From contig DAIDJG010000355.1 of NCBI GenBank assembly GCA_027451445.1, forward strand, positions 1 through 64,000: a stretch of 64,000 nucleotides of DNA, written 5' to 3'. The position numbers and the translations under genes were made by a program. Position 1 is the stretch's first letter, and every line of letters begins with the position of its first letter. This DNA is from Singulisphaera sp. GTDB taxonomy: Bacteria; Planctomycetota; Planctomycetia; Isosphaerales; Isosphaeraceae. Positions 1 to 64,000 of this stretch are shown one piece after another. Under the pieces are notes generated by a model that saw nothing but the letters and a program-made list of their open reading frames with translations, was not told the DNA's origin and did not search any database.

Positions 1-121
1 CCGGTCCGTTCGAACGGCCAAGACGTCCGGGGGCATCGCCCTTCGGGCTCGACCCCAGCCACCCAGGCTCTTCTTTTTTCGCGCACCAACCGGCCGGCGC
101 TCGCGGAAACCCGGCCATTCC

Positions 122-1237
122 TCAGTGCCACGACCCGGTATCCGCACCCGCGACCCATGCCATGATGGCCGCGGCGATGCGGTCGATCGGGATCACGAAC
201 TTCGCGGCGCCTCGGCGTATGGCCTCGCGCGGCATGCCGAAAACGACGCAAGTCGCTTCGTTCTGGGCGATCGTCATCGCCCCGGCTTCGCGCATTTCCA
301 GCAGGCCCCCTGCTCCGTCGTCCCCCATGCCGGTCATGATCACTCCGGTGGCATTCGGCCCGGCGGCCTGGGCCGTGGATCGAAACAGAACCTCGGCGCT
401 GGGACGCTGAATGCAAACCTTCGGGCCGTCGACGAGTTCCACCCGATAGCCCGTGCCGGTCCGTCGCACCAGTCCGTGGACGTCCGACGGGATGAGAAGG
501 GCTCGACCGCGGCGGATCGGCTCCTGGTGCCTGGCCTCGGCGACCTCAATTGCGATCTTGGGGTCTTTGTCCAACCGAGACGCGAGTGCCCCCACGAAAC
601 CGGGCGCCATGTGCTGCACGATCACCATCCCCGGCGCATCGGCAGGGAAACATGGCAGGAGCGCCTGGAGGGCCTGGACGCCGCCGGTGCTGACTCCGAT
701 CGCAACCACTCGCTCCGTTGACGCGCCGGCGCGAGGGATGTACGGGAGCTTCGGCAGAACGGAGTCAGCCGAGTTGCGCGTCTCGGACGTTGCGGGAGCG
801 CGGTCCTCACGGATCGGCAGCCGGCCGGCACGGGCCGCATTGCGAATGCTATCGAGCAACGCGGTCGACCACGTGGCCATCTTGGCCGGATCGCGCCAGT
901 CGGGCTTCGCGATGACCTCCATCGCGCCCATTTCGAGCGCGGTGACCGCGCGCTCGGCCTGGTCGGTGCACAGGACGACCGGCATGGGATGCTGCTTCAT
1001 CAGCTTCCGCAAAAACGTCAGCCCGTCCATCCGGGGCATTTCGACGTCCAGCAGAATCAAACCGGGGACCGACCGTTTGAGCAGCTCGACAGCCTCGTAA
1101 GGGTCGGCCGCGGTGACCACGCGAAACCGGGAGTCCGACTCGATGATCGACTTGAGCCGCTGGCGGATGAGGGCACTATCGTCGACGATCATCACTTCGA
1201 TGGGACCAGCAGCGGCAGCGCGTTCCGGGAGAGCCAT
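122..1237 (-). CDS. cheB: Chemotaxis response regulator protein-glutamate methylesterase CheB
   Basis: CheB removes methyl groups from, and deamidates, glutamates of the chemoreceptor, as the adaptation arm of a chemosensory pathway in the cytoplasm. Of 371 residues, 15-130 form a receiver domain with the acidic pair D19-D20 and phospho-acceptor D64 in LLDVEMPRMDG. Residues 176-365 are the methylesterase domain with the catalytic triad visible: S183 in GVSTGG, H209 in VQHM and D307 in GMGDDGAGG. The length is normal for the family. It is the last gene of the minus-strand chemosensory run and starts 6 bases after cheR stops, so the two are very likely co-translated. Both domains look intact, so phosphorylation by the local CheA is expected. 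Confidence 0.96.
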   Translation of the reverse strand: MALPERAAAAGPIEVMIVDDSALIRQRLKSIIESDSRFRVVTAADPYEAVELLKRSVPGLILLDVEMPRMDGLTFLRKLMKQHPMPVVLCTDQAERAVTALEMGAMEVIAKPDWRDPAKMATWSTALLDSIRNAARAGRLPIREDRAPATSETRNSADSVLPKLPYIPRAGASTERVVAIGVSTGGVQALQALLPCFPADAPGMVIVQHMAPGFVGALASRLDKDPKIAIEVAEARHQEPIRRGRALLIPSDVHGLVRRTGTGYRVELVDGPKVCIQRPSAEVLFRSTAQAAGPNATGVIMTGMGDDGAGGLLEMREAGAMTIAQNEATCVVFGMPREAIRRGAAKFVIPIDRIAAAIMAWVAGADTGSWH

Positions 1238-1243
1238 GGGACG

Positions 1244-2119
1244 TCACGACTCCTTCCGGTAGATCGACGGCGAGTGCTTGCGCAGCGAGCTCGGGATCGC
1301 AGGGAGGATCTCGCCGTTGCCCATCGCCAGCCAGCCCCCGGGGCGAAGGTGCTGCGCCAGGCGGTTCAGGAGCGCCAGGCGCTCCTCTTCGGTAAAGTAG
1401 ATCGAGACATTGCGGCAAAATATGATGTGAAAGTCGGTCGGCAACGGCCAGGGGTTACTCCGCAAGTCGAGATGGCGGAACTTGACGAGATCGCGAATCT
1501 CGGGCACGACGCGGTAGGATCCCTCGCGCGGGCCTTTGCCCATCAGGAAATAGCGCCGCAAGCGCGCGGGCGTCACCCCCTGGACGTCTCGGCTGTTATA
1601 GATCGCCCGCGCTGCCGCGTTGAGCATCTCGAGGGACAGGTCGCTCGCCCACAGTTCTACGCGCTGGGGGCTGAGTGTGGGCATCGACTCCGCGAGGACC
1701 ATGGCCATGCTGTAGGGCTCCTGGCCCGAAGAACAGCCAGCCGACCAGATCCGTACCGGAACGTTGGGTGCATCTTTAAGGAAGCCGGCGACGCGCTCGG
1801 CCATGAAGGCAAAGTGCGCCGGCTCGCGGAAGAACGCCGTGTGATTGACCGTGCTCAGATCGATTAGCAGTTGCATCCCCGGACCCGTGGGCTCGGGTTT
1901 GAGAACGCGCTCGTTGAACTGGGCAAAACTCGCGAAACCCTGCGACTGAAGCCGTGAGCGCAAGCGTGCCTGCAAGAGCCCCATGCGATGCGGCTCGAGC
2001 GAGATCCCAATTTGCACGCGCAGAAACGAAACGATCGGAGCAAAGTCTTGCTCAGACCAGGGTTCCGGGGGGGAGGGTCCCAAGTTATCGGGTAACGCCA
2101 CTTCAGAATCCCCCACCAT
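1244..2119 (-). CDS. cheR: Chemotaxis protein methyltransferase CheR
   Basis: CheR transfers methyl groups from S-adenosylmethionine to receptor glutamates, opposing CheB. The 291-residue protein has the all-alpha N-terminal domain (about 22-85) and the SAM-binding domain (about 90-285). Family motifs are visible: NHTAFFRE near 92-99, SAGCSSGQEPYS near 126-137, a DLS acidic loop and FCRNVSIYF (the usual M is S here). Its first 17 bases overlap the end of cheW, which indicates translational coupling. CheR enzymes of this type often dock on a receptor C-terminal aromatic pentapeptide, and the neighbouring MCP ends in one. The start shown gives a 20-residue Pro-rich leader and could lie slightly later. 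Confidence 0.94.
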   Translation of the reverse strand: MVGDSEVALPDNLGPSPPEPWSEQDFAPIVSFLRVQIGISLEPHRMGLLQARLRSRLQSQGFASFAQFNERVLKPEPTGPGMQLLIDLSTVNHTAFFREPAHFAFMAERVAGFLKDAPNVPVRIWSAGCSSGQEPYSMAMVLAESMPTLSPQRVELWASDLSLEMLNAAARAIYNSRDVQGVTPARLRRYFLMGKGPREGSYRVVPEIRDLVKFRHLDLRSNPWPLPTDFHIIFCRNVSIYFTEEERLALLNRLAQHLRPGGWLAMGNGEILPAIPSSLRKHSPSIYRKES

Positions 2120-2603
2120 TCAACGAGCCGAGGGCCGCGAACACTCGGTCGAGATCCAGTACGAGCAAGAACCCATCTTGGTGACGAATTAAGCCACGAA
2201 CAAAAGGAGTCGCCTTCCCGAGCCCCAGTTGTGGAGCGGGTTGGACCTCATCATTTCGGAATTCCAGCACGTCCGACACCCGATCCACCAGCAAGCCTGT
2301 AACCTGAGTCTCGTTTCCCCCAACCGATTCGACCATTAAAACACTGGGTGCCCGTGCAGGTTTCGCGTCGATCGTCAGATCGAACGGCACCCGCAAGTCG
2401 TAAACCGGCACCACGTGCCCTCGGAGATTTAACACACCACGCAACGATTTGGGTCCACCAGGCACCTTGGTCAGCATACCCACATCGAGCACTTCTTGCA
2501 CGCGCATGACTTCGACGGCATAGCCTTCGCCTCCGAGCCGGAAAATGACGTACGACTGCGAGCGTTCCAGCTCGGTGCTCGGGTCGTTCGCAAGCTCCAC
2601 CAT
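2103..2603 (-). CDS. cheW: Chemotaxis coupling protein CheW
   Basis: CheW is the adaptor that links chemoreceptors to the CheA kinase at the inner membrane. The 166-residue product has a single CheW SH3-like domain covering nearly its whole length, with the typical YVIFRLGGEGYAVEV opening, LRGVLNLRGHVVPVYDL in the middle and GLLVDRVSDVL towards the end. I chose the ATG at 2603 because an AAGGAG sits 7 bases upstream; an in-frame start at 2663 would overlap the MCP gene and has no such site. It starts 46 bases after the MCP stop and overlaps cheR by 17 bases, so it belongs to the same operon. It is the only free-standing CheW in the window. Confidence 0.95.
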   Translation of the reverse strand: MVELANDPSTELERSQSYVIFRLGGEGYAVEVMRVQEVLDVGMLTKVPGGPKSLRGVLNLRGHVVPVYDLRVPFDLTIDAKPARAPSVLMVESVGGNETQVTGLLVDRVSDVLEFRNDEVQPAPQLGLGKATPFVRGLIRHQDGFLLVLDLDRVFAALGSLNGGGF

Positions 2604-2649
2604 CGCCGTCTCCTTCAAACGAATCCAAACTGCGTGGAGTCGAGACGGT

Positions 2650-4440
2650 TTAAAACCGTTCAAAGTCGGCGTCGTCGTCCAGGTTCACCACCACCCCCCC
2701 GCCGTGAACATTGCTCGGCGGCCCCGAGCTCGTTCCTCCGCCTGCGGGGGAATGCGGCGGAAGATGCGCGGGCGAGGGACCGTGCGTGTCGGGACCATGT
2801 CCCCCCGAACCCGGCCGGTGCGGCGGCGGCAGCCGACGGCCGTGACCGTGGCCCGGTGGCCTCGGCGGCGGAGGGCTGTGATGCGGAGGCATCTGCCCGT
2901 TGCTCTCTGGGTCGACCTGGAAGAACTGCACATGGTGCTGGAGCGTCGTCGCCTGGAACGCCAGGTCGCTGGAAGTCGCGGCAAGCTCATGACTTGCGGC
3001 GGCATTCTGCTGGACCACCTCGTCGAGTTGCGTCACCCCGACGTTGATCTCGCGGATGGCGTTCATCTGCTCCTGGCTGGCGGCCGCGATCTCGGACACG
3101 AGCGTCGAGGTATCGCGAATCATCGGGACGGTTCGCTCGAGGAGCTGTCCCGCGTTTTCGGCCACCGCAACGCTCTTGCTGGCGAGCTCGCCGATCTGCT
3201 GGGCGGCCGACTGGCTGCGCTCGGCGAGCTTGCGGACTTCACCGGCGACCACTGCAAACCCCTTGCCCTGTGCGCCGGCGCGGGCCGCCTCGATCGCAGC
3301 GTTGAGGGCGAGCAGGTTCGTCTGATAAGCGATGTCCTCGACGACCGTGATCTTCTGGGCGATCTCGCGCATCGCAGCGACCGTCTCCTGCACCGCTTCA
3401 CCTCCGCGCTCGGCTTGGGCACTCGCCTGGTTGGCCGTACGGGCGGTGTCCTTGGCGTGCTGTGCGTTGCGGGCCACGGAAGAATCCACCCCCTGGAGAC
3501 TGGAGGCGATTTCCTGAAGTGTGCCCGCCTGCTCGGCGGCACCCTGCGCGAGTTGCTGGGCGCTGGAATTCAATTCGCCGCTCGCCGTTGAAACGGAGCC
3601 AGTCGCGCTGCGAATCTGACTGACGACGTTCGAGAGCTTGTCGACGACGGAGTCGACTTGAGTCGCGAGTTGGCCGAGTTCGTCAGATCGGTGGAGGTTG
3701 GTCTTGAGCGTAAGGTTGCCCTGATGAAGCTGATGCGTGATCTCGCGGACCTGATCCAGAGGCGAGACGATCTTACGACCAAGGTAGAGACCAAAGACGA
3801 TCGTCGCCATCAAGCAGCTCGCGAGAATACCTCCAATTTTCCACTCCATCGAAATAATCGCCGAATAAGCCACGTTTGTGGGAAGAACGACGAGAACGGC
3901 ATAGCTCATCTTCTCGTCGGGCGGCTTCTTGACGGGAATGGGCCAGAACCCCACCAGTTCGGATTCCGAGCCGACTTGGTCCGCAGGAACGGGGAGCACT
4001 CCGCCGGCATAACCGGCCGAGTCGCTCGCATGCTCGAACATTCGCGAGTATTGCTGAGGAAACTGTCGTGGCGACTGGTCGAGCTGCCCATCGGACGAAC
4101 GATGAAGCAAGACGTTCCTCGCGGAATCGACAATCCAGATCTGCGCTCTCGGGATTTCGTATTCGTCGGCCACCTTGCCCAAGATCTCGTTATTCACAGA
4201 CTGTTTATTGATCGACTCCGGCCACTCGACGGGCTCCTTGGAATCCTTCGGAGGATGCGTCAATACAATCAGTTTCATCAGCCGGTTGCTGATACTGCCC
4301 GCAGCCTGACGGATCAATCGCTCCTGTTTCGCGCGGTAGTAACTCGTCGAATCGAGCGTGAAGTACGCGACGATTGCTGCGGGCACAATGCCAAACAGCA
4401 CGAGTGCCAATGTGATTTGCTGTCTCAGAGAAAGTTTCAT
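2650..4440 (-). CDS. Methyl-accepting chemotaxis protein with C-terminal aromatic pentapeptide
   Basis: This transmembrane chemoreceptor should signal to CheA/CheW. In its 596 residues: a transmembrane segment at about 9-29, a periplasmic sensor region 30-200 of roughly single-Cache size, a second membrane segment at 201-220, a HAMP linker at 221-273, then the long cytoplasmic coiled coil with the conserved hairpin tip around 366-405 ([19 protein letters not shown]). After the coiled coil an unusual tail of about 80 residues (510-590), rich in Pro, His and Gly, ends in DFERF, which fits the aromatic-x-x-aromatic tether used by some receptors to recruit CheR and CheB. The start codon directly abuts the cheA stop. 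The ligand cannot be told from sequence. Confidence 0.94.
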
Positions 4441-6720
4441 CTAAAAACCCTCCGCCCTCACGCCGGCGGGAGGCGTGACGTGAGAATCCGCAGCCCGGGA
4501 CTCGCTCACCAGGGCCGCGAGGTCGAGTATCAGGGAAACGGAGCCGTCCCCAAGGATGGTGGCTCCGGAAAATCGGTTGATTCCGTGCAGTCCCTCGCCC
4601 AAAGATTGAATCACGGCCTGAACACGGCCCACAAGCCGATCGACGGCCACGCCAACGCGCTGACCTGCGTGGCTGGTGAGAAGCAACTCCTGTCGAGGCG
4701 GGGGGGGACCATCGGACTGAAAAAGTTTCCGCAACGGTACCATCGGCACGAGTTCACCGCGTACCGCGACGCAGGGCCGGCCGCGTGCCAACGCCGGCTT
4801 CGTGCCATTGAGCGACACGCACTCTTCCACCTGCGCCAGGGGCACGACGTAGCGGTTTCCTGCGGTTTCCACGAGCAAACCGTCGATCAGGGCGAGCGTG
4901 AGCGGCAGCCGGAAAATGAAGGTCGTCCCCTTGCCGGGCGTGCTCTCAACCGAAAGGCTGCCGCGCAACCCTCGTACGGCATCGCGCACCACATCGAGAC
5001 CGACACCGCGACCGGATAATTCGGTGGCCTGGTCGCGCGTTGAGAAACCCGGCTCGAAGATCAGCGTATCCACGCGCGGATCATCAGGCGACGTACCGAC
5101 CGGAACCAGCCCGAGGTTAATTCCCTTGCGCACGATCCGCTCCCGATCGAGGCCTCGGCCGTCGTCGCTCACGCGTACGGTGACCCGGTCCCCCTCGTGA
5201 CCCGCCGACAACGTGATCCGCCCAAGGCGCGGTTTGCCCACCGCCACCCGGTCGGCCGGCATCTCCAGCGCGTGGTCCACGGCGTTGCGGATCAGATGAA
5301 TCATCGGGTCGCTCAGACGCTCGACGATCGTGCGGTCCAGCCGCGTATCCTGGCCGATGATGCGGAGCTCGATTTCTTTTCCCGAGCGGTCGGCCAGGTC
5401 GCGGACGACGCGAGGAAAACGGGAGAAGAGCTCATCGACGGGAACCATCCGCAGGTCGAGGGTCGTGTCGCGGATCTGCCGGCTTACGCGCTCCAGCGCT
5501 TCGAGCGTGTGAACCCACGACTGCGCACCGTGGAGTTCGCGAATTCCCTGGAGGTTGTCCGAGAGGACCGCCAACTCCCCGGCAAGACCAACGAGATCGT
5601 CGAGCTGTCCCGCATCGACGCGAATGCGTGCCGGCGGTTTCGGGGCGGGGAAGGCTGGACCCGGCGCAGCCGGCCGGCCGTGCTCGCTCGCGGCTTTGGG
5701 CGGCGCTTCGGCCTTCGGAGCAACTGGCGCGAGAGGCGGCTCTGCCGGAAACGGCTCGGCTTTTTGCGGCAACGCCGGCTCAATCGGCGCCGAGGGGGGC
5801 TGCGGCGAGGGGAGTTCCTCGACCGTTCCATCCAGACCCAATCGCTCGATCGTGACCGTGCTGTCCTCCGCAAGGAAGAGGAACACGTCGCTCAAGCGTT
5901 CGGGAGGAGCATCGGTGTCGACCTCAACCCACCACTTCAAATAGCAACGCTCCGGATCGAGCTCATCAAGCGGTGGCACAAGGTCCGGATCGGTGGCGAC
6001 CCGCGTTGTGCCCAGCTCGCTCAGCTCGTCGAGCAGTCCGAGCGGGTTCAAACCGCGGCGGAGCACATCCGGACCGGGATTGAGCGCGATCCGGTACGTC
6101 GAGTGTCCGGGGGGCAACGCCGGATTTGCCTTGGCGGTTTTCTTTCCCGGCGCCGGCCCCTTCTTCTCGGCGGCATCCGCCTTCGATTGAGCGGGAACCT
6201 TCGGCTTCCTCGACCTCGATTTCGGCTTGGCTTTCGGCGGCGAAGCCGGCTCAGCCGACCCCGCGGGGGGCTCTGGCGGTGCAGGTGGTCCACTCACCGG
6301 CTTCGAAGGGGGCTGAGGCGCGTGCTGAGGATCGCGTGTTAACCGCACCAGCCGATCGACGAGCTCGGACGGCGACGGAATCGGCGACTTCGCCGCCTCG
6401 GACTCGACCATCGCCGCAAGATGATCGCGTGCTTCAAGAAGCGTCGAGATGATATCCGAGTCGACGCCCAGCGCTCCGCTGCGGATCCGGTCCAGCACCG
6501 CCTCGAGGTGGTGCGTAAACTCGGCGATGCTGCGCAGACCGACCATCGCAGCGGCGCCCTTGATACTGTGGGCCGCCCGAAACGTCTTGTCGAGGTGCGC
6601 ACGATCCCCCTGACGACGCTCCAGCTCCATCAACCCCTCTTCGAGGGTGATCAGAAGCTCGCGAGCCTCCTCAAAGAACATCGAACGGAAGCGATCGTCG
6701 TCAGCTTCCAAGCGCACCAC
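4441..6720 (-). CDS. cheA: Chemotaxis histidine kinase CheA
   Basis: CheA autophosphorylates and passes phosphate to receiver proteins. The 759-residue product starts with an HPt domain (phosphorylatable H51 in FRAAHSIKGAA), followed by a Pro/Ala/Lys-rich linker (about 137-205), a middle domain where a P2 domain would be but which I cannot match confidently, another Pro-rich linker, the dimerisation helices (about 372-430), the ATPase domain (HLIRNAVDHALE N-box, DDGRGLD, GRGVGLDVV) and a C-terminal CheW-like domain (about 620-740). The start is GTG; GTG codons at 6720 and 6717 are both possible. No receiver is fused. It is followed without spacing by the MCP gene. The next gene upstream, a stand-alone receiver, is a likely phosphate acceptor along with CheB. 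Confidence 0.95.
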   Translation of the reverse strand: MVRLEADDDRFRSMFFEEARELLITLEEGLMELERRQGDRAHLDKTFRAAHSIKGAAAMVGLRSIAEFTHHLEAVLDRIRSGALGVDSDIISTLLEARDHLAAMVESEAAKSPIPSPSELVDRLVRLTRDPQHAPQPPSKPVSGPPAPPEPPAGSAEPASPPKAKPKSRSRKPKVPAQSKADAAEKKGPAPGKKTAKANPALPPGHSTYRIALNPGPDVLRRGLNPLGLLDELSELGTTRVATDPDLVPPLDELDPERCYLKWWVEVDTDAPPERLSDVFLFLAEDSTVTIERLGLDGTVEELPSPQPPSAPIEPALPQKAEPFPAEPPLAPVAPKAEAPPKAASEHGRPAAPGPAFPAPKPPARIRVDAGQLDDLVGLAGELAVLSDNLQGIRELHGAQSWVHTLEALERVSRQIRDTTLDLRMVPVDELFSRFPRVVRDLADRSGKEIELRIIGQDTRLDRTIVERLSDPMIHLIRNAVDHALEMPADRVAVGKPRLGRITLSAGHEGDRVTVRVSDDGRGLDRERIVRKGINLGLVPVGTSPDDPRVDTLIFEPGFSTRDQATELSGRGVGLDVVRDAVRGLRGSLSVESTPGKGTTFIFRLPLTLALIDGLLVETAGNRYVVPLAQVEECVSLNGTKPALARGRPCVAVRGELVPMVPLRKLFQSDGPPPPRQELLLTSHAGQRVGVAVDRLVGRVQAVIQSLGEGLHGINRFSGATILGDGSVSLILDLAALVSESRAADSHVTPPAGVRAEGF

Positions 6721-6936
6721 CCCACCTTCGAATCAACGACTCAAACACTCAACCCGCCACACTCCGCGCTCATGCCTCCAACTTCAAACTGTCGGTTTTC
6801 TTACAACCTCAACGAGCGAATCATCTTAAGGGATGATTGCATTCAACGCCACATGCGATCGTCGGTCTTAACTGCGTGCACGTTTCCGTGATGCGTCTCA
6901 ATAATCTGCCGACTCTGACAGGAACTTGGTCTCCCA

Positions 6937-7302
6937 TCACCTTGGTAGCGACCGTCGCACCCAGCGCCTCAGGTGTTCCGGGTCGATCGGTTTAACGATC
7001 CAGCCAGTCACTCCCTGGCGCCTCTCGGGCTCGATTTCGGAAGGGCGGCGGGAAGAGAGGATCAACACCGGAAGGAACCGGTACGTCGGTAACTCACGCA
7101 CGGCCGCGATCAACGACAGACCGTCGAGCTTGGGCATTTCCAGGTCGGTCAGCAGGAGGTCGCAGGGCGCTTCGCGCAAGGCTTGTAACGCAGCGGCGCC
7201 GTCGGCCACGGAAACGACTTTGACGTCGAGTTCCTGTAACTGTTCGGCCACCCAGCGTCGCACAGAGGGACTATCGTCGGCGTGCAGGATCGTCTTGCTC
7301 AT
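6937..7302 (-). CDS. Single-domain response regulator, CheY-like
   Basis: A stand-alone receiver of 121 residues. Acidic residues D9-D10, phospho-acceptor D53 in LLTDLEMPKLDG, a Ser at the Thr/Ser switch position (LILSSR) and the conserved Lys in IVKPID are all present, so it should be phosphorylatable. I use the ATG at 7302, where the receiver fold begins (SKTILHADDSPSVRR); the frame continues 23 residues upstream without similarity. It lies between the STAS gene and cheA in the same direction, 216 bases before cheA. It may be the output of this CheA, but no flagellar motor gene is nearby, so calling it CheY in the motility sense would go too far. Confidence 0.9.
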   Translation of the reverse strand: MSKTILHADDSPSVRRWVAEQLQELDVKVVSVADGAAALQALREAPCDLLLTDLEMPKLDGLSLIAAVRELPTYRFLPVLILSSRRPSEIEPERRQGVTGWIVKPIDPEHLRRWVRRSLPR

Positions 7303-7443
7303 GATCTCGCCGCCCCCAGCCCCACCTTGCGGCCCTCCTTCGCGTGTTGTCCCGGCGCGCGCGCCGAACAATTCTCCCGGATCTGACGGGGTGCCGAGAA
7401 GCGCAGAGCGTTCCGACTCGGCCCCTTGGTGGTTTTCAACGCA

Positions 7444-7809
7444 TCAGAGGAACGAATCCGTAACTTCATGCAACCACTCGGACAAACCTGAACGATTCGC
7501 GATCTCCGTGCAAACTCGTGGCACATTGACCATCCGCACCGACCCGCCCAGCTTACGGCCCGAAGCGACCGCGGAGATCAAGAGCTGCAAGCCGGCGATG
7601 TCCCAGGGACCCGACGTTTCGAGGTCGACGCTGAGCGCCTTCCCTTCGGCAACCGCTGCCAGCAGGGTTTCGCGCACCTCCGACGACTCGTACAACGTCA
7701 CCGGTCCTGACACCGTAACGGTATTCCGTTCCGGTTCATTACCTGGCTCTTCCGCGACCGACGGTGCACCCATTCCCCCCTCGGCGTGACGTAACGAGGC
7801 ACTCTCCAT
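7444..7809 (-). CDS. STAS-domain protein (anti-sigma-antagonist fold) of the chemosensory cluster
   Basis: A 121-residue protein with a STAS domain from about residue 28 to the end, preceded by a short low-complexity leader. STAS proteins of the SpoIIAA/RsbV type bind anti-sigma kinases and are switched by phosphorylation of a Ser/Thr in a D-S/T-x-G loop. Here that loop reads W-D-I-A-G-L-Q-L-L, so the phosphorylatable residue is replaced by Ile. The GLQLL form is typical of STAS proteins that I recall seeing beside chemosensory genes. It lies between a receiver-PP2C phosphatase and a receiver gene, so a partner-switching role is likely, although no RsbW-like kinase gene is in the window. The exact start is uncertain. 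Confidence 0.85.
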   Translation of the reverse strand: MESASLRHAEGGMGAPSVAEEPGNEPERNTVTVSGPVTLYESSEVRETLLAAVAEGKALSVDLETSGPWDIAGLQLLISAVASGRKLGGSVRMVNVPRVCTEIANRSGLSEWLHEVTDSFL

Positions 7810-8000
7810 TCCGCGACTGAGTCCGCTCGTCCGTCCCTTGCGGATTGCGACGATTCAGTGCAGAAAGTCGTGCTGCGCAAGGGCATCCGGATTGGAACGA
7901 ACCTCGGACCAACCGTGGCCGAGAGCGCACCGCCACGTACCGAGGCCAACTCCCCGTAAGCTACTCCAGTCTAACACGCCCCAGGGGCATTGGGGAGCAG

Positions 8001-9164
8001 TCACTGCGCTGGATATTGAATCACGACGATGTTGATGTCGTCCGAGGGTCGACCCGGGGCGGTATGGCCCATGACGGCTTTGTCGACAAGGTCAAGGATC
8101 GCGTTCGGATCGGACCCGTGATGGGCCTGGAGGATGGTGACCAGGCGTTCCTCGCCGAACAGGACATCCGAGGGATCCATCGCGTCCGGCAAGCCGTCTG
8201 TGTAGAGAATGAGCGACTCGCCCGGCTGGAGTCGGTCGGATCCCCCGGCAGTGCCATCAACCATGCCAACGCCCAGCAGACCGGGGTTGGATTGCAGTGT
8301 GCGCGAGCCGTTCGGACCGACAATGATTCCAGGCGGGTGGCCAACCCCCGCGTAGCGCAGCAGGCCGGTCTCTTCGTCGGCGATCAGGTAGAACCCCGTA
8401 CAGAAGTAACCTTCGGGGAAGAACTGTTCCCCTGCAACGTCCAGTCCTGCCAGGAGTTCGCCCGGCTCGAGAACGGCGATCGTCAAGGGCGCCGCCAGCG
8501 TTTTCACCATTCCCGAAAGCATCGCCGAGTTGACGCCGTGTCCGGACACGTCCGCGACCAGAATCCCGAGCCGGTTGTTATCCAGGCGGTAGATGTCGTA
8601 AACGTCGCCCCCAAGCTGGTTGGCCGGAGTGTAACTGACGGCCATTCGTAACACTCCGCGCGGCTTAGGGGGGCGAGGCATGAGGGCGCGCTGAACCTTG
8701 CGCGCCAATTCCAGCTCGAAATTGAGTTTCTGGTGCGCCGCTTCCAGTAATCGGTTCCGTTCCGCGAGTTCGTTGCGGAGGTCAGCGATCCGCAACGCAG
8801 CGCGGATCCGCGCGAAAAGCTCTTTGATCTCACCGGGATTCTGCGGTTTTTGGATGTAGTCATCCGCACCGGCATCAAGACCGGTAAGCTTGTTTTGGGT
8901 CTCGCCGAGCGTAGTGAGCAACAGGACGGGTATACCACGAAGCAGCTTGTCCTGCTTGATCGCCGAACAGAGTCCCGGTCCATCGAGCTCGGGCATCTCA
9001 TAGTCACTTAGGATCAGTTCGGGGAGCAGCTCGCGAGCTTTGGCGAGCCCGTCCTGTCCGTCGACGGCGGTCGAGACGTCGTGCCCCTCATCTTTCAAGA
9101 GCGACGAGATCATCCTGCGCATCGTCGAGCTGTCATCCACCAACAAGATGCGACGCCCCGCCAT
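8001..9164 (-). CDS. Response regulator with PP2C-type (SpoIIE/RsbU) phosphatase output
   Basis: A 387-residue fusion. Residues 1-125 are a receiver (D10-D11, phospho-acceptor near D54 in LILSDYEMPELDG, Lys in IQKPQN); about 125-165 is a coiled-coil linker; about 170-385 is a SpoIIE/RsbU-type metal-dependent phosphatase with metal-binding GGDVYDIY, VADVSGHGV, ILYTDGLPDA and a terminal SDDINIVVI. Such proteins dephosphorylate STAS antagonists when their receiver is phosphorylated. I chose the ATG at 9164 because a GGAGAG lies just upstream and the receiver begins at once; the frame is open a further 38 residues. It is the first gene of the chemosensory run and the natural partner of the STAS protein 190 bases downstream, although that protein lacks the usual phosphosite. 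Confidence 0.93.
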   Translation of the reverse strand: MAGRRILLVDDSSTMRRMISSLLKDEGHDVSTAVDGQDGLAKARELLPELILSDYEMPELDGPGLCSAIKQDKLLRGIPVLLLTTLGETQNKLTGLDAGADDYIQKPQNPGEIKELFARIRAALRIADLRNELAERNRLLEAAHQKLNFELELARKVQRALMPRPPKPRGVLRMAVSYTPANQLGGDVYDIYRLDNNRLGILVADVSGHGVNSAMLSGMVKTLAAPLTIAVLEPGELLAGLDVAGEQFFPEGYFCTGFYLIADEETGLLRYAGVGHPPGIIVGPNGSRTLQSNPGLLGVGMVDGTAGGSDRLQPGESLILYTDGLPDAMDPSDVLFGEERLVTILQAHHGSDPNAILDLVDKAVMGHTAPGRPSDDINIVVIQYPAQ

Positions 9165-9389
9165 TACCCGACTCTCCTCGACCAGCCCGGCGCTACCAAT
9201 TCGATCCGTCGCCCGGACCTTCTGCGTGTAAGACCTCTGTCCGAATTGCCCTTTACCATACGTGGCCAGGGGCGTCACTGTCTAGGGCGTGGCGCGACCC
9301 CTTCGAGGTCGCTATCATTTTCCGTCCGCGGAGACCGATTGGGCTCCGAGAGAATCCGGAGTCCCGCGTCGAACACGCGTCAATCCGGC

Positions 9390-9768
9390 GGCCCGCACGA
9401 CGAGTTCGAGCGTGACGCGTTCGACGGCCTGAGGCGTAATCCCAATCGACCCGTATTCCGGTGCGAGACCTATCGCGGGCGTCCCTCACTGCGATATGCT
9501 ACGGCGAGGCTGATGCAGACCGATTGCATCGGCTGCCACAACAACGATCCGAACAGCTCGAAGCGTAACTGGAAGCTCGGAAAGGTTGGCGGCGTCCTGG
9601 AGATCATCCGGCCGCTCGACCGCGATAACGCGGAATGGGTTGCGCGGCACGTTCGTGCTCATGGCAGCCGTGTCCGGCGGCTTGCTTGCCGTGTCCGCAC
9701 TCTCGCTTTGGCTTCGCTCCCGACGACTTGCGTCGCCTCGCAAGGGTGATGTGGTCACTCTGATCTAG
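9390..9768 (+). pseudogene. Broken Tll0287-like (DUF3365) haem-sensor fragment
   Basis: Two reading frames together give a recognisable piece of the Tll0287-like sensor domain found at the N-terminus of planctomycete and cyanobacterial signalling proteins. From about 9390 to 9625 one frame encodes DEFERDAFDGLRR, then GRPSLRYATARLM, the haem-type C-x-x-C-H (CIGCHN), then KLGKVGGVLEIIRPLD. At about 9620-9636 the similarity moves by one base into the next frame, which gives NGLRGTFVLM and a hydrophobic segment up to a TAG at 9766. The usual upstream membrane anchor and any downstream cyclase or kinase output are missing. I read it as a truncated, frameshifted remnant; a sequencing error could explain the shift but not the missing ends. 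Confidence 0.68.
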
Positions 9769-9967
9769 CAACGACTTACGATCGTTGGCTCCCCGGTCGC
9801 AAAAACTTGGGTCGATTGCGAACCCCGACAAAGCGCGTAACAGCGCCGCGTTAAGTTCTCTCGAGCGCGTGACACGACGCTTTCCACGCGCCCACCCGAA
9901 ACAGCACTGCGGTATGTCGCCAACCGATTGGTTTCAACAGACGCCAACGCGTCGGGGAGAAGGGTCC

Positions 9968-11506
9968 ATGAGTCACAATCGTCGTGAATTCCTGGCAAAC
10001 GTGGGCCGGGGGATGCTGGTCGCCAGCGTCGGCTCGACTCTGGCCGAGGATCTGGGACTCGCGCCGCCAGCCCTGGCGGCGGATGATTCCGAGCGCCTGA
10101 GCTTCGGCGCGATGGAACCACTGGTGGCCTTGATGGAGGACACGCCCGCCACGCAACTTCTGGCGGCCTTGATGACAAAACTGAAAGAGGGCGCCGAACT
10201 CCGCCAGCTCGTCGCTGCCGCTGCGCTGGCGAACGCGCGCAAGTTCGGAGGCGAGGACTACGAAGGGTATCACACGTTCATGGCCCTCGCGCCGGCCTAT
10301 CACATGTCACGCGAGCTCCCCAAGGCCGAGGCGGCGCTGCCGGTGTTCAAGGTGCTCTACCGCAACACGAACCACATCCAGGGCCTGGGAGGCCACAATC
10401 ACGAGGTGCTTCACCCTGTCGTCCCGCTCGCGCTCGCCGAGGGCAAGTCCGGTGCGGACGCATTGATCGCGGCCGCCCGGGGGCGTGACAAGGAGAAGGC
10501 CGAGCGTACGTTCGCCGCACTGGCAGGAGGTTCGCTCGACCAGGCGTACAACGACCTGCTCTCCATCGTTCAAGACAACATCAACGTTCATCGTGTCGTC
10601 CTGGCCTGGCGGGCGTGGGCCTTGCTCGACCTGACCGGGAAGGAACACGCACATACCCTTCTTCGTCAGTCGGTGCGCTTCTGCTGTGACGAAGAGCAGC
10701 ACTACCGCGAGACTGCCCTCCGGGCTCTGCTCCCGACGCTGCTCGACCGGTACAAGCTTGTGAGCCAGACGCCGGGTGAGAAGAAGCCCGACGATGCCTG
10801 GGTCGACCAGCTCGGCCACCTGGTTTACAGCTCTTCGCGCGAGAAGGCTGCCGACGCCGTTGCCGCCGCGCTCGCCGACGGCGTGTCGCACGAAGCGGTG
10901 GGTGAAGCACTGGCGATCGCCGCCAATCAGCTCGTGCTGCACGACATCGGCCGCCAGAGGGCCAACGGCAACGCCAAGCCGGCGGGGAGCGTCCATGGCG
11001 ACTCGGTCGGCGTCCACGCCTCCGACGCCGCCAACGCCTGGCGCAATATCGCCCGCGTCAGCGACCGTCGCAACGCCGCGGCCAGCCTGATCGTCGGCGC
11101 CTACCACACGGCCGGCCAGGCGGGGCACCTCAACCCGCAGCCTTATCCGTTGGCCGAACACCTCGACGCCGTCAAGGACGTCGCACCCAAGAACCTGCTC
11201 GCGGAGGCCGAGAACGCGATCAAAGCCAAAGACCAGGTCCGCGCCTGCGCCCTGGTCCATCAGCATAGTGCGCTCGGCCGTTCCGACCGCGCGGCATTCG
11301 ACCTCTTGCTCCGCTACGCCATCAGCGAAGACGGCGCCTTGCACGCCGAGAAGTACTACCGGACCGTCACCGAAGAATACGCCGCATCGCGACCCGCCTT
11401 CCGCCCGCGCCACCTGGCCGCCCTGGCGCGCGTCACAGCCAGCGAATACGGCTACCCGGCGCCTGGCGTCGATGAGGCGCGCAGGCTGCTTCGCAGGGGC
11501 GCCTAA
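9968..11506 (+). CDS. Tat-exported protein of unknown function
   Basis: I do not recognise this 512-residue protein. It begins with a twin-arginine signal (NRREFLANVGRG at 3-14, hydrophobic stretch, likely cleavage after ALA near 37), so it is probably exported folded, possibly with a cofactor. The mature part looks all-helical and Ala-rich with conserved-looking His motifs (HNHEVLH, NINVHRVV, DEEQHYRE, GAYHTAG) that could bind metal. The ATG at 9968 is chosen for the Tat motif and a GGGGAGAAGGG upstream; the open frame begins at 9785 but that extension has no signal-like features. It stands alone on the plus strand between the chemosensory cluster and a convergent alcohol dehydrogenase. A long antisense frame over it is a codon-bias shadow. 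Confidence 0.85.
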   Translation: MSHNRREFLANVGRGMLVASVGSTLAEDLGLAPPALAADDSERLSFGAMEPLVALMEDTPATQLLAALMTKLKEGAELRQLVAAAALANARKFGGEDYEGYHTFMALAPAYHMSRELPKAEAALPVFKVLYRNTNHIQGLGGHNHEVLHPVVPLALAEGKSGADALIAAARGRDKEKAERTFAALAGGSLDQAYNDLLSIVQDNINVHRVVLAWRAWALLDLTGKEHAHTLLRQSVRFCCDEEQHYRETALRALLPTLLDRYKLVSQTPGEKKPDDAWVDQLGHLVYSSSREKAADAVAAALADGVSHEAVGEALAIAANQLVLHDIGRQRANGNAKPAGSVHGDSVGVHASDAANAWRNIARVSDRRNAAASLIVGAYHTAGQAGHLNPQPYPLAEHLDAVKDVAPKNLLAEAENAIKAKDQVRACALVHQHSALGRSDRAAFDLLLRYAISEDGALHAEKYYRTVTEEYAASRPAFRPRHLAALARVTASEYGYPAPGVDEARRLLRRGA

Positions 11507-11837
11507 AGCGGCCCGCGTTTGGATGGCGCGCGTCACACCGCTGTGCGCCACCCACTATCCCGTCGGCGATCGTTTCACCTGCATCCTTCACCCGGCCCTC
11601 GTTGAGGGCCGATCTCTCCCACAAGGAGAGGTGTTTCCTGGGTTTCGCCTACTCTTACATGTGAAAGCACCCCTGTATCTGCCTCCTACACATGAGACAC
11701 CCGTTGGGCTCGACAAGCCCAGACGAGAAGGCGAGACTGAAGAGTTGTGTTGTCGCGACGATGGGGGTTCCCGCGCAGGCGCGAGGGGGAAGTCCCCGGA
11801 GTGACCGCTTCAGCGCCCGGCCAACGAGGCAAGGACC
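11507..11837. other. Intergenic stretch with a degenerate dispersed repeat
   Basis: No convincing gene. At about 11577-11625 a segment made of CACCCGGCCCTC, a short spacer and CTCCCACAAGGAGAGG resembles a weak copy of the GC-rich palindrome found at 34609-34712. Nothing else is seen here. Confidence 0.45.
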
Positions 11838-12152
11838 GTGTTCGCCCGCCGCTTTCGGTGCACGCTACAGCAGGTCATGGTCATCAATCTCGGGATGGGA
11901 TTCCTCTTTGCCTGGGTCGTTTGCTGGGCGCGATACCGCGGCCTCGTGGTCGGTTCACGGGCGTGGACTGATGGCTGGATCAGCCCCGACATCCTTGTCG
12001 GCGGCATCATCGTTCATCTTGGAGCCATCGGGCTGATGCTGGTCGGGCTGAAGGTGATCGGACTCGAGGCGAAGCGAAGGCGATTGCAGAACAACGATCG
12101 CTCGTTTGAATCTCACCAAGCGCGGTCAAGAAGGGCTTCGAGATCAGCCTGA
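11838..12152 (+). CDS. Small membrane protein, hypothetical
   Basis: A possible 104-residue protein with two predicted membrane segments (about 13-31 and 52-72) and a basic C-terminus (EAKRRRLQNNDR). The start is uncertain: GTG at 11838, or the ATG codons at 11877 or 11898, which would still keep most of the first helix. Its last 40 bases overlap the end of the convergent alcohol dehydrogenase gene, which is unusual, and I see no strong ribosome-binding site. I do not recognise the family. The hydrophobic pattern argues for a real gene but not strongly. Confidence 0.45.
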   Translation: MFARRFRCTLQQVMVINLGMGFLFAWVVCWARYRGLVVGSRAWTDGWISPDILVGGIIVHLGAIGLMLVGLKVIGLEAKRRRLQNNDRSFESHQARSRRASRSA

Positions 12153-13249
12153 GTGCACGGGCGCGGGTTCGTGCGGTGGCAGTGGTCGAGCATCGCGAGG
12201 CGGGCGTATTCCGGTATGCGGTCGTGCCGGAGCCCCTCGACCAACCCGAGCCGGCGCGGCAAGGGTAACCGCGCGAGGACGAGCTCGGTCAGGGTGATGA
12301 GATGCGACGGCCCCTCCCCTGCCCTACCGAGGCCCAGCCGGGCGGCCAGTTCGGTAAGCCGGCTAAACGCGGCCTCGCGGTTGAAGCGCAGGCTGTGAGG
12401 GAGCAGGATCGCATTCAACGTGCCGTGATGCGCTCGCCCTTCAGCCCCGAGTGCATGGGATAGCGAATGAACGACGCCTAGTCCTTTGTGAAAGCTGATC
12501 CCCCCGAGCAAGGCGCCCATCATCAAGGCCTCTCTCGCCTGCATATTCGAGCCGTCCATGACGGCGGCCTCCAGCCCCTTCGAAACGTAGTGCAGCCCCT
12601 CGAGCGCAACGCCGTCGCAAATTGGGTGGAAAGTTGTCGACAGATAGCTCTCGATGCAATGGGTAAAGGCGTCCATCCCCGTGCCGGCAGTCAGTGCGGG
12701 GCTGAGACCTCGGGTCAGCTCCGGGTCGCAAAGCGCAACACTGGGGAGAAGATGTGGGCTCAGCGCGATCGTCTTGCGGCCGGTTTGCCGGAGCTGGATC
12801 AATGTGCCGCGTCCCACCTCGCTCCCTGTCCCCGACGTGGTGGGCACGGCAGCCATCGGAGGCATGTCGGGCGTAATCCGGTCCAGGCCGCCGGTCGTGA
12901 GGTCGTAGTCGGCGAGCGATCCGGGATGCGTGGTCATCAGTCGGATCGCTTTCGCGGTGTCGAGTGGACTTCCGCCTCCCAGCCCCACGACGCCGTCACA
13001 CTCGCCGGCGCGGTACGATTCCAGACCCGCGAGCACGTTGTCCTCCGTGGGGTTGGCCAGGACGTCGCTGAAGACGGTCGAACACGGGAGCTGCGCCGCC
13101 ACCTCGGTGGCAATCCCGACTTCCATGAGTCCAGGGTCGGTCACGATCAAAGGCCTGTGCACCCCCAGCCGCGCCAGTTCCTCAGGCAGGTGTCGGTGCA
13201 CCCCATTTCCGAAGAGGATGCGGGTCGGAAACGTGAACAACGCAGGCAT
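12113..13249 (-). CDS. Iron-containing alcohol dehydrogenase family protein
   Basis: A 378-residue group III metal-dependent alcohol dehydrogenase, expected to reduce or oxidise an alcohol/aldehyde pair with NAD(P)H in the cytoplasm. The N-terminal nucleotide-binding half shows GGGSPLDTAKA (91-101), and the C-terminal helical half carries the metal-ligand signatures GMDAFTHCIES and HSLSHALGAE followed by GRAHHGTLNA. PTTSGTGSEVG is also present. The ATG at 13249 begins the domain; the open frame runs about 100 residues further without similarity. The substrate cannot be assigned. A small TPR gene lies 65 bases upstream on the same strand, and its 3' end overlaps the end of the plus-strand membrane-protein frame. 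Confidence 0.92.
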   Translation of the reverse strand: MPALFTFPTRILFGNGVHRHLPEELARLGVHRPLIVTDPGLMEVGIATEVAAQLPCSTVFSDVLANPTEDNVLAGLESYRAGECDGVVGLGGGSPLDTAKAIRLMTTHPGSLADYDLTTGGLDRITPDMPPMAAVPTTSGTGSEVGRGTLIQLRQTGRKTIALSPHLLPSVALCDPELTRGLSPALTAGTGMDAFTHCIESYLSTTFHPICDGVALEGLHYVSKGLEAAVMDGSNMQAREALMMGALLGGISFHKGLGVVHSLSHALGAEGRAHHGTLNAILLPHSLRFNREAAFSRLTELAARLGLGRAGEGPSHLITLTELVLARLPLPRRLGLVEGLRHDRIPEYARLAMLDHCHRTNPRPCTQADLEALLDRAW

Positions 13250-13314
13250 CGCGGCTCCGTCTGGCAGCTCGGTTCGGGGCGGAACCGTTGAGAGAAAACA
13301 GTCGGGGGAGTCGA

Positions 13315-13638
13315 TCAACCGACCTGGTCGAGCAAACCTTCCATTTCGGCCGCCGCATGAGCATCGCCGCGAACGCGGGCCTTGACGATACCTTGACGGA
13401 GCGTCTGCTCCGCGAGTGCCGTGTCGCCCGATTCCAGATACGATTGACCGAGCTGCTGGTAGGCGGCGACCTGATCGTCGGGGTGATCGGCGATCAGGGC
13501 GAGCAATCGTTGGCGCCCTTCTTGGAGATCCCCTTCGCGAAGGCATTGAAGCGCCAGACCATAGCGCAGGAAGGTGTCGGAGGGGTCCTCGGCGAGGCTG
13601 TTCTCCAGCATCCGGCGGCGTGGCGACTTCTCAGCCAT
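13315..13638 (-). CDS. Small tetratricopeptide-repeat protein
   Basis: A 107-residue protein with about two to three TPR-like helical hairpins: a segment beginning DTFLRYGLALQCLREGD, then DDQVAAYQQLGQSYLESGD with TALAEQTLRQGI, matching the spacing of TPR positions (W/L-G-A-P). It probably acts as a protein-interaction module; no catalytic feature is seen. Two ATG codons are adjacent (13641 and 13638); the second has GAGGAG at a better distance. It precedes the alcohol dehydrogenase in the same direction and may share its transcript. Short TPR proteins of this kind occur widely in planctomycetes, but the partner is unknown. Confidence 0.75.
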   Translation of the reverse strand: MAEKSPRRRMLENSLAEDPSDTFLRYGLALQCLREGDLQEGRQRLLALIADHPDDQVAAYQQLGQSYLESGDTALAEQTLRQGIVKARVRGDAHAAAEMEGLLDQVG

Positions 13639-13853
13639 CATGGCTCCTCGGGCTTGACGGAGTGTAGGTCCGATTCAGTCCTATAAAGCTAACGGCCGGC
13701 AACGCGTGATGTCAACCAATCGGCTGCCGCCGGACGTCACGCGTCAAAGCATCGCCTTCAAATCTGACCTATCGTTCCGGTGGGGATTCCCCGCTCGCAT
13801 CAATCCCAGACGGTTGTACGCAATCCCAATCTGTGCGCTAAGGAGTGAGGAAC

Positions 13854-14342
13854 ATGGGACGCATCGGCGTCTTGAAACATCGAAAGAGCATGGTTGCACT
13901 TATGGGTCCGCTCGTGCTGCTGGTCGCGGGCTGTGGCGATATGAACCTTGGAGCGCAATCCCTACCGTCCGTCGCGAATATGGCGCCCGACCCGTCTTAC
14001 CAACCGAGCGTGGGGGATCGTGCGGTCCTTTTTGGGCAAGGTGCCGATACCCCGGGGGACCAGGCACCGCTTTTGAAGGATCTGACCGCGTTCGACAAGT
14101 ACGAACGGGCGATCAAATCGCAAAGCACGGGTGAGTTCACCGAGATGGAAGAACGCGGCTGGCTGATGCGAACGCCGGTGGGAACGCGAGTCTCGGTCAT
14201 GTCACTCAAGGACCGAACCCATGTCGGCGATCGGTTCGCGATCGAGGTCCGGCTCCTGGATGGGCCGTTCAAGGATCAAACCCTGTGGACCCCAGCCACG
14301 CTCGTCGCGCGCATGGCTCGCGTCCAAACCGAGCCGCAGTAA
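13854..14342 (+). CDS. Putative lipoprotein of unknown function
   Basis: A 162-residue protein with a basic start, hydrophobic segment and lipobox-like LLVAGCGD, so Cys at about position 27 is probably lipidated and the protein membrane-anchored. The ATG at 13854 is preceded by AAGGAG at 9 bases; a GTG at 13845 is in frame but lies on that site. The rest is hydrophilic, with a C-terminal half (about 95-155) that looks like a small beta-rich domain (RVSVMSLKDRTHVGDRFAIEVRLLDG). No family is recognised. It stands just upstream of the orphan Flp pilin in the same direction, 225 bases apart. Confidence 0.7.
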   Translation: MGRIGVLKHRKSMVALMGPLVLLVAGCGDMNLGAQSLPSVANMAPDPSYQPSVGDRAVLFGQGADTPGDQAPLLKDLTAFDKYERAIKSQSTGEFTEMEERGWLMRTPVGTRVSVMSLKDRTHVGDRFAIEVRLLDGPFKDQTLWTPATLVARMARVQTEPQ

Positions 14343-14409
14343 CGTCTTCCAGCCAGGCGGCCGCACTCGTCAGCACTGCTGCGCCGTCTGATGCGATTCG
14401 TCTTCGAAT

Positions 14410-14426
14410 GTAATTGTGTGAATTAC
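14410..14426. promoter_or_regulatory. Short inverted repeat upstream of the pilin gene
   Basis: GTAATT, five bases, then AATTAC form a perfect 6-base inverted repeat 142 bases before the Flp pilin ATG, in locally AT-rich sequence. It could be an operator, but there is no independent support. Confidence 0.25.
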
Positions 14427-14567
14427 GCCACGCACCTTTTGAAAGACTCCCAACCGTGATCTAAGGTTGCGTCGTCGGGACGTACGAACGAGCTAAGAGT
14501 GCGAGTGGCTACCGTTCGGTTTCGCGAACGCCATTCTCTACGTTTCCCCTCACCGAGGAGTGCTTCT

Positions 14568-14747
14568 ATGCAGTCGATCATCTCCAAGTGCCGTAACTTT
14601 TTGGTCAGCGAAGATGGCCCGACCGCCGTCGAATACGCGGTCATGCTCGCGCTGATCCTCGTAGCCTGCATCACGATTGTCACGACCTTAGGCACGAGTG
14701 CCAGCAGCACCTTCAGCACCGTGAACGGCGCGGCGTCGGCGAGCTGA
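14568..14747 (+). CDS. Flp-type (type IVb) pilin
   Basis: A 59-residue prepilin. The leader ends at G17, followed by P18-T-A-V-E22-Y: the processing Gly and the +5 Glu of type IVb pilins are both present. A hydrophobic helix follows (about 22-43), then a short Ser/Thr/Ala-rich tail. A GAGGAG lies 8 bases upstream of the ATG at 14568. Flp pilins are assembled by Tad secretion machinery, but no tad/cpa gene is in this window, so it is an orphan here. A strong hairpin 92 bases after the stop suggests a monocistronic, possibly abundant transcript. Confidence 0.88.
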   Translation: MQSIISKCRNFLVSEDGPTAVEYAVMLALILVACITIVTTLGTSASSTFSTVNGAASAS

Positions 14748-14838
14748 TTGGCGCTCGTCAAGTCGTCCTGCGCGCCGTGTGAAACGGGTCCGACGCGGCG
14801 ACCTGGTCACGAGCCTAAAGACAAATCGCCCCAACTCG

Positions 14839-14879
14839 AAACGGCTGCATGGGTCGAAGCGACCTTTATGCAGCCGTTT
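14839..14879 (+). terminator. Strong hairpin terminator after the pilin gene
   Basis: AAACGGCTGCAT (14839-14850) pairs with ATGCAGCCGTTT (14868-14879), and an inner GGTCG/CGACC adds five pairs, ending in TTTT. It fits intrinsic termination of the pilin transcript. The remaining stretch to the protease start at 15163 holds nothing I recognise. Confidence 0.75.
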
Positions 14880-15162
14880 TGCATGCGCAATTGGGGGCTT
14901 AGGCAATTTGTCCTGGTAATTACGAAGACCGGGAAAGGTAGGTTAAAAGCAGTTGACTCGCCTCAAGCTGGGAATTTGGGGAACCGATTCAAAACAGGTC
15001 GGAAACGCTCCGTCAAGGCGGGCGGAGTGCGACGCATCGGCCCGTTGAGCGGTTGAGCCGACGACCGTGCCTTCAAGGCAAGGTTGGGCCGACTGTCGAG
15101 CGCGGGACCGGGGGTCGCGCAGCTTCCACGAGTTGGCGGGCACCAAGCTCAGTCAATCCCAG

Positions 15163-16575
15163 ATGGGGACAAACACCGTGCTACTTCCCGAGACGCGACG
15201 GAGTTGGGGACGACGCGGGATTGTGCTGCTCTTATCGATGGTTATGTTTGCTGGGTGGCCCGGCGTTCGCCCGGGCTCGGCTGCGACTTCGCGGCGGACG
15301 GCCAGGGTTGCGGCGGCCGAGAAGGCCAAGCCCAGCGTCGTGAGCATTTCGAGCGAAAAGAAAGCCGCGTCGACCAGTCGCTGGCCGTTTTCCAACGAAG
15401 AGAGTCAGCGTCCCCGAATCAGCGGAATGGGGACAGGCGTGATCCTGGACGAGCGGGGTTATATCCTGACCAACCATCACGTCGTCGACAAGGTGCAAGG
15501 CATCGAAGTTCACCTGATCGACGGCACGAATCTGCCCGCCCAGCTCCTTCAGTACGACCCGCAGATGGATCTGGCCATCATCAAGGTCAACGCGGGGCGC
15601 CCCCTGCCCCCCATCACGATCGGGACGTCTTCTGACCTCATGATCGGCGAGGATGTGATCACGATCGGCAACGCGTTCGGCTACGAGAATACCGTCTCGG
15701 TCGGGATCATCAGTGCCTTGAAGCGCAACGTCACCCTGGCAGACGACCAGGTTTACCGCAACCTGATCCAGACCGACGCCTGCATCAATCCCGGCAACTC
15801 CGGTGGCCCGCTCATCAACATTGATGGCGAGTTGATCGGCATCAACGTGGCAGTTCGCGCCGGGGCGCAGGGGATCGGGTTCGCGTTGCCGATCGACGAG
15901 GTTAAGAAGTCAGCGGCCGACATGTTGAGCACCCGGCGGTTGGCCGCCACCTGGCATGGCCTGGTGACGAACGAACAGCGCGATGGTGAAACGCGGTCCG
16001 TTGTGCTCACCGAAGTCCAATCCGGCAGTCCCGCGGACGACGCAGGCCTTAAGCCGGGCGACCAGATCATTCGAATTGGCGACCGGGCGGTCATGAACTC
16101 CATCGACATCGAACGGGGCCTTCTCGATGCCGTGCCCGGTCATCCGGCGCAAATTCAGCTCCGCCGCGCCGGGCAAGAGCAGGCACTGGCACTCGACGTG
16201 AAGCCCCTCCCCCGCGCCACGACCGAGGCCAACGAGTTGATCTGGCGTCTCCTCGGCCTGAAGACCGTTCCGGTCTCCCCCGAATACGTGGCCGCAGCCT
16301 CGCCGAAGCTCCGAGGCGGCCTGTACATTCAGTCGGTGAGCCCTGGCAGTCCCGGTGCAAACGCGCTGATCCAACGGGGCGATATTCTCGTGGGGATGAA
16401 CGCCGGCCTCCGCAACTGGGAGACCATTCGGCCGGACAACATTCTGTTCATCCTCCGCCAGCCCGAGGTCTCGCAGGCCCAGGCGCTTCAGTTCTACATC
16501 GTGCGCCGCAACGGCATCCACCAGGGCATGATGAGCCTCGCGGAGATCCCCGCGTCGGACACAATCAGCCGCTGA
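15163..16575 (+). CDS. HtrA/DegP-like serine protease with two PDZ-type domains
   Basis: A 470-residue secreted trypsin-like protease, expected to degrade or refold damaged envelope proteins. A signal sequence (hydrophobic core about 20-34, cleavage near 40) is followed by the protease domain (about 50-245) with the triad H106 (LTNHHVV), D136 (DPQMDLAII) and S213 (NPGNSGGPL). A PDZ domain follows (about 265-350, SGSPADDAGLKPGDQI) and a second, more divergent PDZ-like stretch (about 385-460). The ATG at 15163 is chosen because the signal peptide begins there; the frame is open 32 codons upstream and the ribosome-binding site is weak. It is flanked by repeats downstream and seems monocistronic. 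Confidence 0.93.
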   Translation: MGTNTVLLPETRRSWGRRGIVLLLSMVMFAGWPGVRPGSAATSRRTARVAAAEKAKPSVVSISSEKKAASTSRWPFSNEESQRPRISGMGTGVILDERGYILTNHHVVDKVQGIEVHLIDGTNLPAQLLQYDPQMDLAIIKVNAGRPLPPITIGTSSDLMIGEDVITIGNAFGYENTVSVGIISALKRNVTLADDQVYRNLIQTDACINPGNSGGPLINIDGELIGINVAVRAGAQGIGFALPIDEVKKSAADMLSTRRLAATWHGLVTNEQRDGETRSVVLTEVQSGSPADDAGLKPGDQIIRIGDRAVMNSIDIERGLLDAVPGHPAQIQLRRAGQEQALALDVKPLPRATTEANELIWRLLGLKTVPVSPEYVAAASPKLRGGLYIQSVSPGSPGANALIQRGDILVGMNAGLRNWETIRPDNILFILRQPEVSQAQALQFYIVRRNGIHQGMMSLAEIPASDTISR

Positions 16576-17011
16576 GGAGCGCGGTCGGGCGCTTGCAAAT
16601 CGCGAAAGACGAAACCACGAAAGCCCTGCGTGCGAGAGATCGACGCGGGGCTTCCGACGTTTCGAAGGTTGCAGAGTCGCGGGTTAGCGACAACTGGCAC
16701 TACCCAGACGAGAGATCCGGTCCCGATTCGTTCGCGAGTCACTCGCCCCCGATCCAGGTCGGTCGGCAGTCCGAATTGGCGCCCCGATCGGACGGGTGTT
16801 TGGATTCGACGGATCGCGCCGACTCAAAGGACCATACCCCGTTTCTCCGGGTGGTGAAGGTCGAAAGCGAGACGGTTCAGGTTTACACAAACGACCCCAC
16901 CCGGCTTGTCCCGGTGGTGAAGAAGGGCGACGGCTAGAGCGGTTTTCACCAGCGTTGCGCATACCCGCACCGCCCGACATCATTTTATGTTTCGCACCTG
17001 CATGTTTCCGG

Positions 17012-17172
17012 GAGGGCGAGGCTCCGCCCGAGCCAGCCTTGTTCCGATGACGAGTCTTCGAGTCCTCTGAACATCGCGTGTGATGACGCGGTCCCCAGGG
17101 CGGCGCGCGATGATCCATCGGCTCGAAGACTCGCCGATAGATCAAGGCTGGCTCGGACGGAGCCTCGCCCTC
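17012..17172. repeat. Large inverted repeat with 30-base arms
   Basis: The left arm at 17012-17041 begins GAGGGCGAGGCTCCGCC and the right arm at 17143-17172 is its reverse complement with one mismatch in 30. Inside, GACGAGTCTTCGAG and CTCGAAGACTCG extend the pairing. It resembles the short GC-rich palindromes scattered through planctomycete genomes, in whose translation GEGEAPSEPA recurs. Confidence 0.75.
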
Positions 17173-17325
17173 TCCGCTGTGCGCAGCGCGACCGTAAACC
17201 GCTGTGGACGGATCGCGTTCGCACAAGCGACCCGACCCAGCATATCCGGGTGGTGAAGAAGGTCGAAAAACAGCCCAAGGCATCGGACGCGTGAAACGGC
17301 ACGCTTTCGGTCGTGGCGTTTCTCG

Positions 17326-17443
17326 AGCCACCGACCTCCTTCACCAGCCGGACAAGCCGGCTGGGGTCGTAAGAGCTGACACACGGAGACGCGCGTCTAG
17401 CCACCGACCTCCTTCACCAGCCGGACAAGCCGGCTGGGGTCGT
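17326..17443. repeat. 45-base direct repeat, two identical copies
   Basis: Positions 17326-17370 and 17399-17443 are identical over 45 bases (from AGCCACCGACCTCC to GGCTGGGGTCGT), with a period of 73. Each unit contains the short palindrome AGCCGGACAAGCCGGCT. The exact identity suggests recent duplication. Confidence 0.8.
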
Positions 17444-17544
17444 GGGTGCGGATTCGAGTTCGGACGCTCTGGCAGGAGCGTCATTATGCCCCGAGTTGAA
17501 CTCTGGATGATCTCGTATGCGGCCGGATGAGCCCTTCGAAAAAG

Positions 17545-17574
17545 ACAAGGCCCGGCACAAAGGCCGGGCCTTGT
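17545..17574 (-). terminator. Intrinsic terminator of the Cys/Gly-rich protein gene
   Basis: A 12-base stem (ACAAGGCCCGGC with GCCGGGCCTTGT), and on the minus strand a T5 run follows the stem. It lies 29 bases beyond the stop of the minus-strand gene at 17603. Confidence 0.85.
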
Positions 17575-17602
17575 TCAGGAATCAGCCTCGCGTCACGTCG
17601 AC

Positions 17603-18610
17603 TCAGTCAGCCATCGGCGGGAACGAGAAGAACTCGCGCGGTGAGCGGGTCGTGACGATGTAGGGCACATAGCCTGGGGTGATCGGCACGGGGCCACCGG
17701 GTCCGACGAAGTACTTGATGTAGCCGCGGTGCAGCACCTTATTCACCAGAGCTTTGGGTCCGCCCAGGAGCGAATGCCCGCCGCCACACAACCCGCAGCC
17801 GCGGCCGCCACACATCCCACAGCCGCGCCCGCCGCACATCCCACAGCCTCGCCCCCCGCATGCGTTGCAGGGGTCGCCGAACCCACCGTTGCGGCAGAGG
17901 CCGCAGCCGTTGCCGCCGCAATTGCCGCAAGGATCCTGACCGCCGAAGAACCCGTTGCCGCCGCAGAGACCGCAACCCGACCCGCGGCACGACCCGCAGG
18001 CACGAAGCAGACCACGGCCGCGATGAGAGTGCTTCGACTTCAAGCCACAACCGGTGAGTCCGCACGGCGACTGCGCCGAGGGCGCCGGGGTGCTCTGGCC
18101 GGATGCAGCGATCGTCGATGCGTGGCCCGTGCATCCATGGCCCTTACCACGATGCCCGTGAAGGAGCGCACGACCCTGACAGAACCCGCAGCCATTCCCG
18201 TTGCAGAGTCCGCAATGCGAACCCCAGCCGCGTCCCGCTTTCCCGCAACCGGGATCACCCACACCGCCGCAGCCGGGATCGCCACACTGCCCACGACCCA
18301 ACCCACCGCAGAGCCCGCGACCGGTCCCGCCGCACGCGCCACAACCGGCGCCGCCACATGCGCCGCAGCCGTGAAGCGCGCCAAAGAGCGAGCTGCAAAT
18401 CTTGTGAACCCCGCCCAGACAGTCCTTGGCGTAGTGGCCGTAAGGAATCGGAGGGGCAAAGTACGGGCCTCCGTTGTTAACGTCGACGGCGTCCACTTCG
18501 CGAGGGATCGTGTGGAACAGGTCGGCACGCGCCGAACCGGCCACAGAGGCTGCAAGGAAACACGTCACCGCGAACGCGAGCGCTACTCCTCGCTGATTTC
18601 CGAAGCGCAT
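17603..18610 (-). CDS. Secreted Cys/Gly-rich repeat protein
   Basis: A 335-residue protein of unknown function. Residues 1-29 form a signal peptide (cleavage near SARA-D). Two Cys-rich blocks (about 82-148 and 204-276) consist of repeated C-G-x-C-G-G-x-G units, for example [16 protein letters not shown] at 262-277, resembling the CxxCxGxG zinc-knuckle units of DnaJ but arrayed more densely. A His-rich, Ser-rich spacer (149-203) divides them. The C-terminal part (about 285-335) is Cys-free with aromatic and Pro residues. The ATG at 18610 has GGGAG 7 bases upstream. Metal binding or a disulphide-rich wall structure is plausible but inferred. A second secreted Cys-containing protein lies upstream on the same strand, with its own terminator. 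Confidence 0.8.
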
Positions 18611-18846
18611 GATCACTCCCTTTTTCGTCGTTCGGTGTTTCCCTCCTGGAATGTTCGGAGTCAAGCGAGCGGTGGCCGACGCCCGGGCTGTCCTGCGCGC
18701 GGAGCGTGCCAATTCGACTGAAGAGGCCAAATCACCAACGCCCGGGACCCTCTCACAGGGCCCGAGGCACGGGGCTGACCTTGACATCAACCATCGGTTC
18801 AACACGCCGCGATTCTGGAGTCAATCCGCGCTGGGCAATGCGCAAA

Positions 18847-18883
18847 GGGGTAACGGGACGTCTCCAGGACGTCGCGTCACCCC
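18847..18883 (-). terminator. Hairpin after the secreted protein gene
   Basis: A 16-base stem with two mismatches (GGGGTAACGGGACGTC with GACGTCGCGTCACCCC) around a 5-base loop, ending on the minus strand in TTTG. It is 75 bases beyond the minus-strand stop at 18958. The rest of 18611-18957 holds no gene. Confidence 0.6.
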
Positions 18884-18957
18884 ATTCGCGTGGTTCGATC
18901 TCGAGCGTCCGGCGAAGCGACAACTCACGGGTGGTCACCCGGCCCCGGACCCACGAG

Positions 18958-19689
18958 TCAGCGTCCGATGCGGTAGACCGTTGATGCCGGCAGGTCAACG
19001 ACCGGCTCGACCTGCTTCGGACCGTAGGAAATCGAAGCGTGGCGCTCGCGGTGGCGGCGCTCCATCGCTTCGGCCGACCGCTTGCCGATCGCGTCGAGAC
19101 CAAACATATGCTCGATGATCCGCGGACGATTGTGCTCGGTACCCGGAACAGCGGTTGGCGACGCAAACTGGGTTTGAGCCACGGACGAATCCGTTGTTCC
19201 GGCGCGCCGACCGGTCGAGGTGCGACCCTTCCTCGCGTACGAATTCTGGACCATGCCGATCGGGGCGGGCTCGTCCGTGACGGCGTACCCAGGCGCACTC
19301 CCTCCCACGACGGCTCGGCCCGGCGCTTCGGTCCCATTGGCCATCATGACGGGCCCCGAGACGATCACGCCACCGTCCTGGCAGACCTGGCAGTCGTCCT
19401 TGGACGAAAACAGACCGTTGCGTCGTCCCGAAGCGCCGGTCACGATGCCCGACGGGACTGGTGGCGGTGACGGGACGTCGACGCCGTCTTTCGCCTTGAT
19501 GCGCGCCCGCTGACAGTCCGTGCACATGCAACGGTTGAACAAACCGTTCGGGTGGGCCTTCGGTCGAGCGGCCCGAGTGGGTGCGATCGTCCCGGTCGTT
19601 GCGAGGCCGGGGTCATCGGCTCGGACCATCGCCGGAAGAGCCACGGCAAGCCCGAGCACGGCCATGCCAAGCCGATTGAGGTACCGCAT
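18958..19689 (-). CDS. Secreted protein of unknown function with two CxxC motifs
   Basis: A 243-residue protein with a clear signal peptide (MRYLNRLGMAVLGLAVALP, cleavage near VRA-D at 24). The mature part is low in predicted structure and contains a short Cys cluster CMCTDC (about 54-59) followed by basic residues, and DDCQVCQDGG near 100, giving two separated Cys-x-x-Cys pairs that could bind a metal or form disulphides. The remainder is rich in Gly, Ala, Pro and Arg, ending in a charged stretch (AEAMERRHRERH). An AAAGGAG lies upstream of the ATG. I do not recognise the family. It has the same orientation as the Cys/Gly-rich gene downstream of it, from which a hairpin separates it. Confidence 0.7.
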   Translation of the reverse strand: MRYLNRLGMAVLGLAVALPAMVRADDPGLATTGTIAPTRAARPKAHPNGLFNRCMCTDCQRARIKAKDGVDVPSPPPVPSGIVTGASGRRNGLFSSKDDCQVCQDGGVIVSGPVMMANGTEAPGRAVVGGSAPGYAVTDEPAPIGMVQNSYARKGRTSTGRRAGTTDSSVAQTQFASPTAVPGTEHNRPRIIEHMFGLDAIGKRSAEAMERRHRERHASISYGPKQVEPVVDLPASTVYRIGR

Positions 19690-19919
19690 GGGGAACTCCT
19701 TTCCCTGAATTCAACGGAACCGAGTCCCGGTCGCGAACCACGTCATCCTGAGGCCGCGGTCCCCGGGCGAGGAGACCCCGGGAACCCGGGCGCAGGGCCC
19801 TGTCCTGGGGCTGGAATTCCTCGTTCTTTCCTCACAATCGGCAAGTCAGGCCCGTTCGCTTCTGCAAAACCGGCGGATTGGGTCGCTCGACACAACGGCG
19901 AGGCCCCAAAAGCAGAAGC

Positions 19920-19948
19920 GGCCGGCCCCGAAATGCTCGGAGCCGGCC
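19920..19948 (-). terminator. Candidate terminator after the DUF1501 gene
   Basis: A 12-base stem with one G-T pair (GGCCGGCCCCGA with TCGGAGCCGGCC) lies 57 bases past the minus-strand DUF1501 stop; a TTTT run follows after 9 bases, so termination is likely but not textbook. Nothing else is seen in 19690-20004. Confidence 0.55.
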
Positions 19949-20004
19949 CCACGTTGTCCTGATCGAAGCCGCTGGAACCCATTCGCGCACGCGCGAAACC
20001 TACG

Positions 20005-21288
20005 TCAGGCGAACAGTTCCTTAACAAGCTTGCCGCCATCGACGATCTTGATCGGCCGGCCGACGGAACTCATGTTTTCTTTCGTGGGATCGATTTTGAG
20101 TGCGTGGCACATGCTGACGAGCAGGTCGTTCACCTGGACGGGGCGGTCCTTGACTTCATTGCCGTCCGCCGAGGAGGCCCCGATCACCTGGCCTCCCTTG
20201 ATCCCGCTGCCCGCGAGGGCGACGTTGAACACGCGCGGGAAGTGATCGCGTCCGCCTCGTGCGCTGATCTTGGGTGTCCGGCCAAACTCGCCCATCCAGA
20301 CGACCAGCGTCTTCTCGAGCAGGCCCTTGCTCCTCAGGTCCGCCACCAGCGAGCCGAAGCCCGCCGACACCGGCTCGGTCTTCTTGCGGATGTCGAGCTC
20401 GTTATGAGTATCCCAGCCGTTCGATCGCACCTCGACGAACGTCGCACCGACCTGCACCAGCCGGCGAGCGAGCAGACAGCCCTGGCCGAACGCCGTATCG
20501 CCATACGCCGCGCGAATCCTTGGGTCCTCGCTCGACAGGTCGAACGCCCGCATGTGGCGCGACATGATCATGTCCGCCGTCTGCTTGTAGAGCGACGTGT
20601 GGTCCTTGATCTTGTCGGCCCCACCGGTTTGTACGAACCCCGACATCTCGAGGTTGTGCATCAGGTTCAACCGCCGTTTGAACCGCAGTTCGGAGACTGG
20701 CGGAATCACGTTCGAAGGGGGCTTTTTCGGATCCTGAACGACGAACGGCTCGAGACCAACGCCAAGAAGACCTGATCCGATCGTGCCGCCGCCGATGCTG
20801 ATCGCGTGCGGCAGGTCGAAGCTCTGGTCGGACAGCTCGTTCGCCACGACACAGCCGAAATTCGGATGCTTGACCGTTCCCGTCGGAGCGTAGCCCGTAT
20901 GAAGCTGGTAGGTCGCCCGCTGATGGTTCCCTTCCTTGTTGGTCATCGAGCGGATGACGGTGACATCCTTCATCTCCTTCGCGAGCGCTTCCCAGCCGTG
21001 AGCGATCTGAATACCCGGAACCGCCGTTGAGATCGCCTTGGTATCGCCGCCATTGGCGTTACCGGGCTTGGGATCAAACGTTTCCATCTGGCTCGGGCCG
21101 CCGGCCATCCAAAGGAGGATGCAGGACATCTGCTTTTTGCGCAGTTCTTCGGCGTGGACTGCGAGCAGGTCGGTAAAGCTCAAGCCGGCGAGTCCCGCCG
21201 CCCCCAGGCCGATCCCCTTCAGGAAGCCCCGGCGGCCAATGACGCCCTGGGAGTTCATCGCGACCTTGAGAATCGCCTTCTCCATCAT
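20005..21288 (-). CDS. DUF1501 secreted protein (sulfatase-like fold)
   Basis: A 427-residue member of the DUF1501 family, abundant in planctomycetes and normally encoded with a DUF1549/DUF1553 cytochrome-like partner, as here. A twin-arginine motif (GRRGFLKG at about 18-25) precedes a hydrophobic stretch, so Tat export is likely. Family motifs follow: GGPSQMETFDPK, NHQRATYQLHTGY, a GWDTH element and GEFGRTP with GRDHFP, in the order of an alkaline-phosphatase/sulfatase-type fold. The biochemical activity of the family is not established; a role in degrading complex polymers is often proposed. The gene follows the DUF1549 gene by 55 bases on the same strand. A later in-frame ATG (residue 11) is an alternative start. 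Confidence 0.93.
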   Translation of the reverse strand: MMEKAILKVAMNSQGVIGRRGFLKGIGLGAAGLAGLSFTDLLAVHAEELRKKQMSCILLWMAGGPSQMETFDPKPGNANGGDTKAISTAVPGIQIAHGWEALAKEMKDVTVIRSMTNKEGNHQRATYQLHTGYAPTGTVKHPNFGCVVANELSDQSFDLPHAISIGGGTIGSGLLGVGLEPFVVQDPKKPPSNVIPPVSELRFKRRLNLMHNLEMSGFVQTGGADKIKDHTSLYKQTADMIMSRHMRAFDLSSEDPRIRAAYGDTAFGQGCLLARRLVQVGATFVEVRSNGWDTHNELDIRKKTEPVSAGFGSLVADLRSKGLLEKTLVVWMGEFGRTPKISARGGRDHFPRVFNVALAGSGIKGGQVIGASSADGNEVKDRPVQVNDLLVSMCHALKIDPTKENMSSVGRPIKIVDGGKLVKELFA

Positions 21289-21343
21289 GGCTTCGCTACC
21301 TTTGTGCGAAAGTGAGACACGTGCATGGTCGAGGACGGTGCGG

Positions 21344-23146
21344 TTAGCGCCTGGTGATGAATTCGGTGGAGTTGATCAAGCTCCACAAGATGTCTTCGTA
21401 AGCCTCGGCCCGGTTACCGACACGCGCAATGTAACCGTGGAGGACTTTGATCTCTTTTTGCGTTGGCTCGCGGGCGAGAACGTGCAGGTACAGCATGTTG
21501 AGGGCCCGGCGGTCGTCGGGACCGCTCGTCAAGATCTTGCCGAGGAGCGAGTTCGGGTTGGCCCGCATGGCATTGTTCAGTTGCGAGCTGTTCATCAAGA
21601 ACAGCGCCTGGGGGATCGTACCGAGCACGTCGTCGTACGGCGTGGACGGATCGACACCGAACAGGTCGTTGAAGAGTTTGCGACCGCCATCGCCACCTTT
21701 CGGACCGCCCTTCGTCTTACCGACGGCGTCCTTGAGGTCTGCGGCAAGTCCTTTGGCCTGGCCCTTCTTGGTCATTTCACCGCCCCCCTCCGGTTTGCCG
21801 AGGGGGAGACCGAGTACGGTCGCCAACGAGTCGAGGATCTGGTCCGACCGAAGCCGAGCGGGTGCGACCGCCGCGAACGCGACCTTGCCCGATGCCGAGT
21901 ACGTCGAACGAATCTCGCGCTGATAGGCCTGGGTGTTCATGATGGTGCGGAAGAGCCACTTGATATCGTAGCCCCCCTTGGCCCACTGCGACGCGATCGC
22001 GTCGATCACTTCGGGGGCCTTGGCCTCTCGCTCCGGACCCATGTCGTCAACCGGGCTATAGAATCCTTCGCCCATCAACACGTACCAGACGCGGTTGACG
22101 AACGCCTTGGCGAACCACGGGTTGTCCTGGCTCGTGACGTAGTCGGCTGCAATCTGCCTGCGCTCCTCCGCCGTGAGACCGGGCGGCAGCGGCTTGGCGT
22201 CGGGTTTGAGAAAGAAACGTGGTTCGACCGGGCTCGATTTCGTCGGATCAGCCTTGTCCGGCATCTTGTAGGTGGGACGACCCTGAACGACCAGCTCAAA
22301 GATCTGCGGTCCGCCGGCTTTCCGGTCACCCACGCGCTGGATTTTCGCACCCGCGAAGAACGCCGCGAACTGGTGGAACTGCTCGCGCTTCCACGAATCG
22401 TTCGGGTGGTCGTGACACTGGGCACACTGGATCTGAATCCCCAGAAACACACGCGAGACCTCGCCTGACATCTCAACCGCCTGGGCTTCGTGCGAGGTTT
22501 GGAAGGCGACCGCGTTCTCCTCGTCGGTTTCGCCGGTGGCGGTCATCATCTCGCGGGCGATTTCGTCCCAGGGACGGTTCTTCGCCAGTTGACCGGCCAG
22601 CCACTTTTCAAAACCAGCGTAGCGGACCTGGTTGCCGTTCTGATTCGTGGCGTGGAACTGGATGACGTCCCGCCAGTAGTGGGCCCAGTTGCGGGAATAC
22701 TCGGGGGTGTTGAGGAGGTACTCGATCAACTTCGCCCGCTTATCCGGCTCCTTGGTCCGAACGAACCCGACCACCTGCTCCGCCGAGGGCGGAACGCCCG
22801 TGAGGTCGAGATGGGCACGTCGGATGAACTCGACGTCAGTCGTCGGCGACGCGAGAGGTACCTTGCTCGAGGCAAGGCTCTTGTCCATCAGCGAGTCGAT
22901 CTCGGCGGGAGTGATCGTCGGCGGGGTGATCGTTTTCTTGATTCGAGGCGGGGCCTTCGGCGAATTCTCGCCGCTCTTGTGTTCGGGGGCTTTGCCTCCC
23001 CCCTTCTTCTTTCCCTTTGCCTTCTCTTTCGTGGCACCGGGTTTCTCGGGCGCCGCGGGGGCCATCGGTCCACTGGCAATGGCGAGCGCCACGACCACAA
23101 GGAACGACCAGCAGCAACGCGAACCTTTCGACATGAATCTCGCCAT
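21344..23146 (-). CDS. DUF1549/DUF1553 domain secreted protein
   Basis: A 600-residue partner of the DUF1501 protein. The signal peptide (about 10-30) is followed by a low-complexity Lys/Pro-rich stretch (34-75), then DUF1549 (about 85-290; FIRRAHLDLTGVPPS at the start, and the haem-like CAQCHDHP with C-x-x-C-H) and DUF1553 (about 325-580; DNPWFAKAFVNRVW, ending in LLWSLINSTEFI-type residues). It lacks the extra N-terminal cytochrome-c and LamG-type domains of many homologues and is shorter than usual. The ATG at 23146 has GAAGGGC upstream; 23134 is an alternative. Electron transfer or carbohydrate binding has been suggested for the family but is not proven. Confidence 0.92.
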   Translation of the reverse strand: MARFMSKGSRCCWSFLVVVALAIASGPMAPAAPEKPGATKEKAKGKKKGGGKAPEHKSGENSPKAPPRIKKTITPPTITPAEIDSLMDKSLASSKVPLASPTTDVEFIRRAHLDLTGVPPSAEQVVGFVRTKEPDKRAKLIEYLLNTPEYSRNWAHYWRDVIQFHATNQNGNQVRYAGFEKWLAGQLAKNRPWDEIAREMMTATGETDEENAVAFQTSHEAQAVEMSGEVSRVFLGIQIQCAQCHDHPNDSWKREQFHQFAAFFAGAKIQRVGDRKAGGPQIFELVVQGRPTYKMPDKADPTKSSPVEPRFFLKPDAKPLPPGLTAEERRQIAADYVTSQDNPWFAKAFVNRVWYVLMGEGFYSPVDDMGPEREAKAPEVIDAIASQWAKGGYDIKWLFRTIMNTQAYQREIRSTYSASGKVAFAAVAPARLRSDQILDSLATVLGLPLGKPEGGGEMTKKGQAKGLAADLKDAVGKTKGGPKGGDGGRKLFNDLFGVDPSTPYDDVLGTIPQALFLMNSSQLNNAMRANPNSLLGKILTSGPDDRRALNMLYLHVLAREPTQKEIKVLHGYIARVGNRAEAYEDILWSLINSTEFITRR

Positions 23147-23307
23147 GCCCTTCGTCCCTTTCACAACCCGGCGCGCTTCGAAACGGCCCGCCGAGACCCC
23201 CTTCGCCAACCGCCGAGCCTCTGCCTCACTCTGGATTTAACCCCGTTCCTACCCAAAGTGTAGCGTGCCCGGTCACATTTCCCCAAAGCGTGCACGTGGA
23301 TCGCGCA

Positions 23308-23640
23308 TCAAGGTGTCCAATCCATGACCACCACCATCACCCCGATCATCACCAGGCTGACCACCGCCAGCAGACCGCTTGGCATGAACTTGCGATTCCG
23401 GATCGCATAGCGATAACCAAACAGCACAAAAAGCACGAGGGCGAGCGTCAGTCCCAGGGGAAAGCCAAACCCACTTCCGATCATGGCGAGCACCAGCGCA
23501 ACCACCGCGAACACCGCGCTCAACACACCCGAAATCAACGACGCCTTGCTGCGCGCCTTGACAAACCCCATGATTCCGCCAACCGCCAGCAAGACCGCGT
23601 AAATTCCCAAAGCAACGTGTCCGAACCGCGGATCAATCAT
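23308..23640 (-). CDS. TMEM14/UPF0136-family membrane protein
   Basis: A 110-residue protein with four closely packed hydrophobic segments and the TMEM14 pattern (GGIMGFVKARSKASLISG in the first loop, later FGYRYAIRNRKFMPSGLL). Eukaryotic TMEM14 relatives include a mitochondrial haem-precursor transporter; bacterial members are uncharacterised. The ATG at 23640 is preceded by GGAGAGG at 9 bases; the longer frame to 23742 is unsupported. It stands alone between the DUF1549 gene and a methyltransferase on the same strand. Confidence 0.85.
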   Translation of the reverse strand: MIDPRFGHVALGIYAVLLAVGGIMGFVKARSKASLISGVLSAVFAVVALVLAMIGSGFGFPLGLTLALVLFVLFGYRYAIRNRKFMPSGLLAVVSLVMIGVMVVVMDWTP

Positions 23641-24021
23641 CGTGACGGCCTCTCCGAATCCAGCTTCGATGCAAACGTAATCGCTCACGCGTGAACGATT
23701 TGGGGCACAGACCACCTTCGAACACTGTAGTCCGACCGGCATCGTGCGTCAACGCGACGACGCGTTACCCGCGTTGCCGGATCATCAAGCCGCCGGCCGT
23801 TGATGATGCTCGGCCGCCATGTTGGGATGGGCGCGCATTCGGCCTTCGCGCGCACCGCCACCGGAGAATCCGCGTGGCGACGCGGGAGAATCCATCGACA
23901 CGGATGCGATGATGCTCAGAAAGGGGATTGCGATCGTACATTGCACAGGTACGTCCTCCCGGTGCGCTGCTGATCGCTCTCGTTCAACCACGATCGAGGC
24001 CGGGCGGGAATCCCGAGTCGG
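23641..24021. other. Gene-free interval
   Basis: No coding signal, strong hairpin or repeat that I can support. The short frames present lack ribosome-binding sites and recognisable domains. Confidence 0.5.
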
Positions 24022-24705
24022 TCAGTCTCGCTTGATCCAGCAGCCCACCCAGCCAAGGGCCAGGCCCACGTAGCGAGCGGCTCTGGGCAACCGCTCGGCA
24101 AGCCCGGCTGGAACCGTCAACGTGGTCTCATCGACGAGTCTCAACCCGGCGGAACTCGCGTCGTTGCGATAGTCGTCAAGAGTGCGGTGGAGCGTGCGGA
24201 TCGGTCGGCGCAGGCCGGTCTCGGGATCGATGAAACGGGCGCGTTGCCCCTCGGCCGTCCGATCGGGGTGGAGAACCGACATGATGATGCGTCCACCCGG
24301 AACGAGGACACGTGCGGATTCGACGAGCACCGGCGAGAGTTCCGCGATGTGTTCGATAACGAGTCCAAGCACGATCAGATCGAAGGTCTCGTCTCGAAAC
24401 GGGAGCGGACTCGGCAACGCGTAGCGGACCCAACCGATCGACTGACCCCTCAGTTTCTCACGCGCTCGTGAGAGCATTTCGGGCGTCATATCGAGCGCGG
24501 TCACCGAGGCCCCCGCCTCGGTCAAAGCGCGGGTCAGCCGGCCCGTTCCGCAGCCGAGGTCGAGTGCGCGACGTCCACGAAGGTCCCCGAGCCAGCGCCG
24601 CACGACGGGTTCTTCGAGCGCGATAAGCGGATTTCCATCCTCATCGTAGCAAGAGGCCCACAGGGCATAACCTTCGCGAACGCCGAGTTCTTCGCCGTGT
24701 TCCAC
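24022..24705 (-). CDS. Class I SAM-dependent methyltransferase
   Basis: A 227-residue UbiE/BioC-like methyltransferase. Motif I is RRALDLGCGTGRLTRAL (residues 44-60); the acidic end of the second strand is ALDMTPEML (70-78); VRYALPSPLPF and FDLIVLGLVIEHI follow, then the post-motif GGRIIMSVLHPD. The substrate is not predictable; the N-terminal YALWASCYDEDGNPLIALEE is typical of small-molecule methyltransferases. The start appears to be GTG at 24705 with a weak GAGAG upstream. It shows no obvious functional link to its neighbours. Confidence 0.9.
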   Translation of the reverse strand: MEHGEELGVREGYALWASCYDEDGNPLIALEEPVVRRWLGDLRGRRALDLGCGTGRLTRALTEAGASVTALDMTPEMLSRAREKLRGQSIGWVRYALPSPLPFRDETFDLIVLGLVIEHIAELSPVLVESARVLVPGGRIIMSVLHPDRTAEGQRARFIDPETGLRRPIRTLHRTLDDYRNDASSAGLRLVDETTLTVPAGLAERLPRAARYVGLALGWVGCWIKRD

Positions 24706-24844
24706 GAGAAACTCTCAGGTGCCGTGTCTGTCAATTGAGCTGACCGAAGACGATGGAATTCAGGGTGGTTTGCTGGAACGGGCCGACTCTCTCAAAGCGA
24801 AGCCGATCACGTCAACCCGCGTTTTCCCCGTGGAAAAACGGCGC

Positions 24845-24873
24845 AACCCTCGGCCAGCGAGTGGCCGAGGGTT
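24845..24873 (-). terminator. Intrinsic terminator of the Pro-rich lipoprotein gene
   Basis: A perfect 12-base stem (AACCCTCGGCCA with TGGCCGAGGGTT) around GCGAG, with a T5 run shortly beyond it on the minus strand. It is 44 bases past the stop at 24918. Confidence 0.8.
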
Positions 24874-24917
24874 CGCGTTTTCGTGAGGGACGTCGAGGGT
24901 CCGTTCACGACGCAACC

Positions 24918-25400
24918 TCACTGGTTCGGCATCGCTGCCCCGCCCGGCGGAGGCACGGCCGGTGCAGCACCCGGCGGGGGCTCGGCTCCCGGCGGCGGAG
25001 GTACGGCGGGCGCCGCGACGGGCGGAACCTCGCCTCCCGGCGGAGGCGGCAGCGGGCTGTCGACGTTACCCAACCGTCCCTTCGTCTCTTCGACGGGCAT
25101 CAGGGCTCCCGGAGGCACCGGGGCAGCGACCGGGCCGCCACCGACTGGGCCCGGCTCGATACCCATCGCCTGCATCCGCGCCCTTTGCGTCGCGGCTTGC
25201 GTGTTCGCCCACGGGAAATCCGGACCGGGCGGGAAGTACTGAACGTCGTCGTGCATGTACTTGCCCGAAGGCAACGTCATACCGGCGTATTCAACCTGGC
25301 AGCCTACGGACGGTAGGAGCCACCCGATGGTTAACGCGGACCAGAGCGCGAAATTTCGCCGGTCGAAGCGGCGCGTCACTCCCTTGCGCGGGGCCTCCAT
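24918..25400 (-). CDS. Pro/Gly-rich putative lipoprotein
   Basis: A 160-residue protein with a basic N-terminus, a hydrophobic stretch and a lipobox-like PSVGC at about 30-34, suggesting lipidation and membrane anchoring. Residues about 35-75 form a hydrophilic segment (YAGMTLPSGKYMHDD); the C-terminal half is low-complexity and rich in Pro, Gly and Ala, with repeated PPPPG and APAVPPP units, probably extended and surface-exposed. The ATG at 25400 is chosen because AAGGAGG lies 9 bases upstream; the in-frame GTG at 25409 overlaps that site. Function unknown. Confidence 0.75.
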   Translation of the reverse strand: MEAPRKGVTRRFDRRNFALWSALTIGWLLPSVGCQVEYAGMTLPSGKYMHDDVQYFPPGPDFPWANTQAATQRARMQAMGIEPGPVGGGPVAAPVPPGALMPVEETKGRLGNVDSPLPPPPGGEVPPVAAPAVPPPPGAEPPPGAAPAVPPPGGAAMPNQ

Positions 25401-25616
25401 CGTTTCCACCCTCCTTGGGTTTCTCGGCGGCCGATTCCTTCAACCACCGTGATGCGATCGGTATTTTCTCACCCGAAGCCAGGGTCGGTCTGGTCGCGAC
25501 GCAACGGTCGGCGCGGTCGTCGGGTTTCCAACATAGGTAAGGAATCGGCCAGCGGGTGGGGTCAAGCTCAATCTTTCCCCCACAAGCGACGAGAACCGAC
25601 TTCTGACGAACCGGGG

Positions 25617-25644
25617 TTGGCCCTTACGGACAGGTCGCTACAAT
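25617..25644 (+). promoter_or_regulatory. Candidate sigma-70-type promoter of the MoeA-like gene
   Basis: TTGGCC, 16 bases, TACAAT, 66 bases ahead of the ATG at 25710. A perfect 8-base hairpin (AACCGCCC/GGGCGGTT, 25652-25669) lies at the expected start of the transcript. I saw no Moco riboswitch. Sequence resemblance only. Confidence 0.4.
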
Positions 25645-25709
25645 GCCGCCCAACCGCCCCAGGGCGGTTTCATATCGACCGAGCCCGTGGGTAATCGAGG
25701 CCGAGCTAG

Positions 25710-26930
25710 ATGCTAACGCTGGACCAGGCGCGGGTGCGTGTATTATCGGACGCGGAGCCGTTGGAAGCGATCGAAGTTTCCCTTGCTGAAGCGTTGGGGC
25801 TGGTGCTGGCTGAGCCGGTGATTTCCGATGTCGACCTGCCCGCCTTCGACCGGGCAGCGCTGGAAGGTTACGCCGTCCGATCGGTTGACGCGATCGCGGG
25901 CGCCAAGCTCCAGGTCCTCGGCACGCGCCAGCCGCGCGGTGAGGTGACGGTCGGCCCGGGACAGTCAGCGCTCGTCGCTGCTGGTGATCCGATGCCGGTC
26001 GGAACGGATGCGGTGATGCGGGTGCACGACGTGCGTCCCCACGCGAACCCGGGGCGGCCGTCCGAGCTCGAGCTGCTCAGCAGCGCGCACTCGGGGCAAA
26101 ACCTGGTCGCTCGGGGCCAGTTCCTGCGCGCCGGCGTCGAGCTCGCACCCGCAGGGCGAACCGTGCAATTGCCGCTCATCGGACTGCTCGCGTCCCAGGG
26201 GTGCGTTCATCCGGTCTGCCACCGACGGGTGCGCGTGGCCGTGCTGGCCGTGGGAGACCATTGGGTCGGCCCCGGCGAAGCGCCGGTGATGCATCGCGAG
26301 CGGAACGCCACAGCGCCAGCGCTGATTGCGCCGTGCCTCCATCGCGGAGCCACGGCTCACGACCTGGGGACCGTCGCCGAATCGGACCTCGAAGACGCTC
26401 TGGGACGTGCCTTCACGGCACCAATCACCGTCATCATCGGAGACCCCGACGGGGCGATCCCCGACGCGCTTCGCCATGCTGGGGTCGAACCGGTCTTCTC
26501 GGGAGTGCTGTTACATCCGGGCCGGCGGCTCAGCTATAGCGTGCTGAGAACCGCATCCGGGCGCGTCGATCAACACGTCTTCCTGCTGCCGCCGGGACCG
26601 GTCGGAGCCCTAACCGTCGCGACACTTCTCATTGGCCCCCTGATTGCGCGGCTTCAGGGTGCACCCAGCGTGCCTACCAGCACGTTTCACGCCTTGTGGA
26701 CGGGTCCCCATCGCGCCACGGATGAACGCGACTGGGCCGTCCCGGTCACGCTTGCGACCGAATCCGACGGGCGTTGGCGGGCCTCGCCGATCGAATACCA
26801 GGGGAAGGACGACCTGGTCGGCTTCGCGCAAGCGAATGCCCTGGCGCTACTGCCGGCATGCAGCGGGCCGTGGATCGGCAACGAGGTGGTCGAGGTCGTC
26901 CCCCTGGGGCCGGGGCTCGGCACGTTCTGA
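25710..26930 (+). CDS. MoeA-like protein with altered active-site motifs
   Basis: The 406-residue protein aligns along the MoeA family, which inserts molybdenum into molybdopterin: an N-terminal domain (EAIEVSLAEALGLVLAEPV), then the MPT-binding domain (about 172-310) and a C-terminal beta domain. Several signature residues are changed. The usual M-D-G-Y-A is LEGYA (E52 replaces the catalytically important Asp), the S/T-G-D-E-L element is AVGDHW (182-185), the S-G-G-x-S element is missing (IIGDPDGAIPD instead) and L-P-G-N-P is LPPGP. The RERNATAP segment matches the R-N-S-N region. It may be a paralogue with another function or a decaying copy. It is convergent with the sugar ABC ATPase gene, 9 bases away. 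Confidence 0.82.
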   Translation: MLTLDQARVRVLSDAEPLEAIEVSLAEALGLVLAEPVISDVDLPAFDRAALEGYAVRSVDAIAGAKLQVLGTRQPRGEVTVGPGQSALVAAGDPMPVGTDAVMRVHDVRPHANPGRPSELELLSSAHSGQNLVARGQFLRAGVELAPAGRTVQLPLIGLLASQGCVHPVCHRRVRVAVLAVGDHWVGPGEAPVMHRERNATAPALIAPCLHRGATAHDLGTVAESDLEDALGRAFTAPITVIIGDPDGAIPDALRHAGVEPVFSGVLLHPGRRLSYSVLRTASGRVDQHVFLLPPGPVGALTVATLLIGPLIARLQGAPSVPTSTFHALWTGPHRATDERDWAVPVTLATESDGRWRASPIEYQGKDDLVGFAQANALALLPACSGPWIGNEVVEVVPLGPGLGTF

Positions 26931-26939
26931 CGCACCCGA

Positions 26940-28487
26940 TCACGATGCTTTCGAAACGCGATCGAGGAACTGCGTCGCCGCGTGCATGATCGACTCCTCA
27001 GTCGCCTCGGCCCGGGTCAGCTCGGCCGTCTTTCGTCCTTCGCACAGGACCATGATCCGGTCCGAGACGGTCAGCAGCTCGGGAAGCTCGCTGGAAGTCA
27101 TGATGATGGCCATCCCGTGCTTGACCAGCTCGCGAATCAGGTTGTAAATCTCCGCCTTCGCACCCACGTCAATCCCGCGCGTCGGCTCATCCAGGAGCAA
27201 CACCTTTGGCTCGATCATCAGCCACCGCGCGAGGATGCACTTCTGCTGGTTCCCCCCCGAGAGGCTAGTCACCAGCGCGCTCGGTCCCGCCGTCTTGATC
27301 GAAAGCCGTTCGATCGCATGCCGGATGGCACGCATCTCCGCACCCCGGTCGATCACGCCTCCCTTGGAGAGCGCGCCGATGTGGCCGATCGTGATGTTCT
27401 CACCGACGGTCATTTCGTTGAACAGCCCCAGGTTCTTGCGGTCTTCGGTGACCAGGGCCACTCCAGCCTCGATCGCGTCGCTCGGATGGCGGAAGTGCAC
27501 GGGCCGTCCGTTCAGAAGGATCGAGCCGCCAGGTCTCTCGGGGCTCGCGCCACAGAGGGCTTCGAGCAATTCTGTCCGCCCTGCCCCAAGTAGCCCAGCA
27601 ACCCCAACGACTTCGCGCGCGTGCACCTGGAACGAGATGTCCCGCAAGGCTGGGCGCCCGCTCAGCGGGGGGCTCGCCAGCGATAGCCCACTCACTTCGA
27701 GCATCGCACGCTCCGAGATCGGATGCGGCTCGTAGTGCATCGCCGCAATCTCGCGCCCTACCATCCAGCGCACCACCTGATCGGGCTGAGTCTCTCGACT
27801 CGCAGCGCTGGCGACGAACTGGCCGTCGCGGAGGACGGTCACGTCGTCGGCCAGCGTGAACACCTCGTTCATCTTGTGCGAGATGTAAATGATCGTATGC
27901 CCGCCTGCCCGAAGATCGTTGATCACACGGTAAAGCCGTGCAACTTCTGCGTCCGAGAGTGCCGACGTCGGCTCATCCATGATCAGGATCGCCGCCTCGA
28001 AGGCGAGCGCCTTGGCGATCTCAACCATTTGCTGGTCGCCGATGCGAAGATCCCCCACGATGGTGCGTGGCGAGATCGGCGCCCCCAGACGCTCGAACAA
28101 GCGCCGGGTCTCCGCTTCCATCGTCCGATTGTCGAGCCACCCCAGACCGTGCCGGCGCTCTCGGCCGAGGAAGATATTCGCTGCGACGGTCATCTCCGGA
28201 ACCAGGTTCAGCTCCTGGTAGATAATCCGCACCCCCGCATCCTCGGCGTCGCGGGGCCCCGAAAAGGACAATGCGCGACCGTCGATCAGGATTTGCCCCT
28301 CGAAATCAGTGATCGCGCCGGCGAGGATTTTCATGAGCGTGCTCTTGCCGGCCCCGTTTTCTCCGCAAAGCGCATGGACGGCCCCAGCTCGGGCGCGGAA
28401 CGAGACATTGCGTAGCGCGTGCACGCCCCCGAAGCTCTTGCTGATCTGACGCATTTCCAGACGGTCGTGTGGTTCGGAACCCAACAT
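26940..28487 (-). CDS. Sugar ABC transporter ATP-binding protein (RbsA/MglA type)
   Basis: A 515-residue tandem ATPase of the CUT2 sugar-import family. The first domain has Walker A GENGAGKST (42-50), LRIGDQQMVEIA as the signature and ILIMDEPTSAL; the second domain has a degenerate Walker A region (GVAGLLGAGRTELLE), the signature LSGGNQQK and VLLLDEPTRGIDVGAKAE. This is the standard architecture. It should power uptake of a monosaccharide with an RbsC-like permease and RbsB-like binding protein, neither of which is encoded in the window, so it is separated from its partners. The ATG at 28487 has GGGAAG upstream; the frame is open 14 codons more. Confidence 0.93.
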   Translation of the reverse strand: MLGSEPHDRLEMRQISKSFGGVHALRNVSFRARAGAVHALCGENGAGKSTLMKILAGAITDFEGQILIDGRALSFSGPRDAEDAGVRIIYQELNLVPEMTVAANIFLGRERRHGLGWLDNRTMEAETRRLFERLGAPISPRTIVGDLRIGDQQMVEIAKALAFEAAILIMDEPTSALSDAEVARLYRVINDLRAGGHTIIYISHKMNEVFTLADDVTVLRDGQFVASAASRETQPDQVVRWMVGREIAAMHYEPHPISERAMLEVSGLSLASPPLSGRPALRDISFQVHAREVVGVAGLLGAGRTELLEALCGASPERPGGSILLNGRPVHFRHPSDAIEAGVALVTEDRKNLGLFNEMTVGENITIGHIGALSKGGVIDRGAEMRAIRHAIERLSIKTAGPSALVTSLSGGNQQKCILARWLMIEPKVLLLDEPTRGIDVGAKAEIYNLIRELVKHGMAIIMTSSELPELLTVSDRIMVLCEGRKTAELTRAEATEESIMHAATQFLDRVSKAS

Positions 28488-28683
28488 CGTAGCGCTTCCC
28501 AAAACGAGGGGCAACGTGATCCGGCGCAAGGGGTGTCCATCCTACTCGCCGACGACTCAACGAAGAAGGGACCGGACGGATCGGTTCTCCGGGTTTTTCC
28601 GTGTCTGATCGGCGTAGGAGTCGCTACGATGGGAACATCCTTGCGTGTCCGTCCGACTCTTCACACCATTCGGGACCGGCGCC

Positions 28684-29097
28684 GTGACGTCAGAGATCAG
28701 CTACGTCCAACCTTACTCCTGTCCCCGTTGCCGAGCCGATTTGGCGGCTCAGCCCGAGAACACCGCGGTTTGGCTGCGTTGTCCGGAGTGCCAGCGTGCG
28801 AGCCTCCCCCCCGCGCAAGTGATTTACGTCGCGCGTCCTCGGCCGAGCCGCCCCGAGGAAATCACGTACCTGGGCGAAGGGGAGGATCAAGATTTTTCGC
28901 ATCTCACACCCCTGCCCCGCCCGAAACATTCGCTGAGCATCTGGCGAATCGCCATGGCAACAGGACTCTTCGTGTCCGTGATCGCACTCGGATACGCGCT
29001 CTACGAACAGAGCCCGCTGAATGCATCAATCGCGGGATTTATTACGATCGTATTCCTCGGTCTCCTCACCTTCCCGACGAAGCCGCAATCCCATTGA
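28684..29097 (+). CDS. Small membrane protein with zinc-ribbon N-terminus
   Basis: A 137-residue protein. Two Cys-x-x-Cys pairs (CPRC near 13-16 and CPEC near 34-37) form a zinc-ribbon-like module; a Pro-rich acidic linker follows (about 45-75) and two hydrophobic helices near the C-terminus (about 82-102 and 110-130). Start choice is uncertain: GTG at 28684 puts the ribbon right at the N-terminus, and another GTG at 28645 is in frame. Comparable zinc-ribbon/membrane fusions (see 33195) occur repeatedly in planctomycetes without known roles. Confidence 0.65.
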   Translation: MTSEISYVQPYSCPRCRADLAAQPENTAVWLRCPECQRASLPPAQVIYVARPRPSRPEEITYLGEGEDQDFSHLTPLPRPKHSLSIWRIAMATGLFVSVIALGYALYEQSPLNASIAGFITIVFLGLLTFPTKPQSH

Positions 29098-29128
29098 GAG
29101 TCTGTCCCGGAAGGGGAGCGGAGCCGGG

Positions 29129-29249
29129 AAAGGGGACTGGCTCCGAGTCTTCGAGGTGCCTGTCCCCTTTTCCGGCGGAGCGAGAAGCGTGGAAATGGGG
29201 ACAGGCACCGTCCGAAGACGTCCGGAGCCAGTCCCCATTTCCACGCTTC
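29129..29249. repeat. Pair of REP-like hairpin elements
   Basis: Two adjacent palindromic units. The first (29129-29170) has arms AAAGGGGACTGGCTCC and GGTGCCTGTCCCCTTT. The second (29184-29249) has 19-base perfect arms, GAAGCGTGGAAATGGGGAC with its complement, enclosing a central CGTCCGAAGACGTCCGG. The units are related and inverted to each other. They fill most of the interval 29098-29348, which has no gene. Confidence 0.75.
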
Positions 29250-29348
29250 GTAAGCTGATTGGCATACCAACGCCCGCGTTCGCTCAGAAAACGGTAGCCG
29301 GCCATCCGGTCGTCGCGGATGGCCTTTCCCCCACTGAGGCGCTGAGCC

Positions 29349-30605
29349 GTGAAGAATCTCCCCCTTGGGCATGAAATGCCCTACCAGTTCTTCGAGCCGA
29401 AACTCGATCCGTTCTTGATGTGGGCCGGCCGATTCTATCTCGACTCCGTGCTTCAGAAACGCTACCGGGTCGAGGAGTTTCACATCGAAGGGCTGGAACA
29501 CATTGCGCCCCTCCTCAGCCGAGGGGACGGCGTGCTGCTGACGCCGAACCATCCCGACCACGCCGACTGCTACGTCATGTACGAGCTCTCCCGCCGCCTG
29601 CGCCTGCCGTTCTACTACATGGCGGCCTATCAGATCTTCACCGGGAAAAACCGCTGGGTCTTGCCCCGCATCGGCGTATTCCCCGTGGATCGTGAGGGGG
29701 CCGATCTCCGCGCGTTCAAGACCGGCGTGAATCTCCTCGCGGACGGAAAAAACCCGCTCGTCATCTTCCCCGAGGGCGAAATCTATCACCTTGCCGATCG
29801 TCTGACGCCCTTGCGCGAGGGGGCCATCGCCGTCGCGGCCTCCGCAGCGAAAAAGCGTCGAGAGGCCGGCAAGACGGTCTGGGTCGTCCCGGTCGCGCTC
29901 AAATACCGGTTCCTCGGCCACGCCGACCCGCTCCCTGCGCTCGAACAAAGCATGGCGACGCTCGAGACCCGGTTCACCTGGTGGCCTGAACACGGCCAGC
30001 CGCTGGTCGACCGCATCTATCGCTTCGCCGAGGGGATGCTGGGCCTCAAGGAATTTGAGTACATCGGGACCTGCCAGGCTGGTGGCCTGAAAGAACGGAT
30101 CGCAGGGCTCACGGGCACAATCCTCGACCGAATCGAACAGCGTCGGGCCGGGAAGAACCGCGCGGATACCGTGCCCGTGCGGGTCAAGGAGCTGCGCAGG
30201 ATCTGCCTGGAGAAACTGGCGGAACCCCAACTCACACCGGAAGAGCGGCGGGCGCTGGACCGCGACCTGCACGATCTCTTCATGGTGGTGCAGTCGTTCA
30301 GCTACCCGGGCGACTACGTGCGCGAATGCCCAACGATGGAACGGGTCGCCGAGACCCTGATGAAGTTCGAGGAAGATTTCCTCGGTGCCGACGAATCACT
30401 TCCCCACGGCGCGCGGCGGGCCTGCATACGCTTGGGCGAGCCAATCGACGTCAGCGAAAGACTCGCTTCCGCCGGAAAACCCCGTCTCGCGATCCCCGCC
30501 CTGACCGCGGAGCTCGAAGAACGTCTCCAGGCGCTTCTCGACGACCTGCCGCAGGGGCGGCCGATTCCATCGGAGAAGGTCGTTGCCGCAATGGCAACGT
30601 CGTAG
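29349..30605 (+). CDS. PlsC-domain acyltransferase
   Basis: A 418-residue protein related to 1-acyl-glycerol-3-phosphate acyltransferases. The catalytic H-x4-D is H68-D73 in TPNHPDHADCY, the substrate-binding block is VIFPEGEIYHL (138-148) and the IGVFPVDRE block lies between them. The C-terminal half (about 215-418) is an additional helical region not found in minimal PlsC enzymes (around 240 residues), so it may be a specialised phospholipid or glycolipid acyltransferase. No membrane segment is obvious. The ATG at 29349 gives a good N-terminus. It converges with the epimerase gene, 29 bases apart, and sits just downstream of the REP-like hairpins. Confidence 0.88.
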   Translation: MKNLPLGHEMPYQFFEPKLDPFLMWAGRFYLDSVLQKRYRVEEFHIEGLEHIAPLLSRGDGVLLTPNHPDHADCYVMYELSRRLRLPFYYMAAYQIFTGKNRWVLPRIGVFPVDREGADLRAFKTGVNLLADGKNPLVIFPEGEIYHLADRLTPLREGAIAVAASAAKKRREAGKTVWVVPVALKYRFLGHADPLPALEQSMATLETRFTWWPEHGQPLVDRIYRFAEGMLGLKEFEYIGTCQAGGLKERIAGLTGTILDRIEQRRAGKNRADTVPVRVKELRRICLEKLAEPQLTPEERRALDRDLHDLFMVVQSFSYPGDYVRECPTMERVAETLMKFEEDFLGADESLPHGARRACIRLGEPIDVSERLASAGKPRLAIPALTAELEERLQALLDDLPQGRPIPSEKVVAAMATS

Positions 30606-30634
30606 CGCGGCCCCCTTCGCCCAATCGGACCGAT

Positions 30635-31504
30635 TCAGAGCTCCTCACCAAACGCATCATCTTCGGGCGAGTACCCCAGCAGATCCGCCGTCGCGGAGAG
30701 GTCCCAACGAGTCCCCCGATTGTTGGACAGCCCATTGAGGACCACGAATGATCGCTCGCCCAGATCGGCCTCCACCGCGCAATCAAACAGGCGAATGAGG
30801 TCGCCGTTGGACAGCCAGAGGGAACGCGACCAGTCATCCGGCAGAGTGTCCGGACGGTTCTCTGCCTGCTGGACCCAGCCGAGACGGAGTGCGACGAACG
30901 TGATGTCAAACGCCCGCGCCAGGCTCTGACCCAGACGCTCGCCCATCAGCTTGGCCGCGCCATAAGGTCCATCGGGAAGCGGGGGCAGGTCCACCGTGAT
31001 CGGCATATCGGCGATCTCGCGGTAGCCCCCCATCGCGTGATTGGAGCTCGCGAAGATCAAACGCTCAACTCCTGCAAGGGCGGCGGCGTGAAAGACGTTG
31101 CAGAGCGCATCCAGGTTCGGCCGCTCGAGTTCTTCCCACGTCGCGAACTCGCTCGGATTGGCGGCCAGGTGGACGACCGTGTCCACGTTGTGGAAGTGCG
31201 TGATCCAGTCGTCGTCGAGCACACTGAGATCGGCGCCGATCACATCGGGATCGTCCGTGTCGGCGTTCACGTCGATCAGTACGAGGTCGTACACCTCCGA
31301 CCACGCCGCCCGCAGCTTCCGGCCAATGTTGCCGCAGGCACCTGTGATCAGGACCGAGCGAGGACCGTCCTCGAGATCTTCGTCGTCGAGCTCATCCTCG
31401 TACTCCTCGTCATCCTCGTCGTCCTCGTCGTAGATTGGCAGAATGGGCAAGGCATCCGAAGGGCCGTTCCGCCCCTCATCTTCGTGCGCGTCGTCGGGGC
31501 GCAT
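30635..31504 (-). CDS. NAD-dependent epimerase/dehydratase with acidic N-terminal tail
   Basis: A 289-residue short-chain (SDR extended) protein. The Rossmann glycine motif is ITGACGNIG (53-61), the catalytic Y181-x3-K185 is in PYGAAKLMGE, and Ser154 of FASSNHAMGG lies before it. It resembles uronate dehydrogenase and related sugar-nucleotide enzymes in length and in the NHAMGGY element. The first 50 residues are unusual: an almost continuous run of Asp and Glu at about 26-47 precedes the fold. The ATG at 31504 is chosen over the longer frame because of the GGAGAG upstream. The GH88 hydrolase gene 109 bases upstream on the same strand suggests a role in uronic-acid use. Confidence 0.9.
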   Translation of the reverse strand: MRPDDAHEDEGRNGPSDALPILPIYDEDDEDDEEYEDELDDEDLEDGPRSVLITGACGNIGRKLRAAWSEVYDLVLIDVNADTDDPDVIGADLSVLDDDWITHFHNVDTVVHLAANPSEFATWEELERPNLDALCNVFHAAALAGVERLIFASSNHAMGGYREIADMPITVDLPPLPDGPYGAAKLMGERLGQSLARAFDITFVALRLGWVQQAENRPDTLPDDWSRSLWLSNGDLIRLFDCAVEADLGERSFVVLNGLSNNRGTRWDLSATADLLGYSPEDDAFGEEL

Positions 31505-31613
31505 GGCGGCTCTCCAATCTAAAAGGTGTTCATATTCGGAATCTCGGAGCAATTCAACGCTTCTTCACGATACCCCAGATCGGACCCGAACGCCAGTGCG
31601 CTCGCAGGGCACG

Positions 31614-32741
31614 TCAAGCACGCATGCCGAGGGCCTTTGCGACCGCTTCGAGGAAGAAAAACTCGCCCCACATGACCGACTCATCGACACCCAGATTCTT
31701 GTGGAAATGATAAACGCCGTGCTTCAGGACGCCCTCCCACCCGGGCGTTTGGTCCGCCAGGTAGTGTTCCGAACAGAGGGAGTCGAGGATCGTCAGCGCG
31801 GCGCTGCGATAGCGCTCGCGGCGCAACGGGTCGGACGTCAAGCCCGAGACGTTCCACAGGCCGGAGGCGGCAATGGCCGCCGCGGAGCTGTCATCGATGC
31901 GGTCCGGGCCTTCAGGGACGTCGAAATCCCAGGGGGGGACCAAACTCTCAGGACAGCGCGCCAGGAAATGGTCCGCGTTGCGCTCGGCGACGGCGAGATC
32001 GGCCGGATTGCTCGTGTACGTGAATACGGTGCCGAAACCGTACAGCGACCAGGCCAGTCCGCGCGTCCAGTCGGAGTCGGCGCGGAGCCCCTGGTGGGTC
32101 GATTGGCGGAGGAATGAACCGGTCTCGAGGTCGAAAATGCCTTCGTGTGCCGTGCCACCGTTGGGTCGGACCAGGGTCCGTTCCGTGGTCCGGCAATGCG
32201 CGTCGGCGATGGCTCGCAGATTCGCGTCCCCCGTCTCGCGTGCCGCGTAAAAGATGAGCGGCACGTTCATCATGATGTCGATGAACAGGCTCTCGGGGGC
32301 GACAAACGACCGGAGGTATCGTCCCTTCGGATTGAACCGCAGCGTGAGCGTTCGCCCCGCGGTGATGAGCACCTCGTTGAGCCGCACATCACCGGTGCGG
32401 CGGTACCACGGAAGGTACGTGTTCAGGAAGATGAACCCCAGGTCATGAACGTCGCGGTCGTGCTGGCGGTGTTCGAGTAGTTTGGAATAATGCTCCGCCT
32501 GCTCATACCACCACGGCTCGCCCGTTCGCTCGGCAATCAGCCACATCATCCCCGCGTGGAAGCCGCCGCACCAGTCGGTCCAGAGCGGCCCTCCGTGCTG
32601 CCAGCGGCCGCCGACGGTGTAAATGGGGAAGTAATCGGGAGTACGCTCGATCATCGCACGGACCTGACGTGCGGCAAAATCGAACGCGCGCTCCAGACGG
32701 GGACGCAGCGCCGCTGGGTCGATGGCGCGGGGCTCAGCCAC
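31614..32741 (-). CDS. Glycoside hydrolase family 88-type unsaturated uronyl hydrolase
   Basis: A 375-residue (alpha/alpha)6-barrel enzyme of the GH88 type, which hydrates the unsaturated uronic residue left at the end of oligosaccharides by polysaccharide lyases. The conserved catalytic Asp is D100 in DVHDLGFIF, the second conserved Asp D155 in SLFIDIMMNVPL, and SDWTRGLAWSLYG matches the W-x-R-G-x-A-W block. No signal peptide is seen, so it is probably cytoplasmic. It lies directly upstream of the epimerase/dehydratase gene on the same strand, which may act on its uronate product. No lyase or transporter is in the window to define the polysaccharide. Confidence 0.92.
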   Translation of the reverse strand: MAEPRAIDPAALRPRLERAFDFAARQVRAMIERTPDYFPIYTVGGRWQHGGPLWTDWCGGFHAGMMWLIAERTGEPWWYEQAEHYSKLLEHRQHDRDVHDLGFIFLNTYLPWYRRTGDVRLNEVLITAGRTLTLRFNPKGRYLRSFVAPESLFIDIMMNVPLIFYAARETGDANLRAIADAHCRTTERTLVRPNGGTAHEGIFDLETGSFLRQSTHQGLRADSDWTRGLAWSLYGFGTVFTYTSNPADLAVAERNADHFLARCPESLVPPWDFDVPEGPDRIDDSSAAAIAASGLWNVSGLTSDPLRRERYRSAALTILDSLCSEHYLADQTPGWEGVLKHGVYHFHKNLGVDESVMWGEFFFLEAVAKALGMRA

Positions 32742-33194
32742 GGGATCGTCCTTATCGGTAACTTCATTGGTAGAAAACGAGAGATGATTCTACCCCTCCG
32801 CCTGGGGTCGATCCAGGTCCGGCCGTCTGCGCCAATCGGCGAAAACCTGGTCTCGACCGTTCGGGGAGTAATTTCGGAGGTCCCGGTAAAAAAAGGCTTG
32901 TGTCGTGTGTTCAAAACAGGCATCCTAAAACTGTTCGCAACGGAGCAGCGAGGTATTAACCCCTAAGATGCTCGCATGAGCAACTTCCGGCTCGAGAACC
33001 AGTGGCTGCCATGCCGCTAATCAACGTGATCGCCGTCTCCATCCGTGCAAATGGGAACGGTGTGCACGACGACGGATATCCTTAGCCGAGGGACCGCGTG
33101 AGGCGGCCGCTTCGGATCGAAAATGGAAAAAGAAACCGGTGTCGGCCCGATCCATTTCTGACAGAGTTGGGTCACAAGATACGGACTCCTCTCC
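32742..33194. other. Gene-free interval between divergent genes
   Basis: The hydrolase and RDD-family genes diverge here, so both promoters should lie within it. I see no clear coding region, strong hairpin or repeat; the sequence is locally AT-richer around 32860-32960. Confidence 0.5.
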
Positions 33195-33989
33195 ATGCCC
33201 ATCTCATTCTCGTGTAAGAACTGCGGCAAACGGTTGAAGGCACCCGAGAGTGCGGCGGGTAAGTCGTCGAACTGCCCGGGTTGCGGCCGCCCCGTCACGT
33301 GCCCGTCTCCGCGTTCCATGGATGAAGAGCCGGACGTTCCGGAGATACTCGACGACATCGATCCGTACGCGGATCTCGACGATGGCAGCGCGTACCGCGT
33401 TCCCGACGAACCTGCGGAAGCGGCCGAATCGCGCATGCCCTGCCCGATGTGCGGCGAAATGATCGCGAGTAGTGCGGTCAAGTGCCGGTTTTGCGGAGAG
33501 ATGTTGGAGAAATCGCCCAAACCCGTCGCGGGTCCGAAGAAAAAGAAGAAGATCAAATCCAGCGGTTACGCCGGGTTCTGGCTGCGGTTCGTTGCGATGA
33601 TCGTTGACGGATTCGTTGTGCTTGCCATCATTCGATTTCCGCTGTCTTTGATATCGGGTGCACCCATGTTCCGCGCCCAACCTCCCACGGTCGAAGAGGC
33701 GCAGAGGGATCTCTTTGTTTCTCTGGTCTCATTCGTGCTTCAGATCGCCTATTTCGCGGTCATGGAAGCCTCAAGTTACCAGGGTACCCTCGGCAAGATG
33801 GCTCTCGGATTGAAGGTCACTGACTTGAACGGCTATCCGATCTCCGTTGGCCGGGGAATTGGTCGTAACCTTGGCAAGATTCTCTCCGCACTCATCTGTT
33901 TGATCGGTTATATCATGGCGGCATTCAGCGAAAGGAAGCAGGCGATGCACGACATGATGGCCGGCACACTCGTCGTGCGTTCTCGATGA
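33195..33989 (+). CDS. RDD-family membrane protein with two zinc ribbons
   Basis: A 264-residue protein. Residues 1-35 carry a first zinc ribbon (C7, C10, C27, C30), 36-80 an acidic linker and 81-105 a second ribbon (C83, C86, C97, C100). A Lys-rich stretch KKKKKIK (115-121) is followed by an RDD domain with three membrane segments from about 126 (GFWLRFVAMIVDGFVV) to the end, containing the Arg and Asp that name the family. Some RDD proteins act as Na+ or K+/H+ transport subunits; the zinc-ribbon fusion has no known role. An ATG right at the first ribbon supports the start. Confidence 0.88.
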   Translation: MPISFSCKNCGKRLKAPESAAGKSSNCPGCGRPVTCPSPRSMDEEPDVPEILDDIDPYADLDDGSAYRVPDEPAEAAESRMPCPMCGEMIASSAVKCRFCGEMLEKSPKPVAGPKKKKKIKSSGYAGFWLRFVAMIVDGFVVLAIIRFPLSLISGAPMFRAQPPTVEEAQRDLFVSLVSFVLQIAYFAVMEASSYQGTLGKMALGLKVTDLNGYPISVGRGIGRNLGKILSALICLIGYIMAAFSERKQAMHDMMAGTLVVRSR

Positions 33990-34048
33990 CTCCGTAATCG
34001 GCACACAGATCACGGACCGTTTCGCGCTTCAACGATTGACTCGTCTTC

Positions 34049-34666
34049 ATGGACCGTCAACACGGCATTATGGCTGATTCGGCTCCAGTGGCGCTGGACG
34101 CCGTTGCCGGTTCGCACGCCTGGCGAGGCGCTCGGGCCTGGCACTGGCAAATGCTGGCGCTCGCAGTTTTGGTTGGTCTTTTGGCCATCGGCCTGCGGGT
34201 GTTACCCGACCGTCAGCGGATTGCCATTCGCGGGTTCGAGCAATACCCGATGCCTCATGTCTGCGCATTGCGGACGTGGTTGGGCCTGAAATGCCCTGCC
34301 TGCGGCCTGACGCGCTCGATGGTCTACCTTGCCCACGCCGATGTGAGTGCCTCGGTCCAAGCCCACCGTTTCGGCTGGTTGATTGCTCTACTGATCGCGG
34401 CGCAGGTTCCCTACCGCCTCCTGTCGCTCCGCCGCGTTGATCGACCGCTGCTCGGATCCCGCCCAAGCACAATCCTGGGTCTCGCGCTCGTCGGGCTTTT
34501 CGTCAGCAATTGGATCGTCGACTTGATATTCTTTCCCGTGGCCGCCGACCCGACGGCTAAACCCAATACCGTTCAATTAACCCTAAGCCGAAGCGGACGA
34601 ACGATTAAACTCCCTCCCCCCTTTGTGGGGGAGGGTTGGGGTGGGGGGGCGAACGGTCACGGGTAG
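34049..34666 (+). CDS. DUF2752 membrane protein, C-terminus formed by a dispersed repeat
   Basis: A 205-residue integral membrane protein with the DUF2752 signature CALRTWLGLKCPACGLTRS (cysteines in GLKCPACGLTR) and the following AHADVSASVQAHRFG. There are membrane segments at about 32-52, 105-125 and 142-160. Its function is unknown. The last 19 or so residues (KLPPPFVGEGWGGGANGHG) are translated from the left arm of the palindromic repeat at 34609-34712, so the original stop was probably displaced by the insertion. The repeat supplies the stop TAG at 34664. An ATG at 34070 is an alternative start. Confidence 0.82.
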   Translation: MDRQHGIMADSAPVALDAVAGSHAWRGARAWHWQMLALAVLVGLLAIGLRVLPDRQRIAIRGFEQYPMPHVCALRTWLGLKCPACGLTRSMVYLAHADVSASVQAHRFGWLIALLIAAQVPYRLLSLRRVDRPLLGSRPSTILGLALVGLFVSNWIVDLIFFPVAADPTAKPNTVQLTLSRSGRTIKLPPPFVGEGWGGGANGHG

Positions 34667-34712
34667 CGCGATACCCCCCACCCCGGCCCTCCCCCACAAG
34701 GGGGGAGGGAGT
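34609..34712. repeat. GC-rich palindromic repeat inserted at a gene end
   Basis: The left arm 34609-34649 (ACTCCCTCCCCCCTTTGTGG then GGGAGGGTTGGGGTGGGGGG) and the right arm 34674-34712 are near-complementary; 24 bases separate them. Each arm also folds on itself (CTCCCTCCCCC with GGGGGAGGG). A weaker relative is seen at 11577-11625. Confidence 0.82.
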
Positions 34713-34859
34713 ATTTATGTTCCTGCGTTCGTGACGTTTACGACTATTTGAACGGTATTGCGGCTAAACCCCTTTTTCAATTCCCTTGGTTGTGATCCAT
34801 TCGCGTCTGCCGCGCACTCGAGTTCCCAACTCGTTGCTCGACTGGCTCGTGTCCGACGC

Positions 34860-35159
34860 TCACTCGCCGATCCGCGACGTCAGTGAATCGGTCTTGCCCC
34901 AGTGCAGCCGCTCGTGGTGCCGGCGTTCGTGATGGTAGGCCAGCCCCACATAGACGGTCGCGATCCCAATCACGACCATGATCAGCAAGACAACCAGGCT
35001 GAGCATCATCGGCGTGTCCAGGGAGCCGAACCGAACGTAGATGATGTGATTGGGGTCTTGCATCCCCAGCCCTTGATAGCGAATCCCCAGTCCGACGCAC
35101 GCGAGACCCAGTCCCATCAGGGCTCCCGCGGTAACGATCGAGGCACACAGCGCTCGCAT
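34860..35159 (-). CDS. Small two-helix membrane protein, hypothetical
   Basis: A 99-residue protein with two hydrophobic segments (about 4-22 and 48-70), joined by a loop with NHIIYVRFGSLDTP, and a His/Arg-rich tail (YHHERRHHERLHWG). The ATG at 35159 has AAGGAC at a good distance; an upstream in-frame ATG at 35192 is less likely. No family recognised. A smaller membrane-protein gene precedes it by 57 bases on the same strand, so the two may form a transcript. Confidence 0.65.
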   Translation of the reverse strand: MRALCASIVTAGALMGLGLACVGLGIRYQGLGMQDPNHIIYVRFGSLDTPMMLSLVVLLIMVVIGIATVYVGLAYHHERRHHERLHWGKTDSLTSRIGE

Positions 35160-35216
35160 GGTGAGTCCTTTTCGAAAAATCAAAGTGCTCACTGAAATGA
35201 CGACCCGTTCCGACGT

Positions 35217-35378
35217 TTACATGTTGCACGAGCGCAAGAGGCCGCCGAACACGAGCAAGATGCCCGCGATGATGAAGAAGATGCTGCTGCATCCGCAGCC
35301 CGGGTAGGCGCCGTAGGGCCCCCGAGGCGCATACATACCACCGCCGAAGAGGCCGCCGGGTGCTGGTCCGAAACTCAT
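35217..35378 (-). CDS. 53-residue Gly-rich membrane microprotein
   Basis: A very short gene. The ATG at 35378 has a GGAG 7 bases upstream; 53 codons end in TAA at 35217. Residues 1-27 are rich in Gly, Pro and Tyr (MSFGPAPGGLFGGGMYAP), then CGCSSIF with two Cys, then one hydrophobic helix (about 33-47, IFFIIAGILLVFGG) and a short tail. It lies 57 bases upstream of the two-helix protein in the same direction. Unrecognised; support comes from the ribosome-binding site and the coherent helix. Confidence 0.55.
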   Translation of the reverse strand: MSFGPAPGGLFGGGMYAPRGPYGAYPGCGCSSIFFIIAGILLVFGGLLRSCNM

Positions 35379-35465
35379 ACGATTCTCCATCGGCTCATAC
35401 GGAGCAGGGGGAACGGGAAATCACGCACTTACGCGTTTTGGAGCGAATCGCATGCCGCAACGCAT

Positions 35466-35495
35466 TTGACTTCGCGTGGTCACGGCCCGTACACT
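35466..35495 (+). promoter_or_regulatory. Candidate promoter of zwf-opcA
   Basis: TTGACT, 18 bases, TACACT, ending 64 bases before the zwf ATG. It matches the bacterial housekeeping promoter pattern reasonably well; there is no direct evidence. Confidence 0.45.
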
Positions 35496-35559
35496 CTCGG
35501 TGAAATGAGTCCCAGCCCGCGCCGGGAGGTGTGGGCAACACGGTTCGGGAGTTGCAGGC

Positions 35560-37110
35560 ATGGCGGAATCGTTGGGCACGGTCGAGGTCAACCCGTTGCG
35601 CGAGGCGTTGCCGAGAACGCGGGTTCCCGACCCCTGTGCCGTCGTGCTGTTCGGCGGCACGGGCGACTTGACGCATCGCAAGCTCGTCCCCGCGCTCTAT
35701 CACCTCGCCCGCGGGGGGAACCTCCCCTCCGAATTCGCCATCGTGGGAATCGGCCGCCGCGATTGGAGCGACGAGCAATACCGCGACGAGGTGAAGAAGA
35801 GTCTCTCACAGGGCGCCGATCCCGACTTCGACGCCTTCTGGGGGCAGTTCGCCAGCCATCTCTGTTTTTCCGCGGGCGCGTTCGACGATGCCGAAACGTA
35901 CACGAAGCTCAAGGAACGGCTCGCGCAACTCGACAAGTCGCACGGCACGCGCGGCAACCACCTCTTCTATTTGGCCGTCGCCCCGGAGTACTTCGCGACG
36001 ATCATCGATCAACTCGGCGCGGCCGGGCTGATTTACTCGCACCAGGAGAGTCCCTGGAGCCGTGTCGTCATCGAGAAACCGTTCGGCCACGACCTCGCGA
36101 GCGCACGCGTCCTTAATCGCGATGTCTCCAAGGTCCTCGACGAGAGCCAGGTTTATCGCATTGACCACTACCTCGGCAAAGAGACGGTCCAGAACATCCT
36201 GGCACTCCGGTTCGGCAACTCCATCTTCGAACCGATCTGGAATCGCCGCCATGTCGCCTCCGTGCAGATCACAGTCGCGGAAGAGGTCGGCATGGCCGGT
36301 GGTCGAGGCGCCTATTACGACACCGCGGGCGCAATCCGCGACATGGTCCAGAACCACATGATGCAGCTCCTCTGCCTCGTGGCGATGGAGCCGCCGGTGG
36401 ATCTCTCGGCCGACGCGGTCCGCAACGAGAAGCTGAAGGTGTTGCAGGCGCTCCCGACCTGGTCCGACGACGACGTCCATCGAAACGTGGTCCGCGCCCA
36501 GTACACCAAAGGCTCCATCCAAGGGAGCGAGGTACCGGGCTATCTCGAGGAAAAAGGGGTCAAACCGGACTCGCGGACGAGTCCGTACGTGGCCATGCGA
36601 CTGACCCTCAATACCTGGCGCTGGGCGGGCGTGCCGTTTTACCTGCGAACCGGTAAGCGGCTGCCGAAGCGAGCCACCGAGATCGCGATGCAGTTCCACA
36701 AACCGCCGACCGCGCTGTTCGAGCCCGAAGCCGACGGTGCCAGCGGCGCGAACCAGCTCATCCTGCGCATTCAGCCCAATGAAGGCGCAAGCCTCGCGTT
36801 TCAGGCGAAGATCCCGGGCTCGCGCCGACGGCTCCAGGAAGTGCGGATGGATTTTCGGTACGGCACCGCTTTCGCCGTACCGCCGCCCGAAGCGTACGAG
36901 CGACTCTTGCTCGACGTCATGCTCGGCGACCCGACGTTGTTCACGCGCACGGACGAGGTCGACAGCGCCTGGCGGTTCATCAACCAGATCCTCGACGCCT
37001 GGGAAAAGCCGGATGCACCGCCGCCGGTCACCTACGACGCCGGCTCGTGGGGCCCGGTTGCCGCCGATGCGCTGCTCGACGGTGACGGCGTCCGCTGGCG
37101 CCGGCTTTGA
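35560..37110 (+). CDS. zwf: Glucose-6-phosphate 1-dehydrogenase
   Basis: A 516-residue enzyme oxidising glucose 6-phosphate to 6-phosphogluconolactone with NAD(P)+, the first step of the oxidative pentose phosphate path. The dinucleotide motif is GGTGDL (32-37; commonly G-A-S-G-D-L), EKPFG is at 172-176, and the substrate-binding, catalytic block RIDHYLGKE (200-208) has the base H203 and K207. The length is usual for the family. It is followed after 52 bases by opcA, its known partner in actinobacteria and cyanobacteria, so the two form an operon, probably from the promoter at 35466. Confidence 0.97.
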   Translation: MAESLGTVEVNPLREALPRTRVPDPCAVVLFGGTGDLTHRKLVPALYHLARGGNLPSEFAIVGIGRRDWSDEQYRDEVKKSLSQGADPDFDAFWGQFASHLCFSAGAFDDAETYTKLKERLAQLDKSHGTRGNHLFYLAVAPEYFATIIDQLGAAGLIYSHQESPWSRVVIEKPFGHDLASARVLNRDVSKVLDESQVYRIDHYLGKETVQNILALRFGNSIFEPIWNRRHVASVQITVAEEVGMAGGRGAYYDTAGAIRDMVQNHMMQLLCLVAMEPPVDLSADAVRNEKLKVLQALPTWSDDDVHRNVVRAQYTKGSIQGSEVPGYLEEKGVKPDSRTSPYVAMRLTLNTWRWAGVPFYLRTGKRLPKRATEIAMQFHKPPTALFEPEADGASGANQLILRIQPNEGASLAFQAKIPGSRRRLQEVRMDFRYGTAFAVPPPEAYERLLLDVMLGDPTLFTRTDEVDSAWRFINQILDAWEKPDAPPPVTYDAGSWGPVAADALLDGDGVRWRRL

Positions 37111-37162
37111 TTCTTGCTGCGGCGTTCTGGCCCTTTGCGTTCACCTCGGGAAACCGTCCGCC

Positions 37163-38305
37163 ATGCCTGAAGCCACATCGGATGCGTTTTTGAGCGGTCA
37201 CGGCGTACCCGTCGCGCCTCGGGACATTGAGACGGAGCTGATCCGGCTCTGGGGCCCGGCCGCCGAACGCGTCGGAGCGCCGGACCAGGACAACCCGACC
37301 GTCACGCGCGTCGTCCTGGCCAACCTCGTCGTCGCGACGCGTCAGGCGAACGTTGGACGACTCGAAAGCGTGCTCGAGGATGTGACCTCGCGCTTCCCCT
37401 GCCGCGCGATTGTGCTGACGCGATCGGATGAGCCCGGCCGAGAGGTCCGAGCCGAAATCTCCGCGCTCTGCCACCTCCCTGCGCCCGGCCTGCCTCAGGT
37501 TTGTAGCGAGCGTATCGACCTCCACGCCGGTCCAGTGGCTTCCGACCTTCTCCCGGGAGCCGTTCGCCCCCTCCTGGAGGCGGATCTGCCGTTCGTCTTG
37601 TGGTGGACGGACGATCCCCGGTCGGACGATTCCTTGTTTCGCGACCTCGCCGATGAATGCTCCCGGCTGATCCTCGACCTGCCGGACCCCAACGCCGACC
37701 CCGCCGCTTTGCGCCTTGGCCTCGACGCGAGCGTCACCCCACATGGACGCGACACCGCCTGGTTCGGCCTGACGCGCTGGCGTGAGCTGATCGCCCAGTT
37801 TTTCGACCCGCCGTGCCATCTCGACACGCTCAGTCGTCTCGCGTCCGTCACGATCCGCGCCGTATCGCCGAGCCAGGGACGCCCGCCTCGCCTCTCCGTC
37901 TGGCTCGCGGGTTGGCTCGCCGGTCAACTCGGCTGGGAGCCCCAGGGCGAGCCTGAACGTGCACCGGGCCGGCTAACCGCGTCCCTTCAAGGACCCTCTG
38001 GCCCCATCTCCATCACGCTCCTCACCGAAGTTGACTCTGCACTCGAATCACCGCGCATTCTCGAAACGACCCTGACAACGCGCACGGGGGATGGTCCCGA
38101 AACGTTTCGGCTCACGCGAGCCTCAGCGCAAGCGTCCGAGGTTCATATCCACATCGACTCGCCCAGCTATTGCACGTTGCCGAGGATGGTACTCGCACCT
38201 GACCTCGATGCCGCGCACCGCGTGGCCGCCGCGCTCGAATCGTCGCGGATTGATCCTCCCTTCCAACGCGCTCTCCCTATCGCCTTCTGGCTCCTGGGAG
38301 CCTGA
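37163..38305 (+). CDS. opcA: Glucose-6-phosphate dehydrogenase assembly protein OpcA
   Basis: A 380-residue OpcA-family protein, an allosteric effector or assembly factor of glucose-6-phosphate dehydrogenase. The N-terminal part (about 30-170) includes NLVVATRQANVGRLESVLED and SRFPCRAIVLTR; DLPFVLWWTDDPRSDDSLF is the characteristic tryptophan-rich block; the C-terminal domain begins near 230. The ATG at 37163 lies 52 bases after the zwf stop; the open frame extends over zwf but that is out of frame with it and is not coding. Its 3' end converges on the phosphoesterase gene, 18 bases away. Confidence 0.93.
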   Translation: MPEATSDAFLSGHGVPVAPRDIETELIRLWGPAAERVGAPDQDNPTVTRVVLANLVVATRQANVGRLESVLEDVTSRFPCRAIVLTRSDEPGREVRAEISALCHLPAPGLPQVCSERIDLHAGPVASDLLPGAVRPLLEADLPFVLWWTDDPRSDDSLFRDLADECSRLILDLPDPNADPAALRLGLDASVTPHGRDTAWFGLTRWRELIAQFFDPPCHLDTLSRLASVTIRAVSPSQGRPPRLSVWLAGWLAGQLGWEPQGEPERAPGRLTASLQGPSGPISITLLTEVDSALESPRILETTLTTRTGDGPETFRLTRASAQASEVHIHIDSPSYCTLPRMVLAPDLDAAHRVAAALESSRIDPPFQRALPIAFWLLGA

Positions 38306-38323
38306 CGCAACAACCAACCTTGC

Positions 38324-38968
38324 TCACAAATGCTCGAGCCGTGCCTGGAGACCTGCCGCATTGGTCTCCAGGAGTACAACCGACCCCGCCGGCGTTGCCC
38401 CCACGTTGAGGACACGTCGGCCATCCTTGAGCGTGTGCTCCTGCGCAACGTGAAGATGCCCGCAGAGATGCACCCTGGGCCCGATCGATTGAAACGCCTT
38501 CAGAAAACACCGCTGGCCGCCATGGTTTCCCTTCTCCGTGCGGTCGGCCATCCCCACGGGGCAGCCGTGGGTCAAAAAAATGTCGACGGGTCCATGCTCA
38601 GCGATCGCACTGGCAAACCTGGCCACATCCTCGTCGGTCACGTAGTACGGCTGCCGATGCGACTTCGCCCAGATGCCACCGATCGCAGCAACCTTGATGT
38701 CGCCCAGTGCGCGGACCTCGCCCTGCTCGAGAAGGACGGGCGTTCCGTCCTGATTGCGGAGCGCCTTCAGTAGCTCCATCGCATCGTGGTTGCCGAACGT
38801 CGAGAGCGTGGTGATCTGCGCCGGGAATTGAGCCAGTTCGTCGCCGGTCACCTCATGGGCATCGCCCCAGTCACCACAGCACAGCAGGGCGTCAGGCGTG
38901 TATCGATCGAGCGCCGCACGCGCCGACGCAAGATCACCGTGCAGGTCGCTGATGGCAAGAATGCGCAT
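38324..38968 (-). CDS. Calcineurin-like metallophosphoesterase
   Basis: A 214-residue phosphoesterase with the full set of metal-binding motifs: D8-L-H10 in ISDLHGD, GDWGD (32-36), GNHD (59-62), FLTHGCP and CGHLH. Such enzymes cleave phosphomono- or diesters in the cytoplasm; the substrate is unknown. The ATG at 38968 begins exactly at the domain; the frame extends 17 codons upstream without reason. No signal peptide. It is a single gene between opcA (convergent) and a small divergent membrane-protein gene. Confidence 0.93.
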   Translation of the reverse strand: MRILAISDLHGDLASARAALDRYTPDALLCCGDWGDAHEVTGDELAQFPAQITTLSTFGNHDAMELLKALRNQDGTPVLLEQGEVRALGDIKVAAIGGIWAKSHRQPYYVTDEDVARFASAIAEHGPVDIFLTHGCPVGMADRTEKGNHGGQRCFLKAFQSIGPRVHLCGHLHVAQEHTLKDGRRVLNVGATPAGSVVLLETNAAGLQARLEHL

Positions 38969-39089
38969 CGGGGGTTCTTGGAGCCTCGTGAGTTTGCTCG
39001 CGAGTCGATGTGACGCCACGAGGACCTATGATACGCTTCGTGGGAGCGACCGCTACTCTCCACACGTCACTTATCGTCGCAGGCCTGCC

Positions 39090-39365
39090 ATGAAACTCCT
39101 CAAGCGTCCGCGCCTCACGATCTTTGCCGGAATGGTCGTCGTCGCGCTGTTCGCGCTGCTCTTCGCGTGGCTCGAGAATGTCCGAAGGGCGCGAATCGCG
39201 GCCGTCGAAACGCAATTGCAAGCTGCTCAGGATCGCGTCCAGTGGGCGAGTCGGATGCTTGCGAAAGGTTATGTTTCGAAGCAGGCGGTGACCAACGAAC
39301 GTGCGAAAAGAGATCAGGCACGAAGGGAGCTCGAACGCCTGGGCGCAGCGCCGGTCAATCCCTAG
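39090..39365 (+). CDS. Small membrane-anchored coiled-coil protein
   Basis: A 91-residue protein: basic start, one membrane helix (about 10-28), then a coiled-coil hairpin-like region (35-85) with LQAAQDRVQWASRML, KGYVSKQAVTNER and RRELERLGA. The KGYVSKQ turn flanked by two helices resembles the alpha-hairpin of HlyD-type adaptor proteins, but without their lipoyl and beta-barrel domains. The ATG at 39090 is chosen because the helix begins there. It has no recognised partner; a role as a minimal membrane scaffold is speculative. Confidence 0.68.
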   Translation: MKLLKRPRLTIFAGMVVVALFALLFAWLENVRRARIAAVETQLQAAQDRVQWASRMLAKGYVSKQAVTNERAKRDQARRELERLGAAPVNP

Positions 39366-40352
39366 AGCGATCTACGGTTCAGTGGCGCAAAACCCGTCGA
39401 CCGCCAGGGTCTAGCGAGACGCGCCGAGCGGGGCCAAGGAGCCGCCCGGGTGCGGAATGGGCGACTACTGTCATCAATGACGAAAAACTTGCCAACCCAG
39501 AATTGCAGAAGACCCAAGAAAACGCCGCGTCGACTCACAATCCTGGGTCGCAAGAACTAGCAAGTTATCCGGAGCATATAGATAGGGAGAACTGCAGGTC
39601 CCGTACGTCCGCCTTGTCGCTGGCGACGGGTCCCGACGACGTTTCGAATCGATGGCGGCTTATGAGACGGTCTCTTAACGGCAGGGCTCAGTCTTGCTTC
39701 GCAGGGGACGGTCCCCCATGCCAGGGGAAACAGCGCCGTTTCCTTCTCGCAATCGAGCCCGTTCGTCCGCAGCAGTCCGAAGGCTTTGGAGGCGTGGAGC
39801 ACGCTCCCGCTTGCGAATCACCATCCCGCTCCGACAAGCTCACTTCTCGTTTCGAATGGAAAGGCTTTCTGGCTATGGATTTGCGCAACGACGACTCGGT
39901 CGCGGCTCCAGCTCACAACGACAGTGCGCAGCGCGCGTGCCATTCGGTAATTCGGAACCCCAAGGCTGACAAGGGGTTCCGAATTACCGAATGGGCTTTT
40001 TGGCCGGCGATTCGGAACGTCAAGAAAAACAAGGAGTTATGACGAAGCGCGACGTAGTCGATGCAGAATAGCCGGTGGACCTCCGAGGAAAGGACACCCG
40101 AAGTGAGCGGCGGATATGGGCGATCTAACGGACTTCTGAGGGTACGGTCCAGCCGGAAGCTGGGCTGATGGACTCCAGTTTCAAGATCGGAATCCGAAGG
40201 CTGGGGAACATGGTCGCTTACAATCCCGGTCCAAGAACCTTTACTGGGCTCGAAGAACCAGCTTCCCTTTTGGTGAGCGGCTCCCGACAATCGACTCAAA
40301 CCCGCAAAGTCGTTCTTCGCACTACCCCATTCCGAACCCAGTTCCAACAGGC
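39366..40352. other. Gene-free interval of nearly 1 kb
   Basis: Long open frames exist, but none has codon use, domains or a ribosome-binding site that convinces me. The base composition is lower in GC than in the neighbouring genes. The only structured element is the palindrome at 39941-39993. I found no tRNA or other known RNA in it. Confidence 0.55.
39941..39993. repeat. Perfect 21-base-arm palindrome
   Basis: CATTCGGTAATTCGGAACCCC (39941-39961) and its exact complement (39973-39993) flank an 11-base loop (AAGGCTGACAA). On the plus strand GGCTTTTTGG follows, so it could terminate a plus-strand transcript; a partial GATTCGGAACG copy comes soon after. No gene lies close upstream, so its role is open. 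Confidence 0.7.
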
Positions 40353-40985
40353 ATGGCAACGTCATCGCGACGACGGTTCTCGCATTCCCGCCCGTCCCTT
40401 CCTTTCCGCTATATCAAGTTTTTCAAGCCTTTTGACGTTCTCACCCAGTTCACCGACGCCTCAGGCCGCTCCACGCTCAAGGACTATATTGCTGTGCCGA
40501 ACGTCTATCCCGTCGGGCGTCTGGATCGGGACAGCGAAGGGCTCTTACTGCTGACCAACGACGGCGAACTGGCCCATCGCTTGACGGACCCTCGCTTCGA
40601 GCATCCCAAGCGGTACCTGGTTCAAGTCGAACACCTGCCTGAGGAGCAGGCCCTCGCCCAACTACGTCGCGGCCTAGTGTTGAACGACGGTCCAACCCGC
40701 CCCGCCACCGTCGAGTTGTTGGACGATCCGCCCCAACTGCCCGAGCGCCCGGTCCCGATCCGCTTCCGGAAGTCGGTACCCACCGCGTGGCTCCGGCTCA
40801 CGATCCATGAGGGGCGAAACCGTCAGGTGCGCCGGATGACCGCAGCGGTTGGCCACCCCACGCTCCGATTGGTACGGGAGGCGATCGGCCCGATCGGGCT
40901 GGGTGCACTCGAACCAGGCGAGTGGAGTGACCTGACCCCTGACGAGCGATCAATCCTTCGGGACCTTCGCGACACCTCGCGTTAG
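40353..40985 (+). CDS. 23S rRNA pseudouridine synthase, RluE-like
   Basis: A 210-residue enzyme of the RsuA/RluB/RluE family that converts a uridine of rRNA to pseudouridine. The catalytic Asp is D58 in VGRLDRDSEGLLLL; FKPFDVLTQF opens the domain, and IHEGRNRQVRRM plus the GHPTLRLVR block close it. It lacks an N-terminal S4 domain, as RluE does. The N-terminal 15 residues are basic. It sits downstream of the gene-free interval and 133 bases before the helicase gene on the same strand. Confidence 0.92.
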   Translation: MATSSRRRFSHSRPSLPFRYIKFFKPFDVLTQFTDASGRSTLKDYIAVPNVYPVGRLDRDSEGLLLLTNDGELAHRLTDPRFEHPKRYLVQVEHLPEEQALAQLRRGLVLNDGPTRPATVELLDDPPQLPERPVPIRFRKSVPTAWLRLTIHEGRNRQVRRMTAAVGHPTLRLVREAIGPIGLGALEPGEWSDLTPDERSILRDLRDTSR

Positions 40986-41118
40986 GACCGCACTACAAAC
41001 GCTCCCCCGGTTGTGTGTAAACTGGAGTACACTGACCGGCGAACGCGTGTTCCGCGAAATGGGGAAATCCGCTACAAACCGACACGCGATGTCGCCTTGA
41101 ACCCGGGGCCAACCCCGC

Positions 41119-42537
41119 ATGACCCAATCCGCCGCGTCCTCAAACCCTGTGCCCCACGCCATCCGGCTCACTTTCGACCAGGGTACCTTGCTCGTCGAGG
41201 GGCTGCCCGAAGGCGAAGCGCCGCTGCTTCCCGGCTTGACCTACGACGCGCGCGCCGGCGTCTACCGCGCACCCGCCATTTACTATCGTCCCATCATCGA
41301 GCAACTTCGAAAGGACAAGACCCCTTACATCGACGCCGCCCGAGACTACGCGACCGAGACCCAGTGGTCGATCCGAATCGAAAAGCAGCCGTTTCCGCAC
41401 CAAGTCGAGGCGGTGAAGGCGTGGTGGCAGGGTGGAAAACTGGGACAAGGGGTCGTGGTCTTACCCACGGGGACAGGCAAAACCCACCTCGCCAACCTCG
41501 CGATTCAAGAAGCGAAGCGACCGACACTCATCGTCACCCCGACGATCGACCTGATGAACCAGTGGTTCGACGAGCTGAGCCTGTGCTTTGCCACCGAAGT
41601 CGGGCTGCTCGGAGGCGGCTACTACGAGATCAAGCCTCTGACCGTAACGACTTATGACTCCGCCTACCTGAACATGGAGCGGATCGGCAACAAGTTCGGC
41701 CTGGTCGTGTTCGATGAATGCCACCACCTTCCCGGCCCTACCTACGGGCTGGCCGCAACCTGCGCCATTGCGCCGTTTCGACTGGGGCTCACGGCGACGC
41801 CGGAACGTGCCGACCAGGCGCACACCCTGCTCGATCACCTCATCGGCAAGATTGTCTATCGCCGCGAGATTACGCAGCTTCGTGGTGAGTTCCTCGCCGA
41901 TTACCGGATCGAGTCGCTTTACGTCAACCTAACACCCGAACAGCGCCATCGTTACGAACGCGCCCGGGAGATTTACCGCGGGTTCCTTTCCGAATCCGGC
42001 ATCGATATGCGGCAGCCCAACGCATGGGGCCGGTTCCTGGTCATCGCCCATCGTTCGCAGGAAGGCCGCCAGGCCTATCTCGCGTATCGCGAGCAGCGCG
42101 AGCTGGCGCTCGCCGCGCCCGCGAAGATCGACCTCCTCGGCCGCCTGCTCGAACGTCACAACGGCGACCGCGTTCTGATCTTCACACACGACAACGCCAC
42201 GGTTTACACCATTGCGCGTGAATTTCTCGTGCCCGTGATCACGCATCAGACGAAGATCAAGGAACGCCGTGAGGTGTTGCTCAAATTCAACTCGGGCGAG
42301 TATCCCATCGTCGCAACGTCGCGCGTCTTGAACGAGGGTGTCAACGTGCCCGAAGCGAACGTCGCCGTTATCCTTTCCGGCTCGGGTTCCGTGCGCGAGC
42401 ACGTCCAGCGGCTTGGCCGCATCTTGCGCAAGTCGGGGGACAAGCAAGCGATTCTCTATGAAGTGGTCACGCGTGGAACCGTCGAGGAATTCACCTCGAA
42501 CCGGCGCCGGGAACACAGTGCGTTCGATGGTGAATGA
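41119..42537 (+). CDS. XPB/Ssl2-like superfamily 2 helicase
   Basis: A 472-residue DNA-dependent ATPase. After an N-terminal domain (about 1-90) come Walker A LPTGTGKTH (115-123, K121), the DECH motif in FDECHHLPG (about 197-205), motif III LGLTATPER, then the second RecA domain with motifs V (TSRVLNEGVNVP) and VI (VQRLGRILRKS). The arrangement fits compact archaeal/bacterial XPB-like helicases, which act in repair or transcription. No HNH nuclease is fused. A small gene follows 69 bases later in the same direction. Confidence 0.9.
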   Translation: MTQSAASSNPVPHAIRLTFDQGTLLVEGLPEGEAPLLPGLTYDARAGVYRAPAIYYRPIIEQLRKDKTPYIDAARDYATETQWSIRIEKQPFPHQVEAVKAWWQGGKLGQGVVVLPTGTGKTHLANLAIQEAKRPTLIVTPTIDLMNQWFDELSLCFATEVGLLGGGYYEIKPLTVTTYDSAYLNMERIGNKFGLVVFDECHHLPGPTYGLAATCAIAPFRLGLTATPERADQAHTLLDHLIGKIVYRREITQLRGEFLADYRIESLYVNLTPEQRHRYERAREIYRGFLSESGIDMRQPNAWGRFLVIAHRSQEGRQAYLAYREQRELALAAPAKIDLLGRLLERHNGDRVLIFTHDNATVYTIAREFLVPVITHQTKIKERREVLLKFNSGEYPIVATSRVLNEGVNVPEANVAVILSGSGSVREHVQRLGRILRKSGDKQAILYEVVTRGTVEEFTSNRRREHSAFDGE

Positions 42538-42606
42538 GAGCGTGTGCTAGAGTTGAGTGCGGACCTGAATTTCTGCCCCCCCCACAACCGGGAAGGATTT
42601 CCCGAT

Positions 42607-42798
42607 ATGACCCATTCCGAAGCACAGGACGGCTTCGATCGACTCCCGCCGGAGAATGACGCCCCCAAGGCGTCCGCCCTTCCCCCGGGACCCGACATCC
42701 CCTCTCGGCGCTACGATGCAACGTTGCGTCTCATCCGCTCGCGCCTCGCGGACGAACAAAGGGGAAAGCCGAAGCCGTGGTGGAAGCTCAATCGCTGA
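42607..42798 (+). CDS. Short hypothetical protein
   Basis: A 63-residue protein starting at an ATG with GGGAAGGA at about 9 bases. It is charged and Pro-rich, with no membrane helix (RRYDATLRLIRSRLADEQRGKPKPWWKLN towards the end). It lies 69 bases after the helicase and may be co-transcribed. The family is not recognised and no function can be proposed. Confidence 0.55.
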   Translation: MTHSEAQDGFDRLPPENDAPKASALPPGPDIPSRRYDATLRLIRSRLADEQRGKPKPWWKLNR

Positions 42799-42825
42799 GC
42801 AGGGTTCACCGAACAGACGGGTCCA

Positions 42826-43659
42826 TCAGCGGCGTCGCGTGGTATCGGGCACGTTCTCGGCGATCGTCGGCCGGCCATTCGATGCGCCCGGGCGGCGGTT
42901 CTGAACGACCGTCTCGCGAAACTGCTGGAGTGCTCGCGGGTCAGCCTCGATCGGCTTCAACGACACTTCGCAGGCCCAGTTCGGGTATGTCGCGACCAGC
43001 CGTCCCATGAGTGACACGAACCAGCCCGCCTCGCGGACCTGGTCCTCGAGCAGCTTCTCGATGATGGGCCGCACGGTTCGCGCGACCGCCTTCCAGCCCC
43101 GCGAGTCGATCTTCACGAACGCTTCGACGTCATGCTGGACCCACGGTTCGCCGTTCACCTCGCGATAATAACCAGTATGGACGATCAGCACGATCCGCCC
43201 TTCGAGCCGAGCGTTCCCGCGGGGCGTCGTGTACTCCAGGTTGCAGAGCAGCACGTGCAGCTTCGGCGATCGGTAAACGAACTCCCAGGTGGCCACCGCT
43301 CCTGCCCCGTCCGTGCCCTTGTAGAGGCCCGGGCCGACCTGATTGAGCCGAACTGGTGAGTCGCTCAGGTCCTTCCACAGTGCCAGCGTGAGCGCGGGCT
43401 CGTTTAAGAGCGTGAGATAGAGCTTCGAGTGGCACGGGAACGTATCCGGCTCACCTTTGCGATGGAAGGTGTGCTCGCGGATCACCTCCGCCACCCCCTC
43501 GCGATGTTGCGGCGCGATTTTATCGAGCGGAACGACCGAAGCAGGGTCGACCGTCTGAGACCCGGCGAGTGCGTAGGAACCCAGGAGCAACGTCGCGACA
43601 AAGGTCCCAGCCGCGACAATCCTGATGGCCAACGCCCGGCGCGTCGAGAGGATTCTCAT
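42826..43659 (-). CDS. Secreted protein of unknown function
   Basis: A 277-residue protein with a basic start and a hydrophobic segment (about 12-32), followed by a likely signal cleavage site near ALAGS. The mature part contains FHRKGEPDTFPCHSKLYL, GPGLYKGTDGAG and a C-terminal helical region with IEKLLEDQVREAGWFVSLM and NWACEVSLKPIEADP. No family is recognised; it is typical of the many planctomycete secreted proteins of unknown role. The ATG at 43659 is chosen, with AAGGAG about 12 bases upstream; an overlapping frame to 43740 is not supported. It converges with the short gene at 42607. Confidence 0.72.
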   Translation of the reverse strand: MRILSTRRALAIRIVAAGTFVATLLLGSYALAGSQTVDPASVVPLDKIAPQHREGVAEVIREHTFHRKGEPDTFPCHSKLYLTLLNEPALTLALWKDLSDSPVRLNQVGPGLYKGTDGAGAVATWEFVYRSPKLHVLLCNLEYTTPRGNARLEGRIVLIVHTGYYREVNGEPWVQHDVEAFVKIDSRGWKAVARTVRPIIEKLLEDQVREAGWFVSLMGRLVATYPNWACEVSLKPIEADPRALQQFRETVVQNRRPGASNGRPTIAENVPDTTRRR

Positions 43660-43865
43660 GAGTCTCAGCACTCCTTCGCTGCCAACCCGACCAGCGAACG
43701 CCCCCGCGCTGGGTGTCCTTCCCGCAACGCTTCCGCTCACGTTCCCCTGGCCCTCTCATTGATCGGTTAAACGCTTCGGATTCCTGATCGTCTGCCCTTG
43801 TTTTGCGTAATTTTCAAGCGACATGGAAAAAGGGCGATTCTGGGTAGTTTAATCGTCCGGCGGGT

Positions 43866-44948
43866 TTAGTGGCGAAATAGGGCCAGGAGAATTTCGATCG
43901 CGATCAGCACCACGACAATGATCTCCAGAGTCTCCATGCGCATCCCGCCGGCCTGCTGGATGAGGAGGTCGTAAACGTTGCCGACTGTGTCAAGTTTCCG
44001 GCGAATCGACTGCTGCCAACCGCGGAGGTGAAACCGCGTGGAGGCGAGGTCGAAGACGCGCGAAAGGTACTGATCGCCGATCAGTTTCAGGGCGTTATCC
44101 GCGCGTTCGAACAGGCTCGTGGCCTCGATTTCGAGCTCGCGGACGTTACGCACGGCGTCGCTGTGCGACCTCCAAAGGACCATTGGGCCGAAGTTGTTCC
44201 GCAGCGGCCGGATCTGCCGGTACGCAGCTTCGAGGCGATCGTCGAGCCGGTCGTCAATGTGGCGGAATTCCAGGAGTTGCACGTTGGCGAACTCGATCAC
44301 CTGCAACGTATCCGCGCAATCGCGGTCGGCCACGAAACCCGCGGCCCAGTCGAGCGCCACGAGGTCGTTTGGCGTGTACGAGAAACTGAGCCGGGTGGCC
44401 TCGACGACCTCAGCAGGGCTCAGTGGGCTGGACTCGAGCCGCACCAGGCCCGCGATCCAGTCGCGGTGGCACTCCAACCAGTCGGTGCGGGTATCGTTGA
44501 TCTGGAAGATGACGTACTCTTCGCTGATCTCGCTGAACTCGAAGCCGATCACCGCGGGACGGATCCGCATGATCCACGGTTCCAGGACACGGCGAGACGA
44601 GGCCGTTAGCGGCGCGGGCTCGGCCAGGGCGCCGGCAAGAGCCAACAGCTCCTCGGGTGTCATCCGCGCGGGATACTGCACGACCAAAGAGAGCGCGGCG
44701 AAATCGAAGATGGATAGCTCGGCCCGCGCGGGTGCGACGCTCGCGGCCCCGTTCGGCAAGACAATCCCGGAGCCGTCAATGACTGTGCGTACCGGCGCCG
44801 GGCGGTAGCGGATCGACTCGGGCGTGCGCCGCCGCCGGACGAGGTTGGCCGATTCGGCCGACAGCAACGTCCGCGCCCGTTCGATGTCGATCTCGTAGCC
44901 GATATCGAACGCGAAGGCGAGGTGGATCGTGGCGTCGAGCGGTTCCAT
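43866..44948 (-). CDS. RMD1/YagE-family (DUF155) protein
   Basis: A 360-residue protein of the RMD1/DUF155 family: an N-terminal domain beginning HLAFAFDIGYEIDIERA, then the conserved RFSEISEEY-type centre and the C-terminal block DNALKLIGDQYLSRV, ASTRFHLRGWQ, IRRKLDTVGNVYDLL. A hydrophobic tail (ETLEIIVVVLIAIEILLALF) is a C-terminal membrane anchor. Yeast relatives act at mitochondrial or nuclear membranes; bacterial ones are uncharacterised. An ATG at 44948 gives a normal length. It appears to be monocistronic. Confidence 0.88.
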   Translation of the reverse strand: MEPLDATIHLAFAFDIGYEIDIERARTLLSAESANLVRRRRTPESIRYRPAPVRTVIDGSGIVLPNGAASVAPARAELSIFDFAALSLVVQYPARMTPEELLALAGALAEPAPLTASSRRVLEPWIMRIRPAVIGFEFSEISEEYVIFQINDTRTDWLECHRDWIAGLVRLESSPLSPAEVVEATRLSFSYTPNDLVALDWAAGFVADRDCADTLQVIEFANVQLLEFRHIDDRLDDRLEAAYRQIRPLRNNFGPMVLWRSHSDAVRNVRELEIEATSLFERADNALKLIGDQYLSRVFDLASTRFHLRGWQQSIRRKLDTVGNVYDLLIQQAGGMRMETLEIIVVVLIAIEILLALFRH

Positions 44949-45062
44949 GAATGGGCCCCCCGGGGCAGAGGGTGACTAACGCGACGGAGGCCGGGGATTC
45001 CGGGGAGCCGAGATTTGCCATCCGACGAATTTCACCCAGGCGACCTGGCGGCCGTTTTCACT

Positions 45063-45389
45063 TCACGCGAGGTTGGCCAGCTTATCGACGTCGGTTTTGA
45101 TCTCGTTCAGGATTTTCTTCAGGCCGGACTTGGCGTCCTCATCCGTGATGCCGTCCACCTTGTCGAGATACTCCCTGATGATGGGCTGGCACTTCTTTGC
45201 CAGCTCGGCCGTCTTCTCGTCCATTTCTTTGGCGTCGAGATCCGAGAAGGTTTTCAACGGCTTGTTGTACTGGGTGTAGAGCTTGTCGAGACTCGGCCCG
45301 AGGTCGGACTTGAACTTGACCCCCTTGAGTTCCTTGGCGTACTTGCCCTTGGCTGCCGCCCACGTCTTTCGCTTGTCGGACTTGGCCAT
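45063..45389 (-). CDS. Small charged helical protein, hypothetical
   Basis: A 108-residue, Lys/Asp/Glu-rich protein predicted to be mostly helical (MAKSDKRKTWAAAKGKYAKE at the start, LDAKEMDEKTAELAKKC in the middle, an amphipathic GLKKILNEIKTDVDKLANLA at the end). Only one Cys and no membrane helix. The ATG at 45389 is used because the frame upstream looks non-coding; AAGGGGT lies just before it. No family recognised. It is 114 bases from the RMD1-like gene on the same strand. Confidence 0.6.
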   Translation of the reverse strand: MAKSDKRKTWAAAKGKYAKELKGVKFKSDLGPSLDKLYTQYNKPLKTFSDLDAKEMDEKTAELAKKCQPIIREYLDKVDGITDEDAKSGLKKILNEIKTDVDKLANLA

Positions 45390-45724
45390 GAAGAATGACC
45401 CCTTGATGACCTGCGGTTCGGTGTGCCAACAGCGCACGGTACGACTTCTTGGCACCGGAGTCGTCGTGTTGAAGGGTAGAAGGGAACTCCTGCCCTTGTC
45501 AACGATGGCGCGGCCGCCAGCCGCGGTTTCGACGTAGTGATCAGTCCGAGAATCCTTGAGAGGACATCGTGTCATTCTGTCCGCCAGATCACGGCCGGAT
45601 TCTCCGGCATGGGCAGGCTGTGATCACGCAGATACGCTTCTGTGGGGCGTGCGAACCGTACGCGTAGAACCGCGTGACCGGGTCGCGCCGCCGGTGCGGC
45701 AGGAACTGCGGTCCCGGCTCGTCG
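45390..45724. other. Gene-free interval
   Basis: Between the end of modC and the small helical protein. No coding frame or hairpin that I can support. Confidence 0.5.
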
Positions 45725-46822
45725 CTATGGACCGTCCAGGACGCGGCAGCTCCGCGCTTTCACGATCAGGCACACCGCCGCGCTGGGGCGCAGGTCGAGC
45801 GCGGCGACCGCCGGCGCGACCACGCTGGCGATCCAGCAGACGCCCTCCGTCCGTACCACGATCTCGGCCTCCGGGCCGTGCGGCACGATCCGCTCGACTA
45901 GGCCATCGATGAGGTTCCGTGCGCTTAGACCGGCAAGCGGGCCACGAGCGAGCAAGATCTCGTCGGCCCGCACTTCGACGAACACGCGACTTCCGACTTC
46001 CCTCGGTTCGTACGGCACGACCAGGGACGGACCGTTCTCTACACGAAGATGTGTTTCGCCGCCGTCGGGAGCGTGCCCCTCGATGACGGCGGCAAAGAGG
46101 TTGCGCACCCCTTCGAGGTGAGTTGCCGCTCCGGTATGACGTGCGAGCACTTCCAGGGGGGAACCTTCCTCGATGATCGTTCCTGCCGAGAGCAGGAACA
46201 GTCGGGAACCCAGCGCGATGGCCTCCGCCGGACTGTGCGTGACGTAGAGCAGAGGAATATCTTCCGCTCGCTGGACAATTCGCAGGCGTTCCAGGAGCGT
46301 ATGCCGGCTGGCGAGGTCCAGCGCCGAGACCGGTTCGTCGCAGAGCAGCAATCGTGGACGAGGTGCCAACGCCCTCGCCAGACCGACCCGCTGGCGCTCG
46401 CCACCGGAGAGCGTGGTTGGAGTGCGGCCCAGGAGCGGTTCCACACCGCAAAGTGTAGCAACCGCGTTGACCCGATCATCGGCCTGCCGTTTGGGCTGCC
46501 CTTTCAGGCCGAAGCGGATATTGGAGGCGACGTTGAGATGAGGGAAGAGCAGGTCGTCTTGAAAGATCATGCCGATGCGTCGATGACGAAGCGGCACGTT
46601 GATGCCCGCCGACGCGTCAAACAGCACATCGTTTTCGACTCGGACATGCCCGCGGTCCGGGGCGGTGAGTCCCGCGATGAGACGCAGGATCGTCGTCTTG
46701 CCGGTCCCCGACGGTCCAAAGAGGACCCCGCATTCCGGCCCCAGCGAAAGGCCCACGTCGAGTTTGAGGGCTGGGTGGATCCGATGTTCCAGACGAACAT
46801 CGAGGGCACGGTGGGCGCTCAA
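45725..46822 (-). CDS. modC: Molybdate ABC transporter ATP-binding protein ModC
   Basis: A 365-residue ATPase energising molybdate uptake. Walker A is GPSGTGKTT (36-44), the signature LSGGERQRV (138-146), Walker B LLLCDEPVSALD (158-169), the switch His in YVTHSPAEA, and a C-terminal molybdate-binding TOBE-type domain (about 290-355) follows. I propose TTG at 46822 as start: TTGA overlaps the modB stop by 3 bases, giving a coupled operon and the usual ModC length. The frame stays open to 46894 over modB, where nothing similar is encoded. Last gene of modABC. Confidence 0.92.
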   Translation of the reverse strand: MSAHRALDVRLEHRIHPALKLDVGLSLGPECGVLFGPSGTGKTTILRLIAGLTAPDRGHVRVENDVLFDASAGINVPLRHRRIGMIFQDDLLFPHLNVASNIRFGLKGQPKRQADDRVNAVATLCGVEPLLGRTPTTLSGGERQRVGLARALAPRPRLLLCDEPVSALDLASRHTLLERLRIVQRAEDIPLLYVTHSPAEAIALGSRLFLLSAGTIIEEGSPLEVLARHTGAATHLEGVRNLFAAVIEGHAPDGGETHLRVENGPSLVVPYEPREVGSRVFVEVRADEILLARGPLAGLSARNLIDGLVERIVPHGPEAEIVVRTEGVCWIASVVAPAVAALDLRPSAAVCLIVKARSCRVLDGP

Positions 46823-47496
46823 CGTCCAAGCCCTCGTGCGGGCAGACCTCGCTGGGTCAAACAGAGCGCGACAATCGAGACGATCGAGATCCAAGCCGTC
46901 AACCAGCCGGCGCGGTCCATCTGGCCCGGTGTATTCACGGCGTCGTAGATCGCGAGCGATGCCGTTCGTGTCACCCCTTCGATGTTACCACCGACCATCA
47001 GCGTGGCTCCGAAGTCGCCGAGGGCGCGTGTAAAGGCGAGCAGCGCACCGGCCACAATTCCCCGCCAGGCGAGGGGGACCGTCACTGAAAGGAAGACCGA
47101 CAACTCCCCGCGACCGAGCAGCCGAGCGGCATCCTCGAGATTCGGGTCCACGCTTTCGATCGCGCCCCTTGCCGGCAAAAGGAACAGAGGAAACGCCGCC
47201 ACGGCAGACGCGATGACGATTCCCGACCAGTGGAAAACCAGGGTCACGCCGAACGTCTGTTCGAGCCACAACCCCAACCACGCCCGTCGCCCCAGGATCT
47301 GGAGCAGGTAGAACCCGAGGACAGTGGGTGGCAAAACCAACGGGAGTGTGAGGACACCCGCGAGTAGGCCCTTCCCCGCGAAACGTCCTCTGGCCAGCAG
47401 CAACGCGAGCGGCACGCCCAACGTCGCAATGAGCAGCGTCGCCAGAGAGGCGACCCGAAGCGAGAGCCAGAGCGGTGCAAAGTCTGCGGAATTCAC
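46819..47496 (-). CDS. modB: Molybdate ABC transporter permease ModB
   Basis: A 225-residue inner-membrane permease with five or six membrane helices; TLPLVLPPTVLGFYLLQIL and the cytoplasmic EAA-type loop (EDAARLLGRGELSVF, then VTVPLAWRGIVAGALLAFTRALGDFGATLMVGG) are typical of ModB. The start is GTG at 47496, 29 bases after modA. It ends at TGA overlapping the modC TTG start. Length normal. Confidence 0.94.
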   Translation of the reverse strand: MNSADFAPLWLSLRVASLATLLIATLGVPLALLLARGRFAGKGLLAGVLTLPLVLPPTVLGFYLLQILGRRAWLGLWLEQTFGVTLVFHWSGIVIASAVAAFPLFLLPARGAIESVDPNLEDAARLLGRGELSVFLSVTVPLAWRGIVAGALLAFTRALGDFGATLMVGGNIEGVTRTASLAIYDAVNTPGQMDRAGWLTAWISIVSIVALCLTQRGLPARGLGR

Positions 47497-47525
47497 AGTG
47501 GTTCGACTCAGCGATCTCGAAACGC

Positions 47526-48350
47526 TCAGGGGGCAGGTTTCACCATCGAAAATCCGAACTCCGCAAAGCCGTTCTGCCCCTCGACACTTAAGAGGAAGTC
47601 GACAAACTTCTGGGCGTCCGGCAGGCGTTTGGTTCTGGTGACAATCCCCAGACCCTGGACGATCGGTTTATAGAGAGCGCGGTCGATCTCAATCAACCGG
47701 ACCTTCCTGGACGCAGAAGCTATCGATTTACCGACGAGTGCGGCTTCGGCATTCCCAGTCTCCACAAACTGAAGTGCCTGTCGAACGGATTCGGTTTGAA
47801 CAATCTTCGGTTCAACCTTTTTCCAGACCTCACTGCGCTCAAGGGCTTGTTTGCCGGCGACTCCGTAGGGGGCGAATGCCGGGTTCGCGATCGCGATTCT
47901 CTTGATGTCGGGACTGCTACTAAGATCCGTCAAAGCGTGGATCGATGCCCCGGAATCGGGATGAACCGCAAGTACAAGCGAGCCGAACGCATACGTGGAG
48001 ACACTCTCGGGGACGACGGCGCCATCCTTCGCCAGATCTTCCACAAAGGAGCGGTTGGCCGAGAGGAAAACATCGAACGGGGCCGCCGCCTTGATTTGCT
48101 CGGCCAGTTGACCGGACGCACCAAACGTGGGGCTCACTTCCACGCCGGATTTCTTGGTGAACCGTGCGGCCAGAACCGGGAGGGCGGTTTGAAGGTCTGA
48201 GGCGGAGGCGACGCGCAGAGGTTCGGGTTTGGGAGCGGCCGCTGGCGGTTGTTGCGAATTGCCACAACCGCTGGCCCAGCCAAGCGCAGCAAGGACGAGC
48301 CAGCCGGGCAGGGCCAAACGTCTCGCTGTGGACTGCATGAAAACACTCAA
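47526..48350 (-). CDS. modA: Molybdate-binding periplasmic lipoprotein ModA
   Basis: A 274-residue substrate-binding protein. Its N-terminus has a hydrophobic segment and lipobox GWASGC (about 25-30), so it is membrane-anchored by lipid. The fold begins at LRVASASDLQTALPVLAARF; ASGQLAEQI, FDVFLSANR, IAIANPAFAPYG and the C-terminal FVDFLLSVEGQ match the ModA family. It binds molybdate or tungstate. The in-frame ATG at residue 5 (48338) is an alternative start. First gene of the minus-strand modABC operon, divergent from the P-loop NTPase gene. No ModE site recognised. Confidence 0.92.
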   Translation of the reverse strand: MSVFMQSTARRLALPGWLVLAALGWASGCGNSQQPPAAAPKPEPLRVASASDLQTALPVLAARFTKKSGVEVSPTFGASGQLAEQIKAAAPFDVFLSANRSFVEDLAKDGAVVPESVSTYAFGSLVLAVHPDSGASIHALTDLSSSPDIKRIAIANPAFAPYGVAGKQALERSEVWKKVEPKIVQTESVRQALQFVETGNAEAALVGKSIASASRKVRLIEIDRALYKPIVQGLGIVTRTKRLPDAQKFVDFLLSVEGQNGFAEFGFSMVKPAP

Positions 48351-48572
48351 GTGATTGCGTGGCGTACGACGACTACGAAGATTTGGTGCGTCCTCGAGCC
48401 GACGGTTGGGATGGACCGAAGAGGCATTCCGCGGGGCGAAGGACTGAATGGTAAGCCGTTCGCGCGCCTAGCGTCAACCGCCTGCGATTGCGGCGCGCGC
48501 TCCGAATAAGGTAAGACGGAAGGACCGCCGGCGGGAGCATCGGTCGCGGCCTCCAGGACGTGGGAAGGAACG

Positions 48573-50045
48573 ATGAAGACTGAACAGTTCTTGAAACATC
48601 ACGGAATCGGCGGCAATCCGTTCAGCGAAGAAGATGCACAGACCGACACTGTCTTCAAGCGGCGATGCCTCTCCACGATCCACCACCCGGCCTGGGACAA
48701 GTTCTTCGGCAGCCCGGCGGATCCGTCCACGGCGCTCGTCTTCGGCGAGAAAGGCAGCGGCAAGACCGCGCTCCGCCTTCAGGCGATGGCCGAGTTCGAC
48801 GCCTTCAACCAGGCGCACCCGAACGAACGCGTTTTCGTCATCTCATACGACGACTTCAATCCCTACCTCGACCACTTCAGGACCGCCGTCCGCGCCAAGG
48901 ACACCGCCCAGGCCCTGACCCGCTGGCGTCTGCAGGACCATATGGACGCGATCCTGGCCCAGGGCGTGACCCGCCTGGTGGATTCCGTCACGGCGGAACG
49001 GAGCAACCTTTCTTCACTGACCCTCGATCAGCGCCGCGACCTTCTGCTGCTGGCGGCGCTCTATGACCAGTCCACCGGCGAGCCCATCGAACGGCGCTGG
49101 AGCCGGTTGCGTCGACGGTCTGGGTTCCGGCCGCTTTGGTCCCGGCGCGACCTGCAGATCGGTTTTGGAACAACGCTCATCGTGGCGGCGCTCCTCTTCT
49201 TGATCCCAGCCTTGCGCAACTGGAGTGCTTTGCCCTGGCTGCTCTTGCCGATCGTCCTGGGCTGGGTCTACTGGGGCTGGAGGCTCGCTCGAGCGGAGTG
49301 GTATGCACGGGACATCCGCAAAGGGCTCCGCGTACTCAGCCGAGATCCTTCCGCCTTGCGCTGGGAACTGCTCTGGTTCAAGCCGAGCGAGCTGGGAGGC
49401 CAACCGGTTCCCCTGGCGTCAGGGGGGGGCGAGGAGCGGTACGAGCTGCTTCGCAAGTTTCAAGGCGTGCTTCAGACGCTTGGATACGCGGGGATTATCG
49501 TCCTCGTCGACCGGGTCGACGAACCCCAGGCCGTTGAAGGCGACCCACGCAAGATGCGTGCGCTCGTCTGGCCGCTGCTGGACCACAAGTTTTTGCGGCA
49601 TCCCGGCATCGGTCTGAAGCTGTTGCTGCCGATCGAGCTCGCCTACTATCTCGAGAAGGAAGACAAGGAGTTTTACGACCGCGCCCGTCCCGACAAGCTG
49701 AACATGATCAAGCCCCTGCGCTGGAGCGGTACGTCGCTCTATGACCTCGCAGGCGACCGGCTCCGCGCCTGCGCGATCGAGCCTTCGAACAACGGCGACG
49801 GTGGACCGAGGCTGCGCCAGATCATCGATGAGGCCGTCAGCGACGATTCACTGAAGGACGCGCTCGGCAACCTACGCACCCCAAGGCAGCTCTTCAAGTT
49901 CTTGCACCGGCTGGTGGAAGAACATTGCCACCGCCACACCGAGGACAGTCCGCGCTGGTCGATCGACGCCGACACATTCCGTACAACCTATTCAGCCTAC
50001 ATCCGTGACCTGGAGGCGTTCGATCGTGGCTACGGCCACGGTTGA
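48573..50045 (+). CDS. Membrane-spanning P-loop NTPase (KAP/STAND-like)
   Basis: A 490-residue protein. Walker A is FGEKGSGKTAL (57-67), Walker B is IIVLVD (308-313) with an acidic E316, separated by an insert that contains two membrane helices (195-213 and 218-236), so the ATPase is split around a membrane hairpin as in KAP-type NTPases. N-terminal GNPFSEEDAQ resembles the start of AAA/ORC-like ATPases. A C-terminal helical winged-type region (about 385-470, RQLFKFLHRLVEEH) follows. The ATG at 48573 has GGAAGGA upstream. The role is unknown; its place next to the giant surface-protein gene may be coincidence. Confidence 0.8.
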   Translation: MKTEQFLKHHGIGGNPFSEEDAQTDTVFKRRCLSTIHHPAWDKFFGSPADPSTALVFGEKGSGKTALRLQAMAEFDAFNQAHPNERVFVISYDDFNPYLDHFRTAVRAKDTAQALTRWRLQDHMDAILAQGVTRLVDSVTAERSNLSSLTLDQRRDLLLLAALYDQSTGEPIERRWSRLRRRSGFRPLWSRRDLQIGFGTTLIVAALLFLIPALRNWSALPWLLLPIVLGWVYWGWRLARAEWYARDIRKGLRVLSRDPSALRWELLWFKPSELGGQPVPLASGGGEERYELLRKFQGVLQTLGYAGIIVLVDRVDEPQAVEGDPRKMRALVWPLLDHKFLRHPGIGLKLLLPIELAYYLEKEDKEFYDRARPDKLNMIKPLRWSGTSLYDLAGDRLRACAIEPSNNGDGGPRLRQIIDEAVSDDSLKDALGNLRTPRQLFKFLHRLVEEHCHRHTEDSPRWSIDADTFRTTYSAYIRDLEAFDRGYGHG

Positions 50046-50416
50046 GCCGACCGCTTCCGGGGCGATCTCGAGCACTCCCCAGATCGCCTTCCTAATCAAG
50101 CGGCAACCATCGTCTCGCCATCTCAACGATGGCCGAGTGCGCCCCGCTTTCGGTTTTATTGAACCGTGCAAGGAGCGTGTCACGTGCGAGGTCGGCGTCA
50201 CGTCGTTCCACAGATCGAATGCCGACAACTGTCTTTCATCGCGAGCATTAAAGGTAAACTGTACGTATTTTGTCAACAGATTCGATCATGCGGGACTGTT
50301 AAGCTAAGTCAGCTAAGTTGACAACGGAAGCCGCGCGGTTATGTTAAAACGGACCCAAAGAGGGAAATCCGTCTAGATTTTCAATCCTTGCGTACAAAAG
50401 TTGAAGGCGGCCGGCC
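50046..50416. other. Leader region of the giant gene
   Basis: No gene. A hairpin at 50061-50088 (GGCGATCT with AGATCGCC) may end the NTPase transcript. The DNA from about 50240 to 50400 is relatively AT-rich (for example TAAAGGTAAACTGTACGTATTTTG) and should hold the promoter of the giant gene, but I cannot fix one. Confidence 0.5.
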
Positions 50417-53400
50417 ATGCGTCTACTCCGGGGAACGGGATCTCGCGATCGGCAATGGAGGTCGGTGGGTCGAGAGCGACTGTCGGCCTGGGTTGAGCGG
50501 CTGGAAGACCGGACGCTGCTAGCGATCACGGCGACCAATTCCCCCGTCACCGTCACTGCGCCGACGACCGGCACGGCGACCGCCACGGTCATGATCCACG
50601 ACGATATCCCTCTCTACACCCTTAACTGGTCCACGGTGGATGGGACTGCAAAGGCGGGGACGGATTACACAGCGACCAGCGGGACCGCGCTTGCCCAGAC
50701 CAACCCCTCGTCGGTCCCAATCACGATCCTTGCAAGTCCCACGTTCCATGCACCGCTTTCCTTCACTCTGAACTTTGGCGACGGTGTCGTTTCGGGGTCG
50801 GCGACGATTACCATTAACAGTGGCGTCAGTGCGCCGACCGTCACCCTGAGCCATTCCTCCCCGACCATCTCGGAAAACGGTGGGACCGACACTCTGACGG
50901 CGACACTCGCCTCAGCGGTATCGGTAGCCACGACCGTGAACCTCGCCTACACCGGCACCGCTGCCGCCAGCACATACACTGCGCCCGCCACGATCACGAT
51001 CCCCGCAAACGCGACGACGGGGACCGGGACGATCACCGCGATCAACAATCCGGCATACAACCCGGTCACCTCGACAACCGTCATTGCGACCATTTCCTCG
51101 GTCTCCGGCGACCCGAACGAGACGGTGGGAACGCCGAACTCCGTTACGACGACCATCCAGGAGAGCACGACAGCGCCGACCCTCACGCTAAGCGCAATGC
51201 CCACGACGGTCGCCGATACCGCAGGCACGTCGACGATCACGGCGACGTTGTCCGGCACTCAGACCGTCGACGAGACCATTCCGCTTACGTTCAGCGGCAC
51301 AGCCATGGAGGGAACGGACTACACCGTCACTCCAACCACGATCACCGTCCCTGCCGGAAAGACGACGGGCACCGCAACGCTGACGGCCATGAATCCCGGT
51401 GTATTCGGCCCGACCCTTACGGCAACCATCGGCGACAGCAGCGACAACACGGTGGCGCCCGTCAGCGTGATGATCACGAACTCGAACCCGATGCCGAACG
51501 TCTCCCTGTCCGCCACGGGGACTCCGTTTAACGAAGCGGGGAACACGGCGACCATCACGGCGACGCTCTCCGCCAAATCGGGTGAGGATACGACCGTCAA
51601 CCTGACCTACGGCGGGACCGCCGTTCAAGGTACGAACTACAGCGTCTCCGGCTCGACGATCACGATCCCGGCTGGTCAGACGACCGGCAGTGTGACGGTC
51701 ACCGGCATCGACAACATGATGTACGACCTCGGATACACCGTCACGGCGATGATTTCGTCCGCGACCGGTGCGACTCCGATGGGCACAACGTCGGTTACCC
51801 TCCAGGAACAAAACAACGATCCGCCCCCTACCGCGACCCTGCAGGCGTTCGGCAGCCCGATCTCCGAGCAAGGCGGGATCGCGACCATCGTCGCGACCCT
51901 GGACGCGCCGTCGACGCTGACGACCACCGTCAACCTGAGCTACGGCGGCAGCGCCACAAGTAAGCAGTACACGCCTTCGGGTAGCTCGATCACGATCCCG
52001 CCGGGTGGTACCACCGGCAGCGTGACGATCACGGGCGTTGACGACAACAGTTACGGGCCCAACGTCACGGTCCTCGCCGCGATTCAGAGTGTGACCAACG
52101 GGGAGGTCTCGTCCCCGCCACCGCCACCCGCTTCGGTCACGATCACGGAGGAAGACTCTCCGCCCACCGTGACTTTGAGTCAGACCGGCAACCCCGCTGC
52201 TGAGAACGGCGGCGTGGCCACCGTGACCGCGACGCTGTCGTCCGCCTCCGGATTTCCGACGACGGTCAACCTGGCCTTCTCCGGCACCGCCACGTCAACC
52301 CAATACCTGGCGTCCGCCAACTCGATCACGATCCCGGCGGGTCAGACCACAGGAAGCATCACGATCACGGGCGTCGACGACAACGTCTATGGGCCCAACG
52401 TCACCGTCATCTCCAAGATCACCAGCGCGATGAACGCGACGGTGAACGGGACGCAGTCGGTCACGACCACGATCACTGAGGGCGACTCACCGCCCAATGT
52501 CTCGCTCATCGCGATGGGCAATCCGTTCATGGAACAGGGGGGCGTGGCCTCCGTCGTCGCCAACCTCTCGGCCGCTTCGCAACTCCCCACCACGGTCAAA
52601 CTGACCTTCGGCGGCACGGCCGTCAAGGACACGAACTACACCGCCTCGAGCGACACCATCACGATCCCCGCGGGCCAGCTCAGCGGCAGCATCACGCTGA
52701 CAGGCATTGACACGGGCATCTACAACACGGGCTACACCGTCACAGCCACAATCGCGAGTGCCACCAATGCGACCCCGGCGGGGACGACCACGGTCACGAT
52801 CACCGAGACCAACAGCGATCCGCCCCCGGCCGTGACCTTGAGCATCTCCCAGAGCACGATCAACGAGAACGGCGGCGTCGCGCAAGTGATCGCCACCCAG
52901 AGCTCGTCGTCGACGCTGACGACGAGCATCAACCTGACGTTCGGCGGCAGCGCGATTCAGGGCACGAACTACACGACCTCGGGCGCGACGATCACGATTC
53001 CGGCCGGGCAGACCACCGGCACGGCCACGATCACCGGCGTCGACGACAAGACCTTCGACGCGAACACGAACGTCACGGCGGCGATCCAGAGCGTGACGAA
53101 CGCCCAGTACTTCCCGCCGCAGCAGGTGAGCGTCCAGATCAACAACGTTGACCTCCCGCCGGCCGTGACGCTGAGCCAGATGGGCAGTCCCATCGCGGAG
53201 ATGGGGGGGACCGGAACGGTCACGGCGACGCTTTCGGCGGCTTCCGGGTTCCCCACAACGGTCAACCTCGGATACTCCGGCACGGCAATTCCCACGACGC
53301 AGTACACCACGTCCGGCAACTCGATTACGATCCCCGCCGGCCAGACCACCGGCAACGTGACGATCACCGGGGCCAGCGACAGCAAATTCGGGCCGAACGT

Positions 53401-56400
53401 TACGGTCGTGACCACGATCACGAGCGCGACGAACGCGACGGTGAACGGGACGCAGTCGGTATCGCAGACGATCACCGAGGGCGACAACCAGCCGACCGTC
53501 TCGCTCGCGACCATGAGCAGTCCGTTCTCGGAGAACGGGGGTACGGCGTCCATCGTCGCCAACCTATCGGCGGTCTCGGCCCAGGCGACGACGGTCAATC
53601 TGACGCTCGGCGGGACGGCGGTCTCCGGCACGAACTACAACATCGCGAGCACGACGATCACGATTCCCGCGGGCTCGCTGAGCGGGAGCGTCAGCGTCAC
53701 GGGCATCAACGACAACGAGTTCAGCAACGGCTACACGGTCGTGGCCACGATCGCTACCGCGTCAGGCGCCATGCCGAACGGGGTGACGTCGGTCACGCTC
53801 AAGGAAACCGAGGCGTCACCGCCGCCGACGGTCACCCTCGGCCTGTCGGGTAGCCCGTTGGCCGAGAACGGCGGCGTGGCAACGATCACTGCGACGCAGA
53901 ACGAGCTTTCGCTGGTGCCGACGACGGTCACCCTCGCCTACACCGGCACCGCGACGCCCACCACCCAGTACACGACCTCGGCCAACTCGATCACGATTCC
54001 GGCCGGGCAGATGTCCGGAACGGCGACGATCACCGGCGTCGACGACAAGATGTTCGGGCCGAACGTCACCGTCATCGCCTCCATTCAGAGCGTGACCAAC
54101 GGCCAGTTCGCGCCGCAGCAAGTCACGGCGACGATCAACGAGGTGGACCCCGAGCCCACCGTCTCCCTGAGCCAGACCGGGAGCCCGATTGCCGAGAACG
54201 GCGGTACGGGGACGGTGACCGCGACCCTTTCGGCCGCCTCCACGTTACCGACGACGGTCAACCTGACCTTCTCCGGGACCGCAACGCCGACGACGCAGTA
54301 CACGACGTCGGCCAATTCGATCACCATCCCTCCTGGACAAACGACGGGCAGCGTCACGCTCGCCGGCGTCGATGACAACAAGTTTGGGCCGAACGTGACC
54401 GTGGTCAGCACGATCAGCGGTGTGACCAACGCGATTGCGGCGAGTCCCCAAACGGTGACAACCACGATCACCGAAGGAGACCCGGCGCCCACCGTCATGC
54501 TCTCGGAGACCGGTTCTCCGTCGACGGACAACGGCGGAGTGATCACTGTCACCGCAACGCTCTCCACGGTCGAGAATCTGCCGGCGACGATCAACCTGTC
54601 GTTCGGTGGAAACGCCGTGAGCGGGGTCAACTACATCCCCTCGGGCAATTCGATCACGATTCCGGCCGGGCAGACGTCGGGCAGCATTACCCTCACGGGC
54701 AAGACCACGGGTCAGTTCGGGCCGCCCGAAATCGTGGTCGTGTCGATCGCCAATGCGACCAACGCAACTCCCGCGGGCGGTTCGGTCTCCGCCGTGTTCA
54801 ACCCGAGCGTGGCTGCGCCGGACTTTTCGGTGAATGACGTCACCGTCAGTCAAAACAGCCCGGCCGCGACCTTCGTCGTCTCGCTATCCGCGCCGAGCAT
54901 GTTGCCGGCGACGGTGAACTACTACACGCAAGATGGTCCGCCGCCAAATGGAGCCGTCGCGGGGATCGACTATGCGTCGACGAGCGGCACGCTCACCTTC
55001 TCGCCCGGCCAGACCGCTCAGACGGTCTCGGTTCCCATCATCAAGAATCCGACGCTGCGCCCGCCCACGGCCACCTTCACGCTCAACCTGATCAATCCGA
55101 CGAACTCGGGGATCTCCCAGGGGACCGGCACCGCGACCTTGCTCACCACGGGCACGGCACCCCAGGCCACGATCAGCAACGCGACGATCCTCAAGACGAC
55201 GTCAGGCACGACGACGGTCAACGTCAACGTGACCCTGTCGGCCCCGAGCGACGTCACGGGCACCGTCAACTTTACGACGGTCGACCAGTCGGCCATGGCG
55301 GGCACCGATTACGTCGCCACGAACGGTGTCCTCACATTCGCCCCCGGTGTGGTCTTCCAGACGATTCCGATCACGATCATCGGCAGCTCGATCCCGGAAG
55401 GGACGCGCATGTTCGGCGTCACCCTGTCGAACCCGATGAACATGACGCTCGCCAACACCCAGGCGACGGTTACCATCAATGACCCCAATCCCCCGGCGGG
55501 GATCTACGTCACGCCGGCCACGGTCGATCAAGGAAGCTCGACGCCGACCACGGCGACCTTCAACGTCTTCCTTACGACTCCCAGCAAGAACCCGGTGTCG
55601 GTCAATTACTCGACCCAGAACGGCACCGCGATCGCCGGGACCGACTACCTCGCGACGAGTGGAGTTCTGAATTTCCCGGCGAACTCCAGCGGCCCGCTTC
55701 AGATCACCGTGCCGATTCTGGGCGTGACCGTTCCCGCAGCCCCGAAGCAATTCACCATCAATCTCGCGAACGCGGTGAATTCAACGATCAGCATCGGTCA
55801 AGCGACCGGGACGATCTTCGACACGTTGAGCAATCCCAACCTGTCGATCAACAACGTGCAGGTCATCGTGCCGCAGACCGGCGCTCCGCCGAGCGCAGTG
55901 TTCACCGTCTCGCTCACCGGCCAAAGCAGCTTGCCGGTCACGGTGAATTACTCCACGTCGAACATCACAGCGATCGCAGGCACCGACTACACCCAGACTT
56001 CCGGGACGTTGACGTTCGCACCGGGCACGGCGACGCAGACGATCACGGTGCCGATCCTCTCGAATACCGCGCTCAAAGCCAGCTCCACATTCGCGGTCAA
56101 CCTGTTCGCGCCCAGCAACGCGACGATCGCCACCAACATGGGCACGGGCACGATTATCAACGACAACCTGGGCCAGTCGCTCACGGTCGGCGACGTGGTC
56201 ACGACGTCGAGCAACGTCGATGGTGCGCTCACGAACGCCATGTTCACCATCAATCTCTCGACCGTCACGCCCTTGCCGGTGGTCGTGAACTACAGCACGA
56301 GCGACGGGACCGCCAAGGCGGGGACCGACTATGTCGCAACCTCGGGACAGGTCATCATTCCGGCCGGGCAGACCTCGGCCACGGTCAATGTCCCGATCAT

Positions 56401-59400
56401 CGGCAGCAGCAAGAATGCGCCTCAGAAGCAGTTCACGTTCAATCTGAGCAACCCGCAAAACGCAGCGATCGCGCGAGGGACCGCCAACGGCATCATTTTG
56501 AGCGGGGCGGCTCAACCGCTGATCGACGTCGTCGACCTTCCCAACGCGCCGGTCGACACGAGCAGCGGCCAGGCGGTGTTCTCGCTCTTCCTCAACGCGC
56601 CGAGTCAGCAGACGATCACCGTCCAGTATCAGACGATCGACGGCACCGCCGTGGCCGGGGCGGATTATGTGGCGACTGCCGGGACGGCCACGTTCCAGCC
56701 CGGCCAGATGACCGCGCTCATCACGGTTCCGTTGCTCAAGGATCCGGTTTACAAGCCGACGTCCGAATTCAGCCTGAAGGTGTTCAACGCGACCAACGCT
56801 GGCTTCGTCATGCCGGGCGACCCGATCATCACCACGACGCTCATCAACAGCAGCGCAGGGCCATCGGTCAGCGTGAACGACTTCAGCCAGACGAAGACGA
56901 CGTCGGGCGAGGTCAACGCGGTCGCCACATTGACGCTCTCTCAACCCAGCGCCGTGGCTGTGGTCGTCAATTACCACACACAGAACATCACGGCGATCGC
57001 GGGCACCGACTACGTCAGCGAGGTCGGCGCCGTCACCTTCCAGCCGGGCCAGGTCACTCAGACCGTTGACATTCCGATCATCGGCAGCACGATCCCCGAA
57101 GGGACGCGCACCTTCGCGCTCGACCTCGACACGACCACCGTCGGAAGCATTGCCCGGGCGCAGGGGATCGGCACGATTCTCGACATCAACCCGCCCGCGG
57201 GAATCTCGATCGGCAACGCCAACGTAACCCAGAGCGGCTCGAGCCAGACCACTGCAACCTTCGCGGTCACGCTCGCGACGCCGAGCGCCCTTCCGGTCAC
57301 GGTCCAGTACGCCACCGCCAACGGCTCCGCCCAGTTGGGGATCGACTACCTGCCGACAAGCGGGACGCTCACGTTCCCGGCCGGAACGACGACCGAAAAC
57401 ATCAACGTAACTGTGCTGGGATCGACCGTCCCCGAACCGCTCGAGTCGTTCACGGTCAACCTGTCGAACCCCGTCAACTCGACGATCATGGTCGGCCAGG
57501 GGACTGGCCTCATCCTGAATACCGTCACGGCCCCGTCAATCTCGATCACGAGCACAGTCTCGGTCACCGAGCCGCAGAAAAACCCGACGAACGCGATCTT
57601 CAACGTCACGCTGTCCGGTCCGAGCGAGCTGCCCATCACGGTCAACTACAACACAGCCGACATCACCGCTCAGGCCGGCGCCGACTATACGGCCGTGAGC
57701 GGCACGCTCACTTTCGCACCGGGCCAGACGGTGCAGACCATCAGCGTGCCGGTGCTCCCGGGCACCACATTGGGTCCCGACAAGACGTTCGCCGTCAACC
57801 TCTCCGGGGCGACCAACGCGTCGATCAACAACGCGTCCGGCACAGCGACCATTCATAACTCGAACGCGATCTCGCTGTTGTCGACCAACGACGCGATCGT
57901 GAGCGACGGCACCGCGGGCGCCACCGCGACGTTCACGGTAACGCTCGCCCAGCCCAGTCTCTTGCCCGTCACGGTGCAATACGCCACGGCGGACGGTACC
58001 GCCATCGCCGGCACCGACTACCAGGCCGCGTCCGGCCTGCTCACCTTCGCTCCCGGTCAAACAAGCCAGACGATCAACGTGACGGTCCTGGGCGACACAC
58101 TGAACCAGCCCACCAAGAAGTTCACGGTGGCCCTCAGCAACCCCCAGAACGCGACCCTGGGCCGCGCGACGGGTAACGGGATCATCAACAACACGATCGC
58201 GCAGCCCGCGGTTTCGGTCAACAACGTCAGCGCAGTGAACGGCACCAGCCCCAACGCCGTGTTCACCGTCTCGCTGTCGGGACCGAGCGGCCAGCCAATC
58301 ACGGTGAATTACACGACGATCGACGGTACCGCCATCGCGGGAGTCGACTACACAACGACGAGCGGTACGCTCACGTTTGCCCCGGGCCAGACGAGCGAGC
58401 TCGTCTCGGTGCCGATTTTGAAGGACAACGTGTTCGGGCCGCCGACGAGAACGTTCCAGCTCCTCCTCTCGAACCCGTCGAATGCCAGTCTCGCCGCTTC
58501 GGCGGGCACGGCGACGATCCTGAGCAACGTCCTGCCGCCATCGGTGAGCATCAACAACTTCAGTCAGTTGAAGACGACCAGCGGCGTGGTCAACGCCACG
58601 GCAACGTTATCGCTCTCCGCGCCGAGCAGCGTGCCCGCGACCGTCTTCTACCATACGGCCGACATCACGGCGATGGCGGGTGTGGACTATGTGTCCGAGA
58701 CGGGATCCGTGACGTTCCAGCCCGGTCAGATCACGCAAACGATCAGCATTCCGATCATCGGCAGCACGGTTCCTGAAGGGACGCGTTCATTCGCGGTCGA
58801 TCTCGACATGGCGACCGGTGCACTGATCGCGACACCGCAGGGCATCGGTACGATTCTCGATATCAACCCGCCTGCCGGCCTTCTGATCAGCAACGCCACC
58901 GCGACCGTGTCCGGGCCCGCGCAAACGACGGCTACATTCACCGTCACGCTCGCAACCGCCAGCGCACAGCCGATTTCCGTCAATTACACGACCATCAACG
59001 GTTCCGCCATCGCGGGCACCGACTATCTCGCCACCAGCGGCATCCTCACCTTCCCGGCCGGTCAGACGTTGGAAACCATCGCGGTCCCGGTCCTCGGCTC
59101 CTCCCTCCCGCAGCCCACGAAGACGTTCACGGTTGCGCTTTCGAGCGCCGTGAATTCGACGATTATGGTGGGACAGGGGACGGGAACGATCTTCAATACG
59201 GTCCCGGCCCCGAGCCTCAACATTGCAAGCGTGTCGGTCACCAAGCCGCAGATGAATCCGACGAACGCGGTCTTCAACGTCACGCTCTCGTCGCCGAGCA
59301 CTCTGCCCGTCACCGTGAATTACAACACGGCCGATATCACGGCTCAGGCCGGCACCGATTACACGCAGGCCAGCGGTACGCTCACGTTCGCGCCAGGTCA

Positions 59401-62400
59401 AACCGTGCAGACGATTACCGTGCCCGTCCTTCCGGGCACGGCGATTGGCCCCAACGTCACCTTCGCCGTGAACCTTTCGGGCGCGTCCAACGCCACGCTG
59501 GGCAACATGCAGGGTGTCGGGACGATCGTGAACAACAACCTGGCGCACGACATCACGGTCAACGACGTGCTGACGCCGCTGCCGGCCGCGGGTCAGCAAA
59601 CGACGGCGATGTTCACCGTCACGCTCTCGGCGTCCAGCACACTGCCGATCACGGTCAACTACGCGACGGCCGACGCCTCGGCCATCGCTGGAACGGACTA
59701 CATCGCGACGGCGGGAACCCTCACGTTCGCGCCGGGCACCACACAGCAAATGGTCCCGGTCACCATCCTGGGCAGCAACGCCGTCGGCCCGCAGAAGACG
59801 TTCGACCTGAACCTCAGCGCCCCCCAGAACGGTGTGATCACGCGGGCGCAGGGCGTGGGCTTCATCCTCAATAACAACCCGAATCCACTCTTCTCGGTCG
59901 GCAACGTGGGGGTCACCAACGAGACGCCGACCGCGACCTTCGTCGTTTCGCTCTCCGGCCCGAGCACGCTGCCCATCACCGTTCAGTACACAACCGTCAA
60001 CGGCACCGCGCTCGCGGGCCGCGAGTACACAACGACTTCGGGCACGCTGACCTTCGCGCCTGGACAGACGAGCGAACTCGTCACGGTGCCGATCCTGAAG
60101 GACGCGGTCTTCGGCCCGACGCCGGAGACGTTCACGCTGATGCTCTCGAATCCCACAAACGCGGGGATCACGAACGCGACGGGAACGGGCACCATCGTCA
60201 ACGACACGCAGCCTCCTGCCGTCACGATCAACGACTTCAGCCAGTTGAAGACGACTGCCGGCACGGTCAACGCCACTGCGACGCTCTCGCTCTCAGCACC
60301 GAGCGAGTTGCCGACGACGGTCTTCTACCACACCGCGGACATCACGGCGGTCGCCGGAGTGGACTACGTGGCGGAGACCGGCACGGTCACCTTCGCCCCG
60401 GGCCAGCTCACCGCGACCATTAGCATTCCAATCATCGGCAGCACGACTCCCGAGGGCACGCGTACGTTCGCCGTCGACCTCGACATGGCCACCGGCGGCA
60501 TCATCGCACGGAACCAGGGCATCGGTACGATCCTCGACGTCAATCCGCCCGCGGGTGTCTCGATTCAAAACAGCTCGGTCACGGTGAACGGCCCGACGGG
60601 AACGACGGCCGATTTCACGGTCACGCTCGCTACGGCGAGCGCGCTGCCCGTCTCGGTGACTTACACGACGGTCAACGGCACAGCCGTGGCGGGAACGGAT
60701 TACACGGCGACAAGCGGGGTTCTCACCATCCCGGCCGGCCAGACCAGCGCGATGATCCTGGTGCCGGTTCTGGGCTCGTCCGTCCCCGAGCCGACGAAGA
60801 CTTTCCTGGTCGCTTTGTCCAATCCCGTGAATTCGACGATCATGGTGAGCCAGGCGACGGGCACGATTTTCAACACCGTCCCCGCGCCCAGCCTCAGTGT
60901 TGCCAGCGTCTCGGTCGTCAAGCCGCAGATGAATCCGACGAACGCAATCTTCAACGTGACACTTTCGTCGCCCAGCGGCCAGCCCGTCACCGTGAATTAC
61001 AACACGTCGGACATCACGGCCCAGGCCGGCACTGACTATACGCAGGTCAGCGGTACCCTTACGTTCGCGCCCGGCCAAACGGTTCAGACAATCACCGTAC
61101 CCATTTTGCCGGGCATGAACATCGGGCCTAACGTCACGTTCGCGGTGAACCTCTCGGGCGCGACGAACGCCACGGTCGCGATGGCGCAGGGCACCGGGAC
61201 GATCATCAACAACAATCTCGTTCATAACATCACGGTGAACGACGTATTGACACCCGTACCGGCGCAAGGCGCTACGACGACGGCGCTGTTCACCGTCACC
61301 CTTTCCTCGTCGAGCGCTTTGCCGATCACGGTCAATTACGCCACGTCGAATGGAACAGCCATCGCCGGCACCGACTACATCGCCACGGCCGGGACGCTCA
61401 CCTTTGCTCCAGGAACGACCACGCAGACGGTCTCCGTCACGGTGCTTGGCACCAACGTCAGCGAGCCCGAGAAGGTCTTCAACCTGAACCTGAGCTCTCC
61501 GCAGAACGCGGCCGTGACGCGTGCTCAAGGTCAGGGATTCCTGCTCAACACCGTCCCCGCTCCGACCGTGAACATCTCCAGCGTGCAGGTGGTCAAGCCG
61601 CAATCCGGATCGGCCAACGCCATCTTCAACGTGACCCTGTCCAGCGTGAGCGGTCAGCCGATCACCGTCAATTACAACACGATGGACCAGACCGCCCAGG
61701 CCGGTGTGGACTACACCCAGGAGAGCGGCACGCTCACCTTCCAGCCGGGCCAGACGGTGCAGACGATCACCGTGCCGATCCTGCCGGGCACCGCGATCGG
61801 CCCCAATGTCACGTTTGCGGTCAATCTCTCCGGGCCGTCCAACGCCACGATCGGCAATGGACAGGGCGTCGGCACGATCATCAACAACAACCTCGTCCAC
61901 AACATCACCGTGGGCGACGTGTTCACGCCCGCGCCGGCCAAGGGTAATACAGCACAGGCGGTCTTCACCGTCTCACTGACTTCGCCGAGCACGCTACCGA
62001 TCACGGTCAACTACGCGACCGCCGACGCCTCCGCCATTGCGGGTACCGATTACGTCGCGACCAGCGGGACGCTCACGTTCGCTCCCGGCACGACCTCGCA
62101 GACCGTCTCGGTGACGATTCTCGGGACCAATCTTGCCGGACCACAGAAGCAGTTCGCGCTGAACCTCACCAACGCGCAGAACGCGACCATCCTCCGCGCC
62201 CAGGCAAACGGCTTCATTGTCAACAACAACCCGAGCCCACTCTTCTCGGTCAGCAACGTCAGCGTCACCAACGAAACGCCCAACGCAATCTTCACCGTCT
62301 CGCTGTCGAGCCCGAGCTCCCTGCCGATTTCCGTGAGCTACAACACGGCTGACGGCACGGCGCAGGCCGGCCGAGAGTACACGTCGACGAACGGCACCCT

Positions 62401-64000
62401 GACCTTCGCCCCCGGCCAGACAAGCATGCTCGTCAGTGTTCCGATCCTGAAAGACGCCGTCTTCGGACCGACGCCCGAAACGTTCACGCTCAATCTCGCC
62501 AACCCGACGAACGCGACGATCCTTAACGGTTCGGGGACAGGAACGATCGTCAATGACACGCTACCACCGCAGGTCACCATCGCCGACTTCAGCCAGTTGA
62601 AGACGACATCGGGCACAGTGAACGCAACGGCGACGCTTACACTCTCCGCGCCCAGTGAGCTCCCGGCGACGGTCTACTATCACACCGCGAACATCACGGC
62701 GATCGCCGGAGTCGATTACACGCAGGAGATCGGGTCCGTCACCTTCCAACCCGGTCAGTTGACCCAGACGATTCAGATCCCGATCATTGGCAGTACGGTT
62801 CCGGAAGGGACCCGGACCTTCGCGGTCGACCTCGACATGGCCTCGGGCGCGATCATCGCCCGGAACCAGGCGATCGGCACGATCCTCGACGTCAATCCGC
62901 CCGTCGGCCTATCGATCCAGAACACGACGGTCATCGTCAGCGGACCGAGCGGCAACACCGCACACTTCACCGTCACCCTGGCCACGGCCAGTGCACTGCC
63001 GGTGTCGGTGTCGTATACCACCGTTAACGGCACTGCGCTCGCCGGCACCGATTATCTGGCCACGAGCGGAATCCTGACGTTCCCGGCCGGTCAGACGACG
63101 GAGTCGATCGATGTGCCGGTCCTCGGCAGTTCGGTCCCCGAGGCGATCAAGACGTTCTCCGTGGCTCTGTCGAACTCCGTGAACTCGACCATCCTGGTCG
63201 GCCAGGGAACCGCCACGATCATCAACACGGTGGCCGCACCCGGGCTGAGCATCAACAGCGTTTCGGTGATCCAGCCGCAGGCCGGGACGGCGAATGCGGT
63301 CTTCAACGTCACGCTTTCCGGCCCGAGCACGCTTCCCATTACGGTGAACTTCAACACGGCCGACCAGACGGCGCTTGCTGGGCTCAACTACACCCAGGAA
63401 AGCGGCACGCTCACGTTCCAACCGGGTCAGACCGTGCAGACGATCACGGTACCGATCCTGCCCAGCACGGCCCTCGGCCCGAACCTGACTTTCGCCGTGA
63501 ATCTCTCAGGCGCATCGAACGCCGATGTGATCACGGCACAAGGCATCGGCACGATCATCAACAACAACTTGGTTCATGACCTGGTCGTTGGCGACGCGAC
63601 AGTTGTCGCTCCCAGGGCGGGTGGCACCGCGACGGCAATGTTCACCGTCACGCTCTCTTCGATCAGCGCGCTGCCGGTCACGGTTGACTACTCCACGGCC
63701 GATGGCACCGCCGTCGCAGGGACCGATTACCTCGCAGCCGTGGGTCAACTGCTCTTCAATCCGGGCGAAACGACCCAAACGGTCTCCGTCACGATCCTGG
63801 GACAGGCCTTGAGCGGGCCGCAGAAGAACTTCACACTCAACCTCACCACACCGCAGAACGCAGTCATCACGCGTGCCCAGGGCATGGGCATCATCCTCAA
63901 CGACGTAGCGGCGCCGCTCATTTCCGTCGCCGACATCAACGTCACGAGCGCCAGCCCGATGGCGACGTTCACCGTCGTGCTCTCCAGCCCGAGTTCCCAG
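50417..64000 (+). CDS. Giant Calx-beta repeat surface protein (partial, runs off the window)
   Basis: A single reading frame from ATG 50417 to the window edge, at least 4528 codons without a stop in the parts I translated. Residues 29-35 read LEDRTLL, an N-terminal motif like that of many giant planctomycete exported proteins. From about residue 140 onward it is a chain of approximately 110-residue Calx-beta-type beta-sandwich modules, Thr/Ser/Val-rich and apparently Cys-free. Two subtypes follow each other: N-terminal modules with SITIPAGQTTGSxTITGVDDN (to about 54840), and later ones with the classical DGTAxAGTDYxATSG and LTFAPGQT blocks, where Asp and Glu should bind calcium. It probably acts as an adhesin or extracellular stalk. 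The gene has no usable end here; the ribosome-binding site is weak. Confidence 0.88.
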   Translation, partial: MRLLRGTGSRDRQWRSVGRERLSAWVERLEDRTLLAITATNSPVTVTAPTTGTATATVMIHDDIPLYTLNWSTVDGTAKAGTDYTATSGTALAQTNPSSVPITILASPTFHAPLSFTLNFGDGVVSGSATITINSGVSAPTVTLSHSSPTISENGGTDTLTATLASAVSVATTVNLAYTGTAAASTYTAPATITIPANATTGTGTITAINNPAYNPVTSTTVIATISSVSGDPNETVGTPNSVTTTIQESTTAPTLTLSAMPTTVADTAGTSTITATLSGTQTVDETIPLTFSGTAMEGTDYTVTPTTITVPAGKTTGTATLTAMNPGVFGPTLTATIGDSSDNTVAPVSVMITNSNPMPNVSLSATGTPFNEAGNTATITATLSAKSGEDTTVNLTYGGTAVQGTNYSVSGSTITIPAGQTTGSVTVTGIDNMMYDLGYTVTAMISSATGATPMGTTSVTLQEQNNDPPPTATLQAFGSPISEQGGIATIVATLDAPSTLTTTVNLSYGGSATSKQYTPSGSSITIPPGGTTGSVTITGVDDNSYGPNVTVLAAIQSVTNGEVSSPPPPPASVTITEEDSPPTVTLSQTGNPAAENGGVATVTATLSSASGFPTTVNLAFSGTATSTQYLASANSITIPAGQTTGSITITGVDDNVYGPNVTVISKITSAMNATVNGTQSVTTTITEGDSPPNVSLIAMGNPFMEQGGVASVVANLSAASQLPTTVKLTFGGTAVKDTNYTASSDTITIPAGQLSGSITLTGIDTGIYNTGYTVTATIASATNATPAGTTTVTITETNSDPPPAVTLSISQSTINENGGVAQVIATQSSSSTLTTSINLTFGGSAIQGTNYTTSGATITIPAGQTTGTATITGVDDKTFDANTNVTAAIQSVTNAQYFPPQQVSVQINNVDLPPAVTLSQMGSPIAEMGGTGTVTATLSAASGFPTTVNLGYSGTAIPTTQYTTSGNSITIPAGQTTGNVTITGASDSKFGPNVTVVTTITSATNATVNGTQSVSQTITEGDNQPTVSLATMSSPFSENGGTASIVANLSAVSAQATTVNLTLGGTAVSGTNYNIASTTITIPAGSLSGSVSVTGINDNEFSNGYTVVATIATASGAMPNGVTSVTLKETEASPPPTVTLGLSGSPLAENGGVATITATQNELSLVPTTVTLAYTGTATPTTQYTTSANSITIPAGQMSGTATITGVDDKMFGPNVTVIASIQSVTNGQFAPQQVTATINEVDPEPTVSLSQTGSPIAENGGTGTVTATLSAASTLPTTVNLTFSGTATPTTQYTTSANSITIPPGQTTGSVTLAGVDDNKFGPNVTVVSTISGVTNAIAASPQTVTTTITEGDPAPTVMLSETGSPSTDNGGVITVTATLSTVENLPATINLSFGGNAVSGVNYIPSGNSITIPAGQTSGSITLTGKTTGQFGPPEIVVVSIANATNATPAGGSVSAVFNPSVAAPDFSVNDVTVSQNSPAATFVVSLSAPSMLPATVNYYTQDGPPPNGAVAGIDYASTSGTLTFSPGQTAQTVSVPIIKNPTLRPPTATFTLNLINPTNSGISQGTGTATLLTTGTAPQATISNATILKTTSGTTTVNVNVTLSAPSDVTGTVNFTTVDQSAMAGTDYVATNGVLTFAPGVVFQTIPITIIGSSIPEGTRMFGVTLSNPMNMTLANTQATVTINDPNPPAGIYVTPATVDQGSSTPTTATFNVFLTTPSKNPVSVNYSTQNGTAIAGTDYLATSGVLNFPANSSGPLQITVPILGVTVPAAPKQFTINLANAVNSTISIGQATGTIFDTLSNPNLSINNVQVIVPQTGAPPSAVFTVSLTGQSSLPVTVNYSTSNITAIAGTDYTQTSGTLTFAPGTATQTITVPILSNTALKASSTFAVNLFAPSNATIATNMGTGTIINDNLGQSLTVGDVVTTSSNVDGALTNAMFTINLSTVTPLPVVVNYSTSDGTAKAGTDYVATSGQVIIPAGQTSATVNVPIIGSSKNAPQKQFTFNLSNPQNAAIARGTANGIILSGAAQPLIDVVDLPNAPVDTSSGQAVFSLFLNAPSQQTITVQYQTIDGTAVAGADYVATAGTATFQPGQMTALITVPLLKDPVYKPTSEFSLKVFNATNAGFVMPGDPIITTTLINSSAGPSVSVNDFSQTKTTSGEVNAVATLTLSQPSAVAVVVNYHTQNITAIAGTDYVSEVGAVTFQPGQVTQTVDIPIIGSTIPEGTRTFALDLDTTTVGSIARAQGIGTILDINPPAGISIGNANVTQSGSSQTTATFAVTLATPSALPVTVQYATANGSAQLGIDYLPTSGTLTFPAGTTTENINVTVLGSTVPEPLESFTVNLSNPVNSTIMVGQGTGLILNTVTAPSISITSTVSVTEPQKNPTNAIFNVTLSGPSELPITVNYNTADITAQAGADYTAVSGTLTFAPGQTVQTISVPVLPGTTLGPDKTFAVNLSGATNASINNASGTATIHNSNAISLLSTNDAIVSDGTAGATATFTVTLAQPSLLPVTVQYATADGTAIAGTDYQAASGLLTFAPGQTSQTINVTVLGDTLNQPTKKFTVALSNPQNATLGRATGNGIINNTIAQPAVSVNNVSAVNGTSPNAVFTVSLSGPSGQPITVNYTTIDGTAIAGVDYTTTSGTLTFAPGQTSELVSVPILKDNVFGPPTRTFQLLLSNPSNASLAASAGTATILSNVLPPSVSINNFSQLKTTSGVVNATATLSLSAPSSVPATVFYHTADITAMAGVDYVSETGSVTFQPGQITQTISIPIIGSTVPEGTRSFAVDLDMATGALIATPQGIGTILDINPPAGLLISNATATVSGPAQTTATFTVTLATASAQPISVNYTTINGSAIAGTDYLATSGILTFPAGQTLETIAVPVLGSSLPQPTKTFTVALSSAVNSTIMVGQGTGTIFNTVPAPSLNIASVSVTKPQMNPTNAVFNVTLSSPSTLPVTVNYNTADITAQAGTDYTQASGTLTFAPGQTVQTITVPVLPGTAIGPNVTFAVNLSGASNATLGNMQGVGTIVNNNLAHDITVNDVLTPLPAAGQQTTAMFTVTLSASSTLPITVNYATADASAIAGTDYIATAGTLTFAPGTTQQMVPVTILGSNAVGPQKTFDLNLSAPQNGVITRAQGVGFILNNNPNPLFSVGNVGVTNETPTATFVVSLSGPSTLPITVQYTTVNGTALAGREYTTTSGTLTFAPGQTSELVTVPILKDAVFGPTPETFTLMLSNPTNAGITNATGTGTIVNDTQPPAVTINDFSQLKTTAGTVNATATLSLSAPSELPTTVFYHTADITAVAGVDYVAETGTVTFAPGQLTATISIPIIGSTTPEGTRTFAVDLDMATGGIIARNQGIGTILDVNPPAGVSIQNSSVTVNGPTGTTADFTVTLATASALPVSVTYTTVNGTAVAGTDYTATSGVLTIPAGQTSAMILVPVLGSSVPEPTKTFLVALSNPVNSTIMVSQATGTIFNTVPAPSLSVASVSVVKPQMNPTNAIFNVTLSSPSGQPVTVNYNTSDITAQAGTDYTQVSGTLTFAPGQTVQTITVPILPGMNIGPNVTFAVNLSGATNATVAMAQGTGTIINNNLVHNITVNDVLTPVPAQGATTTALFTVTLSSSSALPITVNYATSNGTAIAGTDYIATAGTLTFAPGTTTQTVSVTVLGTNVSEPEKVFNLNLSSPQNAAVTRAQGQGFLLNTVPAPTVNISSVQVVKPQSGSANAIFNVTLSSVSGQPITVNYNTMDQTAQAGVDYTQESGTLTFQPGQTVQTITVPILPGTAIGPNVTFAVNLSGPSNATIGNGQGVGTIINNNLVHNITVGDVFTPAPAKGNTAQAVFTVSLTSPSTLPITVNYATADASAIAGTDYVATSGTLTFAPGTTSQTVSVTILGTNLAGPQKQFALNLTNAQNATILRAQANGFIVNNNPSPLFSVSNVSVTNETPNAIFTVSLSSPSSLPISVSYNTADGTAQAGREYTSTNGTLTFAPGQTSMLVSVPILKDAVFGPTPETFTLNLANPTNATILNGSGTGTIVNDTLPPQVTIADFSQLKTTSGTVNATATLTLSAPSELPATVYYHTANITAIAGVDYTQEIGSVTFQPGQLTQTIQIPIIGSTVPEGTRTFAVDLDMASGAIIARNQAIGTILDVNPPVGLSIQNTTVIVSGPSGNTAHFTVTLATASALPVSVSYTTVNGTALAGTDYLATSGILTFPAGQTTESIDVPVLGSSVPEAIKTFSVALSNSVNSTILVGQGTATIINTVAAPGLSINSVSVIQPQAGTANAVFNVTLSGPSTLPITVNFNTADQTALAGLNYTQESGTLTFQPGQTVQTITVPILPSTALGPNLTFAVNLSGASNADVITAQGIGTIINNNLVHDLVVGDATVVAPRAGGTATAMFTVTLSSISALPVTVDYSTADGTAVAGTDYLAAVGQLLFNPGETTQTVSVTILGQALSGPQKNFTLNLTTPQNAVITRAQGMGIILNDVAAPLISVADINVTSASPMATFTVVLSSPSSQ
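52169..54840 (+). repeat. 996-base higher-order repeat inside the giant gene
   Basis: Equivalent codons of the module that opens with TLSQ-type residues lie at 52181, 53177 and 54173, exactly 996 bases apart (332 residues, three modules of about 111). The three modules inside each unit are distinct from each other but match their counterparts in the next unit, so triplets were duplicated as blocks. Confidence 0.82.
55193..62602 (+). repeat. 1677-base higher-order repeat with one expanded copy
   Basis: The anchor KTT(S/A)G codons start at 55193, 56894, 58571, 60248 and 62600, spacings of 1701, 1677, 1677 and 2352 bases. The 1677-base unit is five modules (559 residues); the last interval is 675 bases longer, equal to two extra modules of about 112 residues. 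Confidence 0.82.

Follow-up and report, generated by a model that had tools for sequence, protein, structure and literature searches.

Two joined arrays of beta-sandwich modules, probably amplified in blocks of three and of five, in a giant gene of Singulisphaera sp.

The A-band of titin contains two super-repeat zones, one with six copies of a unit of 7 domains and one with eleven copies of a unit of 11 domains; domains at the same position are the most alike, most strongly so in the middle copies, and the longer unit has been explained by part-duplication of the shorter (PMC10665226). The portions of Bjorklund et al. (2006) used here describe the duplication of several domains at once, often in the middle of a protein, the mixing of unit sizes between regions of a single protein, and the units of seven in nebulin (PMC1553488), so that both multi-domain duplication and the presence of two super-repeat sizes in one protein are already known from nebulin and titin. 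Among long beta-sandwich proteins, LapA, MhLap and BapP are RTX/Bap adhesins with extender repeats (PMC7493085, PMC12153261), calcium in the linkers stiffens bacterial extender domains (PMC7493085), and ADGRV1/VLGR1 carries 35 Calx-beta motifs (PMC9262510). Planctomycete genes longer than 5 kb are reported as common, with lengths of up to about 36 kb, in accounts that, in the sections used here, do not analyse internal block structure (PMC5177795, PMC5352709, PMC11573180).

The window analysed here, a stretch of 64,000 nucleotides from a Singulisphaera sp. assembly, ends inside a giant gene on the + strand that starts with an ATG at 50417 and remains open through the window end at 64000. The contig (C355, 68,952 bp) extends past the window and carries the same open reading frame on to a TGA at 67487-67489, and the gene is complete within it, encoding 5,690 aa. 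The original prediction of a giant protein of at least 4500 residues is thus borne out, and the part of the frame that had still to be translated, where a stop codon was named as a possible refutation, is open up to that TGA.

We divided the protein with two home-made profiles and Pfam into 48 beta-sandwich modules (numbered 0-47) and a C-terminal beta-helix-like domain, in the order Arg-rich N-terminus, one divergent Calx-beta-like module, 12 LapA-type modules (aa 136-1465), 35 Calx-beta modules (aa 1466-5393) and a C-terminal domain of ~297 aa. All of these parts lie on the + strand. The Arg-rich segment (50417..50512), which includes the motif VERLEDRTLLA, is a probable export signal and reached the cut-off of no NCBIfam or Pfam family; it is followed by module 0 (50513..50821) and by two LapA-type modules that stand outside the triplets (modules 1-2, 50822..51481). 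Pfam LapA (PF20579, cut-off 27 bits) scores 133.7 bits over the N-terminal region; when modules were scanned singly, five of the ten tested exceeded 27 bits and four fell below, while module 7 scored better as Calx-beta. Pfam Calx-beta (PF03160, cut-off 27 bits) matches 35 stretches (18 + 17) within aa 1451-5690, with scores of 861 and 837 bits, and among PDB sequences the Calx-beta part matches 3rb7 and 3us9 with E-values down to 2.5e-22. AlphaFold models of triplet modules 6-8 and of quintet modules 28-32 gave three beta-sandwiches (mean pLDDT 92) and five Calx-beta sandwiches (mean pLDDT 87) respectively, the angle between modules not being fixed by the quintet model, whose pTM is low (0.38). 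Foldseek matched the calcium-binding domains of NCX1 and CALX, with other beta-sandwich chains as the top-ranked hits. The C-terminal domain (contig 66596-67486) has no match in Pfam, NCBIfam, PHROGs or PDB sequences; our reading of its repeated N-x-I-G-G and N-x-I-G-T motifs suggests a right-handed beta-helix of pectin-lyase-like type, and related stretches occur in 43 of the 59 genomes searched.

Both arrays are periodic at a level above the single module. The autocorrelation of the DNA has its peak at a lag of 999 bp over the first part and of 1677 bp over the second, with 2352 bp (1677 + 675) close behind; Tandem Repeats Finder, at periods up to 500, reported no module array at the DNA level. 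The triplets, predicted at 996 bases, are real but have lengths of 999, 999 and 996 bp (333, 333 and 332 aa) and leave out three of the 12 LapA-type modules, being made up of modules 3-11 (modules 3-5, 51482..52480; modules 6-8, 52481..53479; modules 9-11, 53480..54475). Module 12 (54476..54811), the last of LapA type, is out of triplet register and forms the border between the arrays. The predicted quintets of 1677 bases were found as units 1-5 of 566, 563, 560, 559 and 559 aa: unit 1 (modules 13-17, 54812..56509), the most diverged full unit, unit 2 (modules 18-22, 56510..58198), unit 3 (modules 23-27, 58199..59878), unit 4 (modules 28-32, 59879..61555; 1677 bp) and unit 5 (modules 35-39, 62231..63907; 1677 bp). 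By position in the units, modules 13-17, 18-22, 23-27, 28-32 and 35-39 each read ABCDE, modules 33-34 read DE and modules 40-42 read ABC. The extra D-E pair (modules 33-34, 61556..62230) follows unit 4, producing an ABCDEDE arrangement and adding exactly 225 aa (675 bp). Only ABC is securely classed in unit 6 (modules 40-44, 63908..65575 of the contig), after which modules 45-47 run to contig position 66595; modules 43-47 have no clean fit to any of the five classes.

That modules at the same place in successive units resemble each other more than they resemble their neighbours, as had been proposed, is upheld by permutation in both arrays. For modules 3-11 the identity at lag 3 is 0.623 against 0.528 expected, with 15 of 20,000 shuffles as high, and for modules 13-47 the identity at lag 5 is 0.551 against 0.442 expected, a value that none of 5,000 shuffles reached. 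Adjacent modules in the Calx-beta part are less alike than average (identity 0.415), and lags 7, 10 and 12 are likewise above chance, as multiples of five together with the inserted pair predict. In a maximum-likelihood tree of the modules with outgroup modules, classes A (99/94), B (93/83) and C (100/97) each form one group, D and E are nearly single groups, and most D and E modules group by position. Lag tests and trees thus support the proposed duplication of blocks, with three modules to a block in one part and five in the other.

The change of period at about 54812 coincides with a change of family, from LapA-type PF20579 to Calx-beta PF03160, and single-module scans preferred LapA for most of the first-part modules tested. 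Two arrays of different origin, each with its own block size, were thus joined. The idea that a change of period within one gene records how such a protein grew survives as regards the two block sizes, but the record is one of two joined families and not of a single Calx-beta array, and it is blurred by age, the synonymous sites being nearly saturated.

A sister gene (L051) lies on the - strand of contig C167 of the same genome (~29185-32700) and encodes eight Calx-beta modules that precede the same C-terminal domain, which is 51% identical to that of the giant protein; its N-terminal motif, LEGLETRTLLT, is similar to the VERLEDRTLLA of the giant. We read its layout as a single ABCDE quintet followed by three tail modules and then the C-terminal domain. 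Profiles from the giant call its modules A-B-C-D-e-D-d-a, the first five with margins of 30, 37, 17, 30 and 5 bits. When its eight modules are set in order against modules 40-47 of the giant only 8 of 20,000 shuffles score as high, and its first five modules also match each of the quintet units in order, with between 15 and 187 of 20,000 shuffles reaching the observed value. Since the sister has the same quintet order, that order predates the expansion in the giant.

The age of the blocks was assessed at fourfold-degenerate sites, where same-position agreement is 0.44 in the core quintets, compared with 0.407 +/- 0.014 after shuffling of synonymous codons, and 0.52 in the triplets, compared with 0.434 +/- 0.021; shuffles as high as the observed likeness numbered 2 of 200 for the quintet core and 0 of 200 for the triplets. 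Silent sites are thus near saturation while same-position proteins in the quintet core are still ~72% identical, which indicates old duplications under purifying selection, the triplets being perhaps younger than the quintets. Recent or ongoing homogenisation is ruled out by the nearly saturated silent sites. The same figures show that amino-acid selection keeps the likeness, and the period could on that account be attributed to selection on position, with like-placed modules binding like partners, instead of to block duplication. We regard this as very improbable, as the silent-site likeness that is left exceeds the codon-shuffled expectation, and both the module trees and the order held in common with the sister gene indicate common descent; selection may well maintain what duplication made. 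It is more improbable still, to the point that we give it hardly any weight, that the giant gene is an assembly artefact. The source is a draft of 622 contigs with an estimated contamination of 4.8%, and misassembly over the repeats had been raised as a danger, but the longest exact repeat within the ~17-kb gene is 30 bp, with none of at least 31 bp, so that the gene can be assembled from ordinary short reads; it is moreover a single 17-kb open frame with no N bases, and its G+C content (64%) is close to that of the remainder of the window (63%).

The order of the duplications is weakly resolved. Units 3-5 are the most alike and the end units the most diverged: over modules ABC, units 4 and 5 are 79% identical, either is 51-54% identical to end units 1 and 6, and in the ABC tree units 4 and 5 are sisters (95/96). 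A sisterhood of units 3 and 4, an alternative named only after the tree had been seen, is disfavoured (p-AU 0.039). The D-E pair 31-32 is closest to pair 26-27 (78%), and both this and the ABC pattern would agree with a tandem duplication that took place recently and in the phase D-E-A-B-C. The claim that a unit was enlarged by exactly two modules is correct as to length and less secure as to the event. It implies that the D-E pair was duplicated locally and in tandem, which would explain why pairs 31-32 and 33-34 adjoin and are 72% identical, and their sisterhood is not rejected by AU tests (p 0.27-0.37), which rejected no alternative history of the extra pair. This origin is possible, though we incline against it: besides the affinity of pair 31-32 for 26-27, module 33 groups with module 38 (96/95) and not with its neighbour 31, pair 33-34 is no farther from 26-27 (74%) than from the neighbouring pair, and an extra quintet that had lost its three modules A-B-C would leave an arrangement that cannot be told from a unit enlarged by two modules. 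The history of the sister gene can also be read in two directions. In the module tree its modules p0 and p3 join modules 13 and 16 of unit 1, and p2 and p4 join modules 42 and 43 of unit 6, both end units, as if a deletion had joined the ends of a long array; because the sister's modules join different units, the ancestor may already have contained more than one quintet, and the sister could have arisen by contraction, with loss of the middle units on C167. One deletion should, however, switch cleanly from unit 1 to unit 6, whereas the partners run 13, unresolved, 42, 16 and 43; the internal branches of the tree are short and its end branches long, and by identity the sister's ABC is nearest to unit 6 (54%). 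We consider a shrunken sister rather unlikely, and prefer to see the one-quintet gene as the surviving short form.

The calcium-binding loop of the Calx-beta modules was examined at positions equivalent to D516, E520 and E523 of CALX, which we take, with the aid of a sequence alignment, to be ligand positions. These carry an acidic residue in 18, 31 and 6% of the 35 modules of the giant, compared with 90, 90 and 88% of 349 survey modules, for a mean of 0.54 loop acids per module over the three sites where most other arrays have 2-3. Acids at the module ends are also fewer (0.43 per module), by a crude count in the last ten columns, where the second ligand cluster is not reliably alignable. Loop acids have been lost likewise in the sister gene and in several further proteins of the same genome, and most of the tested Calx-beta modules at loci L051-L056 and L059 of this genome, and at L071 of the same genus, are without them, whereas none of the three acids is missing from family members G024, G064 and G013. 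The loss may be a trend of the whole lineage and not a peculiarity of the giant. The filing of these modules as Calx-beta is to be read as one of sequence family and fold, with no NCX-like calcium binding claimed. Their composition suggests little use of calcium for stiffening of the Calx-beta part, and the calcium-stiffening picture may not hold there.

Searches of 44 other genomes of the family, including the only one of the same genus, gave no ortholog of the quintets (best cross-genome identity ~46%), which leaves one gene and its sister as the sources for their history; the triplets likewise had no ortholog, with only generic matches of 24-31%. The same-genus gene L071 was considered as a counterpart of the giant and rejected on its different architecture. 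A single-sequence scan of genome contigs found nothing. With a profile, generic Calx-beta arrays came up in many phyla, among which the class models, circular when applied to the giant itself, recovered an ABCDE run only in the C167 sister; L075/L069 shows a four-module class run, some margins of which are at noise level. We surveyed 24 further reading frames, each of nine modules or more and two of which share a contig, and found super-periods of one, two and three modules; the giant is the longest of these arrays and its lag-5 signal is the strongest (z 8.5). Block growth is common in Calx-beta arrays, and a period of five alongside a separate period of three is unusual in this sample. A 28-module array in a Candidatus Rokuibacteriota MAG (L133) has a two-module super-period (z 5.8) with some identical copies, its block expansion being much younger than that of the giant; an 11-module array in a Verrucomicrobia subdivision 3 MAG (L118) has a three-module super-period (z 4.8), and arrays in Aliishimia and Roseivivax (L114/L117) have a two-module super-period (z 3.9). 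Large arrays also occur at L078, L079, L086 and L131, on MAG contigs labelled Akkermansia, Gemmatimonas, Klebsiella and Asaia; these species labels (e.g. Klebsiella pneumoniae) are unlikely, and the bins are probably mislabelled.

The neighbours of the giant gene that were tested encode a P-loop ATPase, an ABC importer with a substrate-binding protein, an XPB-like helicase and an aminotransferase, with no type I secretion genes among them. The gene directly upstream (48573-50045, +) is P-loop ATPase-like, with partial matches below cut-off to NF053860 (anti-phage protein) and NF047389, and is a possible defence gene. The importer set (45725-48350, -) comprises a substrate-binding protein (PF13531), a permease and an ATPase with a TOBE domain, and would by family be of the molybdate/tungstate type.

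Compared with the systems described above, the giant resembles titin in having two block sizes in one protein, position-specific likeness and middle copies that are closest, but titin is a muscle protein of Ig/FnIII domains whose longer unit presumably came from the shorter one, while in the present gene the modules are Calx-beta and LapA-type and the two periods belong to two domain families; the giant grows like titin and is not a titin-type member. Its autocorrelation signature is that of nebulin-type multi-domain duplication, although the examples in the portions of Bjorklund et al. (2006) used here are eukaryotic and do not include Calx-beta quintets (PMC1553488). With the RTX/Bap adhesins it has in common long tandem beta-sandwich arrays and a presumed spacer role, and LapA and BapP contain Calx-beta-like modules; it differs in the absence of adjoining type I secretion genes and of any RTX/haemolysin-type calcium-binding family among its Pfam matches, and in that extenders use calcium in linkers whereas its Calx-beta modules have lost most of the ligand acids. 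ADGRV1/VLGR1 is likewise a very large extracellular protein with 35 Calx-beta modules, but it is an animal receptor, and the equal count is probably a coincidence.

The best explanation overall, which we hold to be probable, is that this is the gene of an exported or surface fibre composed of two joined arrays that grew block-wise in tandem, and of which a one-quintet sister survives. The planctomycete, of Isosphaeraceae type, would carry this fibre on its surface or secrete it. Nine of the 12 modules of the LapA-type array would have been amplified as triplets, and the quintets of the Calx-beta array would go back to an ancestor built as [ABCDE]-tail-beta-helix, the one-quintet gene on C167 being its surviving sister. 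Growth would have proceeded by tandem duplication of whole blocks, presumably through unequal recombination, most lately in middle units 3-5, with the extra D-E pair arising from an out-of-register event. The string of ~48 beta-sandwiches may act as a spacer, holding the C-terminal domain either off the cell or against it, in which case length would be the property under selection and unequal recombination between blocks its likely source. A bolder reading, which we think unlikely in its entirety, is that the quintet is a selected functional unit as in titin, within a surface fibre that has no calcium stiffening in its Calx-beta part, in a lineage that tends to calcium-independent arrays, and with the sister as the single-unit ancestor; if this were true, growth from one unit to six could be reconstructed.

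In summary, the giant gene is a new, complete and well-readable example of a known mode of growth, and what is new in the present analysis is the sister gene and the low number of calcium-ligand acids in the 35 Calx-beta modules. The lengthening of giant repeat proteins has mostly been argued from eukaryotic examples, and this gene is bacterial. One genome holds both a long form, with six quintet positions and a pair, and a one-quintet short form with the same tail, which would make the order of block duplications testable given closer relatives, and the loss of ligand acids offers a testable exception to the rule of calcium-stiffened bacterial extenders.
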